Positions 1 to 40,875 of a stretch of DNA of 40,875 nt are shown piece after piece. The notes beneath the pieces were generated by a model, which was not told the DNA's origin, did no database searches, and saw only the letters and a list, made by a program, of their open reading frames with translations. Position 1 is the first letter of the stretch; each line of letters opens with the position of its first letter. A program made the translations under genes and the position numbers. The stretch is taken from positions 1-40,875 of the IMG/VR virus record IMGVR_UViG_3300025324_000399. One strand, written 5' to 3'. Source of the stretch: a virus.

Positions 1-161
1 CATGTTCTTATCTTTTTTGGGTAACTAATATGTAATCCATATTCTCCGATTTTAAATATTGTACGAGACTCATAAACAGCAACGGGCTTCAATCCTATAC
101 TTCCGTCTCTCTTTACATACGGGTGTGGTATTGTTTGGTACTTCTTTTTTGTGGGTTTCAT
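1..161 (-). CDS. Unknown small protein, 3'-truncated by window edge
   Basis: Fifty-three codons read leftward from an ATG at 161 and run off the left edge with no stop. The visible part is basic at the N-terminus (MKPTKKKYQTIPHPYVKR) and then has the look of a small beta-rich protein (VAVYESRTIFKIGEYGLHIS). Its ATG overlaps the TGA of the upstream Ala-rich gene in an ATGA arrangement, the same coupling used by the two genes above it, which is the main support for its being real. I do not recognise a family. It is the last visible member of the leftward chain 1422 to 1. Confidence 0.6.
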   Translation of the reverse strand, partial: MKPTKKKYQTIPHPYVKRDGSIGLKPVAVYESRTIFKIGEYGLHISYPKKIRT

Positions 162-793
162 GTTGTGCTTTTCAATAAACTTAATAACTTCCTTCCCATT
201 TTCTTATACTGATCTGCCTCTGCTGCTGCCTCTGCTGCTGCCTCTGCTGCTGCCCCTGCTGCTGCCCATGCTGCCCCTGCTGCCCCTGCTGCTGCCCATG
301 CTGCTGCCCTTGCTGCCTCTGCTGCTGCCCATGCTGCTGAATCCCACTCGCCATCCGATACTACGCCCCCTTTTATTATTCTCTCGTAGAGCTTTCTTAC
401 TTGATGCAAAGAAGCCAAAACGTCAGGATAACCTTTTGCATATTTTTCTAAATCCTTCATGAGCCACACCATAAACTTCGGTGTAACTTTAGATAAATCG
501 GCTCCTACAGGGATAACTTGCAAGAACTCAACGGCAAACTTCTTAGCATTCCCATTTGACAACCCCTCAAAAATTCTATCTTCTAAATAAGCTACCGTTT
601 CGGGTATTCCTAGTTCACTTTCGTATCGTTTGTGAGGGGCGGATGAGTGGACAGCACACCCTGTTGCACATCCTTTCCCATTTTTCCAATAGCGCCCTTG
701 GATAATTTGATCTGCCTTAGCATGAACCAATACCCGCTTAACGTATTTGTCCTTAATGGATTTTCTATTCCAAAAAGCTGTCATCTTCTTCAT
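158..793 (-). CDS. Phage protein with Ala/Trp-rich low-complexity tract
   Basis: About 211 residues. The N-terminal 140 residues are a mixed, probably globular region (YWKNGKGCATGCAVHS early, then KYAKGYPDVLASLHQVRKLYERI). Residues roughly 150-195 form a run of Ala with Trp, Glu, Gly and Arg (AAWAAAGAAGAAWAAAGAAA type), ending in a charged helix DQYKKMGRKLLSLL. Proteins with this Ala/Trp/Glu tract are commonly annotated as hypothetical proteins in phages; the function is unknown to me. I chose the ATG at 793 over the one at 805 because 793 makes an ATGA overlap with the stop of the upstream helix-turn-helix gene; neither has a clear Shine-Dalgarno site. The tract is encoded by GCN repeats, seen on the + strand as a Leu/Pro-coding shadow. 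Confidence 0.75.
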   Translation of the reverse strand: MKKMTAFWNRKSIKDKYVKRVLVHAKADQIIQGRYWKNGKGCATGCAVHSSAPHKRYESELGIPETVAYLEDRIFEGLSNGNAKKFAVEFLQVIPVGADLSKVTPKFMVWLMKDLEKYAKGYPDVLASLHQVRKLYERIIKGGVVSDGEWDSAAWAAAEAARAAAWAAAGAAGAAWAAAGAAAEAAAEAAAEADQYKKMGRKLLSLLKSTT

Positions 794-948
794 ATTTGTT
801 TCCATGTTAGATTGTTGATAATGTTGTAAATTAGTGTCTGCGATACACTAAATCTCTTTGCGATTGTAGGATAACCGACCACTCCTTTTATGAAGCGTTC
901 AAAACCTTTCCCAATTTTTATGGCTTGTCTTTTAGCGTTTTCCGTCAT
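790..948 (-). CDS. Small helix-turn-helix DNA-binding protein
   Basis: Fifty-two residues starting MTENAKRQAIKIGKGFERF. The C-terminal half reads GYPTIAKRFSVSQTLIYNII then NNLTWK, a good helix-turn-helix: helix 2 PTIAKRF, turn SVS, recognition helix QTLIYNIINN, with the trailing NLTWK reminiscent of the HTH found at the end of many HNH endonucleases. It may be a small transcription regulator or a free-standing piece of a homing-endonuclease DNA-binding domain. ATG at 948 overlaps the stop of the Cys-containing gene upstream (ATGA), and its own TGA overlaps the ATG of the Ala-rich gene, so translation of the three is probably coupled. Which operator it binds, if any, is unknown. Confidence 0.7.
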   Translation of the reverse strand: MTENAKRQAIKIGKGFERFIKGVVGYPTIAKRFSVSQTLIYNIINNLTWKQI

Positions 949-1043
949 AGGTCTTTAGTTTCATAACAATCATCTTTTGCACAGATCTTTACTAATCCAC
1001 AAGAACACTTAACCCAACGATGACTTTTCTTTTTGGTTTTCAT
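945..1043 (-). CDS. Tiny four-cysteine protein, possible zinc-binding knuckle
   Basis: Thirty-two residues: basic start (MKTKKKSHRWVK) followed by C-x-C-x5-C-x4-C (Cys13, 15, 21, 26) and an acidic tail. The four cysteines in 14 residues suggest a minimal zinc site, though no named family is recognised. Its TGA overlaps the ATG of the helix-turn-helix gene at 948. No strong Shine-Dalgarno is seen upstream. Support comes from the ATGA chain and the patterned cysteines; it is short enough that chance cannot be excluded. Confidence 0.5.
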   Translation of the reverse strand: MKTKKKSHRWVKCSCGLVKICAKDDCYETKDL

Positions 1044-1059
1044 AGTTCAACGTCTTTCT

Positions 1060-1422
1060 TTAATGTTCTTTAATTTTTGGCTTTCCATTACACCATGTAC
1101 CGTCTATAAGTTTATGCGAGTAGAAATACCCATATTGTCCTTCCTTCCCAGTCATTGTCATTCCCTCATGCTCAGGTAAAGGACAGGGTTTGGTATTAGT
1201 ATCTTCTATTATCGGGGGATTCGCTTTATTCTCGTCGGACTTAAAAGTCTTGTCTAATCGTACGGCTTCTTTCACAAGATCCGCCTTCCAATCTAGTGCC
1301 TCATCAACCTCGGCCCAAGCCTCCTTAAAAGGAACCTTGTCGTCAAAATCAAACTCTACTGAGATTTTCTCGTTGGCATAATCGCCAGTGGGGATTAGCA
1401 CCTCACGCTTATATTTCCTCAT
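1060..1422 (-). CDS. Unknown 120-aa protein, first gene of a leftward transcript
   Basis: Starts MRKYKREVLIPTGDYANEKI and continues with an acidic beta-like segment (SVEFDFDDKVPFKEAWAEVDEALDW) and a C-terminal part with two cysteines (KPCPLPEHEG, GTWCNGKPK). The middle/C-terminal phrase MTMTGKEGQYGYFYSHKLIDGTWCNGK resembles short zinc- or DNA-associated phage proteins, but I do not assign a family. An in-frame ATG at 1464 exists; I chose 1422 because a TTGACA-N17-TACCAT promoter on the minus strand ends 7 nt before it, so the mRNA would begin at or next to this ATG and the 1464 codon would lie upstream of transcription. Confidence 0.65.
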   Translation of the reverse strand: MRKYKREVLIPTGDYANEKISVEFDFDDKVPFKEAWAEVDEALDWKADLVKEAVRLDKTFKSDENKANPPIIEDTNTKPCPLPEHEGMTMTGKEGQYGYFYSHKLIDGTWCNGKPKIKEH

Positions 1423-1429
1423 ACTAGCT

Positions 1430-1458
1430 ATGGTAGTGGATACAATCGTACTTGTCAA
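1430..1458 (-). promoter_or_regulatory. Leaderless-type promoter TTGACA-N17-TACCAT
   Basis: On the minus strand TTGACA (1458-1453) is followed after 17 nt by TACCAT (1435-1430), and the ATG of the 120-aa gene follows 7 nt later at 1422. The -35 lies inside the 16-bp element GTACTTGTCAAGTGCA (1448-1463) that recurs at 3090-3105 and, inverted, at 13367-13382. The same -35/-10 words recur ahead of 9012, 11479 and 12496. Confidence 0.75.
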
Positions 1459-1463
1459 GTGCA
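1448..1463. repeat. 16-bp near-palindromic promoter element, copy 1
   Basis: GTACTTGTCAAGTGCA with core inverted repeat ACTTG-T-CAAGT. Identical to 3090-3105 and the reverse complement of 13367-13382; an 11-bp part (TTGACAAGTAC) is at 8977-8987. Every copy overlaps a -35 hexamer, so it may be an operator or activator site as well as a -35. Confidence 0.7.
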
Positions 1464-1506
1464 TTTTATTTATATATGTACTATTAGGTGGAAATTTCTC
1501 TCCCTA

Positions 1507-1536
1507 TTGACTTTTACTTTGCAATATGTTTATACT
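1507..1536 (+). promoter_or_regulatory. Rightward promoter TTGACT-N18-TATACT
   Basis: TTGACT at 1507-1512 and TATACT at 1531-1536, 18 nt apart. Unlike most promoters in this window it lies about 135 nt ahead of the next plausible gene, leaving a leader with several inverted repeats. Confidence 0.65.
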
Positions 1537-1539
1537 TTA

Positions 1540-1673
1540 CTTACGTCCACTTAAAGTGGCACTCCTACGGTAAGAGGAGTAAAATGAATTAGCATAAGTC
1601 CGTTTTCGCATCGGTGAGTAAGCACTTACCGAAGTTGCTAGTTCAACTTGCCGAGGTGAAAGCGGATTTTTTT
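1540..1673 (+). ncRNA. Hairpin-rich leader or small RNA
   Basis: Downstream of the promoter at 1507 are four inverted repeats in 103 nt: CCACTT/AAGTGG around 1547-1559; ACTCCT (1561-1566) with AGGAGT (1575-1580); CGGTGAGT (1612-1619) with ACTTACCG (1624-1631), loop AAGC; and AAGTTG (1632-1637) with CAACTT (1644-1649). The second hairpin pairs a good Shine-Dalgarno (GAGGAG) that precedes a two-codon ORF, ATG AAT TAG at 1584-1592. The region ends in seven T residues (1667-1673) immediately before ATG 1674. It could be an attenuator-type 5' leader for the 62-aa gene or an independent small RNA. No known riboswitch or ncRNA family is recognised. Confidence 0.4.
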
Positions 1674-1862
1674 ATGTCTGAAAAACTTTACGAGATACAA
1701 TTAACAGAGGACGATTTTGATACATTGCTACTAGCACTTCGTTATTGTGAACTTCATCATGTAGGTAAAAATGCTTACGGAAAAGAGATCGATTACAAAC
1801 CTTCCTTCCATAAACTTTTGAATATTATCTCTATGAAGTTGAAACAGTTGTCGTTTTTTTAA
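1674..1862 (+). CDS. Unknown small protein (62 aa)
   Basis: Reads MSEKLYEIQLTEDDFDTLLL then a helix-rich stretch with YG-KEIDYKPSFHKLLNIISMKLKQL. The opening IQLTEDDFDTLLLALRYCE pattern is common in small phage proteins of unknown function. A GTG at 1614 would add 20 residues, but that codon lies in a stable hairpin and has no ribosome site; ATG 1674 has only a distant GAGGTG (1653-1658), so neither start is firmly decided. It is the only rightward gene among leftward ones and sits behind its own promoter. Confidence 0.55.
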   Translation: MSEKLYEIQLTEDDFDTLLLALRYCELHHVGKNAYGKEIDYKPSFHKLLNIISMKLKQLSFF

Positions 1863-1944
1863 GTAGACCCCTTGCCAAGTCCTTTGGTACAAACTAGGAC
1901 GTATGGGGAGTTTCCGGGGAAAAAAAAGAATCTTTAGATCTACG

Positions 1945-1961
1945 ATTGCCCGAAGGGCAAT
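1945..1961. terminator. Hairpin between convergent genes, probable terminator
   Basis: ATTGCCC (1945-1951), loop GAA, GGGCAAT (1955-1961): a perfect 7-bp stem in the gap between a rightward gene ending at 1862 and a leftward gene ending at 2010. No immediate U-run follows on either strand; on the minus strand eight T residues come about 18 nt later. Position favours a bidirectional terminator. Confidence 0.55.
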
Positions 1962-2009
1962 AAAGAATATGGATACTTTATGGTCAAAAACTATTAGCAG
2001 TCTAATCCA

Positions 2010-2393
2010 TTATTTGATAATTCCGATCTTTTTTGCAATCTCCAACATTCGCCTTTTATGTTTAGCATACTCGTCGGAACTAATTGTATTCTCCCTTGCC
2101 TCACGTTCCTTTCGTTCTCGTCGTAAACGTATATCGGGCAACAAATCACGGCACCAGAACACCATAGGCTCATTGGGGTTTTTGTAAAATCGGTTTTTTT
2201 TAACAGCTTCTTTCATCCATTGCTTATATGTTGGATAGGTAGACAGACCAAACGGAGTATAGACTATCATCTTCAACTTATCCTTTTTGGCAATTTTAAT
2301 CCACCTGTCCCATATACCAAAATGACTATCGTAAATAGGCTTTTGTAGATGAAAGATTATAGCCGTTTTTGTTATTATTGGTTTATACTGCAT
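2010..2393 (-). CDS. Unknown 127-aa basic protein
   Basis: From ATG 2393 the protein begins MQYKPIITKTAIIFHLQKPI and continues with YDSHFGIWDRWIKIAKKDKL, a Tyr/Pro-rich stretch (YTPFGLSTYPTYKQW), and a highly charged C-terminus (RLRRERKEREARENTISSDE then KHKRRMLEIAKKIG), probably a long helix. The reading frame is open further upstream, but that part overlaps the preceding gene; ATG 2393 overlaps the previous stop by 11 nt, matching the compact leftward chain. No family recognised; the basic helix suggests nucleic-acid or protein contact, which is only an inference. Confidence 0.6.
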   Translation of the reverse strand: MQYKPIITKTAIIFHLQKPIYDSHFGIWDRWIKIAKKDKLKMIVYTPFGLSTYPTYKQWMKEAVKKNRFYKNPNEPMVFWCRDLLPDIRLRRERKEREARENTISSDEYAKHKRRMLEIAKKIGIIK

Positions 2394-2571
2394 GGCTGGG
2401 ATGATCGCAATGCCCGGATGGATCATTGAATAGCTTACAATCGTAATCGTCGTAATCGTTAAGTAGCCCAGTTGTGTCCTTGTCGTATATCGTCGTACCC
2501 TCATAGTGTACGCCCAGCTTATTTAACTGGTTCTTCACAACAGTCAGCACTTCTTCGTTTGCTTTATTCAT
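2383..2571 (-). CDS. Unknown 62-aa acidic protein
   Basis: MNKANEEVLTVVKNQLNKLG followed by an acidic region (YDKDTTGLLNDYDDYDCKLF) and a short Cys/His tail (SGHCDHPSHAV). A TTG six bases upstream is also in frame, but ATG 2571 overlaps the preceding stop (TAA 2566-2564) and is preferred. Third gene of the leftward chain starting at 2959. The tail C-x-H-x4-H with the earlier Cys could bind a metal; no family is recognised. Confidence 0.55.
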   Translation of the reverse strand: MNKANEEVLTVVKNQLNKLGVHYEGTTIYDKDTTGLLNDYDDYDCKLFNDPSGHCDHPSHAV

Positions 2572-2743
2572 AGTCAATTAAACTTCTAACGTCTTTAACC
2601 TCAACATAATCGTCGCAATCCTTAAATGGCCGTTTTTTCTTTTTTATAATAACCCACGTTTCCCCAACCTTTATGTACTCATCATTCCAGACAGGATCAA
2701 AGGTATAGAGAATTTCTTTTATAAGATCAATTAGTTTTTTCAT
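2564..2743 (-). CDS. Unknown 59-aa protein
   Basis: Starts MKKLIDLIKEILYTFDPVWN and ends KDCDDYVEVKDVRSLIDYE, with a very basic middle (VIIKKKKRPFK). It lies 6 nt after the stop of the gene ending at 2750 and overlaps the next start by 8 nt, so it fits the compact leftward operon. No function is visible. Confidence 0.55.
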   Translation of the reverse strand: MKKLIDLIKEILYTFDPVWNDEYIKVGETWVIIKKKKRPFKDCDDYVEVKDVRSLIDYE

Positions 2744-2749
2744 AGTTTA

Positions 2750-2959
2750 TTACCCAGCGTTAAAACTTCCTAGTAATCTGCGACTATTTTTCCCTGCTTT
2801 TACTTCTCTTACTTGTACGTCTTTTCTTTCGGGAGAGCCGTCAGCCCAGTTACACAAGCTAATAGCTTCTTTTGGACTTTTGGCAATAATAACCCATGCA
2901 ATATACTCGTCATATCCTATTTCGTCTGTTCTGTGAACTAGATATATTTTCATTTTCAT
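2750..2959 (-). CDS. Small conserved-type phage protein ending SFNAG
   Basis: Sixty-nine residues: MKMKIYLVHRTDEIGYDEYI, AWVIIAKSPKEAISLCNWAD, then VQVREVKAGKNSRRLLGSFNAG. The layout (IYLVHR-D-GYDEY, a beta strand plus helix, and a C-terminal LxSFNAG) matches a short hypothetical protein widespread in phages, whose role is not known. ATG 2959 has a good Shine-Dalgarno (AGAGAGGTGAAG) 5-7 nt upstream, so unlike most first genes here it is on a conventional leadered mRNA, driven by the leftward promoter at 3072-3100. It heads the four-gene leftward operon ending at 2010. Confidence 0.7.
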   Translation of the reverse strand: MKMKIYLVHRTDEIGYDEYIAWVIIAKSPKEAISLCNWADGSPERKDVQVREVKAGKNSRRLLGSFNAG

Positions 2960-2984
2960 ATTTCTTCACCTCTCTTTCTTCTAA

Positions 2985-3052
2985 GCTGGGTGATTGATCT
3001 AGTTTTACCTAAAGTCGTTATTCATTAAGTTACTCTCGCTGTAACACCCGGC
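2985..3052 (-). promoter_or_regulatory. Structured leader of leftward operon
   Basis: Between the leftward promoter and the gene at 2959, the ends 2985-2992 (GCTGGGTG) and 3045-3052 (CACCCGGC) are complementary except one position (C-A on the transcribed strand, G-T on the other) and enclose a GTTAC/GTAAC hairpin with a 7-nt loop (3029-3045). This suggests a folded 5' leader about 105 nt long. No riboswitch class is recognised. Confidence 0.35.
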
Positions 3053-3071
3053 TCAATTTATGATTAATTTA

Positions 3072-3100
3072 ATTGTAATGTATAGGTCTGTACTTGTCAA
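3072..3100 (-). promoter_or_regulatory. Leftward promoter TTGACA-N17-TACAAT
   Basis: On the minus strand TTGACA (3100-3095) and TACAAT (3077-3072) are 17 nt apart, a near-consensus promoter firing toward the four-gene operon that starts at 2959. It shares its -35 bases with the rightward promoter on the opposite strand, through the near-palindrome at 3090-3105. Confidence 0.75.
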
Positions 3101-3105
3101 GTGCA
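3090..3105. repeat. 16-bp near-palindromic promoter element, copy 2
   Basis: GTACTTGTCAAGTGCA, identical to 1448-1463 and inverted relative to 13367-13382. Here it supplies the -35 of both divergent promoters. The following A/T-rich segment ending ACTATAATAG also resembles the sequence after copy 1, so the whole promoter region appears duplicated. Confidence 0.75.
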
Positions 3106-3128
3106 AATCACATTATATATACTATAAT
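3094..3128 (+). promoter_or_regulatory. Rightward leaderless-type promoter for the terminase region
   Basis: TTGTCA (3094-3099) with possible -10 boxes TATACT (3118-3123, spacing 18) and TATAAT (3123-3128). ATG 3135 begins 6 nt after TATAAT and 11 nt after TATACT, and no Shine-Dalgarno is present. Confidence 0.65.
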
Positions 3129-3134
3129 AGAACT

Positions 3135-3620
3135 ATGAGCGATAACGGGAAGAGATTAAATAATGGACTATCAGTTAAAAAAAATGCCTTTGTCAACGAA
3201 GCTCTAAAAGAGATCAAGCAAAGAGGCACGTTCTCCGGAACCCGAATAGTAAAAAAAATATATAAAGTAAAAGACTCAAACAGCGCATCAAGTATTGCGG
3301 CTAGCAACTTGAAGGACCAAAACATCCGGCAGATCATTGAAAAGGCTTTAGAAGTAAACAACATTCAAGTACATGATCTTATTGCGGAACTTGCTCCCAT
3401 TGCCAAAGCTCCCATAAACCCCACAAGAATAACTCCAGAGCTTAAAGTTAAGACCATTACAGAGTTACTCAGACTTACTAATGCTTATCCTACTAATAGT
3501 AAAAGCGAATTAAGCTTGAAGAAAGAGGTAACAACATACTCTTTTGATAAAGCTAAACAAGAGCTAACTAAGCTCAACGAGGAGAATACACTACTTCTTA
3601 AAGAGATTGAAGGCTCATAG
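3135..3620 (+). CDS. Probable terminase small subunit (TerS-like)
   Basis: From ATG 3135 a 161-aa protein MSDNGKRLNNGLSVKKNAFV. Residues about 15-75 read as the N-terminal helical DNA-binding region typical of TerS (EALKEIKQRGTFSGTRIVKK, then SASSIAASNLKDQNIRQIIE KALE), matching the Terminase_2-type pattern of an acquisition helix followed by an N-x-x-I-R-x-x-I-E helix. The C-terminus is a predicted coiled coil (FDKAKQELTKLNEENTLLLK) suited to oligomer formation. TerS would recognise phage DNA and load TerL, encoded from 4521. An upstream ATG at 3060 lies before the promoter and is discarded. Assignment is by pattern and position only. Confidence 0.6.
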   Translation: MSDNGKRLNNGLSVKKNAFVNEALKEIKQRGTFSGTRIVKKIYKVKDSNSASSIAASNLKDQNIRQIIEKALEVNNIQVHDLIAELAPIAKAPINPTRITPELKVKTITELLRLTNAYPTNSKSELSLKKEVTTYSFDKAKQELTKLNEENTLLLKEIEGS

Positions 3621-3627
3621 TACACCC

Positions 3628-3687
3628 TAGAGCATCCTATAGCTCTATTTGAGGCTATTAAGACATCGTAAATGGTTCAATTTACGA
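3628..3687 (+). terminator. Two hairpins after the TerS-like gene
   Basis: TAGAGC (3628-3633) pairs with GCTCTA (3642-3647), followed by TTT; then TCGTAAAT (3666-3673), loop GGTTCA, ATTTACGA (3680-3687), a perfect 8-bp stem. The first starts 8 nt after the stop codon. They probably end or attenuate the first transcript. The rest of the gap to 3856 holds a run of seven C (3720-3726) and a -10 box; no gene is seen. Confidence 0.5.
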
Positions 3688-3843
3688 CGTTGTGATTGAT
3701 TATTGTTGAGTGTATTAGACCCCCCCATACCACCCAAATCTACTTTTAAAAAACAATGACTAGCCCTCTTCCAAATACAGCACAAAAATCCCAGAAGCAG
3801 CAAAAAATTTGAGAATAAGCTATCCAAAATACCTGCTTTGAGG

Positions 3844-3849
3844 TATAAT
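3844..3849 (+). promoter_or_regulatory. TATAAT box 6 nt before ATG 3856
   Basis: A perfect TATAAT lies 6 nt ahead of ATG 3856 with no Shine-Dalgarno. No convincing -35 is visible 16-18 nt upstream, so an activator or phage-modified polymerase may be needed. Confidence 0.5.
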
Positions 3850-3855
3850 AAAAGC

Positions 3856-4041
3856 ATGGGTAGGTTCAAACACAAAACACTGACTAAGCGAAGAGCGATA
3901 ACTGCGGGGGAGCTGGCACTTGCCTTGGGATGCCACCGGCATACCATGCGGCGGAGGATCTTTGAGTACGGGGGACTGGAGATGCGGGATGTTATACAGA
4001 TAGTTCACTTTATAAGGTGGTATACTCTAAAGTATGACTAA
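3856..4041 (+). CDS. Small helix-turn-helix protein upstream of terL
   Basis: Sixty-one residues, MGRFKHKTLTKRRAITAGEL followed by ALALGCHRHTMRRRIFEYGG and a hydrophobic end (MRDVIQIVHFIRWYTLKYD). ITAGELALALGCHRHTMRRRI is a clear helix-turn-helix of excisionase/MerR-like type. Being just before the terminase gene it may be a second packaging-site binding protein or a late regulator; the TerS-like candidate at 3135 makes the roles ambiguous. A TTG 18 nt upstream is in frame but overlaps the -10 box, so ATG 3856 was chosen. The stop overlaps the next gene's start by 8 nt. Confidence 0.65.
   Translation: MGRFKHKTLTKRRAITAGELALALGCHRHTMRRRIFEYGGLEMRDVIQIVHFIRWYTLKYD
4021..4026 (+). promoter_or_regulatory. 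TATACT box 7 nt before ATG 4034
   Basis: TATACT inside the end of the preceding gene, followed by CTAAAGT and ATG 4034. Same geometry as the box at 6012 before the portal gene. No -35 is evident. Confidence 0.45.
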
Positions 4042-4543
4042 GTTGGCAAGGGAGGAGGAGTTGAAAAAAAAGCGGGGGGAGGAGGAGTATCTCCTGTCCC
4101 AGCTCGGGCAGGAGAGTGAGCGCAAGGCTGCGCCATTGGTCCAAGAACACGCCAAGGGGGAAGCCAAGAAGGAGCAGATCGTAATAGATAAAACCCATGA
4201 AACCCTGTTTGAGTTAAGTAAAAAGAAACGCTCTGAGTATTCAAGGGAGCTGTTGCGGGTGTTTTGGCGGTTTATCGAAGATGAAGGATTGCCTCCTACG
4301 GTTGGGGTTACCGCCTACTTTGACAAGAAGGGAATCGTAGTGGGGATAACAGGAACGGATCTTACGGGGGCGTTTAAGATTAGTGGGTATCCGAAGTTTG
4401 ATACCCATGCTGCCAAGATTATGGCTGTAACCGTAGGCAACACGGTAGCTCGGATGATGGGGCACTTTAGAACCACAGATAGCGGGATAGAGTTGGTGGA
4501 CGAGACTGAGTTGAAACTGTATGTTAGACCAAAAGATAATTAA
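4034..4543 (+). CDS. Unknown protein preceding large terminase (169 aa)
   Basis: N-terminal third is charged and probably coiled coil (REEELKKKRGEEEYLLSQLG, then HAKGEAKKEQIV). The remainder reads as a compact domain: SKKKRSEYSRELLRVFWRFI, EDEGLPPTVGVTAYFDKKGI, then VVGITGTDLTGAFKISGYPK. The gene overlaps the next start by 23 nt, so it is co-translated with terL. I do not recognise the fold; a packaging accessory role is suggested only by position. Confidence 0.6.
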   Translation: MTKLAREEELKKKRGEEEYLLSQLGQESERKAAPLVQEHAKGEAKKEQIVIDKTHETLFELSKKKRSEYSRELLRVFWRFIEDEGLPPTVGVTAYFDKKGIVVGITGTDLTGAFKISGYPKFDTHAAKIMAVTVGNTVARMMGHFRTTDSGIELVDETELKLYVRPKDN

Positions 4544-6011
4544 CCCGCATCTTAAAAAGATGCAGGAGGACATTGTCACACAACACAACATTAGAAACAC
4601 CTTACTTAGGGAGAAGGCCGTTAATTCCTTATACCTATTCAACAAGTTCGTTTTGGAAGCTGAGAAGGGCGATCCAAACTTTGTACCTCTTGGTACCTTT
4701 CATAAGGTACTGTGCAACTTTGTAACCGACCAGTTTGACAAGCGCAAATTAATTCTCGTCCCGAGGTCTCATCTAAAGACAAAGTTGATCTCAATAGGCT
4801 ACCCCACCCAGCAGATCCTGAAAAATCCGAAAGTAAGAATCCTCATCTACTCGGCAACATGGCAGATGGCGGTTGACATCCATAAGGGCATCCAAAAGAA
4901 CCTGCAGTCCCCACGGATCATATCGGTCTGGGGGGACATGACTACTGACGCCGTGGAGTGGTCGCAGGACAGGACGAGACTGTCGGTGAACGACAAGCGT
5001 GAGCCCACGGTAACCGCAGCAGGGATAGACAATAATCTGGTAGGAGGCCACTATGATCTTATCATCATGGATGACGTGGTGAACCGTGATAACGTCGCAA
5101 CGGCAGACCAGATTACGAAGGTTGTAACCCGCTACAAGGACTCGCTTGACTTGCTTGAACCCCACGGGCAGTTTATTGTAATAGGAACACGGTGGCATGA
5201 TTCGGATTTGTACGGGTGGATACTGGATGCGGAGAACAACGCCTTGGAGAATTATCTGGTCAAGGTGGAGAGGGCATACCAAGGGAACATTTTAGAGGAT
5301 GAGGGGTTTATCTCACTGTGGCCGGGTAAGTTTTCAAGGAAGAACCTTCTATCTAAACTCAGGGAAGAAGGGTGGGCTCACTTTAGCGCACAATATCTTA
5401 ATGACCCAGTGCCTGAAGAGGATGCGACGTTTAAGCGTTCATGGTTCAGATACTACCTTTCAGACGATATAAGAGGAAAACTTATGACCCGCTTCCTACT
5501 CATTGACCCTGCGGTCTCCTTGAAAAAGGATGCAGACTATACTGCGATGGTTATAGTGGGGGTTGACGAGTGGAACAACATTTATGTACTTGACATCTAC
5601 AGGGCTCGCATCCCCCCCTCCCAGCTTATTAACCAAATCTTTCGATTTAGGGACGCCTATAACCTAAACGACGTTGCCATAGAACAGGTAGCCTTCCAAC
5701 GTGCCATAGGGTATTCCCTACGGGAGGACATCAGATTTAAGAAGCGCCCCATGCACATTACCGAGCTTAAACCACAGGAGCGAACCAAGGATCAAAGGAT
5801 TAAGGGTTTGCAGCCACTGTACGAGAACGGGAAGGTGTTTCATAATAAACTTTTGGTTAATAATATTTTTTTGGAGGATGAGCTGGTTCGCTTTCCCCGC
5901 TCCAAACACGATGACATTATAGATGCACTATCGTACTTGCAGGATGTGGTCTTCCCGTCACGCCAAAAGCGGGGCGCAATTTCCGCTAGACATAGATACC
6001 TGTACAGGTAG
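4521..6011 (+). CDS. terL: Terminase large subunit
   Basis: 496 residues, usual length for TerL. It is the ATP-driven DNA packaging motor and nuclease that docks on the portal. Visible motifs: Walker-A-like VPRSHLKTK (residues 80-88), Walker B DLIIMDD (179-185), coupling motif VIGTRWHDSD (about 220-229), then an RNase H-like nuclease with LLIDPA (Asp329), a second acidic strand at IEQVAF (about 385-390) and HDDIIDALSY near residue 470 supplying the last acidic pair. Start at 4521 overlaps the previous gene; an ATG at 4560 would remove 13 residues without harming motifs. The portal gene follows at 6025, the standard order. Assignment is firm. Confidence 0.93.
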   Translation: MLDQKIINPHLKKMQEDIVTQHNIRNTLLREKAVNSLYLFNKFVLEAEKGDPNFVPLGTFHKVLCNFVTDQFDKRKLILVPRSHLKTKLISIGYPTQQILKNPKVRILIYSATWQMAVDIHKGIQKNLQSPRIISVWGDMTTDAVEWSQDRTRLSVNDKREPTVTAAGIDNNLVGGHYDLIIMDDVVNRDNVATADQITKVVTRYKDSLDLLEPHGQFIVIGTRWHDSDLYGWILDAENNALENYLVKVERAYQGNILEDEGFISLWPGKFSRKNLLSKLREEGWAHFSAQYLNDPVPEEDATFKRSWFRYYLSDDIRGKLMTRFLLIDPAVSLKKDADYTAMVIVGVDEWNNIYVLDIYRARIPPSQLINQIFRFRDAYNLNDVAIEQVAFQRAIGYSLREDIRFKKRPMHITELKPQERTKDQRIKGLQPLYENGKVFHNKLLVNNIFLEDELVRFPRSKHDDIIDALSYLQDVVFPSRQKRGAISARHRYLYR

Positions 6012-6017
6012 TATACT
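6012..6017 (+). promoter_or_regulatory. TATACT box with TTAGACA before portal ATG
   Basis: TATACT at 6012-6017, then TTAGACA (6018-6024) and ATG 6025. The TTAGACA word between -10 and ATG recurs at the promoters before 31568, 33537 and 34464. No strong -35; TAGACA at 5987 is 19 nt away. Confidence 0.5.
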
Positions 6018-6024
6018 TTAGACA

Positions 6025-8199
6025 ATGCCAAAAAAAGACCCCACCATAAGAACCTACTACCAGCCCGAGGGGCAGGAGAAGGATATGCTTCAAAGGGTCT
6101 ACAAGAGAAAGTTCCAGATGGAGTCTGCCGAGGAGAGGAAAAAGGCAGAGCGTGAGTGGGAACGGGGCAGAAAACAATGGGAGTCCCTCAGATCCGACAG
6201 AGATCCCGAGGACTGGCAGTCCAATCACGTAGTCCCCCTTACCACATCGGTTGTTGAGACCGTCCTATCCGAGGTCATAGACCAGTCCCCCCGTCCACTC
6301 ATCCTCCCCCGTGGTTCGGAGGATGTGCCAAAGGCTACCGTCATGTCCGACGTATTCGACTATACGTGGCAGATCTCCGACTCGGATCTTGAATTTGAGG
6401 ACATCGTGCACGATGCGTTTATTGAAGGAACGGGGATAGGGCAGGAGTACTTCTACTCGGATATAAGAAAAATCAAAACCGGCAAGGAAAACGGGAAGTG
6501 GAATGAGAAGGACATGATTGACTACAACGACTGCTACTTGGAATGTATCAAAAATAATGATTTTTTTGTAGATGAGACTGCACGGGGTTTCAGGGGGCCA
6601 TACGGGGCAAGGGATGCCATAAGACGTTACATAATGAACATTGACGACTTCAAGCAGTTTTTCAAGGGCGATACATGGGACCCTTTGGGAAATGCTGATA
6701 AGGTTACCCCGGGCGGGAACGTAGATTACTACGAGTGGTACAAGCCACCTGAGGGGATTGATAAGAGTACCCAAGTTGAGGTTTTGTGGTATTGGGCGGT
6801 CAAACCCGACGATTGGCTGTGTATTGTGGCAAACGATGTGATGATCGTGATGGGGCCTAACCCCTACCGCCACAAGCAACTACCCTTTGTGCGTGCTATT
6901 GACATAAAACGAACCCACAAATTCTATGGCAAGGGAGAGGCTGCGCTTCTTGAATCCATCCAAGATGAGCTTAACGTGCTTCGTAGAATGGTCATAGACC
7001 GAAATCACCTTGACATAGACAAAATGTTCATAGGTTCTAATAGGTTGAATTTATCAGAAGAGGATCTGATTGCCCGACCCCATGGATTTATCCCCGCAGA
7101 TGACGTAAATTCCGTCAAACCCGTAGAATATGGCGACGTTCCACGATCCGTTGAGATTTCCATCTCTCATTTGGAAGAGGATGCGACGGTCGCAACGGGC
7201 ATTAACCCTCGTCAACAGGCTTTGCCCACAACGGGTACCGCAACCGAGGCTGCTATTTTGAAAGAGTCAACCTTAAAGCGGATCAGACTAAAGGTTAGAC
7301 GGTTTGAGAGGGAATTTTTAACCCGACAAGCAAGGCTTCGGGTTTCTAACATAATCCAATACTACTCTCAGCCTAAACTAGAGAAGATAGTGGGGGAGTC
7401 GGGAACTCAGGAATACAAGGAACAGGTAGAACAGCTAAAGGCAAAGGGACTGCTGGTAACTAAGGGGAGTGAGAATTACAAGGCATCCTACAGACAGATC
7501 AGACTGGAGGGATCGGAGTTCGATGTTGATACGACAGGACAACCCAAAAAGAAATCTATTAAAGGGTTCTCGTTTTTTGAGCTTGAACCCAAGTTTTTTA
7601 TCCCAGAGCGGGGAGGGTTTGATATTAAATTTGAGGCAGGTTCCACTCTTCCCATTTCCAAACCGCTACTTCAGTCCAAGGCAACCGAGATGTTTGATCG
7701 TCTGATTCAACTGTCAGACATGGTAGTACCCGGTGCTCCTATCTCGACCCAGAAACTAACAGACTATCTTATCAAGGTAAACGACCAAAATCCCGCAGAC
7801 TTCTCCTCGGAGCAGGAAACTCCCGAGGATGACGCCGCCACCCGTCTTCAGATGGCGATAGAGCTTGCCAACACCGAAAATGATCTTATGATTAGAGGTC
7901 AGGATATTCCCGGAACCGCCTATGCCCCCTCGGCACACACCCTGATCCACACCAAATTCATGTCCTCACCTGCATTTCAGGAGGTGGAGGCGACTGATCC
8001 TAGGGTACAGATTTTTATGAAGCACGTTGCCTTTGAGATAGCAGCACAACAGGATCGGCAATCAGGGCAGGTATCGGCTCCAGTCCCCGGTGCCCCCAAC
8101 GGTGCCCCTGTTGTGCCTCAAAACGGGCAAAAAGGAGCATTACAAGATACTTTACCTGCTAAAATTAGTGGTGGAGGACAAGTAGAACCTTCGATATAA
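6025..8199 (+). CDS. Portal protein
   Basis: 724 residues, in the range of large P22-type portals. The portal forms the dodecameric vertex through which DNA is packaged and to which the tail attaches. Support: position directly after terL and before scaffold and capsid genes, a highly charged N-terminus (KRKFQMESAEERKKAEREWE), the DWQSNHVVPLTTSVVETVLS segment typical of P22/podovirus-like portals, Trp/Tyr-rich middle (YYEWYKPPEG), and a long helical part (ESTLKRIRLKVRRFEREFLT) consistent with the stem helices. The C-terminus is Pro/Gly/Gln-rich (SAPVPGAPNGAPVVPQNGQK), probably disordered. The stop overlaps the next start (TAATG). Confidence 0.87.
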   Translation: MPKKDPTIRTYYQPEGQEKDMLQRVYKRKFQMESAEERKKAEREWERGRKQWESLRSDRDPEDWQSNHVVPLTTSVVETVLSEVIDQSPRPLILPRGSEDVPKATVMSDVFDYTWQISDSDLEFEDIVHDAFIEGTGIGQEYFYSDIRKIKTGKENGKWNEKDMIDYNDCYLECIKNNDFFVDETARGFRGPYGARDAIRRYIMNIDDFKQFFKGDTWDPLGNADKVTPGGNVDYYEWYKPPEGIDKSTQVEVLWYWAVKPDDWLCIVANDVMIVMGPNPYRHKQLPFVRAIDIKRTHKFYGKGEAALLESIQDELNVLRRMVIDRNHLDIDKMFIGSNRLNLSEEDLIARPHGFIPADDVNSVKPVEYGDVPRSVEISISHLEEDATVATGINPRQQALPTTGTATEAAILKESTLKRIRLKVRRFEREFLTRQARLRVSNIIQYYSQPKLEKIVGESGTQEYKEQVEQLKAKGLLVTKGSENYKASYRQIRLEGSEFDVDTTGQPKKKSIKGFSFFELEPKFFIPERGGFDIKFEAGSTLPISKPLLQSKATEMFDRLIQLSDMVVPGAPISTQKLTDYLIKVNDQNPADFSSEQETPEDDAATRLQMAIELANTENDLMIRGQDIPGTAYAPSAHTLIHTKFMSSPAFQEVEATDPRVQIFMKHVAFEIAAQQDRQSGQVSAPVPGAPNGAPVVPQNGQKGALQDTLPAKISGGGQVEPSI

Positions 8200-8522
8200 T
8201 GAAAGATACAAAACGCCGAACAACAGTCCCTCTTAAAAGCATCCCGCAGATTGTAGAGTGGATATTAAAGGGTGCAACCCGTGAGGAACTGGAGTTTATG
8301 GCGAATCTTGCAAAACGGGCTAATTTTGGGTATCTTAATAGTATATTAACAAAAATGACCGATTCAAGCGTCTATGCGGTGTTTTATGAGAGCAACAACA
8401 TGACCGCAGATCAGTTAATGGTTTTCAGAGCCGCAAAACGGGGAGAAGTTGCGGGGCTTAAAGCCTTTTCAATGGCTTGTCAGGCTGCCCCTGAAGAGTT
8501 GAAGCGAAGGAGGAAAAAATGA
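8199..8522 (+). CDS. Unknown small helical virion-module protein
   Basis: 107 residues, basic at both ends (MKDTKRRTTVPLKS and PEELKRRRKK) with amphipathic helices between (ATREELEFMANLAKRANFGY, TADQLMVFRAAKRGEVAGLK). TAATG overlap with the portal gene and ATGA overlap with the next gene indicate tight translational coupling. Its small, helical, basic character would fit a head-assembly accessory, but no family is recognised. Confidence 0.65.
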   Translation: MKDTKRRTTVPLKSIPQIVEWILKGATREELEFMANLAKRANFGYLNSILTKMTDSSVYAVFYESNNMTADQLMVFRAAKRGEVAGLKAFSMACQAAPEELKRRRKK

Positions 8523-8860
8523 AACCGTTTGATTTTTTAGGCTCGATGGGAAATTCGCTTAACCAGTACTTTGCAACGGGTGGCTCAGGCCCGTCTGACA
8601 CCTTGAAACAATTTTTTCCCTCAAAATCCCAGAATCTTAGGATGGACACCTCCTCCTCAGCCCCCCAAATCACTCCCCAAGCTGTTCCACAGGCAACTTC
8701 TCAACCCCAACAGCAGTATCAGGGCGACCCCATAGAGTCGTTATTGGCTTCTTTGCAGACCCAACAACCCCAGCCTCAACAGGATTACACGCAACCCGAT
8801 TTGGAAAGTCTTTTAGCAATTTTATTATTGTTGGGAGGTGGAGGTTATGCCAACGGTTAG
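8519..8860 (+). CDS. Gln/Pro-rich small protein
   Basis: 113 residues. An N-terminal segment MKPFDFLGSMGNSLNQYFAT is followed by a Gln/Pro/Ser-rich disordered middle (PQAVPQATSQPQQQYQG, QTQQPQPQQDYTQPD) and a hydrophobic C-terminal stretch LESLLAILLLLGGGGYANG. ATG 8519 has a strong AGGAGG Shine-Dalgarno, showing that genes inside operons use conventional initiation. The hydrophobic tail could be a membrane or core-binding segment. Function unknown; likely a minor virion or assembly protein from its location. Confidence 0.65.
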   Translation: MKPFDFLGSMGNSLNQYFATGGSGPSDTLKQFFPSKSQNLRMDTSSSAPQITPQAVPQATSQPQQQYQGDPIESLLASLQTQQPQPQQDYTQPDLESLLAILLLLGGGGYANG

Positions 8861-8957
8861 AACAGCTCGGGGAACGAAACACTATCCTTATACTAAAAAA
8901 GGTCGTCAAATGGCTCAAAAAGCACGGGCGACTATGAAATCCAAATCTAAAAAATAA
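8847..8957 (+). CDS. 36-aa basic protein of the head module
   Basis: MPTVRTARGTKHYPYTKKGR then a basic helix rich in Lys, Ala and Met. Small basic proteins with a K-HYPYT-KG-x-x-A pattern are common in head gene clusters of phages and may bind DNA or the capsid lumen; that role is not established. A strong GGAGGTGGAGG ribosome site precedes ATG 8847, and the gene overlaps the preceding one by 14 nt in another frame. Confidence 0.7.
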   Translation: MPTVRTARGTKHYPYTKKGRQMAQKARATMKSKSKK

Positions 8958-8976
8958 TGGGAAAATCAAAAAAGGG

Positions 8977-9005
8977 TTGACAAGTACGAGTAAATATAAT
9001 ACCAT
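8977..9005 (+). promoter_or_regulatory. Leaderless-type promoter TTGACA-N17-TACCAT
   Basis: TTGACA (8977-8982), TACCAT (9000-9005), then 6 nt and ATG 9012; a typical start site would fall on the A of ATG. TTGACAAGTAC (8977-8987) is the shared half of the 16-bp element found at the other promoters. No Shine-Dalgarno. Confidence 0.8.
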
Positions 9006-9011
9006 TTCTTC

Positions 9012-9731
9012 ATGGTAGACGATCCAAAGCCCGATACTCCACAACCCGAGCCTGCAAAAGATACTCCCGTTACCCCAGAGCCTCCAAAGGATGACAAAAA
9101 AGACATCGATCCTCTAAAAGTAGGAGAGGAGCTTGGAAAATACAAAAAAACCGCAGAGGAATATAATGTATATAGAAAGCAGGTCGATCCAATCCTAGAG
9201 ACCATCGCTTCAGATCCCGAACTGATCGAGCAGATAAAAAAAGTACACGATAAAAGAACTGGTGTACCCGAAGAGAAGAAGGATGATAAGCCTATGGTAG
9301 GGGTTCAAGATAGGGATACCCGAACTGCCATAATGAACTCAGTAACTTCAGAGTTTGAAAAGGATGTTGGAATCGACAAGTTGACCCTAGAAGAGCAAAA
9401 AGAGATAAGAGGTTTAATGGGGTCAACCATGAAGATGCTTTTAGACCAAAACGATAACAAAACAATCTCTCAGGTTTACGATGAGGTTCCCCTGTCTAAG
9501 TATAAGTGGTATCTGCAACAGGCACACAAACTAGTCGCCAAGGTAGGTCAGAAGGTTGAGGATGAGAAGGATACGGGTGTAATAGGCGGGATGCCCTCCT
9601 CATCGATCTCCTCCTCGCAGATTACTTTGACCGATAAGGAAAAGGTTGTTGCCAAGATGCAGGGAGTATCCGAGGCGGATTACTTAACGATGAAAAAAGA
9701 GATAAATGACAGGCGAAACTCCGATGATTAA
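9012..9731 (+). CDS. Probable capsid scaffolding protein
   Basis: 239 residues, very rich in Lys, Asp and Glu. N-terminus is Pro/Asp/Glu-rich and disordered (MVDDPKPDTPQPEPAKDTPV), then helical (KVGEELGKYKKTAEEYNVYR, IASDPELIEQIKKVHDKR), ending with KEKVVAKMQGVSEADYLTMK KEINDRR, a basic helix of the kind scaffolds use to contact the coat. Placement between portal and capsid genes is the standard scaffold position, and its composition is typical. No protease motif is apparent. Expressed from its own leaderless-type promoter. Confidence 0.7.
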   Translation: MVDDPKPDTPQPEPAKDTPVTPEPPKDDKKDIDPLKVGEELGKYKKTAEEYNVYRKQVDPILETIASDPELIEQIKKVHDKRTGVPEEKKDDKPMVGVQDRDTRTAIMNSVTSEFEKDVGIDKLTLEEQKEIRGLMGSTMKMLLDQNDNKTISQVYDEVPLSKYKWYLQQAHKLVAKVGQKVEDEKDTGVIGGMPSSSISSSQITLTDKEKVVAKMQGVSEADYLTMKKEINDRRNSDD

Positions 9732-9738
9732 AATGCTC

Positions 9739-9768
9739 TTGACAAAGCAATTCTTCTTGTAATACATT
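9739..9768 (+). promoter_or_regulatory. Promoter TTGACA-N18-TACATT
   Basis: TTGACA (9739-9744), TACATT (9763-9768). Unlike its neighbours it leaves a leader of about 20 nt with a small GCTT/AAGC hairpin before ATG 9797. It would drive the decoration and major capsid genes, which need high expression. Confidence 0.7.
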
Positions 9769-9796
9769 TTAGTTAGCTTAAAAAAGCACCAACGAC

Positions 9797-10381
9797 ATGG
9801 CAAGACCTAGCGCACAGTTTTTTGAATATAGAAAAAATCTTTCGGGAGGGACAGGAACTCCCACGCCTCTTAAAGTAATCGTTGCCAACTCTACTACCCT
9901 TATCATAGGTGATTCAGTCAGAGTAAATACAGCAGGTTTTGTCGTCAGAAGTGCCGTTGGAGATGCAGTGTTGGGGATTGTTACTGGTTTTATTGACAAT
10001 GACGGGATTCCAGTTTTGGGATTTGGTTACACAGGAGCAACCGCTCATACGAAAACAGATGATAATACCGTAGTAACCGCATCGGATAATCAAACCCGAA
10101 CAAGAAAGGTGTACGCTGAGGTAACGGTGGCTCTTCCTGATATTCTTTTCTACAACGATTCAAGCGGAACATTAGCCCAAAGCAACCTTTTTCAATTTTT
10201 TGATCACGATTCAGATGCAAATCAAATCGATCAAGGGTCAGCGTCAGACACAAGTGGTCAGTTTCAGCTTGTTGAACTTGATCCCGACAATGATGCAGAT
10301 GTGAGTAAAGGGTTGTTTAGAGTTTCAGAACCACAGTTAATGTATTACCACGCCAATAGTACGGCAGTAAACGAGGCATAA
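9797..10381 (+). CDS. Probable capsid decoration/stabilisation protein
   Basis: 194 residues, Gly/Thr/Val/Asp-rich, reading as beta structure: PLKVIVANSTTLIIGDSVRV, NTAGFVVRSAVGDAVLGIVT, GFIDNDGIPVLGFG, then RKVYAEVTVALPDILFYNDS. The pattern of a variable that is set, reset to a baseline and followed by 'VLGIVTGF' resembles small proteins encoded just before the coat in many phages and thought to decorate capsids. Gap to the capsid start is one base, so they share a transcript. Confidence 0.6.
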   Translation: MARPSAQFFEYRKNLSGGTGTPTPLKVIVANSTTLIIGDSVRVNTAGFVVRSAVGDAVLGIVTGFIDNDGIPVLGFGYTGATAHTKTDDNTVVTASDNQTRTRKVYAEVTVALPDILFYNDSSGTLAQSNLFQFFDHDSDANQIDQGSASDTSGQFQLVELDPDNDADVSKGLFRVSEPQLMYYHANSTAVNEA

Positions 10382-10382
10382 T

Positions 10383-11294
10383 ATGGCAGTCAAATCGAAC
10401 TTTGGAGACATACTGGAACCGGGATTCCGAAAAATCTTTAACGATGCTTTCAAGGAGACCGAAAGAGTCTTTACCCAGCTTTTTAGGGTAAGTGATTCCC
10501 GAAAGCAGGATGAGCGTGATTCTGCGGTTTCAGGATTTGGATACTTGGTTCCTAAGCCGGCAGGACAACCCATAGCGTACGAAGATCCAGTTCAAATGTA
10601 CGATGTTCTTTACACCCACATTACATACGCTAAGGGATTCAAGATCGAAAAGGAACTTTTTGACGATGATCAGTACAACATAATGAACCGAAAGCCAGAT
10701 CAATTGGGTCGTGCTGGACGAAGAACAGAGGAAAATCAGGCCGCAACTATTTGGAATAATGCATTTTCTACCTCACAACAGGGTGGAGATGCCAAACCGT
10801 TATGTTCCACTTCTCACCCAAGAGCTGATGCGGGAACATCACAATCCAACGCATCAAGTACAGGACTACCTTTAACCGAAACCAACTACGAGACTGTTAA
10901 GTTGGCCATGAGAAACCAACTTGACGACAAGGGAATGAAGATCGATGTTATGCCACGCACGGTATTGGTTCCAATCAACCTTGAAAAGGCCGCAAACATA
11001 ATCTTTAACTCGAAACTTCGCTCGAATACGGCAGATAATGACATGAACCCGTATCTTAACGAGGTAAAGGTCATCCCATGGATTTATTTGTCCTCAACCA
11101 CGGCATTTTTCCTGATTGACAGCGATCAGCACCAAGTAACATGGTTCTTCCGAGAAAGAGCAAACTTCAAGCAGGATGATGCTTTTGAAACCGATGTAGC
11201 ACTCTTTAAGGTAAGAGAGCGATTCTCAGGAGGATTCTCAGACTGGAGAGGTGTATACGGCTCCAAGGGTGATTCGGCTGCCTACTCCGACTAA
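10383..11294 (+). CDS. Major capsid protein, Mu gpT-like
   Basis: 303 residues. It forms the icosahedral shell, expected HK97 fold. Features seen: N-terminal helix with FGDILEPGFRKIFNDAFKET, the GFKIEKELFDDDQYNIMNRK segment, a long helix EENQAATIWNNAF, and the PLCSTSHP motif about one third in, characteristic of Mu gpT-type major head subunits. The C-terminal part alternates strands and helices (RTVLVPINLEKAANIIFNSK, VKVIPWIYLSSTTAFFLID), matching the A-domain. Length agrees with that family. Two terminator-like hairpins follow, which suits a highly expressed gene that ends a transcript. Confidence 0.83.
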   Translation: MAVKSNFGDILEPGFRKIFNDAFKETERVFTQLFRVSDSRKQDERDSAVSGFGYLVPKPAGQPIAYEDPVQMYDVLYTHITYAKGFKIEKELFDDDQYNIMNRKPDQLGRAGRRTEENQAATIWNNAFSTSQQGGDAKPLCSTSHPRADAGTSQSNASSTGLPLTETNYETVKLAMRNQLDDKGMKIDVMPRTVLVPINLEKAANIIFNSKLRSNTADNDMNPYLNEVKVIPWIYLSSTTAFFLIDSDQHQVTWFFRERANFKQDDAFETDVALFKVRERFSGGFSDWRGVYGSKGDSAAYSD

Positions 11295-11323
11295 TTTCCA
11301 CGCATTCTTTCTATGGGTTGGTT

Positions 11324-11345
11324 TACAAAATCTTTGTAGTTTTTC
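11324..11345 (+). terminator. Terminator-like hairpin after capsid gene
   Basis: TACAAA (11324-11329), loop ATC, TTTGTA (11333-11338), then GTTTTTC. Weak A/T stem but with a U-run, about 30 nt after the capsid stop. Confidence 0.5.
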
Positions 11346-11355
11346 ACGTCCTTCA

Positions 11356-11385
11356 CAAGGAAAAAAGGGTCCCTTGCAGTTTTTA
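11356..11385 (+). terminator. Second terminator-like hairpin after capsid gene
   Basis: CAAGG (11356-11360) pairs with CCTTG (11372-11376) around an A-rich loop, followed by CAGTTTTTA. The remaining gap to 11442 has no gene. Confidence 0.45.
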
Positions 11386-11441
11386 TAGGCACACTTTTTG
11401 ATTATCCGGCGCATAACTCATTCTACCCTACGACGCCAGAT

Positions 11442-11471
11442 TTGACACGTCGATTTTACTTGTTATACCAT
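11442..11471 (+). promoter_or_regulatory. Leaderless-type promoter TTGACA-N18-TACCAT
   Basis: TTGACA (11442-11447), TACCAT (11466-11471), then seven bases and ATG 11479. No Shine-Dalgarno. Drives the three Ser/Thr-tail paralogues. Confidence 0.78.
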
Positions 11472-11478
11472 TTACTAA

Positions 11479-11904
11479 ATGACACGGTTTTCCTCTTTAG
11501 CAGGCAGGCTTCCATCATCAACAGCCGATCCTACAAATCCAAAAATCGGAGATGAATACTATAACACCACAAACAATGCTTGGATGCGCTACGATGGGGT
11601 GCAATGGTATGGGATTGCCCTTTCCACAACAACCTCAACATCTACAAGTTCGTCGACCTCAACCTCAACGTCAACCAGTAGTTCCACTACCACAACCTCA
11701 ACCTCAACGTCAACCTCTACCTCTACAAGCACTAGTACGAGTACCAGTACCAGTACGAGTACCTCAACCAGTACTTCTACTTCAACGTCAACGTCAACGA
11801 CTCAAACTACAACCTCCACAACCACAACGTCAACCAGTACATCAACATCAACCAGTACATCAACCTCAACGTCCACCAGTACAAGTACTACCACAACAGT
11901 ATAA
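11479..11904 (+). CDS. Small WY-type virion protein with 92-residue Ser/Thr tail (paralogue 1)
   Basis: 141 residues. Residues 1-47 form a compact motif, PTNPKIGDEYYNTTNNAWMR YDGVQW, i.e. P-x-x-G-D-x-Y-x-(D/N)-T-x4-W-x-R-Y-x4-W, the short Gly-Asp/Tyr/Trp module seen repeatedly in phage fibres and decoration proteins. Residues 49-140 are almost purely Thr and Ser with a single Gln, ending TTTTV. Such tracts are unstructured or extended and resemble mucin O-glycosylation substrates. The stop overlaps the next ATG (TAATG). Two paralogues of the same design follow directly. The tract DNA is open in other frames, which are not counted as genes. Confidence 0.8.
   Translation: MTRFSSLAGRLPSSTADPTNPKIGDEYYNTTNNAWMRYDGVQWYGIALSTTTSTSTSSSTSTSTSTSSSTTTTSTSTSTSTSTSTSTSTSTSTSTSTSTSTSTSTSTTQTTTSTTTTSTSTSTSTSTSTSTSTSTSTTTTV
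11623..11898 (+). repeat. Ser/Thr-coding degenerate hexamer repeat (STT tract 1)
   Basis: Degenerate ACN-(TCN/AGY) repeat, strongly A/C-rich on the coding strand. It contains 47 bp (11626-11672) found exactly again at 12105-12151, so tracts exchange or duplicate DNA. Synonymous codons otherwise vary widely. Confidence 0.85.
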
Positions 11905-12170
11905 TGACACACGCAACTAACATACTAGGAAAAATAAAGATGGCGTCAGTGCCTCCTGCAAACCCTGCGATAGGAGATGAGTACTGGGACACACTACAAA
12001 AAGCATGGTGTAGGTGGAGTGGGAACAATTGGCTTTGCACCACGTTTACCACCACGAGTACCAGTACCAGCACCTCAACGTCAACCAGCACAAGTAGTTC
12101 CACTACAACAACCTCAACATCTACAAGTTCGTCGACCTCAACCTCAACGTCGACTACCACAACAGGATAA
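11904..12170 (+). CDS. Small WY-type virion protein with Ser/Thr tail (paralogue 2)
   Basis: 88 residues: MTHATNILGKIKMASVPPAN, then PAIGDEYWDTLQKAWCRWSG NNW, the same G-D-x-Y-x-D-T-x4-W-x-R-W module as its neighbours, followed by a 39-residue Ser/Thr tail (49-87) and a final Gly. TAATG overlaps at both ends imply translation coupled to paralogues 1 and 3. The tail is less than half as long as in paralogue 1. Likely a surface protein of the head or tail; no experimental family known to me. Confidence 0.78.
   Translation: MTHATNILGKIKMASVPPANPAIGDEYWDTLQKAWCRWSGNNWLCTTFTTTSTSTSTSTSTSTSSSTTTTSTSTSSSTSTSTSTTTTG
12048..12164 (+). repeat. Ser/Thr-coding repeat (STT tract 2)
   Basis: Thirty-nine Ser/Thr codons. 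The segment 12105-12151 is identical to 11626-11672 in tract 1, evidence of recent copying between neighbouring tracts. Confidence 0.85.
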
Positions 12171-12460
12171 TGGCTGACACCCACTTTTCGTCCCTAGCGG
12201 GTACAAAACACAAAAGGCATGTTGGACTGGATGGTTTTCCAACAGATCCCCAAGTAGGAGACTTCTTTTTTGACACCTTAAACAACCGATGGTGTGTATA
12301 CTACCAGTCTCAATGGTGGTTTAGGGCAGTTACAACAACAACTAGTACCTCTACCTCAACCACCACAACCTCAACCAGTACTACCACAACCTCAACCAGT
12401 ACGAGCACGAGTTCCAGTACGAGTACCTCAACCACCACTAGCACAACGACCACGTTATAG
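12170..12460 (+). CDS. Small WY-type virion protein with Ser/Thr tail (paralogue 3)
   Basis: 96 residues. The module reads FPTDPQVGDFFFDTLNNRWC VYYQSQWWF, again G-D-x-x-x-D-T-x4-W-x-x-Y-x4-W, followed by Thr/Ser from 55 to 95 and a final Leu. Together with paralogues 1 and 2 it forms a tandem triplication in which the folded module has diverged strongly but the tail type is kept. The stop codon TAG ends one base before the -35 box of the next promoter at 12461. Confidence 0.78.
   Translation: MADTHFSSLAGTKHKRHVGLDGFPTDPQVGDFFFDTLNNRWCVYYQSQWWFRAVTTTTSTSTSTTTTSTSTTTTSTSTSTSSSTSTSTTTSTTTTL
12332..12454 (+). repeat. Ser/Thr-coding repeat (STT tract 3)
   Basis: Forty-one codons of Thr and Ser, with blocks such as ACCTCAACCAGTACT recurring inside the tract and in tract 1. 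Confidence 0.8.
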
Positions 12461-12490
12461 TTGACATTTGCCGACCTATTGTAATACCAT
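12461..12490 (+). promoter_or_regulatory. Leaderless-type promoter TTGACA-N18-TACCAT
   Basis: TTGACA (12461-12466), TACCAT (12485-12490), five bases, ATG 12496. Fourth instance of this promoter type in the window with the same -35 and -10 words. Confidence 0.78.
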
Positions 12491-12495
12491 AAGAT

Positions 12496-13050
12496 ATGCA
12501 GATCGTTTACAATCCTCCCGACGGCGCACCAATAAGCGGATTTGTTCATGAAGGAATCGAGCTTGATTCCCACTACCCCGCAAACTATAAACTTGAAGAT
12601 GGGGTATCTAATGGATTGGTACAGTATGAGGATGGTACCGCCTCAAAGCTCGTTGAGACATACGGGTTTTTAAAGATCGTAACCTCTGATGAGGTTAAGA
12701 AGTTGGCAACAAAGGTAGTAAAGTCTGTTGGAGGATCCGAGGAATTCCGATGTGAATACCCCGGATGTGATTTTACAACAGGAGCCGCAATAGCCCTAGC
12801 AGGACACAAACGCTCCCACAAGGGAGAGACTATTGAAGAAAATGGCGCTGACGAGTCGGTTATTCCAGTTTCCCGTGGAACTAAAATAGAACCTAGATAC
12901 ATGAACCCAATAGACTCACAGATCGATATTCAAAACGGGCCTGATGCCGATGGAGTTAATTGGTACGGGGAAGGAGTAACGGTCGAGAACCAGACATTCA
13001 AGCCATTTCAAAAGTTGCGCCCTAGAGGGAAAGGACACTTTTTGGGATGA
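12496..13050 (+). CDS. Virion-module protein with a classical C2H2 zinc finger
   Basis: 184 residues. The N-terminal half (IVYNPPDGAPISGFVHEGIE, YGFLKIVTSDEVKKLATKVV) is mixed alpha/beta and resembles small head-completion or connector proteins. Then FRCEYPGCDFTTGAAIALAG HKRSH matches C-x4-C-x12-H-x3-H with hydrophobic core positions in place, a genuine-looking C2H2 finger. The C-terminus (GPDADGVNWYGEGVTVENQT, FKPFQKLRPRGKGHF) is a second small region. Own leaderless-type promoter; stop overlaps the next ATG (ATGA). Its place among virion genes suggests a structural finger rather than a transcription factor, but that is inference. Confidence 0.72.
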   Translation: MQIVYNPPDGAPISGFVHEGIELDSHYPANYKLEDGVSNGLVQYEDGTASKLVETYGFLKIVTSDEVKKLATKVVKSVGGSEEFRCEYPGCDFTTGAAIALAGHKRSHKGETIEENGADESVIPVSRGTKIEPRYMNPIDSQIDIQNGPDADGVNWYGEGVTVENQTFKPFQKLRPRGKGHFLG

Positions 13051-13364
13051 CAGTACACTCGGGAGTATGGTCGCCAACTGGAGCAGGGGATGCTAAGAAA
13101 CTTGCAGGCTCATGTGAGGTTACGAATCTATCCCTAAAAGCAGGAACAGGATCAGCCTATGTTGCTTTTTATAACGGGAAAGTAGCGGCAGATGCAACAC
13201 CCACTAATCTCAGATGGGTATTAGATGCCTCGGCGGCTACTTCTGACAATGAGAAATTTGACGGATTGACATTTGAAAATGGAGTGTATGCAGTGTGTGA
13301 ACAGGGCGATTCCTCAACCCGAGTGTGTATTTCCTCACGTCAATATATAACTGACATAGAATAG
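13047..13364 (+). CDS. Small beta-rich virion protein
   Basis: 105 residues: MTVHSGVWSPTGAGDAKKLA, LSLKAGTGSAYVAFYNGKVA, then FDGLTFENGVYAVCEQGDSS TRVCISSRQY. Alternating strands with small residues and a Tyr/Phe core match the small phage proteins that report spatial offsets of a value (S-AYVAFYNG), typical of virion connectors. ATGA overlap with the zinc-finger gene. Followed by the promoter of the glycan locus. Family not named with confidence. Confidence 0.62.
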   Translation: MTVHSGVWSPTGAGDAKKLAGSCEVTNLSLKAGTGSAYVAFYNGKVAADATPTNLRWVLDASAATSDNEKFDGLTFENGVYAVCEQGDSSTRVCISSRQYITDIE

Positions 13365-13366
13365 TC

Positions 13367-13400
13367 TGCACTTGACAAGTACAAGACTATCTGCTTAACT
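13367..13400 (+). promoter_or_regulatory. Promoter of the glycan locus with 16-bp element (copy 3, inverted)
   Basis: TGCACTTGACAAGTAC (13367-13382), exact reverse complement of the 16-bp element at 1448 and 3090, contains -35 TTGACA (13372-13377). Seventeen nt later TTAACT (13395-13400) is the likely -10, seven nt before ATG 13408. The nearest obvious promoter downstream in this orientation is at 31553, so this one may drive about 18 kb. Confidence 0.7.
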
Positions 13401-13407
13401 ATTACTT

Positions 13408-14724
13408 ATGGCTTCTGAGAAAAAAGTAACGATTTTTACTACATTTGCCGACATATCCGAAGCCTACTCCCTCAACCGTATCGTTCAAGACCAGATTAAG
13501 ATGTTACTCGACAACGGTTACAACCCTACGGTTATTGTGGCAGAGTCTTTTGTTCCATCTGGGGTTTATGCGGATGAGCGTGTAACTATCAAAAAGATCC
13601 CATTGGTTACAGTTCATAACGAGGTAAAAAAAGACCCTACATTTGAGGAGGACGTGGAGAAGCTCTACACTGCTCTAAAAGATACCTTCAAAGACGATGA
13701 CGTTGTCATAACCCACGACATTGTCTACCAAAATGCTGCCCTCAAACATAACTTTGCATCCCGCCGTGTTGCCTCCGAGTTTCCGAAATTAAGATGGTTA
13801 CACTGGATACACTCTGCCACCTCTCCAGTAACACTTGCAGCCCTTCGACCCTATTTTGAGGATGAATACCTGAAACTCATGGAAAAACCTTTCCCCAATT
13901 CATACTATGTGTTTTTCAACCACTATTCCATTCCACGAATAGCCAATAATTTTAACATCCCAGAGGAGCAGGTTAAGGTAGTCCACCACCCTTCTGATCT
14001 TGCGGACGTATATGCCCTAACCCCCAAAGTAGCTAAATTGGCTAAAAAGCTATATCCTGCCGATGTTATATGCGTCTATCCTGTTCGACTAGACCGTGGG
14101 AAACAGGTTGAAATGGTCATAAAAACCATAGCATCCCTAAAAGACTTTGATCTTAAAGTGAGGTTAATTGTGGTGGACTTTCACTCAACCGGAGGAGACA
14201 AGTTGACCTACAGGGATGATCTTAAAAATATCGCAATAGATTGGGGGCTAAATGCCGATGAGTTGATATGGACTTCCGAGGTAGATGAGCAGTGGAAGAC
14301 CGAGGTTCCCCACAAGGATGTTATGGCTCTCATGCGTCTTTCCAATGTATTTATCATGTCTTCTGTGTCTGAGTCTTACTCCTTGATTACCCAAGAGGCA
14401 GGTTTGAATAAGTGTATTGTGGTGCTAAATTTTGACTTTCCTCCCTTTAGAGATATATTCGGCCCTAGTGCGATTTATCGAAAATACTCCTCAAACATTG
14501 ACGTACTGAATGGTATGGATGGTAACACTACCACGAAATATGGCCCTGGCGGGATATCAGATGAGGAGCGTAAAAGCCACGAGAAGCGGTATCACAAGGA
14601 AACGGCTGGGTTAATAGCGGCAAAACTTAATAATTATGACGATATAAAACTATCTACATTCCTTAGAAAGTTCAGAAACCTAGATTATATTTTCAAACAT
14701 GAACTAGAGCCTTTACTTTTTTAA
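13408..14724 (+). CDS. Glycosyltransferase, GT4/GT-B type
   Basis: 438 residues. GT-B fold retaining glycosyltransferase, using an NDP-sugar donor. N-terminal Rossmann-like half opens KVTIFTTFADISEAYSLNRI VQDQIKMLL; the C-terminal donor domain starts ADVICVYPVRLDRGKQVEMV and includes VPHKDVMALMRLSNVFIMSS followed by SVSESYSLITQEAGLNK, the E-x7-E-like donor-binding motif. First gene of the glycan locus, behind a leaderless-type promoter. The acceptor is not predictable. Confidence 0.85.
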   Translation: MASEKKVTIFTTFADISEAYSLNRIVQDQIKMLLDNGYNPTVIVAESFVPSGVYADERVTIKKIPLVTVHNEVKKDPTFEEDVEKLYTALKDTFKDDDVVITHDIVYQNAALKHNFASRRVASEFPKLRWLHWIHSATSPVTLAALRPYFEDEYLKLMEKPFPNSYYVFFNHYSIPRIANNFNIPEEQVKVVHHPSDLADVYALTPKVAKLAKKLYPADVICVYPVRLDRGKQVEMVIKTIASLKDFDLKVRLIVVDFHSTGGDKLTYRDDLKNIAIDWGLNADELIWTSEVDEQWKTEVPHKDVMALMRLSNVFIMSSVSESYSLITQEAGLNKCIVVLNFDFPPFRDIFGPSAIYRKYSSNIDVLNGMDGNTTTKYGPGGISDEERKSHEKRYHKETAGLIAAKLNNYDDIKLSTFLRKFRNLDYIFKHELEPLLF

Positions 14725-14725
14725 C

Positions 14726-15493
14726 ATGGATAATAGTTGCATAATAGGTTATGGAACGGTTGGAAAAGCCTTTGCCCAAGTATTTGGGATAAAGAAGATT
14801 TTTACAAAGGATCAGAACGAGTCCAACATAACACTAGAGGAGGCTTCAAAGTGCAGATTGGTATTCGTCTGTCTTCCCACCCCAGTTAGAGACGGGGAGT
14901 ATTACACCAAGGACATAGAGGACATCATTGTTCAGATGGAAGGGTATGGAAACGGGCCTATTTATGTTATCCGCTCAACAGTGTACCCCGGGTTTGCAAT
15001 TCATCTTCAAAAAAAAGGAATAGACAGGGTTATATCAAACCCCGAGTTTTTAAGCGAAGCAACAGCAGTAGAGGATACCAAAAACGCCCCATTTGTGTTA
15101 ATAGGTGGATTTGAGGGGGTATTTAGAGCAGAGGTGAGGGCATTTTATCAAGGAAGGCTGAAGGGATCTCCCATAATAGAGTGTGATAATACCACCGCAG
15201 AGTTGGCTAAACTTGCCCTCAACTCGTTTTTTGCCACCAAGGTTATATTTGCAAACCAGCTTTATGATGCTTGTGAGTTGACTGAAGCTAACTATCAAAT
15301 AGTAAAAAGAATACTAGAGAAGCATCCCTACGGGTCTAAAAACCATTTTTCAGTATGGTTTAGAGATAAGAGGGGGGTACACGGGAAGTGTTTGCCAAAG
15401 GATAGTGAGGCTCTTGCCCATTATGGGAACTTGGATTTGATAAGAAAGGTTGTTGAGTTAAATAAAATGTACGTTCAGCTTCAACATGGTTGA
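14726..15493 (+). CDS. Truncated UDP-glucose/GDP-mannose dehydrogenase-like protein
   Basis: 255 residues, against about 390-450 for the family, which oxidises C6 of an NDP-hexose to a uronic acid in two NAD-dependent steps. Present: N-terminal NAD motif IIGYGTVGKAF, VFVCLPTPVRDGEYY, SNPEFLSEATAVED and GKCLPKD carrying the catalytic-type Cys (Cys222), with LALNSFFATKVIFANQLYDA matching the central dimer helix. Missing: most of the C-terminal UDP-binding domain; the protein ends soon after the Cys motif. It may still dehydrogenate another sugar nucleotide, or be degenerate. Starts one base after the preceding stop and overlaps the next gene by 8 nt. Confidence 0.78.
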   Translation: MDNSCIIGYGTVGKAFAQVFGIKKIFTKDQNESNITLEEASKCRLVFVCLPTPVRDGEYYTKDIEDIIVQMEGYGNGPIYVIRSTVYPGFAIHLQKKGIDRVISNPEFLSEATAVEDTKNAPFVLIGGFEGVFRAEVRAFYQGRLKGSPIIECDNTTAELAKLALNSFFATKVIFANQLYDACELTEANYQIVKRILEKHPYGSKNHFSVWFRDKRGVHGKCLPKDSEALAHYGNLDLIRKVVELNKMYVQLQHG

Positions 15494-16553
15494 TTTAACC
15501 TTATGTCAGGTATGTAAGATAAACCCCGCAGTATACGGGGACGGTCTAACATGGTCAAGATGTGCAGCTTGTCAGCAAAAATCCAAGCCCGAAGTTCAAC
15601 AGGAGGGGTTCAAGCATGAGATTGTATCGGATCTGACCTCGATTATCATTCCAGTGTATATGTCTTCCTACACCCTTTTTCACTATACGGGTAACTGCAT
15701 AGGATCGCTACGGGAGCACACCAAAGAGAAGTACGAGCTTATTATAGTAGATAACGGTTCACCCATCCAGCCTCCTACTCTAAACTCCTACTATGCCCAC
15801 AAGGTAATTAAAAACGAAAAAAATCTAGGAGTTACAAAGGCATGGAATCAGGGCATAAGAGCTTCACAAGGGGAGGTTATAGTGTTGCTTAACAACGATG
15901 TTCTTGTATACGATCATTGGTTGTCAGACTTGAAAGAGGCTTTAAACGAAGGATACGACTTGGCTATGGCGCATCCCATGTATTCTCTAACCGAACCATT
16001 CTCACGGGCAAGAGAATCGAAGCGAATAAGAGATATGAAGTTGCAAAGCGGTCAACGGTATTCTGATTTTAAGGATTTTTCCTGTGTTGCCATTAAACGC
16101 TCACTATTAAACGAAATAGGGACGTTTGACGAGAGGTTTATGTCATACGCTCAGGATTCGGACTTCTTCAACAGAATGGAAGAGGCTGATAAGAAGTGGA
16201 CGTGTGTTGAGACCGTTGCTACTTCACACATATCAGATGCTACGGGATTTTCGATAGAGGATACCCCTAACATAATGAACAGGGATAAGGACGAGTATGC
16301 TAAAAAGTGGGAGGATGTAGACCGTGAGATTGAGGAAACATTGGGAGCCGAGAAACGGTTGGTCAGAACGTCAAGCGGTGGAGATGCGCTATTTCTTATT
16401 GAGAGGGGCAAATACCATCACGTTAAAGACCCACAAACCCTAAAGGCATTAGGGTTTAAGTTCGGGGATGAGGAGGTAATCCCTACTGAAGAGTTTAACG
16501 AATTTGAGAACGGAGGGACGATAGACAAGGATAATTACAAAGAGTATGTTTAA
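15486..16553 (+). CDS. GT2 glycosyltransferase with zinc ribbon and C-terminal add-on
   Basis: 355 residues in three parts. Residues 1-35 carry C7-x2-C10 and C26-x2-C29, a small zinc ribbon. Residues about 50-260 are a GT-A family 2 domain: TSIIIPVYMSSYTLF, ELIIVDNGS, NLGVTKAWNQGI, VIVLLNNDVLVY with NND at 136-138 in the DxD position, and a late EIGTFDERFM-x-AQDSDFFNR acceptor region. Residues 300-355 contain GGDALFLIERGKYHHVKDPQ TLKALGFKFGDEEV, a short domain of the kind often appended to surface proteins. Overlaps both neighbours, so translated in coupling. Confidence 0.85.
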   Translation: MVDLTLCQVCKINPAVYGDGLTWSRCAACQQKSKPEVQQEGFKHEIVSDLTSIIIPVYMSSYTLFHYTGNCIGSLREHTKEKYELIIVDNGSPIQPPTLNSYYAHKVIKNEKNLGVTKAWNQGIRASQGEVIVLLNNDVLVYDHWLSDLKEALNEGYDLAMAHPMYSLTEPFSRARESKRIRDMKLQSGQRYSDFKDFSCVAIKRSLLNEIGTFDERFMSYAQDSDFFNRMEEADKKWTCVETVATSHISDATGFSIEDTPNIMNRDKDEYAKKWEDVDREIEETLGAEKRLVRTSSGGDALFLIERGKYHHVKDPQTLKALGFKFGDEEVIPTEEFNEFENGGTIDKDNYKEYV

Positions 16554-17352
16554 GTTTTCCGTAATCACCCCTGTCAACCTGTGGAATCAGGATAGGATTG
16601 ATAGGTTCAAAAAGACCATAAAATCGGTAAAAGAGCAGACCTTTACCGATTTTGAGTGGGTTGTGGTTGATGACGGGTCGACCATTGAGTTTGACTGGAA
16701 TAGCCTTAAAAAAAAAGGATTAAACCTAAAGTTGATCCACAAAACCCACGACGAGAGGGTTGTGGCGTACAACGTAGCGTTTGAGGAGGCGCAGGGGGAG
16801 TGGTTTGCGTTTTTGGATTCAGATGACGAGTACAAACCCAACAGCCTGTTAAGATTGTCCAAATTTATTGAACAATTCCCCAATGTAAGGATGATTAACT
16901 TTGGGTGTTTGTTTCAGCATAAGGATGGGGGCATAGCTTACCGTGATCCCTTCAAACCAAAGCGAAAAGAAAAGGGTCATGTTAAGTTTGGCGGGGGAAA
17001 TATCGTAAATGGGACATTTATCTTCCACAGGTCGGTTTATGAGGATTTGGGGGGGTTCCCGCAAACGAGGATAGAAAACGTTGACTGTAGAGAGATTAAC
17101 TACCCTAACGGGGCAGGAGAGATAGTAAGAGACCTGTACATGGGCACTCCGTATGATTTTGCAGCAGCAGCACAGTTGCAATACCCCGAAATAAGGGAGT
17201 TTTTCATGGTTGACCATGTAAACGAGCCTGCCAAAATTATTAAAGAGCTGGGAAACCCATGGGGGCAGGATTATTATTTGTTTTATAAGTACACCCGAAA
17301 GTATCATAGCAGAGTGTTAAAAGAATATCTTTACATAGTTAATCCTAGATAA
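16546..17352 (+). CDS. GT2 family glycosyltransferase
   Basis: 268 residues, GT-A fold. Motifs: FSVITPVNLWNQDRIDRF, VVVDDGS (Asp-Asp at 42-43), HDERVVAYNVAFEEAQGEWF, and FLDSDDEY with the metal-binding DSDD at 91-94. These are strongly canonical for an active inverting GT2 enzyme. The C-terminal part contains a Cys/Asn segment and ends VLKEYLYIVNPR. Overlaps the previous stop by 8 nt and ends one base before the next ATG. Confidence 0.87.
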   Translation: MFKFSVITPVNLWNQDRIDRFKKTIKSVKEQTFTDFEWVVVDDGSTIEFDWNSLKKKGLNLKLIHKTHDERVVAYNVAFEEAQGEWFAFLDSDDEYKPNSLLRLSKFIEQFPNVRMINFGCLFQHKDGGIAYRDPFKPKRKEKGHVKFGGGNIVNGTFIFHRSVYEDLGGFPQTRIENVDCREINYPNGAGEIVRDLYMGTPYDFAAAAQLQYPEIREFFMVDHVNEPAKIIKELGNPWGQDYYLFYKYTRKYHSRVLKEYLYIVNPR

Positions 17353-17353
17353 T

Positions 17354-18070
17354 ATGATTGACATCTTCATAACCACATTCCAGAGACAGGAGTTTGCCAA
17401 GGAGTGCGTTAAGTATATTGGGGAGCGTACCTCTAGCTACTACCGTATAACCATTATTGATAATGGTGGAAATGAGTGGGCGCAGCATCATGGTAGGATA
17501 TACCGCTATGTTCCACTGTGGAAGTCTGTGGGAAATGCCGGAATACACTACGCATGGAATACAGCTCTATCTTTGGCAGAAGGAAAGTACTTTATAACCA
17601 CTGATCCTGATCTTCTAGTCCCAGACCTAAACCCAGACTGGCTGTCCCAGATGGTTAAACTGATGGAGGAGCGGCCTACTTATGGTGCGATATCGATGAT
17701 GCCCCACATCTTCATAGGAGCAGTCAGCATAGACCCCAACGACCCAGAGGATGTCAAGGATAGAAATATGTGTGGGGCGGTGTTTAGGATAATGCGAACA
17801 GAGGCAACAAAGATAGCAGGAGGTTGGGATTTTAAAATCGAAGAGGGCAGAAACCACGAGGAGCGTACCATCTGCTCTAGGATGCACGATGGCGGTTATA
17901 AAACAGGTATAGCCTCACGGATCAGGGCATATCATAACTTTGGAAATAATTGGGGGTACGATGAGACTTTTACTCCACAGCGTCAAAAACATACACCCGA
18001 GCTTAAAGAATATGTTAAACAGTTTGATCATCGTGAGGCATACGACAACAAAACATGGCTACCTCTATAA
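17354..18070 (+). CDS. GT2 family glycosyltransferase
   Basis: 238 residues. Begins MIDIFITTFQRQEFAKECVK, with ITIIDNGGNEW, SVGNAGIHYAWNTALSLAEG and FITTDPDLLVP (TDPD at 83-86 in the DxD place). Late GGWDF-x-IEEGRNHEERTICS fits the catalytic-base region (E/D-D) of GT2. It is shorter than typical but complete. Overlaps the next gene by 16 nt. Sugar specificity unknown. Confidence 0.85.
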   Translation: MIDIFITTFQRQEFAKECVKYIGERTSSYYRITIIDNGGNEWAQHHGRIYRYVPLWKSVGNAGIHYAWNTALSLAEGKYFITTDPDLLVPDLNPDWLSQMVKLMEERPTYGAISMMPHIFIGAVSIDPNDPEDVKDRNMCGAVFRIMRTEATKIAGGWDFKIEEGRNHEERTICSRMHDGGYKTGIASRIRAYHNFGNNWGYDETFTPQRQKHTPELKEYVKQFDHREAYDNKTWLPL

Positions 18071-18738
18071 TTGTAAGTTGCTTCAACAACAACAAAACAG
18101 CCTGTCACATGAGTATGTTGTGCTTGGATCATGTGAGAAAGTTTACCGATAGACCCTATCAGCTTATTATAGTGGATCCTATTCCCAAAGAGCCCATAAG
18201 AGACGACTATGGAACTTTGGAGCTCACCGCACCTGACACTATCCACATGAAACTAGACTATGACCCCGGATACACAAAGGGAATGAATATGGGGGCTGAG
18301 AAGGCGGACGGGGATGTATTGGTTTTTCTTCAAAACGATGTGTTTGTTAGGGAAGGATGGTTGCCTGATCTTTTGAAGTATCTTGATGAGTACGACGTCG
18401 TATACCCAGATCAAGTTCCAAGATCAAGGGAGTTTGTTTTGGAAAGTTATAAAAGATCCCACGATCATCCTGACTCTAGAAAAGGTGGGCGGGATGCGGG
18501 ACTTATCATGGTAAAAAAAGAGATATTTGAGAAGGCTGGAGGTTGGAATGAGGACTTGGGTATTTTAGCAGAAAGAGACTTTTATGATAGGCTGGATAGG
18601 GTTGGTGCGAAATGGACTGATACGAACAAAGTATATATTACACACATCATGGCTGCAACCAATAGAGCGTTATTAGATGAGGATTATGATGAATATAACC
18701 GCAGGATGGAGCACGATGCTCAAATTTTAAACAAATGA
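18055..18738 (+). CDS. GT2 family glycosyltransferase
   Basis: 227 residues: TSIIVSCFNNNKTACHMSML, YQLIIVDPIPK, PGYTKGMNMGAEKADGDVLV, FLQNDVFV with QND at 93-95 replacing the usual DxD, and AGGWNEDLGILAERDFYDR carrying the E-R-D acceptor-site pattern. The QND variant is found in several GT2 subgroups, so activity is still plausible. Its stop TGA overlaps the ATG of the HNH gene that follows. Confidence 0.82.
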   Translation: MATSIIVSCFNNNKTACHMSMLCLDHVRKFTDRPYQLIIVDPIPKEPIRDDYGTLELTAPDTIHMKLDYDPGYTKGMNMGAEKADGDVLVFLQNDVFVREGWLPDLLKYLDEYDVVYPDQVPRSREFVLESYKRSHDHPDSRKGGRDAGLIMVKKEIFEKAGGWNEDLGILAERDFYDRLDRVGAKWTDTNKVYITHIMAATNRALLDEDYDEYNRRMEHDAQILNK

Positions 18739-19133
18739 AACAACTTAATGTAGGTAGAGGAACAGGAAGAATGTTAAAAAATGGTTACGTTTATGTTTTA
18801 ACAAAAGGTCATCCAAAAGCTGATAGATATGGATACGTTGTAGAGCATAGATTAGTGGCCAAAAAGTTTAGTGGAGCTTTACATGATCACGAAGACGTAC
18901 ATCATGTGAATGGAATTAAAATAGATAATAGATGGGAAAATTTGATGATTTTAACAAGATCCGAACATATTAAGTTGCATAGAAAAAGAAAACCACTCAA
19001 TCCTAAAAAAATAATAAATATTGAATTGTTAAAGTTTTTTAGAAAGAAAGGATTTTCTGTTTATACGATAGGTGCAATTTTAGGAATAGGTAAAAGCTCA
19101 GTTCACAGAAGGATACAAGAATATGAGATTTAG
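18735..19133 (+). CDS. HNH homing endonuclease with C-terminal HTH
   Basis: 132 residues. Catalytic HNH motif DVHHVNGIKIDNRWENLMIL followed by TRSEHIKLH (His56-His57, Asn65/69, His78). The C-terminus reads FFRKKGFSVYTIGAILGIGK SSVHRRI, a helix-turn-helix for target binding. Free-standing HNH genes of this kind nick or cut phage DNA and spread by homing. The gene is visibly richer in A/T than the glycosyltransferases around it, and it is fitted exactly into the junction: ATGA with the gene before, 11-nt overlap with the gene after, so it does not break the operon. Confidence 0.88.
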   Translation: MKQLNVGRGTGRMLKNGYVYVLTKGHPKADRYGYVVEHRLVAKKFSGALHDHEDVHHVNGIKIDNRWENLMILTRSEHIKLHRKRKPLNPKKIINIELLKFFRKKGFSVYTIGAILGIGKSSVHRRIQEYEI

Positions 19134-19758
19134 GGAACGTGTTTACTGGGATAGCTTCAAAGACCCCTACCAAATGGGAGCGCAATCTCATAGGGTATAC
19201 CTGCTGAACCTTTTAAGGGACAAGGGAGTTAAAAGTATCTTGGATGTGGGTTGTGGTACAGGGCCGATTTATGAGCTAATCAAAGAAAACTTTTCGGGGT
19301 GGAACTTTAAGTACAAGGGAACTGATTATTCATGGGGGATGATCGATGTATGCAAACGTGAGTTTCCCGAAGGGAACTTTGAGGTTCAGGATGCCAGAGC
19401 GATAAAGGAAGAGGATCGTAGTTGGGATTGTGTTTTATTGATGCACTGTTTGGATCATTTGGACGACTACGAGGCTGCAATCAAGGAAGCATCACGGGTC
19501 GCAAAACGGTACGTTTTAATCGTATTATGGCGCAGTATTAACTATAACGAGGGGGGTCAGAACAACCTAAATAGCAGAAACCGCTATGGCAAGGAGGAGG
19601 AGGAGGAAGATTGGGAGGATACGCACCTTCAGGATTACGCATGGGAGCCTCTAAAAAAGGCCTTTGATGACGCTGGACTTACAGTTGTTATGACAAAGGA
19701 TGATCTGGAAATAAATAAGGAAGGAAGATTTAATACATTGATACTTTTGGAAAAATGA
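19123..19758 (+). CDS. SAM-dependent methyltransferase (class I)
   Basis: 211 residues. Rossmann-fold methyltransferase with motif I ILDVGCGTGPIY (D41-VGCGTG), motif II area FKYKGTDYS, motif IV-like WDCVLLMHCLDHLDDYEAAI, and a C-terminal AGLTVVMTKDDLEINKEGRF. A Glu-rich insertion (YGKEEEEEDWEDT) sits before the last part. In this locus the likely job is methylating a glycan or sugar nucleotide; the acceptor atom cannot be told. Overlaps the next gene by 4 nt (ATGA). It resembles the methyltransferase at 24203 in layout, including the LDH/VDH signature after motif IV. Confidence 0.85.
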   Translation: MRFRERVYWDSFKDPYQMGAQSHRVYLLNLLRDKGVKSILDVGCGTGPIYELIKENFSGWNFKYKGTDYSWGMIDVCKREFPEGNFEVQDARAIKEEDRSWDCVLLMHCLDHLDDYEAAIKEASRVAKRYVLIVLWRSINYNEGGQNNLNSRNRYGKEEEEEDWEDTHLQDYAWEPLKKAFDDAGLTVVMTKDDLEINKEGRFNTLILLEK

Positions 19759-20867
19759 TAGACGTAGGAACATTAAGACTAACGAAAGCTCATAGAGATA
19801 AGGTAATGAAGGCTCTAAAAAGCAATAGGCTCTCCTACGGAGATATGACAAGCGAATTTGAAAAACGGTTTTCTAAACTTCATAGTAATAAGCATGGGGT
19901 TATGACCAATAGCGGAACCTCGGCACTTCAGGCTACACTTCACGCCATGAAGATTCTATACGGGTGGAAGGATGGGGACGAGATTATAATTCCAGCAACA
20001 ACATTTGTTGCGACATATAACGTAGTACGCCATGTTGGACTTAAACCTGTGTTAGTAGACATAGACGGGGATTTAAATATCGATCCTGATTTGATACTAG
20101 ATGCTTTCTCTCCTAAAACAAGAGCTATTATTCCAGTTCATCTGTTGGGAAAACCTGCCCAAATGAGAAAAATTATGAAATTAGCCAAAAGTAATAAGGT
20201 TAAGGTAATAGAGGATTCTTGTGAGGCTGCATTTGTGCGTGGAATTGGTATAGGGGATGCTACGTGCTTCTCATTCTATATTGCACACCTTTTGGTAACG
20301 GGGGTAGGGGGAATGGCTATAACCAACGACAAGAAACTGGGTGATCTTATCAGAAGTTTAATTTTTCATGGAAGGGATAACAAGTATCTAACCATAAACG
20401 ATGATGATGTGCCCACCAAAGAGATCATTCATTCTAGGTTCAAATTCAATTACCCCGGCTATTCCTACCGTTCCACAGAAGTAGAAGCTGCATTGGGATT
20501 GGTGGAGTTGGATAACTACAAAGGGATGATAAGAAGACGTCTACAAAACGCTAGATACTTAGATCAAGAGTTAAAGTTTTACGGATCGTTGGGGTTAGAA
20601 TATATTAAAAACCATGCCATGATGATGTTTCCTTTAATCTGCCACAGACGGGATGCTCTTATGCTACACCTTGAAAAACATTCTATAACAACCCGTACGA
20701 TCATGCCTCTTATTAACCAACCATATATTAAGGTACCAAAAGATAAATACCCCACCTCAAAACTAATACTGGAAAATGGATTGCTGATAGGGTGTCATCA
20801 GGATTTGAGCAGAAAAGATTTGGCTACGATGGTTAAAATAATTAAAGACTTTTATGATAAAGCCTGA
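19755..20867 (+). CDS. DegT/DnrJ/EryC1/StrS-family enzyme with His in place of PLP lysine
   Basis: 370 residues, full length for the family of PLP/PMP sugar aminotransferases and dehydratases. Motifs: SNRLSYGDMTSEFEKRFSKL, NSGTSALQATLHAM, PATTFVATYNVVRHVGLKPV, VIEDSCEAAF, and CFSFYIAHLLVTGVGGMAIT. In aminotransferases the last motif is SFY-x-x-K-x-x-x-x-G-x-GG with a Schiff-base lysine; here that position is His178. ColD, the GDP-4-keto-6-deoxymannose 3-dehydratase, has His at this place, so a 3-deoxysugar-forming dehydratase is more likely than a transaminase. Overlaps the next glycosyltransferase by 14 nt. The gene is A/T-richer than the early part of the locus. Confidence 0.85.
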   Translation: MIDVGTLRLTKAHRDKVMKALKSNRLSYGDMTSEFEKRFSKLHSNKHGVMTNSGTSALQATLHAMKILYGWKDGDEIIIPATTFVATYNVVRHVGLKPVLVDIDGDLNIDPDLILDAFSPKTRAIIPVHLLGKPAQMRKIMKLAKSNKVKVIEDSCEAAFVRGIGIGDATCFSFYIAHLLVTGVGGMAITNDKKLGDLIRSLIFHGRDNKYLTINDDDVPTKEIIHSRFKFNYPGYSYRSTEVEAALGLVELDNYKGMIRRRLQNARYLDQELKFYGSLGLEYIKNHAMMMFPLICHRRDALMLHLEKHSITTRTIMPLINQPYIKVPKDKYPTSKLILENGLLIGCHQDLSRKDLATMVKIIKDFYDKA

Positions 20868-21702
20868 AGAGGTAACGATTATAGTTCCAACATTAAATAG
20901 GGGCAAGGAAATAAAATTCTCACTTTTGTATTGTTTAGAGTCTTTGAACGAAACTGCTCCTAGCATAAAAAAAATAATAGCTATAAACGGAACGGTAGAA
21001 GACTTAGACGAAGAAGCCGATACGTTTCCTACGATGGCTGATTCTTTTATTTCTTTAACAGAACAGGGACAATGCAAGGCTACAAATGCGGCAGTAGCTA
21101 CGACCAATACTCCTTGGATTTTTGTAACAAATGACGATATGGTATATCCTGAAGGGTGGTTTGATAAGTTGGCTTATTGGACTGAGGTTCCTAAATTACA
21201 GTGCGTAAGTCCTAAGTTAGTTGAACCAAGATCGGGAGCTCCAACGTTCTTAGTAGAATTTTGTGGGGGGGCAGGTGGGGATTTTGACAAGCGCAAATTT
21301 ACAGAGTTTGTGAAAAATAGTAAAAAGCCAGAAAGATTAGATTCAGGATTTAATCTGCCTTTTCTTATCAAACGAGAACTTTGGGATTTAATAGGAGGTT
21401 ATGATATAAACTACGATCCTTGGGGATCAAATTCGGATTCAGACTTAGAGTATAAAATTAAATCAGCAGGAGTGGATATGTGGCAGGCTCAGAATTGTTT
21501 AGTCTATCATTTTTCTCAAACTTCAGGAACTTTTGAGCCCAAAAACGACTCACACAGATTTAAAAACTACGCTTACTTTAAGGAAAAATGGGGTTTTGAC
21601 AGAACGGATAATGGAATATGGGAAGCTACTTTTAATATCCCAACAAAAGAAGAAGGTCGCAAGTTTAACCCAACGTGGGAAAACTATTATGGATCTAAAT
21701 AA
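20854..21702 (+). CDS. GT2 family glycosyltransferase
   Basis: 282 residues. Motifs VTIIVPTLNRGKEIKFSLLY, CKATNAAVATTNTPWIFVTN with NDD at 93-95 (DxD), and LIGGYDINYDPWGSNSDSDL, a D-x-D-L acceptor/base region. C-terminal YHFSQTSGTFEPKNDSHRFK is typical of GT2 enzymes related to rhamnosyl and glycan-chain transferases. More A/T-rich than its left neighbours, like the DegT gene, suggesting the two entered together. Ends overlapping the next gene by 14 nt. Confidence 0.85.
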   Translation: MIKPEEVTIIVPTLNRGKEIKFSLLYCLESLNETAPSIKKIIAINGTVEDLDEEADTFPTMADSFISLTEQGQCKATNAAVATTNTPWIFVTNDDMVYPEGWFDKLAYWTEVPKLQCVSPKLVEPRSGAPTFLVEFCGGAGGDFDKRKFTEFVKNSKKPERLDSGFNLPFLIKRELWDLIGGYDINYDPWGSNSDSDLEYKIKSAGVDMWQAQNCLVYHFSQTSGTFEPKNDSHRFKNYAYFKEKWGFDRTDNGIWEATFNIPTKEEGRKFNPTWENYYGSK

Positions 21703-22201
21703 ACTTGATGTAGAAGCTCCTCTGGGAGCGTTTAGCGTTCTTGATGCTGAGATCTTAGTTCCAGAAGTTGAGAAACTTGGATCGGGACAGATTTATCTTG
21801 AGATAGGAGTTGATAAAGGAAAGTCATTGTATATTGCAAGACAAGCTGCAAAAGAAGGAGTAACGGTATATGGGATCGATGTTGGGGAAGATCCTAAGAT
21901 ACCAGGAACGAAGTTTTTCCAAGCAGATAGTAGATCATTTTCAAGAACATGGAATGAAGCTATAGACGTTTTGTTTATAGATGGGGATCATAGCTACATA
22001 GGTTGCAGAACAGATATTGAGCTATGGTATCCGTTTATGGGGAATAATGGGGTTATGTTGTTTCACGATGGAGATACTACTTCACCGGGTGTTGTCTGGG
22101 CTGTTGCTGAATTTGTAGATACTCATAGAGGAGTAGTTAAAGAGTGGATAATTCATAAAAGGACAGATAAAAATACAAGTATGATGACTGTAAGACTTTA
22201 A
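21689..22201 (+). CDS. Methyltransferase, Methyltransf_24 type (copy 1)
   Basis: 170 residues from ATG 21689; the frame is open further upstream but that lies inside the previous gene. Motif I YLEIGVDKGKSLYIA (about 36-50), VYGIDVGEDPKIPG, ADSRSF, then VLFIDGDHSYIGCRTDIELW and GGVMLFHDGD-like GNNGVMLFHDGDTTSPGV. The FIDGDHSY...DxxLW pattern is the Methyltransf_24 class, used for small-molecule and sugar O-methylation. A close paralogue follows at 22218. A/T-rich. Confidence 0.83.
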   Translation: MDLNKLDVEAPLGAFSVLDAEILVPEVEKLGSGQIYLEIGVDKGKSLYIARQAAKEGVTVYGIDVGEDPKIPGTKFFQADSRSFSRTWNEAIDVLFIDGDHSYIGCRTDIELWYPFMGNNGVMLFHDGDTTSPGVVWAVAEFVDTHRGVVKEWIIHKRTDKNTSMMTVRL

Positions 22202-22217
22202 TGAGATTTGCTAAGTT

Positions 22218-22766
22218 ATGAAAACGATTCCAGAGCTAGATGAACATATAGCAAAACACATTCAAGGTGGGTTTGGTCAGGCTGATATGGCGGTAATGCG
22301 TGAGGAAGCCTCTAAATTGAAGCGTGGGCAGGTCTACGTTGAGATAGGTGTTGATGAGGGTAGATCAGCCAGAGTATTCCACGAATACGCACCAGAGGGC
22401 GTTTACGGAGTGTTTATAGATATCCACGATCACGGCCCTATCCCCGAAGTTAGCGTGTCTAGGGCTGTGTTCATGGAGCAGGAAGGAATGGTGGGGTTAC
22501 TAAAGCGAAAGTTCTACGTGCATGGGGATGCTGATGAGTTTGTAGCCTTGTTTCCTTATCCATTCATAGACCTTATGTTCATAGACGGGCATCACAATTA
22601 TGACTCGGTAAAACAGAACACTCTACTATGGGAGCCAAAGATGAATAAAGGAGGAACTATTCTGTTTCACGATTACGACCACCCTGAAACTAAACAATGG
22701 CTTGACGAACACTACGGAAAGAAGATGGAGATACTACATAACAAAATAGTTCGTGTTAGAAAATGA
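22218..22766 (+). CDS. Methyltransferase, Methyltransf_24 type (copy 2)
   Basis: 182 residues. Motif I VYVEIGVDEGRSARVF, GVFIDIHDHGP, then LMFIDGHHNYDSVKQNTLLW and GGTILFHDYDHPET. The FIDG-H-x-Y-D and FHDYD signatures match the gene just upstream, so this is a tandem paralogue pair, diverged in sequence. Overlaps the next gene by 4 nt. Presumed glycan O-methyltransferase by location. Confidence 0.83.
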   Translation: MKTIPELDEHIAKHIQGGFGQADMAVMREEASKLKRGQVYVEIGVDEGRSARVFHEYAPEGVYGVFIDIHDHGPIPEVSVSRAVFMEQEGMVGLLKRKFYVHGDADEFVALFPYPFIDLMFIDGHHNYDSVKQNTLLWEPKMNKGGTILFHDYDHPETKQWLDEHYGKKMEILHNKIVRVRK

Positions 22767-23749
22767 AAGTCAACTTTGTGGGAGCATTTAACCAACCCGG
22801 ATATGTGGGAGAGATTTCAGATGAAACTCACTTGGCCACTAATCTTGAGAGTTATGTACAAGTAGTCCGTATACCAAGAGACGAGTGGCGTGAGTATGTT
22901 ATAGAGGGCAGTCCAAAAGGTAAGTATAAGAATGTACCTACTGACCTGAAGGCGGATATTAACCTTATTGCCAAGTGGCATCACTTTTATGACGGGAGCT
23001 TTATAAGACGGCTTAGGGAAGAAAGCGGTGCACCGGTATTCTACTGGATATGGGATTTCATGTGGGATCAGGGGTTTCCTGAATGGCACATCAAAATGGC
23101 TCAGGAAGCTGATCTGTATTTATCAGGCGAGGCTGGGATATTTGACGAGTATAAAAAGCTAGGTGTTAAACCCTACTATTTTCAGATGGATGTGTGTGAT
23201 GGGGATCTGCCCAACTACCAAACCTCCCACAAAAAGTATGATGTAGTATTCACAGGTTCATGCATAGGTCAGGGACATAGAAAAGAGTGGTTGCAGATTA
23301 TAGACAAGGAGGTACCCGTTAAGATATTTGGGTGGGGACATGAGGAGTGGAGGAAGCTTGGACTGGATGCAGAACCTCCTGTATATGGCGCAGCATACAA
23401 CAAGCTAATCTCAGAAAGCAAGGTTGTATTGGGATTTTCGGCAGAGCCAAACTGTTATGGATATTGGTCAAACAGAGTCGGCAAGGTGTTGACTGCTGGT
23501 GGGTTTTTGTTGCAAGAGTATGCACCGGGCATGGAGTGGCTTCTACCACAGGGTATAGCATATTTTAACACCCCTAAAGAGGCTATCGCTAAGATAAAAT
23601 ACTTTTTGGTGAACGAAGAAGAAAGGCAACGGATGAACCGCACCTACAGAGGGATTCAGTACACCTCAAAAATAAGGTCGGGACAGTTGGCGTTATTGAT
23701 GGATAGGTATTTGGAGGGGGATCCAGCAAAATGGAACATCTTACCATAG
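22763..23749 (+). CDS. CgeB-like glycosyltransferase (GT-B)
   Basis: 328 residues. N-terminal half includes LKADINLIAKWHHFYDGSFI and APVFYWIWDFMWDQGFPEWH, then ADLYLSGEAGIFDEYKKLGV. The second half has YDVVFTGSCIGQGHRKEWLQ, PVYGAAYNKLISESKVVLGF and SNRVGKVLTAGGFLLQEYAP GMEWLL, the layout of the CgeB/Glyco_trans_1_2 group in which a GT-B donor domain ends with R-x-x-E/K-x-L-x-x-G-x-x-L. Likely adds a sugar to a protein or glycan. Overlaps next gene by 19 nt. Confidence 0.78.
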   Translation: MKVNFVGAFNQPGYVGEISDETHLATNLESYVQVVRIPRDEWREYVIEGSPKGKYKNVPTDLKADINLIAKWHHFYDGSFIRRLREESGAPVFYWIWDFMWDQGFPEWHIKMAQEADLYLSGEAGIFDEYKKLGVKPYYFQMDVCDGDLPNYQTSHKKYDVVFTGSCIGQGHRKEWLQIIDKEVPVKIFGWGHEEWRKLGLDAEPPVYGAAYNKLISESKVVLGFSAEPNCYGYWSNRVGKVLTAGGFLLQEYAPGMEWLLPQGIAYFNTPKEAIAKIKYFLVNEEERQRMNRTYRGIQYTSKIRSGQLALLMDRYLEGDPAKWNILP

Positions 23750-24252
23750 CCCCATACGCCCACTATGGCCGTCCCAAAGGACAAGGGCTAAAATTACATT
23801 TGGGGTGTGGGGATTATTGGTTTGAGGGATACATAAATATAGACGCTCAGGTATTTGCGGGAACCGATATGATCGCAGACATTCGGGAGTCCCTCCCATT
23901 TCAGCCAGAGACTATAGAGACTATTGAGGCGCATGATGTCGTGGAGCATTTTAACAGGGATGAGGTACATAACATACTGGAAGACTGGAAAAGAGTGCTT
24001 ATACCCGAGGGGAAGGTTATAATAAGCGTACCTGATATGGATGGACTTATCGCACAATACGAGCATGACAAGGAGAATACGATTCAGCAGATTTACTCGA
24101 TTGTAGATCATCCTTCCCACAAGTGGGGGTACACTAAGGAGTCTATGTTCAAATTATTAGAACATCATGGACTTAACAATATACAAGTTTCACAGGTAGA
24201 GTATGAACACCGATCAGGAGAGCCCAAGCTCAAAGCAACCGCAACAAAGTGA
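23731..24252 (+). CDS. SAM-dependent methyltransferase (class I, short)
   Basis: 173 residues. Motif I LKLHLGCGDYWFEGYINIDA (LGCGDYW 24-30), DMIADIRESLPFQPETIETI, EAHDVVEHFNRDEVHNILED, and GKVIISVPDMDGLI. The HLGCG-x-x-x-x-GY-N-D pattern is typical of short methyltransferases found in polysaccharide loci. Start ATG 23731 has GGAGGGGG about 10 nt upstream. Ends 50 nt into the next gene, the longest overlap in the locus. Confidence 0.82.
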   Translation: MEHLTIAPYAHYGRPKGQGLKLHLGCGDYWFEGYINIDAQVFAGTDMIADIRESLPFQPETIETIEAHDVVEHFNRDEVHNILEDWKRVLIPEGKVIISVPDMDGLIAQYEHDKENTIQQIYSIVDHPSHKWGYTKESMFKLLEHHGLNNIQVSQVEYEHRSGEPKLKATATK

Positions 24253-24937
24253 TCTGTGGTTTTTTACCCCGGACACCGAGACCTTGTGTCGTGGTGGGGG
24301 AAATGGCCCAAATCACCCTTCCCAACTGTATGCCATCAAAAAGTACGTGGAGCCTAGGATGAGTTTCCTAGATTATGGATGTGGGTCGGGAACAACTTTG
24401 GAGGCTTTACTAGAAGGAGGCTACCACCCCTACGATCCTACTAAGCATCTTAATTTTTTTGATAGCTCCAAAGGTCAGGCTCCATTGTTTTACCACGGAA
24501 CGGACATAATCGGAAAGAATATAGAGTGGTGTCAGCAAAAATGGCCTGATCAGAGTTTTTTCATTAATCCCTCCATTCACAAGATAGATCAGGATGATAG
24601 GAGTTTTGACGTTGTTTACTCACGGCACGTTGTAGATCACATGAGGAGCTTTGAGGATGCCTTGGATGAGCATTGTAGGGTGTCTAGGAGTCTGGTAATA
24701 GTTGTACTGTGGACGGGGCTTTTGGATTCTGAAGAGCATGAGATTAAAAATATAGTGGATCAACGGGGTCTGCCCACCGAAAAAGTCTATCCCGATGAAT
24801 ACACCAACAACTATTCCCGTAAGAAAGTCCTTGACTATCTTGAAAATAAAGAAGGCTGGAAACTTATGGAATTGACAGAAAATGTTGGAGCAGAAGTGAA
24901 AGGGTGTGATACCGTTATCGTTCTTAAAAAAATATGA
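24203..24937 (+). CDS. SAM-dependent methyltransferase (class I)
   Basis: 244 residues. Motif I FLDYGCGSGTTLEALL (LDYGCGSG 56-63), DVVYSRHVVDHMRSFEDALD, and RSLVIVVLWTG. A 100-residue C-terminal part (KVYPDEYTNNYSRKKVLDYL) follows. The RHVVDHM-x-SFEDAL stretch parallels HCLDHLDDYEAAI in the protein encoded at 19123, and both have 'VLW' afterwards, suggesting that they are related. The start lies within the preceding gene (50-nt overlap); no later start retains the N-terminal WFFTPDTETLCRGG region. Confidence 0.8.
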   Translation: MNTDQESPSSKQPQQSDLWFFTPDTETLCRGGGNGPNHPSQLYAIKKYVEPRMSFLDYGCGSGTTLEALLEGGYHPYDPTKHLNFFDSSKGQAPLFYHGTDIIGKNIEWCQQKWPDQSFFINPSIHKIDQDDRSFDVVYSRHVVDHMRSFEDALDEHCRVSRSLVIVVLWTGLLDSEEHEIKNIVDQRGLPTEKVYPDEYTNNYSRKKVLDYLENKEGWKLMELTENVGAEVKGCDTVIVLKKI

Positions 24938-25926
24938 CTCCAAAGATTTTGATAATTCCTGCCCGAAGGCATATCATAGAGGCATATACTGAGTATCTGA
25001 TTTCATATCTGTCAGACGAGTTTTATTTTGATGTAGGCTACCCCCCAGAGGCCGAATACTACGACTCTATTGCTGTAAACGTATTTGAAAAGAATACCTC
25101 GATTCTAAACAAAAATCCTAACGATTATGATCTTATTTATCCCCACTTCTCAACCCATACATTTCTGGAGCCTGAAAGTGCCTTTCAGCATAAACTGGCA
25201 ATAGTCATACTAGACTCGTTTCCTAGGTTTCATGGGGATGTTGCGGTATGGGGAAGTGCCACGGAGGGGATGTCCCCGTCCCAACCTCATCACAAGCTAC
25301 GGTTTGGGATAGATACCAAACTACTTCGACCCATTCCAATGGCAAGAACCGATGATAAGTTTAGGGTAGGAACGCTGGGGAACGTGCAGACCCCAAGAAG
25401 ATACGTCAAGGAACTATTCGTAGAGGCTTTATCAAGTATGGATAAGACACGGCTTATGATCTATCCTGCCGAGTGGCACAAGCATACCAGAATAGACGAG
25501 ATAGAGCTTATGGGCGGGATGCCATTTTTAAGTTCAGTAGTGGACGGGGATAGACAGTATCCTTCACTTCCGAATATGTATAACCAGATGGATGTGTTCG
25601 TGCGTCCCGACATAGATCAGGGGTATCACTTTCCTGTTATGGAAGCAGCGGCTTGTGGGGTGCCTGTGGTGTGTTGTGATAGTGGCAACAATAAAGAACT
25701 TACCGACGCCGGTGGGGGGATACTTATTGATCCATCGGATAGAGATTTGACAAGAATAGCCCGTGAGATAAGAGGCGCCTGTGAATACTTGCGGGATAAT
25801 ACGCACGAGAGGATCAAGATGGGAATAGCGGGAAGAAAGTTTATTGAGAAAAACTACACATGGAGCAAATGGGCTCCCAAGTGGCGGGAGTTTTTCAGGG
25901 AGGGGATAAAAAATGCGAACATTTGA
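24934..25926 (+). CDS. Glycosyltransferase, GT4/GT-B type
   Basis: 330 residues. KFRVGTLGNVQTPRRYVKEL opens the donor domain; then LPNMYNQMDVFVRPDIDQGY HFPVMEAAACGVPVVCCDSG holds the E-x-A-A-C-G-x-P-V-V motif of GT4 transferases (acid residues in the Glu-rich donor site), and GGGILIDPSDRDLTRIARE follows. N-terminal half is short (PKILIIPARRHIIEAYTEYL). Overlaps both neighbours, so translation is coupled. Confidence 0.86.
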   Translation: MTPKILIIPARRHIIEAYTEYLISYLSDEFYFDVGYPPEAEYYDSIAVNVFEKNTSILNKNPNDYDLIYPHFSTHTFLEPESAFQHKLAIVILDSFPRFHGDVAVWGSATEGMSPSQPHHKLRFGIDTKLLRPIPMARTDDKFRVGTLGNVQTPRRYVKELFVEALSSMDKTRLMIYPAEWHKHTRIDEIELMGGMPFLSSVVDGDRQYPSLPNMYNQMDVFVRPDIDQGYHFPVMEAAACGVPVVCCDSGNNKELTDAGGGILIDPSDRDLTRIAREIRGACEYLRDNTHERIKMGIAGRKFIEKNYTWSKWAPKWREFFREGIKNANI

Positions 25927-27055
25927 GTTGAGGGCGTTTAACAATCTTATGGAACAAGTTATGAGAATAAAAAAGCGACTTTTATCTACTAATTATAAAG
26001 ATAGGCCAACGATAGAAGATAAGCAGTGGATTATGGGAGGAAGCACTTTAACTCTTAGACCTGAATTTGTGAATTTGTATATCAATGAGGATTTACGAAA
26101 GATTTATGGTAGAGAAAACTTAACATTAAAGATTTTTTATAATCCATATCCTTTGGAGATGAATTTTTATAATTGCCACTGGAGCCAACAGTCCCGTTTA
26201 TTTGAATCGACTTCCATACAAAATATATTTGCTTTTTATGGATACGCTCCTTTTATATCCGATCTTGTTTTTTTAAAAAACGGTTTTGTAAAGTACATTG
26301 CTCAAGTAACCGAGTTTATTTCTTCTGAGACAATTTTTGATAAAGAAATAGAAGACAATTATAAAAAAGAGATCAATGATTTTTGCGAGACTAATGGATT
26401 TTTGCATTACGATTTAGACCGCCAAAATTTACGAGAGAAGAAAATAACCGATTTTCAAGGATATAGGTTTATCAGAAAAGACAATATCTATGGAAATTTT
26501 CTATCTATATTTATAGAAAGGATCAAAAAAGGATTGTCTTTTGGCGGAGATGAGAACTTACCCTACCAGTCTGTAGAAGAGTTGGATATTGTAGGAAGAA
26601 GAAGCAATTTAAAGCGTCAGGAGTTTATAAACTTGAAAGGGGAAAATCTGGGAGACAGGTGGAGTGTATTGGATATTGGATGCAATGGTGGATATTTTTT
26701 AAGAAGAGCGATGGATAACGGAGCAAGTATGGCCCTCGGAGTAGATACCTACAAAGTTGCAGAAACAGCTCACTGGCTCAATAATTATCTTGGATATTTT
26801 AATGCTAAATTCCAAGAAGAGATGCCACAAGAAAAATTTGATGTCGTTTTGTTTTTGTCAGGGTTTTCCTATTTTAACTTAGATACAGTTTGCAGTTTAT
26901 CAAACAATCTCATGTTTTTTGAAGGACATGGAAATCATAAAGCAGAAGAATATATCCCCTTGCTAAAACCGCATTTTAAAAACATACAAGTTTTAGGATC
27001 TGTAAATGATTATCCCGAATCTGGGAAAAGGGTAATAATACGATGTCAAAAGTAA
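25913..27055 (+). CDS. Two-part protein with C-terminal SAM methyltransferase domain
   Basis: 380 residues. Residues 1-240 have no recognised family (EFVNLYINEDLRKIYGRENL, EMNFYNCHWSQQSRLF, and FSGGDENLPYQSVEEL-like late part), and may bind acceptor or ATP. From 252 the sequence VLDIGCNGGYFLRRAMDNGA is motif I of a class I methyltransferase, with LGVDTYKVAETAHWLNNYLG as motif II and KFDVVLFLSGFSYF as motif IV. Markedly A/T-rich compared with neighbours. Overlaps neighbours by 13-14 nt. Similar two-part enzymes methylate phage or bacterial polysaccharides, but that is inferred. Confidence 0.75.
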   Translation: MRTFELRAFNNLMEQVMRIKKRLLSTNYKDRPTIEDKQWIMGGSTLTLRPEFVNLYINEDLRKIYGRENLTLKIFYNPYPLEMNFYNCHWSQQSRLFESTSIQNIFAFYGYAPFISDLVFLKNGFVKYIAQVTEFISSETIFDKEIEDNYKKEINDFCETNGFLHYDLDRQNLREKKITDFQGYRFIRKDNIYGNFLSIFIERIKKGLSFGGDENLPYQSVEELDIVGRRSNLKRQEFINLKGENLGDRWSVLDIGCNGGYFLRRAMDNGASMALGVDTYKVAETAHWLNNYLGYFNAKFQEEMPQEKFDVVLFLSGFSYFNLDTVCSLSNNLMFFEGHGNHKAEEYIPLLKPHFKNIQVLGSVNDYPESGKRVIIRCQK

Positions 27056-28185
27056 CTAAATGCAGAATCTGTAAAGGTAGAAAGTTTAAAAGAGTGTTTT
27101 CGCTAGGCAAACAGCCTTTGGCAAACAAGTTTATTGATCCTAAAAAGGACAAGGTAAGAGAAAAGGTGTATCCCCTCGTTCTTTTACAGTGTCAGGGTTG
27201 CACCTTATTGCAGCTTTCGTATGTTGTGCCAAAGGAAGAAATGTATGATGAGTACTTTTACGTTCCGTCAGTCTCAAAAACGAACCTTTTGCATTTTCAA
27301 AATATTGTCAAAAAAACAGTAAAAGCTCTTAGGCTTAAAAAAGGAGATCTTGTAGTAGATATAGGATCTAACGATGGGAGTCTGCTCTCTCATTTTAAGA
27401 AAAAAGGGATAAAGGTAATAGGCGTTGATCCTGCCAGAAATATCAAAAGCAAGGTTAAGACGGTGGTTGGATATTTTGACAGAGCAACGGCTTCTCTTAT
27501 TGTTCGCACTACAGGAAAATACGCAAAGCTCGTTACTGCAACCAATGTTTTTGCCCACGTTGATGATCTGTATGCTTTTATTGAGGCTCTTGACTTATTG
27601 CTTGATGGGGATGGGGTATTCTTTGCACAGTTCCCTGACGCCCGAAACCTTCTTGCTCAAAACCAGTTTGACACGATATACCACGAACACTTATCGTATT
27701 TTACCTACGAGCCACTATATGCTCTTTTTGCAAATACACCGTTTGAGCTTTTTAATATAACCTCAGACAACATTCATGGGGGGAGTATGCAGATTTGGGT
27801 AAGACGTAGAAGGTCTCTTATTCCAGAATTCGTAGCTCACTCTATAAAGATTAAAAAAACCTTAAAAAAGCTTATTGTCGCCGAGAAGAAAAGGGGGAAG
27901 AAGATTGTTGGTTTTGCAGCGTCAGCCAAAGGGACTGTTCTTCTTAATTTTTGTGGACTCGATAGTTCTTTAATAGATTATGTCGTTGACGGGACAAAGT
28001 ATAAACAGGGGAAGATGGTTCCCGGAACGAATATAAGGATTTACCCAGAGTCCCATCTTAAAAAAAACCCCCCCGACATAATACTTATTCTTGCATGGAA
28101 CTTTGAGAAGGAGATCTTGAAGAAACTTCATGGCAGAGGTTATGAATGTATTATTCCAATTCCTAAAGTTAAACTCATAAAATGA
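27043..28185 (+). CDS. Sugar C-methyltransferase (Methyltransf_13/14 family)
   Basis: 380 residues, the usual length of NDP-sugar C-methyltransferases of the TylC3/TcaB9/NovU group, which add a methyl to C3 (or C5) of a 4-keto deoxysugar. Seen: N-terminal zinc ribbon Cys7-x2-Cys10 and Cys50-x2-Cys53 with LGKQPLANKF between; motif I LVVDIGSNDGSLLSHFKKKG; and the family hallmark FDTIYHEHLSYFTYEPL, whose Tyr/Glu/His contribute to catalysis. The C-terminal Methyltransf_14 domain follows: KIVGFAASAKGTVLLNFCGL and IYPESHLKKNPPDIILILAW. Strong assignment; implies a branched-chain deoxysugar. Confidence 0.9.
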   Translation: MSKVTKCRICKGRKFKRVFSLGKQPLANKFIDPKKDKVREKVYPLVLLQCQGCTLLQLSYVVPKEEMYDEYFYVPSVSKTNLLHFQNIVKKTVKALRLKKGDLVVDIGSNDGSLLSHFKKKGIKVIGVDPARNIKSKVKTVVGYFDRATASLIVRTTGKYAKLVTATNVFAHVDDLYAFIEALDLLLDGDGVFFAQFPDARNLLAQNQFDTIYHEHLSYFTYEPLYALFANTPFELFNITSDNIHGGSMQIWVRRRRSLIPEFVAHSIKIKKTLKKLIVAEKKRGKKIVGFAASAKGTVLLNFCGLDSSLIDYVVDGTKYKQGKMVPGTNIRIYPESHLKKNPPDIILILAWNFEKEILKKLHGRGYECIIPIPKVKLIK

Positions 28186-29138
28186 AAATAGCAATAGCTG
28201 ACAACGCAGGTTTAAAGTTCTGTCAGGACTTGAAAGAACACTGGGAAAAGAAACATGAGGTAAGATATGAGCGTGGAGCGAGTGAGCATTTGGCTCAATG
28301 GGCCGATCTTTACTATGTTGAGTGGATTGATGGAAACCTAGACTACCTATGGAAGATATATAACGGGGCAGAGGGAGTGTCCCGAACCGAAGACTGGGAC
28401 AATAACAAAAAGCCCAAAATCGTTTGTAGGATGATTGACTGGGATGTGTGGGTCGAGTATGTTCCCTTCTACTCCCAGCAATATATAGACTTCATAGATA
28501 CCGCAATAGTCATAGCCCCACATATAAAAGACAGAATAGAGGAGAAGGCCAACTACGGCACAAAGTTGCACTTGATAGAACCCGGAGTAAACCTTGACAA
28601 GTTCCCGCTCAAAACCCAAAAAAACGACGGTTTTCAGTTGGGGATGGTGTTGGGGGATATGTGGTGGCCTAAAAACCACATGGGAGGGCTGGATATATTC
28701 ACTCAGTTATATAGACAGAATAAGCAGTGGAGGTTTCACATACGAGGGCAGCACGAAGGGGGACAGTATTGGCCTAAAATGTACGAACACTACATAGAAT
28801 CAAGAGGTATTAAAGACGTAGTAAAACTCTACGCTCACGTTGATCAGATGAACCAATGGTACGAGAATATTGATATACTATTGCATCCGGGGATGAAGGA
28901 GACATTCTGCTATGCGGTAGCAGAGAGCATGAGCAAGGGGATACCAACTGTTGTCAACAAATTCATGGGAGCCGAGAAAGTATGGGATGAGGGGATGTTG
29001 TACGAAACACACGATCAGGCTGTCAGGATGATTAAACAAGCACAAGAAGCAGATCCTAAATTTATAAGAAAACACATTGAAAAACGCTACCCCTTGCAAA
29101 GTATGTTAGATAAGTTTGATACACTATTGGGAACATGA
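28182..29138 (+). CDS. Glycosyltransferase, GT4/GT-B type
   Basis: 318 residues. KLHLIEPGVNLDKFPLKTQK is the inter-domain G-V-x-x-x-x-F motif; FQLGMVLGDMWWPKNHMGGL starts the donor domain; DILLHPGMKETFCYAVAESM SKGIPTVV is the ETF-E-S-M-x-x-G donor site of GT4. N-terminal half has ADLYYVEWIDGNLDYLWKIY. Overlap with both neighbours; the stop TGA overlaps the ATG of an HNH gene. Substrate unknown. Confidence 0.87.
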   Translation: MKIAIADNAGLKFCQDLKEHWEKKHEVRYERGASEHLAQWADLYYVEWIDGNLDYLWKIYNGAEGVSRTEDWDNNKKPKIVCRMIDWDVWVEYVPFYSQQYIDFIDTAIVIAPHIKDRIEEKANYGTKLHLIEPGVNLDKFPLKTQKNDGFQLGMVLGDMWWPKNHMGGLDIFTQLYRQNKQWRFHIRGQHEGGQYWPKMYEHYIESRGIKDVVKLYAHVDQMNQWYENIDILLHPGMKETFCYAVAESMSKGIPTVVNKFMGAEKVWDEGMLYETHDQAVRMIKQAQEADPKFIRKHIEKRYPLQSMLDKFDTLLGT

Positions 29139-29578
29139 AAAAGATCAAATTAAACAAAGGACTTTTTACCAAAATAGACGACCAAGATTATAATCTGGTT
29201 AGTAAAAAGAAATGGTTTGTTTCTAGCAACGGATATGTAGTAGGAAACTTTAGAAATAAAGGAAAAAATAAGACTATACTATTGTCGAGATATTTATTAG
29301 ACCCCCCCAAAGGACTTACTGTAGATCATATTAACAGAGATAAACTAGACAACAGAAGAATCAATTTAAGAACTGTAACTCAAAGTATAAATTCTCATAA
29401 TCAAAAATTAAAAGTAGATAATACAAGTGGTTATAAGGGAGTTTCGTATATAAAAGAACTTGGAAAATGGGTTGCTAGAATTAGGATGAATTATAAACGT
29501 ATTCATTTGGGTTTATTTGATAGTCCAGAAAAGGCAAGTAACGCTTATATTAAAGCAGAAAGGAGTTACTGTGAGTGA
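29135..29578 (+). CDS. HNH endonuclease with AP2 DNA-binding domain
   Basis: 147 residues. HNH part GLTVDHINRDKLDNRRINLR (Asp64-His65, Asn73, Asn77), followed by an AP2-type DNA-binding domain SGYKGVSYIKELGKWVARIR ending HLGLFDSPEKASNAYIKAE. This is the standard architecture of phage AP2/HNH homing endonucleases. A/T-rich, flanked by ATGA with the glycosyltransferase upstream and an overlap with the deacetylase start downstream (29571). Distinct from the HNH at 18735 but related to the one at 30239. Confidence 0.9.
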   Translation: MKKIKLNKGLFTKIDDQDYNLVSKKKWFVSSNGYVVGNFRNKGKNKTILLSRYLLDPPKGLTVDHINRDKLDNRRINLRTVTQSINSHNQKLKVDNTSGYKGVSYIKELGKWVARIRMNYKRIHLGLFDSPEKASNAYIKAERSYCE

Positions 29579-30251
29579 TTGGGATAGAAAAAACAGACCG
29601 TTGGTTATTTTAGAATCAGATGACTTTCAGGATAAGTACGACCGAAATGGTCTTGAAATGTTATTTTACTGGAAGGCTAAGTATCCTAAGTTTAAGATTT
29701 CCCTTTTTACCATACCCAACAAGACGAGCAAAGGTATGCTTGATCTTATGGAAAAACACGACTGGATAGAGCTTTTGGTACATGGCTGGGATCACGACTC
29801 AAATTACGAGTGTTGGGAATGGGATTATGAGAAAACTACTGCATTAATGAATAGGTTGGACGGGAGGTATAGAAAGGTTTTTAAGGCTCCCGGGTGGATG
29901 ATTACGGGTGATGAAAACGGCGGTGGATCAGGCTATCCCCTCCAATCTCACAACAAATTAGCGTCAGATAATCAAGCATTATATAAAGCGATGAGAGATT
30001 TAGAGTTTGTCGTGTTTGACCGCCATTATAACAAGCAGTTCAGACTTGAAGACACAAAAATAGTATGCGTGGACTGTAATTCAGATATAGTTCATTGTCA
30101 TACTTGGGACATGATTACAGGTGACCTCGCTGGAAAGAATGGCTTTCGGCAAATCGAAGAACTCCATGGTGTCCCATGGGATAATAACACTGATTTTTAT
30201 TTTGTTAGCGAAGCACTAGAAAAGGGATTGTTTAAGTCATGTCAAGAGTAA
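29571..30251 (+). CDS. NodB-like polysaccharide deacetylase
   Basis: 226 residues from GTG 29571 (VSDWDRKNRP). Carbohydrate esterase 4-type deacetylases remove N- or O-acetyl groups using a metal bound by Asp and two His. Here LVILESDDFQ gives the acid pair (Asp17, Asp18) and ELLVHGWDHDS gives His71-x3-His75. KAPGWMITG resembles the R-x-P-x-G motif, and IVHCHTWDM near the C-terminus the final His/Leu motif. GTG was chosen over an ATG 54 nt upstream because AAAGGAG precedes it by 5 nt and the upstream part lies in the HNH gene. Ends overlapping the next HNH gene by 13 nt. Confidence 0.75.
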   Translation: MSDWDRKNRPLVILESDDFQDKYDRNGLEMLFYWKAKYPKFKISLFTIPNKTSKGMLDLMEKHDWIELLVHGWDHDSNYECWEWDYEKTTALMNRLDGRYRKVFKAPGWMITGDENGGGSGYPLQSHNKLASDNQALYKAMRDLEFVVFDRHYNKQFRLEDTKIVCVDCNSDIVHCHTWDMITGDLAGKNGFRQIEELHGVPWDNNTDFYFVSEALEKGLFKSCQE

Positions 30252-30643
30252 TTGTAGATCAAAACAACAGAGCGTTATTGAATCAATACAAATGGTTTAT
30301 TAAATCCAATGGATATGTTACTGCAAAAATAAAAGGGAAATTTATTTTATTGCACCGATTAGTAATGAAAGCTAAAGAGGGAGAAGAAATAGACCATATA
30401 AATAAGAACAAACTTGATAATCGTAGATCAAATTTAAGATTTTCCGACAGAGTCAAAAATATGCGAAATGCCACTTATAGACCGGGGGAAAGTGGACTAG
30501 TAGGAGTAAGTTTTCATTCACAAAACAATAATTGGGTTGCTAGGATAAGATTGAACGGAAAGAGAAAACATCTTGGATCTTTTTCTACCAAAGAAGAAGC
30601 ACATAAAACCTATCAATTAGCTCTACAATCATGTCAGACGTAA
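30239..30643 (+). CDS. HNH endonuclease with AP2 domain
   Basis: 134 residues. HNH part EEIDHINKNKLDNRRSNLRF (Asp52-His53, Asn61) then an AP2-like domain GLVGVSFHSQNNNWVARIRL and HLGSFSTKEEAHKTYQLA. Both ends sit in matching sequence: TCATGTCAAGAGTAA at the upstream junction and TCATGTCAGACGTAA at the downstream one, so the gene appears inserted at a duplicated junction, restoring the stop of the gene before and the ATG of the gene after. A/T-rich. Confidence 0.9.
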   Translation: MSRVIVDQNNRALLNQYKWFIKSNGYVTAKIKGKFILLHRLVMKAKEGEEIDHINKNKLDNRRSNLRFSDRVKNMRNATYRPGESGLVGVSFHSQNNNWVARIRLNGKRKHLGSFSTKEEAHKTYQLALQSCQT

Positions 30644-31548
30644 CCTTCGTATATCCAATAATAAGAACGGACTACGTAGGAAGATCCCTAGAGACCTTAT
30701 TTAAGTACACTGACAGATCAAAATTTAAGCTAATCGTAGTAGACCAATCCATAGAGGGTTTAGCGCATAATCCTAACATTGATTTATACATAAGAATGAA
30801 AAATGCGGGCTTCTCAAAGGCTGCTAACGAGGGAATAGTACATGGGCTAAAGTGGGAAACACCATATATCGCAGTGGTAAACGACGACACTGAGTTTATG
30901 TATTCAGGTTGGTGGGAAGATGCGATAGAGGAGTTTAAAACAGATCCCAATATAGTTGCGATCTGTCCCGAGTCCCCACGGGTTGCCATGTGGGGATACG
31001 GACTGGAACATGGAATAAATCTTGATCTTATTGCACACAAAGAGGAGTTTAGCCGTGAGGATATAGAGTATCTAAAATCAGGCGATTACAACAAGGAGGA
31101 AATACAATCTAGGCATGATTTTAAGATCCCCGACTCCTTCCCTATTACCAAGCGTGGCGTGGTGGATGCCATAGCCATGTGGATGCCTATTTTCAAGCGT
31201 GAGGCGTTTATTGAACTTGGGCTGTTTGAAGAGCGGTTTATTTGGGGAGGCGGGGAGGACTACGATATGAACTGTAGAGCCTACTCCTGTGGCTACCCTA
31301 TCCCCCGTAAAGAGTGTGATCCTAAGTATCACAGACGTATGGTTTCCACCATGAAGTCATGGGTTTGGCACTTCTGGGGAAAGAGCAAAGATATTAAACA
31401 CGAACTTAATCCAAAGCTGTTTGAGGGACATGAACCATGGAATGATAATAAGTATCTGTGGGGAGAGAAATTTGACGTATGGGGGCATTATGAAGAAAAT
31501 GGCATAAAAAAACCCTTAACACGCTTAGTACCGCCTCTAATATCCTGA
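30631..31548 (+). CDS. GT2 family glycosyltransferase
   Basis: 305 residues. VTFVYPIIRTDYVGRSLETL, FKLIVVDQS, KNAGFSKAANEGIVHGLKWE and YIAVVNDDTEFM with NDD at 84-86. GLFEERFIWGGGEDYDMNCR supplies the G-G-E-D-Y-D motif (catalytic base Asp/Glu) typical of active GT2 enzymes. Last gene of the glycan locus; followed within 5 nt by an extended -10 promoter for the long Ser/Thr protein. Confidence 0.86.
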   Translation: MSDVTFVYPIIRTDYVGRSLETLFKYTDRSKFKLIVVDQSIEGLAHNPNIDLYIRMKNAGFSKAANEGIVHGLKWETPYIAVVNDDTEFMYSGWWEDAIEEFKTDPNIVAICPESPRVAMWGYGLEHGINLDLIAHKEEFSREDIEYLKSGDYNKEEIQSRHDFKIPDSFPITKRGVVDAIAMWMPIFKREAFIELGLFEERFIWGGGEDYDMNCRAYSCGYPIPRKECDPKYHRRMVSTMKSWVWHFWGKSKDIKHELNPKLFEGHEPWNDNKYLWGEKFDVWGHYEENGIKKPLTRLVPPLIS

Positions 31549-31552
31549 CTGC

Positions 31553-31567
31553 TATAATCAATTAGAC
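31553..31567 (+). promoter_or_regulatory. Extended -10 promoter with TTAGAC before ATG 31568
   Basis: TGCTATAAT (TATAAT at 31553-31558) gives an extended -10; then CAATTAGAC and ATG 31568. The block AATTAGACATGGC recurs at 33530-33542. No Shine-Dalgarno. Confidence 0.62.
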
Positions 31568-33514
31568 ATGGCAGTAGTATCGGTAGTCTCCGCTTCAACC
31601 AAAGTATCAGGCTCAACAAGTTCATTAACTCTGACCAAACCCACTGATACAGCAGATGGGGATTTGATTGCAGTATGGGCGCATGGTGATGAGAGTGTTG
31701 AGGGAACTGCCGAGTTTGACATAACAGGGTTTACCGACTTGTTTGACCCCTCCATAAGAGGCGGAACAACCGCAGGGGCATCTGGTAAGGTGTTGCATAA
31801 GGTAGCATCAGGAGAGGGCGCATCTTGGGAAGTTACACGCACAGGAGGGTCGGGCAACTGGGGCGCTATTGCGATGCGTATCACAAACACAGGTGGTACT
31901 CCTCTTATTGACACCTTTGCTACAGCAACATCAGCAGAAGATGAGGCTGTTACACCAACTTTAACAACGGGTGCAGATAACTGTCTTATCATACGAGGTG
32001 CAACGTGGAACGAGAGCAAGACCTTAACGGCAGTCCCTGCAGATCATACCGCAATCCAGCATAACGACCTCTCATCAAATGACGGGCATACAGTCTATAC
32101 AACGGCTGAGATTGAAACATCAGGCACAAACGTGGGTACGGCTAGTTACGATCTGTCGGCAACCACAGAGACTGCAACCTTTACCCTTTCGATAAAACCT
32201 CCCGCTGTAGCAACGACCACATCCACTACTACATCTACATCCACCACAACCACTACCAGCACTTCCACTAGTACAACAACCACTAGTACCTCAACCACTA
32301 CCAGTACCTCAACTTCAACCAGTACCTCCACCACCACAACCTCAACGTCTACGACAACCACTACATCTACGAGTACGAGTACATCTACTACAACCACTAG
32401 TACTAGTACGACAACCACGACTTCCACAAGCACTTCCACTTCTACCTCTACCACCTCATCCTCCACCTCAACCTCCACAACAACCTCAACAACCACCTCA
32501 ACCTCGACCACCACAACCTCTACTTCAACTACAACGACAACCTCAACTAGTACTTCCACTTCAACTACGACCACTTCCACTTCTACGTCTACTACGACTA
32601 GCACATCCTCATCTACAACTACAACAAGTACTTCCACTTCTACAACCACTACCAGCACGAGTACATCTACTACAACGAGTACATCTACATCCACCACAAC
32701 GACATCTACTTCTACCACAACAACCACGAGCACAAGTACTAGTACCTCTACGACTACCACTTCTACGAGCACATCAACCACTACAACCAGTACGTCTACT
32801 TCTTCTACCACTAGTACCTCGACATCAACCACAACAACTTCAACCTCAACAAGTACTACCACAAGTACTAGCACTTCAACTACTACGTCAACCTCAACAA
32901 CTACTACTTCCACCTCGACCTCCACTTCAACTTCAACCTCAACGAGTACAACAACCACATCAACTTCCACTTCAAGTACAACAAGCACTAGTACTACAAC
33001 TAGTACCTCAACTACGACAACTTCTACTTCAACGAGTAGTTCAACCAGCACCAGTACGTCAACAACCACTACTTCTACCAGTACTACGACTTCAACAACC
33101 ACTAGTACCTCAACCACTACAACTAGTACCTCAACTACGACAACAACCAGCACCAGTACGTCAACTTCAACCACCACAACCAGTACGAGTACCTCCACAA
33201 CCACCTCTACCTCCACAACCACATCAACTTCCACTTCGACCACTACAACCTCTACTTCAACTAGTACCTCTACCTCAACGAGTACAACCACTACTTCAAC
33301 TTCCACTTCGACGTCAAGTTCAACTTCAACCACCACGACGAGTACCTCAACTTCAACTACCAGTTCCACCAGTACTACTACTACCATGACCTATCATTTC
33401 TCGCTTGAAAAAGATCAGACCGAATTAGTGATCGGGGAGGATGCGGATAAGTTGGAGTTTGGCGTGGAGAACGGAGAACAAAAGAAAATTGAAGTAACTC
33501 ATGGAGATAATTGA
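31568..33514 (+). CDS. Virion protein with 391-residue Ser/Thr-only stalk
   Basis: 648 residues in three parts. 1-210 is a beta-rich domain (SSLTLTKPTDTADGDLIAVW, IAMRITNTGGTPLIDT, NLSS-like LSSNDGHTVYTTAEIETSGT) of the type found in phage fibres and adhesion proteins. 216-606 is, as far as I can read, Thr and Ser only. 607-648 is an acidic end piece, MTYHFSLEKDQTELVIGEDA DKLEFGVENGE, similar in style to the end of the 34045 protein. The architecture is folded domain, stalk, cap. The stalk is an ideal O-glycosylation substrate in extended form, and the gene follows directly after the glycan locus. Minus-strand and other-frame ORFs here are shadows. Confidence 0.82.
   Translation: MAVVSVVSASTKVSGSTSSLTLTKPTDTADGDLIAVWAHGDESVEGTAEFDITGFTDLFDPSIRGGTTAGASGKVLHKVASGEGASWEVTRTGGSGNWGAIAMRITNTGGTPLIDTFATATSAEDEAVTPTLTTGADNCLIIRGATWNESKTLTAVPADHTAIQHNDLSSNDGHTVYTTAEIETSGTNVGTASYDLSATTETATFTLSIKPPAVATTTSTTTSTSTTTTTSTSTSTTTTSTSTTTSTSTSTSTSTTTTSTSTTTTTSTSTSTSTTTTSTSTTTTTSTSTSTSTSTTSSSTSTSTTTSTTTSTSTTTTSTSTTTTTSTSTSTSTTTTSTSTSTTTSTSSSTTTTSTSTSTTTTSTSTSTTTSTSTSTTTTSTSTTTTTSTSTSTSTTTTSTSTSTTTTSTSTSSTTSTSTSTTTTSTSTSTTTSTSTSTTTSTSTTTTSTSTSTSTSTSTSTTTTSTSTSSTTSTSTTTSTSTTTTSTSTSSSTSTSTSTTTTSTSTTTSTTTSTSTTTTSTSTTTTTSTSTSTSTTTTSTSTSTTTSTSTTTSTSTSTTTTSTSTSTSTSTSTTTTSTSTSTSSSTSTTTTSTSTSTTSSTSTTTTMTYHFSLEKDQTELVIGEDADKLEFGVENGEQKKIEVTHGDN
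32213..33385 (+). repeat. Long Ser/Thr-coding degenerate repeat (STT tract 4)
   Basis: About 391 consecutive Ser/Thr codons, ACN mixed with TCN and AGY. Codon choice varies continually, so the amino-acid content is far more regular than the DNA. 33293-33339 is identical to 34303-34349 (47 bp), and 33281-33339 matches 34291-34349 with one difference. Confidence 0.88.
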
Positions 33515-33519
33515 TGTGT

Positions 33520-33536
33520 TACAATCTTAATTAGAC
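33520..33536 (+). promoter_or_regulatory. Extended -10 promoter with TTAGAC before ATG 33537
   Basis: TGTTACAAT (TACAAT 33520-33525), then CTTAATTAGAC and ATG 33537. Shares AATTAGACATGGC with the promoter at 31553. No clear -35 or Shine-Dalgarno. Confidence 0.55.
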
Positions 33537-34037
33537 ATGGCAGATGCTAAAGTTACCGAACTACCTGAAAATACTACTCCTGTTTCTACTGATTTAATAC
33601 CAGTAGTTGACGATCCGGCAGGAACTCCTGCGACCCAGAAAATAACAGTAGCGACTTTACTTTTTGGATTGACCCGATTTAAGGTAATGACCTTCACAAG
33701 AGACTTGACTGCTGCATCAGGAGCGGTGGAGAGTGCGTCAATAGGATTTCCCCCAAAAGCAGTTATTTTTATAGCAAACGTTGCAGCAGGCGCAAGGATG
33801 TCAGTCGGAATCGATGATGGGACAAATGGAATGTGTATGTATGATAATAGTGGAGATGCAGCAGGGACGTATGATATGTCAACAGCTGGTGCGGCTTCAA
33901 TTCTAATTTATACAGCATCAGGAACCAGACAATTTGCACAAATCACTACATTAGGAACAGATACCTTCATTCTTACATGGACAAAGGAAGGAACACCAAC
34001 GGGGATAGCGTCAATTATAGCTTTAGTACTAAGGTAA
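33537..34037 (+). CDS. Tail fibre/virion surface-like protein
   Basis: 166 residues. Starts MADAKVTELPENTTPVSTDL IPVVDDPAGTPATQKITVAT LL, a leader widely seen at the N-terminus of phage tail fibre and baseplate attachment proteins, where it anchors the protein. The rest is beta-rich (FKVMTFTRDLTAASGAVESA, RMSVGIDDGTNGMCMYDN, FILTWTKEGTPTGIASIIAL), compatible with a small receptor-binding or capping domain. Lies between two Ser/Thr-stalk genes, 7 nt before the next. Confidence 0.7.
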   Translation: MADAKVTELPENTTPVSTDLIPVVDDPAGTPATQKITVATLLFGLTRFKVMTFTRDLTAASGAVESASIGFPPKAVIFIANVAAGARMSVGIDDGTNGMCMYDNSGDAAGTYDMSTAGAASILIYTASGTRQFAQITTLGTDTFILTWTKEGTPTGIASIIALVLR

Positions 34038-34044
34038 TATATGT

Positions 34045-34440
34045 ATGGCCGATTTTTTGAAGAAAGAGGATGCAGACTACATACTTCAAGAAGATGGTAC
34101 TTCTAAAATTCTTTTAGAGCAACAGACTACTACTTCAACTACAACCACAACAACTACTAGTACTTCTACCTCTACTAGCACAACCACGACAAGCACATCT
34201 AGTTCTACTTCAACCTCAACGACTAGTACTGTAACTTCGACCTCTACCTCAACGTCTACAACAAGTAGCACCTCCACCTCGACATCCACTAGTACAACCA
34301 CCACTTCAACTTCCACTTCGACGTCAAGTTCAACTTCAACCACCACGACTACAACATGGCCTTATTCCTTTGAAATTGAACAAGAAGCTAAGAATAACGA
34401 ACTATCCTTTGAAGTTGACAGAAAGACAGAGCAAGTGTGA
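34045..34440 (+). CDS. Small protein with 77-residue Ser/Thr stalk
   Basis: 131 residues. A short N-terminal segment MADFLKKEDADYILQEDGTS KILLEQQ (a DYILQEDGTSKILLE piece reminiscent of fibre tail-end domains) is followed by Thr/Ser at 28-104, then WPYSFEIEQEAKNNELSFEV DRKTEQV. The C-terminal end piece resembles that of the 31568 protein (aromatic-S-x-E, then a run ending FEV/FGVE), so the two appear to share stalk and cap design. Part of the stalk DNA is shared with the 31568 gene. Function inferred as a surface appendage. Confidence 0.72.
   Translation: MADFLKKEDADYILQEDGTSKILLEQQTTTSTTTTTTTSTSTSTSTTTTSTSSSTSTSTTSTVTSTSTSTSTTSSTSTSTSTSTTTTSTSTSTSSSTSTTTTTTWPYSFEIEQEAKNNELSFEVDRKTEQV
34126..34356 (+). 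repeat. Ser/Thr-coding repeat (STT tract 5)
   Basis: Seventy-seven Ser/Thr codons. Its last third (34291-34349) matches 33281-33339 in tract 4 with one mismatch, with a continuous 47-bp identity. Confidence 0.85.
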
Positions 34441-34463
34441 TATACTAATTTTAGACACGGCTT
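34441..34463 (+). promoter_or_regulatory. Extended -10 promoter TGATATACT with TTAGACA
   Basis: TGATATACT (TATACT 34441-34446), then AATTTTAGACACGGCTT and ATG 34464. TTTTAGACACGG is a variant of the TTAGACATGG block of the two upstream promoters; here the ATG is displaced a few bases downstream. Confidence 0.5.
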
Positions 34464-35762
34464 ATGAGAAAGATAAAGATAGACAATCCCGTTCTTGATT
34501 CCTACGTTACCGATATCTCATCAGATTACTCGTCTGGAACCTCAGTTACGGTTAGAAATAACGTGTCGTTTGCCGCAGACGATCTGGGGGTGTTTGGAAA
34601 TCCAACAGAGGAGCTTACCGAGCTTAAAAAAATATCAAGCGTTTCAGGATCAACTACTCTAACTTTAGCCTCAGCACTAAATTTTGCTCACAACAAGGGG
34701 ACGCCAGTTTACAAGTCAATATGGGATCAGGTGTCAATAGAAGGCAGGTCATCTTCTGCTGGAACTTTTGCCGAACTTACTCAATCTGCTATTCAATGGG
34801 ATAATCCAAAAGGAAAGACCGTTTACTTTCACAGCTCAGGCGATGATAACTGGCAGTATAGGTTCAGATTCTACAATACTGTTACCACAACTTATTCCGA
34901 ATACTCTCCCACGTTGGCGGGAACTGGGTTTACGCAAACTCAGATGGGGTACATAATAAAAGAGGCACGACGTATAGCGGGGGATAAGGAAGGAAAGATA
35001 ATGAGGGTTGATGAGCTATTAAGAGCCGCTACCCGTGCCAAAAACATAATAAGAGCCCATAACGGAAGGTATTGGTTTTGGAAGGTAAATGGCAGAAACT
35101 CCAGCAAAAGTATCTCGGGTATCGCAGGGACGGCTGTGTATTCACTTTCCTCAATTTCCGATTTTGGGACTATGGATACGATAGAGTGCCGGTACAATTC
35201 GGGAGGCACGGATCAGCTATGGATGTTAAGCAGAAAAGGGGATGCCGAGTTTCAGGAATATGCAAGAGACTTGAACCGCCCCAATACCGACTATCCCCAT
35301 TATTATAGACTATTGCCCCCAGACTCCGCATCAACCTTGGGATATTTTGAGGTTGAGAACAAGATAAAAAGTGATGGCGTAGTAACATTCTATATAAACT
35401 ACTACAAGATTGAATCAAACTATGACAGCGTTGACGACACAACTGCCATTATAATGCCTGAGATACTGGAGGATTATCTTATTGCCGAGATATTTGCGAC
35501 CAAAGGAAATGACACTAAGGCCAAAGAGTATAGAAAGAAGTTCTACGGGCCTGACGGGCGGGATAAAACACTGGCTTTGGAGGAGCTGGACGGGATAGCG
35601 TTATTGGATGAGCTGGATAAACAGTACAAGACATCACAAGGACAGCCCAAACAACTATGGAGATTCAGAGGTCAACGTGCCATATCTAGGCTCTACGGAT
35701 CCCGTCAGGTGGTTGCACCCGACTATATCCGTGAAAATTATTTTGATGGCCCTGAATACTAA
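34464..35762 (+). CDS. Probable tail adaptor/head-completion protein
   Basis: 432 residues. Residues 1-150 look like a beta domain (SSDYSSGTSVTVRNNVSFAA, TTLTLASALNFAHNKGTPVY). From about 160 a helical region begins, QMGYIIKEARRIAGDKEGKI MRVDELLRAATRAKN, followed by YWFWKVNG and strands ending FYINYYKIESNYDSVDDTTA. The second part resembles podovirus head-tail adaptor (tail tubular A or P22 gp4-like) proteins, with the -helix-strand-YW-x-W- pattern. It directly precedes the gp10-like gene, matching adaptor order. Similarity is by eye only. Confidence 0.55.
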   Translation: MRKIKIDNPVLDSYVTDISSDYSSGTSVTVRNNVSFAADDLGVFGNPTEELTELKKISSVSGSTTLTLASALNFAHNKGTPVYKSIWDQVSIEGRSSSAGTFAELTQSAIQWDNPKGKTVYFHSSGDDNWQYRFRFYNTVTTTYSEYSPTLAGTGFTQTQMGYIIKEARRIAGDKEGKIMRVDELLRAATRAKNIIRAHNGRYWFWKVNGRNSSKSISGIAGTAVYSLSSISDFGTMDTIECRYNSGGTDQLWMLSRKGDAEFQEYARDLNRPNTDYPHYYRLLPPDSASTLGYFEVENKIKSDGVVTFYINYYKIESNYDSVDDTTAIIMPEILEDYLIAEIFATKGNDTKAKEYRKKFYGPDGRDKTLALEELDGIALLDELDKQYKTSQGQPKQLWRFRGQRAISRLYGSRQVVAPDYIRENYFDGPEY

Positions 35763-35764
35763 CA

Positions 35765-36049
35765 ATGGCCGAGCTTGACGAGAAAATTAAAATACTGCCT
35801 GTTGAGAATTTCAGCAAGGGAATACAGCGTAAGTCTTCACGTTTCCAACAGGATCCCGGCGAGGTAAACATAGCCGAGAATATCTCATTTGATCCTATAG
35901 GCGGGTTTGGCAAGAAGCTAGGCTACGTACAGCAAAACTCCGACCTTACTTCTACCACAACAACTAGTACAAGCACCTCCACGACTACAACCTCAACAAG
36001 CACTAGCACTACTACAAGTTCAAGCACAAGCACCACAACAACGGCTTAA
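35765..36049 (+). CDS. N-terminal fragment of a gp10-like protein with Ser/Thr tail
   Basis: 94 residues. Residues 1-61 (KILPVENFSKGIQRKSSRFQ, PGEVNIAENISFDPIGGFGK KLGYV) match the start of phage propeller/stabilisation proteins, which open N-F-S-x-G, pass A-x-N-x-x-x-x-x-G-x-x-x-K-R-x-G-Y, and continue directly into the propeller. Here, at the point where the propeller should continue, 32 Ser/Thr residues and a TAA intervene. The next gene starts at the very next base and in the same frame, and reads like the rest of the protein. See the 36050 entry. Confidence 0.75.
   Translation: MAELDEKIKILPVENFSKGIQRKSSRFQQDPGEVNIAENISFDPIGGFGKKLGYVQQNSDLTSTTTTSTSTSTTTTSTSTSTTTSSSTSTTTTA
35948..36043 (+). 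repeat. Ser/Thr-coding repeat (STT tract 6)
   Basis: Thirty-two codons of Thr and Ser ending just before GCT TAA ATG. The shortest tract, located exactly at the break in the gp10-like protein. Confidence 0.85.
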
Positions 36050-37612
36050 ATGGCGGATATTACTGGGCTCATAGGATATAACTCTCCATCGGGAACCAAT
36101 CTACTATTGGCTGCCTACGAGAACGATGTTGTGAATGTATCAACGGGTTTAGGGTATGGTCTTAACCTTACTTCGGGGAATGAGGTGTTTTTTGAGACAT
36201 TTATAGATGCGGTGTTTATGTGCAACGGCACAGACCCCATGCGATCATTCGTGTCAGGATCGTTTTGGAGCAACTCATTTTCCCTGCCTTATCAGATAGT
36301 ACCTAAATACATTAGAAAGTCAGTCAACAACGCACAGCTTTTGGTGGGGAACGTTACTCTAACCCCCGGCTCGGGAACGGCTCTTAACTACAAGTCAAGG
36401 GTTTTCAAGTCCCTATTTCCCAAGCTGGGTAAATCCCCGTCTGGTGCGGTTATATCTCAAAGCTTGGAATGGGGAGTAGTATCGGGAAGATGCAACCTAA
36501 AACAAAATACAAAAGGGGTTAAGGCGGTCTACGACGGGAATGGGAGACTACCATACTTTAAGACAAGGGGAATAAAGGTTGGCGATCCGTTTTTCTTATT
36601 GGGTGGAGACATAGGGCAGTATACGGTAGCCCGTGTAGACAGTGAGTATGAGTTGACCCTAAATGAGAACATTCCTTCTGCTGATTTGGTTAATACGAAT
36701 ATAGACTTTTGGGTGGGATCAAGCTGGTTTGACGTGGGAACTGACGACTCAGATCAGATTATGGGGTTTGGGGAAAACTCCTCACGTGATCTAATCTTTA
36801 AACTATTCTCTCTTTGGTATTACACGGGAACACAGCTTAAACAGGTAAAAGGGGCTCTTGGAACATCTGCTCCACGGTCAATCATAAACGATAGGAAAGG
36901 GAATACCTACTACTTTCATGGATCGGACATTGGGATAACGGGAATATATAAGTATGACGGAAACTCAGCAGTCAAGGCTTCACGGGCAGTGGATGTGTTT
37001 ATACAGGGAATGTCAACCTCAAACTACTCTGAGGTTGTGGCTTGGGAGGAAGGGGATGAGTTGAGATTCTTTGTAGGAGACCTGACCAACAACAACGAAA
37101 ATATCTCAATGACCAATGCGGTGGTAACGATAAACACCGCAACGGGGGCATGGGATGTTTCCCCTATCGCCGATGTCATAACAGCCTCAACCAAGTACAT
37201 AGCATCAGACGTTCAAAACTCCTACTGTGGAACATCGGACAATCAGGTAATGAAAATGGGGTCTGGCAATTCCCATAACGGTTCGCCTATAGCAGCCGTG
37301 TTGGAAACTGGGGTGATCTATCCCTCTTCCTCAGAGATCATAAACAGCTTTCCCTATATTCAGGCCATAGGCAAAAACGCCAGAGGGTTAAGGGTGTCAT
37401 ACAAGATGTGGGATAAGCCCAATGATATAGACGATAGGTGGCAGCCCTTGGGGGATATGGAGGGGGATAGAACTGAGTTTGAGCCCAATACCCAAAACAG
37501 GGTGGGGGCAGGAGTGAGCTTTAGGATAGAGGAGGATGGAACCTTGGAGAATGATTGGATGGTTGAGAAGTTATCAATTTTCTATAAACCCGATAGAACA
37601 CGCTTAATCTAA
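36050..37612 (+). CDS. P22 gp10-like tail/DNA-stabilisation protein, main body
   Basis: 520 residues of alternating strands. Starts MADITGLIGYNSPSGTNLLL AAYENDVVNV, which continues the missing part of the 35765 protein; then blade-like repeats such as FETFIDAVFMCNGTDPMRSF, FKLFSLWYYTGTQLKQV, TYYFHGSDIGITGIYKYDGN, and a C-terminal lid FRIEEDGTLENDWMVEKLSI FYKPDRTRL. Proteins of this form (P22 packaged-DNA stabilisation protein, tail tubular B) plug the portal and carry the tail. The ATG is preceded by a TAA in the same frame, so a readthrough product would be a 615-residue fusion with a Ser/Thr bridge. Confidence 0.65.
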   Translation: MADITGLIGYNSPSGTNLLLAAYENDVVNVSTGLGYGLNLTSGNEVFFETFIDAVFMCNGTDPMRSFVSGSFWSNSFSLPYQIVPKYIRKSVNNAQLLVGNVTLTPGSGTALNYKSRVFKSLFPKLGKSPSGAVISQSLEWGVVSGRCNLKQNTKGVKAVYDGNGRLPYFKTRGIKVGDPFFLLGGDIGQYTVARVDSEYELTLNENIPSADLVNTNIDFWVGSSWFDVGTDDSDQIMGFGENSSRDLIFKLFSLWYYTGTQLKQVKGALGTSAPRSIINDRKGNTYYFHGSDIGITGIYKYDGNSAVKASRAVDVFIQGMSTSNYSEVVAWEEGDELRFFVGDLTNNNENISMTNAVVTINTATGAWDVSPIADVITASTKYIASDVQNSYCGTSDNQVMKMGSGNSHNGSPIAAVLETGVIYPSSSEIINSFPYIQAIGKNARGLRVSYKMWDKPNDIDDRWQPLGDMEGDRTEFEPNTQNRVGAGVSFRIEEDGTLENDWMVEKLSIFYKPDRTRLI

Positions 37613-37614
37613 AA

Positions 37615-38022
37615 ATGTCCTATCTAGATTTAGGATTCGACGAGAACTTACAGATCAGCACTCCCCAGCAACAGTCTACTCTTGATCCACAGGCTTTTGA
37701 CAATTTTGTAGATGTTATCCCTGGAACCAAGATTCAGGGCGGAGTTATCTCTAGCCCAGATGGTAAGACAAAATTTGATCTGGAAAGTGGGTCTTTTAAA
37801 GTTAATAATGGGGTAGTTGATTTGATTACATTGGGCGTACTTCCTGATGAGTCTATTGGATTTTTAGTAAAAGATAATCAGGGGAATGTTCTTATGCAAA
37901 TCTCAAGTGGGTTAAATATCATTAAATCCAAAACCGGCAATTTTGACATAGAGTTAGATAACGCACGCTTTGTTTTTTATGACGACAAAAGAGTTCCTCA
38001 AGGACTATTTGGGGAGGAATAA
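37615..38022 (+). CDS. Tail fibre-type virion protein
   Basis: 135 residues. FVDVIPGTKIQGGVISSPDG KTKFDLESGSFKVNNGVVDL is typical of phage fibre proteins that carry an 'x-G-x-I-x-S-x-D-G-x-x-x-x-D-L-x-x-G-x-F' phrase, likely a beta-helical shaft. Later strands NVLMQISSGLNIIKSKTGNF DIELDNARFVFYDDKRVPQG. Gap of 2 nt from the previous stop and 2 nt to the next gene, which has a GGGGAGG ribosome site. Confidence 0.68.
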   Translation: MSYLDLGFDENLQISTPQQQSTLDPQAFDNFVDVIPGTKIQGGVISSPDGKTKFDLESGSFKVNNGVVDLITLGVLPDESIGFLVKDNQGNVLMQISSGLNIIKSKTGNFDIELDNARFVFYDDKRVPQGLFGEE

Positions 38023-38024
38023 TT

Positions 38025-38378
38025 ATGCCGTTAGTATTAAAGTTAGCAAAACCAAACATCAACGCTCTTGAAAATAAAGATCCAGGAAACTTCTCTTTAT
38101 ACATAGATCAGATTCAAGACAATGTTCTTATTAAGGAAAACGTAAGAGATACGATATCTCTTGCCAATGGAGCCGCAAAGGACATAATTCACGGTCTTAA
38201 ATATCCTCCCTTATGCTTTGTGTTCGTTGAGATAACCAGCGGGGTCTTTAGAAGAATCGTCGGCAATACATTTGCCAATGTAGCCTTCAATGTTGATATT
38301 AACCGCCTGCGTATTTCTAATGCTAGCGGGGGAACAAAGGTATTTAAGTATTATATTTTCCTTGATCAGTTACCATGA
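38025..38378 (+). CDS. Small tail/fibre protein (paralogue A)
   Basis: 117 residues. MPLVLKLAKPNINALENKDP GNFSLYIDQIQDNVLIKENV and then DTISLANGAAKDIIHGLKYP PLCFVFVEITSGVFRRIVG. The core pattern N-x-N-A-L-x-x-x-D-P and I-x-HGL-x-Y-x-P is repeated in the two genes that follow. Genes of this type encode small fibre-tip or tail proteins with a beta-sandwich look. ATGA overlap with the next gene. Confidence 0.65.
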   Translation: MPLVLKLAKPNINALENKDPGNFSLYIDQIQDNVLIKENVRDTISLANGAAKDIIHGLKYPPLCFVFVEITSGVFRRIVGNTFANVAFNVDINRLRISNASGGTKVFKYYIFLDQLP

Positions 38379-38791
38379 GCCTCAAAATTGCATTTTCTAA
38401 AATTGGTAAAAATGTTTTAAAATTATTGAGTCCAAACGACGCAATCTTTGATTCTTCCCAAAATACATTTAAAATAATAGTGGAGGGTCAAAAGACCGTG
38501 GAGCTGGCAGCTTCAACAAACGATCAGTCTTTTACTGTAAAACACGGATTACCTTTTACACCTTTAGTTCATGCTTTTGCAAAAAGAACAAACGGCGCAA
38601 GAGTATTTCTTCCAAATTCAAAAGACGTAATACTGTGGACTGCAAAAGTAGGATGGATGGATAATGGATTTAATAATGTTCAATTTAATTACGTTGAAGC
38701 AAACAATACGAATGTTGTTTTTAATTTTGACAATCAGGATGGATCTGCCGTGAATATTGATATTAAATACTTTTGTTTGGAAGCTATATGA
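38375..38791 (+). CDS. Small tail/fibre protein (paralogue B)
   Basis: 138 residues. MSLKIAFSKIGKNVLKLLSP NDAIFDSS, then QSFTVKHGLPFTPLVHAFAK and IDIKYFCLEAI at the end. Same K-x-I-G-K-N-x-L-x-x-L-S-P-x-D and HGL-x-F-x-P-L elements as its neighbours, diverged. ATGA overlaps on both sides (38375 and 38788). Confidence 0.65.
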   Translation: MSLKIAFSKIGKNVLKLLSPNDAIFDSSQNTFKIIVEGQKTVELAASTNDQSFTVKHGLPFTPLVHAFAKRTNGARVFLPNSKDVILWTAKVGWMDNGFNNVQFNYVEANNTNVVFNFDNQDGSAVNIDIKYFCLEAI

Positions 38792-39198
38792 AAATACTAA
38801 TAGGCAAGGATAATGTAAATGCTCTAACCGAAAAAGACCCCTCAAAATTAAAGTTTAGTTCCGATTTTGGGACTTTGAAGTATTTTGCCAAAATAAGCAA
38901 AAGCATACAATTTACGGCAAATGGTCCAGGAGAAGATATCTCAGCAAGAGGGACAGTTGACCATAATTTAGGTTATTATCCATATGTTGAAGCTTATGTT
39001 AAGGTTGGATCAGTAACTCCTGGAACAGTTTATGAATATTGTCCTTTTACAGGAGCTGGAGCGACTGTATTCTATGCCGCAAATATCATCGTTACGAAAA
39101 GTCAAATTATCGTATATGGCGAGATTAATGGAGTTTCAACCAACACTTGGTATTTTGACTTTTTACTTTTTATTTTTAGAAATAATTTAGGCTTCTGA
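38788..39198 (+). CDS. Small tail/fibre protein (paralogue C)
   Basis: 136 residues from ATG 38788, chosen because it makes an ATGA overlap with the preceding stop; an upstream in-frame ATG lies within that gene. MKILIGKDNVNALTEKDPSK LKFSSDFGTLKYFAKISKSI then VDHNLGYYPYVEAYVKVGSV. Shares N-x-N-A-L-x-x-x-D-P with paralogue A and HNLGYYP with the HGL-x-Y-x-P motif. Probably a fibre component; last gene before the promoter at 39202. Confidence 0.65.
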   Translation: MKILIGKDNVNALTEKDPSKLKFSSDFGTLKYFAKISKSIQFTANGPGEDISARGTVDHNLGYYPYVEAYVKVGSVTPGTVYEYCPFTGAGATVFYAANIIVTKSQIIVYGEINGVSTNTWYFDFLLFIFRNNLGF

Positions 39199-39201
39199 CG
39201 C

Positions 39202-39232
39202 TTGACTTTATCCATACCTACAGTGCTATAAT
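39202..39232 (+). promoter_or_regulatory. Promoter TTGACT-N19-TATAAT, extended -10
   Basis: TTGACT (39202-39207) and TGCTATAAT (TATAAT 39227-39232), 19 nt apart, then nine bases and ATG 39242. Extended -10 compensates for the wide spacing. No Shine-Dalgarno. Confidence 0.6.
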
Positions 39233-39241
39233 AATCAAGAT

Positions 39242-40231
39242 ATGGCACTTGTTTGGAAAAATTCGTTTGAAGAAGCTCGGCAGTTTGCGAAGGATCGTAG
39301 GAGGATAACGGGCGGAGACTATAAATTTGGTCAAGCTCCAACTGGCCAGTTTTATGTTACCCGTGATACTACTCCTGCTGAACTTGCTGCTATTCAAGGA
39401 AAGTCTTATAGTGGTGGGGGATCAGGTGGAGGGGGAGTTCCACAACCTACCCCTTCAGCTTCCTCCTCATCTGGCGTTAAAACAATAACTGAACAGGATG
39501 CGCTACGATTAGGGTTGGACTGGAATAACCTACCAGCAGGTTACGCCAGAGCAAACCAAGACCCCTTATCTTCGGTAAATAAAACCCTTGAAGATACCTT
39601 TAGAGATCTCCAAAATGAGGTTACAAAAAGGTTCGGTGAGTATAGGGCAGGAAAAGCCTTTAGGGTGGATGAGGTTCTGGCTGAAAAAAACGCAGCCGCC
39701 AAAGAACAGATCGACCCTTACTACAATCAATTATTGGGAGACTACTTGCAGGGTGTAACCACTAAAATAAACCGTGGGGTAGATGATACGAAGGATTTGT
39801 TATCAGAACTTAATGCCTCGGCAGAATCGTATTCTCAGGAGTCTCGGAATACTTTACAAGACGCACTAAATACCGCAGAGGAAGGTTATGCCCAATCTGG
39901 ACTATACGGATCAGGGGAACAGTTAAGAACAGGTGGACGGCTGGCCGAAAAGTCCCAAGGAGATCTGTCAGACTACCTTAGAAAGTCCTCTCTACAGGAG
40001 AAAGGATACAAAGTAGGGCTCAACAGAGATATAGAGGATATAGGAGCGGAGAAGAAGGGGTACGTGTCTAATCTTGAAAGAAACAGATTTACGGATGTTC
40101 AACAGAGGGCTTCTAATCTGACCAAAGAAGCAGGGCAACAGTACATATCAGGATTTCAGGCTACTTTGCCTCCCGAGTTACAATCAGCATCGGGATTTGA
40201 TATGTTAAAATCGCTCGGAATTTATAGTTAA
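39242..40231 (+). CDS. Probable internal virion/ejection protein
   Basis: 329 residues. Short N-terminal domain (EEARQFAKDRRRITGGDYKF, RDTTPAELAAIQGKSY), a Gly/Ser/Pro linker (GGGSGGGGVPQPTPSASSSS), then a long helical part rich in Asn, Gln, Glu and Lys (FRDLQNEVTKRFGEYRAGKA, LSELNASAESYSQESRNTLQ, LNRDIEDIGAEKKGYVSNLE) that would form extended coiled coils. Such Gln/Ala-rich helical proteins encoded after the tail genes are typical podovirus inner-core or ejection proteins. The assignment rests on composition and position. Confidence 0.55.
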   Translation: MALVWKNSFEEARQFAKDRRRITGGDYKFGQAPTGQFYVTRDTTPAELAAIQGKSYSGGGSGGGGVPQPTPSASSSSGVKTITEQDALRLGLDWNNLPAGYARANQDPLSSVNKTLEDTFRDLQNEVTKRFGEYRAGKAFRVDEVLAEKNAAAKEQIDPYYNQLLGDYLQGVTTKINRGVDDTKDLLSELNASAESYSQESRNTLQDALNTAEEGYAQSGLYGSGEQLRTGGRLAEKSQGDLSDYLRKSSLQEKGYKVGLNRDIEDIGAEKKGYVSNLERNRFTDVQQRASNLTKEAGQQYISGFQATLPPELQSASGFDMLKSLGIYS

Positions 40232-40233
40232 TT

Positions 40234-40875
40234 ATGGATACATCACTAGAAGGGTTGAAGCAGGGAGCATTTAACGCCACACAGGATGTGGCAAACTTAC
40301 AGTCCTCCGCCCCGTCTCTACTGCAATCTTTGAGGCAAAACTTGGTAAGCATATTTGCCAAGGATAATCCTGTTATGAAAGCCCGTGATGTTGCCCTATC
40401 CGATTACCTGTCAACTCCAGCTAGGGCAAGAGCGGATTACCTACCATACAATATGCCCCAGATCGAGGGACGGCCTCTTGCCTTATCCCCCACCCAACAG
40501 GATGCTATAACCACCTCACGATCAGCAGCCGCCCTAGCTCCCTTGTTTGGACTAAATGAGATCATAAGAAACCAATACGGGTCAATAGGGGATATAGTTG
40601 AAAATGCAGCCACTCTGTACAACTCTCAGGTTGAGGCTGGAAAGACGAGATCCTCTGGTTTATTGGATTTATACAAGACAGGCGTAGCGGAACAGGAAGC
40701 TAAAACTAAAGCCTCAGAGGGTGTAGGACTAGGAGATATATCCTCAATCCTTTCACTTTTAGGTGAAAGTCAACAAACACAGGTTCCTTCACTCGATGAC
40801 ATATTCGCCTCAACACAAAAGAAACAAACTCAGGCTAAGAAAAAAGAGGAACCTAACTTCCTGCAAAAAATAATG
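40234..40875 (+). CDS. Probable internal virion protein, 3'-truncated by window edge
   Basis: 214 codons visible, no stop before the right edge. MDTSLEGLKQGAFNATQDVA NLQSSAPSLLQSLRQNLVSI, then YLSTPARARADYLPYNMPQI, TTSRSAAALAPLFGLNEIIR, and a Gln/Lys-rich end (FASTQKKQTQAKKKEEPNFL). Helical, Ser/Ala/Gln-rich and immediately after the gene ending at 40231 (2 nt gap), so probably a companion inner-virion protein. Phage inner proteins commonly come in such pairs. No enzyme motif is visible in the part present. Confidence 0.6.
   Translation, partial: MDTSLEGLKQGAFNATQDVANLQSSAPSLLQSLRQNLVSIFAKDNPVMKARDVALSDYLSTPARARADYLPYNMPQIEGRPLALSPTQQDAITTSRSAAALAPLFGLNEIIRNQYGSIGDIVENAATLYNSQVEAGKTRSSGLLDLYKTGVAEQEAKTKASEGVGLGDISSILSLLGESQQTQVPSLDDIFASTQKKQTQAKKKEEPNFLQKIM

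Follow-up and report, generated by a model that had tools for sequence, protein, structure and literature searches.

A tail-nozzle gene of an uncultured short-tailed phage, IMG/VR record IMGVR_UViG_3300025324_000399, the whole of which (40,875 bases) is the window analyzed here, appears to be stably divided between two neighbouring genes. The first would encode an N-terminal segment of 61 amino acids that ends in a fixed tail of 32 Ser or Thr residues and one Ala. The ribosome would then stop, and the next ATG, overlapping or nearly touching the stop codon, would start the main body of the protein, with restart by translational coupling that needs no Shine-Dalgarno site. The small chain would take the place on the body that the N-terminus has in intact nozzles, from where the tail would leave the virion surface near the junction of platform and propeller; this tail and the other Ser/Thr tracts of the phage may be O-glycosylated by phage enzymes, forming a mucin-like coat or a receptor-contact element. 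Taken as a whole, we give this reading a probability of about 0.7.

Table 1. Features of the window that bear on the split nozzle gene and on Ser/Thr tracts
Feature	Coordinates	Strand	Remarks
Whole IMG/VR record			the window, 40875 bases
C-terminal Ser/Thr tract of ORF 11479	11623..11898	+	
C-terminal Ser/Thr tract of ORF 11904	12048..12164	+	39 residues; 39 in L002 homologue
C-terminal Ser/Thr tract of ORF 12170	12332..12454	+	41 residues; 41 in L002 homologue
Block of glycosyltransferases, sugar-nucleotide dehydrogenase, DegT aminotransferase and methyltransferases	13408..31548	+	Pfam matches
391-residue Ser/Thr tract within ORF 31568	32213..33385	+	
Ser/Thr tract within ORF 34045	34126..34356	+	
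Upstream gene, syntenic beside nozzle gene in relatives	34464..35762	+	26-27% identity to neighbours of intact nozzle genes
Predicted nozzle N-terminal 61 residues, now in separate small gene 35765-36049	35765..35947	+	profile match and alignment
32-codon Ser/Thr tract	35948..36043	+	no non-Ser/Thr codon; same 32 in four phages
Conserved small-gene end, Ala codon and TAA	36044..36049	+	GCT/GCA TAA in 4/4 phages
Predicted nozzle main body (propeller and C-terminal part), restarting at ATG	36050..37612	+	520 aa; 40% identity to G033 body; co-linear with intact relatives

The small gene (35765-36049) is an ORF of 94 amino acids, ordinary in its residues 1-61 and then composed of the Ser/Thr tract. 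The tract is followed by GCT (Ala, 36044-36046) and TAA (36047-36049), and the ATG at 36050 opens the body in the frame of the first ORF (36050 - 35765 = 285 = 3 x 95). An earlier sequence-only reading had described this order of elements within a single frame, from the 61 residues and the 32 Ser/Thr codons through Ala and TAA to ATG, and it is exact. The DNA pattern ACN x4 - NNN - TAAATGGC occurs once in the window, with none expected from shuffled sequence; 26 IMG/VR matches to it were rejected as unrelated chance hits, not split relatives. The gene upstream, ORF 34464, has no match in Pfam or PHROG.

Three further IMG/VR phages, with bodies about 38-40% identical, have the identical split architecture: one (G033) was found with a DNA pattern for the Ser/Thr tract, and two (L219 and L221) by a scan with an alignment of both bodies. 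In all four phages an N-terminal segment is followed by exactly 32 Ser/Thr residues, Ala, TAA and then ATG-GCN (ATG-Ala). Because this exact combination recurs in three other phages, the arrangement is not due to chance, and the split is old and conserved.

The same gene is one uninterrupted ORF in five related phages and in the outgroup L225. Records G016 and G017 were reached via TerL relatives and hold, beside a homologue of ORF 34464, a single uninterrupted ORF (L037:3757-5679, 640 amino acids); L050 and L052 were reached from the G017 protein, and L056 from the ORF 34464 family. As a direct query, the window body found nothing in phage records, viral contigs or 26 TerL-relative records. 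The N-termini of the intact proteins align with the 61 amino acids of the small gene, with M, S, Q, N, IG and GY invariant across split and intact forms. A profile built from the four split N-terminal parts scores 25.8-34.6 bits on four intact relatives, over their residues of about 10-58, and the window and G033 parts score higher against a profile of the region before the tract than any shuffle of their residues does. Profile-profile comparison with the intact proteins gave a probability of 96% (E = 4e-9) for the N part, 96.7% (E = 4e-10) for the body and 83% for the C-terminal part, in the same order throughout. The N-part profile alone gives no score on L225, a more distant intact homologue of the body. 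At the place of GYVQQNSDL, the tract, the stop codon and MADITGLIGYNSPSGTNLLLAAY in the window, L225 has GFLAVNEDLEVDNITNFQVFSLSTGTRFYVL, a pairing at the junction made by eye. The sequence-only reading had taken the two ORFs for the N-terminal and main parts of one gp10-like protein, with a Ser/Thr module, stop and restart between them, and had proposed alignment with uninterrupted relatives as a check; that alignment, with the body following the 61 residues co-linearly, bears it out.

The intact relatives carry a Ser/Thr tract of their own, 64-88 residues long, in frame and without a stop codon, between VGELLP and STKKV; in the predicted model of the intact L052 protein it sits between strands 404-409 and 509-514. 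That loop is a different one from the site of the split and is tract-less in the window; the position of the Ser/Thr tract in this protein therefore differs between two lineages.

The tail nozzle is the tube through which DNA leaves; its proteins, six copies of which form the tail channel below the adaptor in the P22 gp10-like family, keep the genome inside the virion. In the window, the portal protein scores above the Pfam cut-off for both P22_portal and SU10_portal, a portal of the P22/SU10 type, and the terminase TerL matches phrog_38. The AlphaFold model of L052 is weak (pLDDT 46, pTM 0.35; about 80 for residues 300-380), and for this low-confidence model each of the best 11 Foldseek hits is a tail nozzle or hub chain from a phage, among them SU10 (nozzle, E = 2e-10), Pa223, VP1, crAss001, P22 gp10 (E = 2e-6), GP4, Pan3 and A4. 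In a VIA comparison of the same model, nozzle chains reached Z scores of 13.7-11 (SU10 13.2, P22 gp10 11.6); unrelated propellers also reached 10-12, and the scores therefore support a propeller and not, by themselves, the nozzle family. The readthrough form of the window protein was modeled poorly (pLDDT 46, pTM 0.29), and its Foldseek list still includes nozzle chains. That model was too poor to place the 61-residue part. A search against PHROG, in which the known family is PHROG 578 (head closure Hc3), gave no significant hit for the window or for one intact relative, and a PDB sequence search with the N and body profiles gave no relevant hit; the distant homologue L162 matches phrog_578 at 2e-5 and the profile of the intact clade at 2e-4. 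A nozzle fold with a beta-propeller is predicted at the level of the fold for L052, and would extend to the window by homology. In SU10 the chain runs from an N-terminal platform part into blade 1, the docking place of a short tail fibre (PMC9509320), and in T7 gp12 the propeller likewise opens in blade 1 (PMC6702177). By homology, the split would lie near this platform/propeller junction, a placement made with an N-terminus that neither model resolves.

The record holds five further Ser/Thr tracts (Table 1): three form the C-termini of small genes located behind the capsid gene, and the other two lie within genes of the tail region. Identical stretches of 47 bp are shared between tracts (11626-11672 with 12105-12151, and 33293-33339 with 34303-34349), far above the maximum of 20-23 under a synonymous-codon null, and these identities point to recent recombination between tracts of different genes. 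The nozzle tract shares at most 17 nucleotides with any other tract, within the null, and a recent cassette transfer into it from the same genome was rejected. The proposal in the sequence-only reading that the module was inserted into an existing gene is not upheld for a recent event, given a split common to phages only about 40% identical and a tract without recent exchange with the others. Both interior tracts are followed by a short, similar-looking C-terminal cap (33386-33514 and 34357-34437; YHFSLEKDQTELVIGEDADKLEFGVENGEQ and YSFEIEQEAKNNELSFEVDRKTEQ), and the end of L221 (YPFELIVESVERQTIKIDLY) is similar to these caps. The related contigs L005 (G004), L008 and L058 end inside Ser/Thr tracts; assemblies probably break in such tracts and hide relatives. 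Full-text literature searching found no paper on phages with Ser/Thr tracts.

Among pairs of the four split phages, 26-30 of the 32 tract residues agree as Ser or Thr, and only 3-12 of the 32 codons are identical. Summed over pairs, the order of Ser and Thr matches at 162 positions; shuffles average 100, with 0 of 20,000 reaching the observed value, which also lies above all 20,000 Markov-simulated sets. The order has been kept with the codons scrambled, which argues that selection acts on the protein, and both length and order of the tract are maintained at that level.

What the tract carries is the weakest step. A transferase block of about 18 kb, with several glycosyltransferase families and a UDP-sugar dehydrogenase, sits between the two groups of Ser/Thr genes, and our inference is that these phage enzymes glycosylate the tracts. 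GT2 domains are present in 11 of 12 records with Ser/Thr tracts versus 0 of 5 without, a count made on related genomes and not on independent events, the five tract-less records being also more distant. G036, a 32-kb fragment, has tracts and the split and no GT2 hit. The block could instead act on host polymers or on other proteins. An unglycosylated tract might also form, by itself, an ordered or flexible fibre-like tail: its fixed length and conserved Ser/Thr order exceed the needs of a loose glycan scaffold, and it is the co-occurrence of GT2 domains and tracts in the relatives searched that speaks against this possibility, which we regard as unlikely though still deserving of weight. Most likely the tract is a C-terminal tail that the phage glycosylates, located where platform and propeller of the nozzle meet, and the gene was probably split so that sugars made by phage enzymes can be attached to this tail.

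The small gene might alternatively encode an independent decoration peptide, with the 61 amino acids serving to anchor the Ser/Thr tail on the virion and no longer completing the nozzle. Like the three small Ser/Thr-tailed genes that follow the capsid gene, it is complete and has a start of its own, and the packing of its 61-residue part on the nozzle is an expectation drawn from the intact forms. We consider this improbable, since the nozzle N-terminal residues S, Q, N, IG and GY stay invariant in split and intact proteins alike, and the match of the body profile to the intact protein is confined to what follows the N-terminal segment of that protein.

The start-to-start distance of the two ORFs is 285 in the window, 282 in G033, and 290 and 280 in the other two phages; the second ORF is in frame 0 in the window and G033, +2 in L219 and +1 in L221. 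The stop/start junctions of the four phages (TAAATG, TAAACTATG, TAATG and TAATATG) look typical of translational coupling. No Shine-Dalgarno-like site is present upstream of 36050, and by a loose test 13 of the 44 window genes have one, most genes being without. The sequence-only reading had offered a leaky TAA as a switch yielding both split and fused nozzle protein, as the single frame shared by both ORFs in the window and G033 would allow. The second ORF of L219 and of L221 is out of frame with the first, with all else conserved; readthrough therefore cannot yield a fusion there, nor can it be the conserved mechanism, and we hold it to be very improbable. Stop and coupled restart giving two polypeptides is the conserved mechanism, and the split and the absence of readthrough are both well supported. 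That the window shows a normally intact gene interrupted by sequencing error, decay to a pseudogene or a chance stop codon, as the single stop between its two ORFs might suggest, can be dismissed almost outright, given the same tract, stop, ATG and conserved flanks in three other phages.

Several observations were made alongside. A TATAAT/TATACT-like -10 box ends about 6-9 bases before the ATG at 31553-31567, 39229-39241, 11464-11478 and 6012-6024, and the genes with such a box have no ribosome-binding site, as in leaderless transcripts. A tandem repeat of the CTGCCCCTGCTG type lies near the left end of the window (214-339). One capsid relative is found in a Zambryskibacteria MAG, and capsid relatives turned up in no more than 2 of the 384 genomes of this class, too few to assign the phage a host. 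Some 740 bases carrying an HNH-like ORF on the opposite strand break up the capsid gene of this MAG (L058:2052-3723), and the TerL matches of L019 and L026 fall in two separated pieces; homing endonucleases or introns are the likely cause in these cases.

The conserved two-gene nozzle with its fixed Ser/Thr tail shows how a core tail part can gain appendages, and the tail provides a clear case in which to test whether phages O-glycosylate their virions with enzymes of their own. For translation, the point of interest is a restart directly after the tract, leaving no room for a ribosome-binding site. The wider proposal, of a phage lineage with mucin-like virions (Ser/Thr tracts of constrained length and order on several structural proteins, with a coat from a phage-encoded glycan pathway) and an essential nozzle of two chains placing one tail at the platform/propeller junction, is more tentative, and we put it slightly below even odds.

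Animal-virus glycoproteins have mucin-like O-glycosylated domains, long Ser/Thr-rich stretches on virion proteins that resemble the tracts described here; unlike them, this phage carries its own transferases, and has a tract of fixed length and order bearing a presumed glycan. In the excerpted account of cluster O mycobacteriophages (Corndog), the virion operon includes glycosyltransferase and O-methyltransferase genes, and capsid modification is suspected (PMC4351075), so that sugar- and methyl-transferase genes are found among structural genes as they are here; Corndog differs in being long-tailed and in having far fewer transferases, and Ser/Thr tracts are not mentioned in that excerpted account (PMC4351075). 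T7 gp12, the SU10 nozzle and P22 gp10 are alike in the propeller fold and C-terminal part predicted here via the Foldseek matches of the intact relative. Known podovirus nozzles are described as single chains, whereas here the N-terminal segment would be the product of a separate gene and bear a 32-residue Ser/Thr tail.
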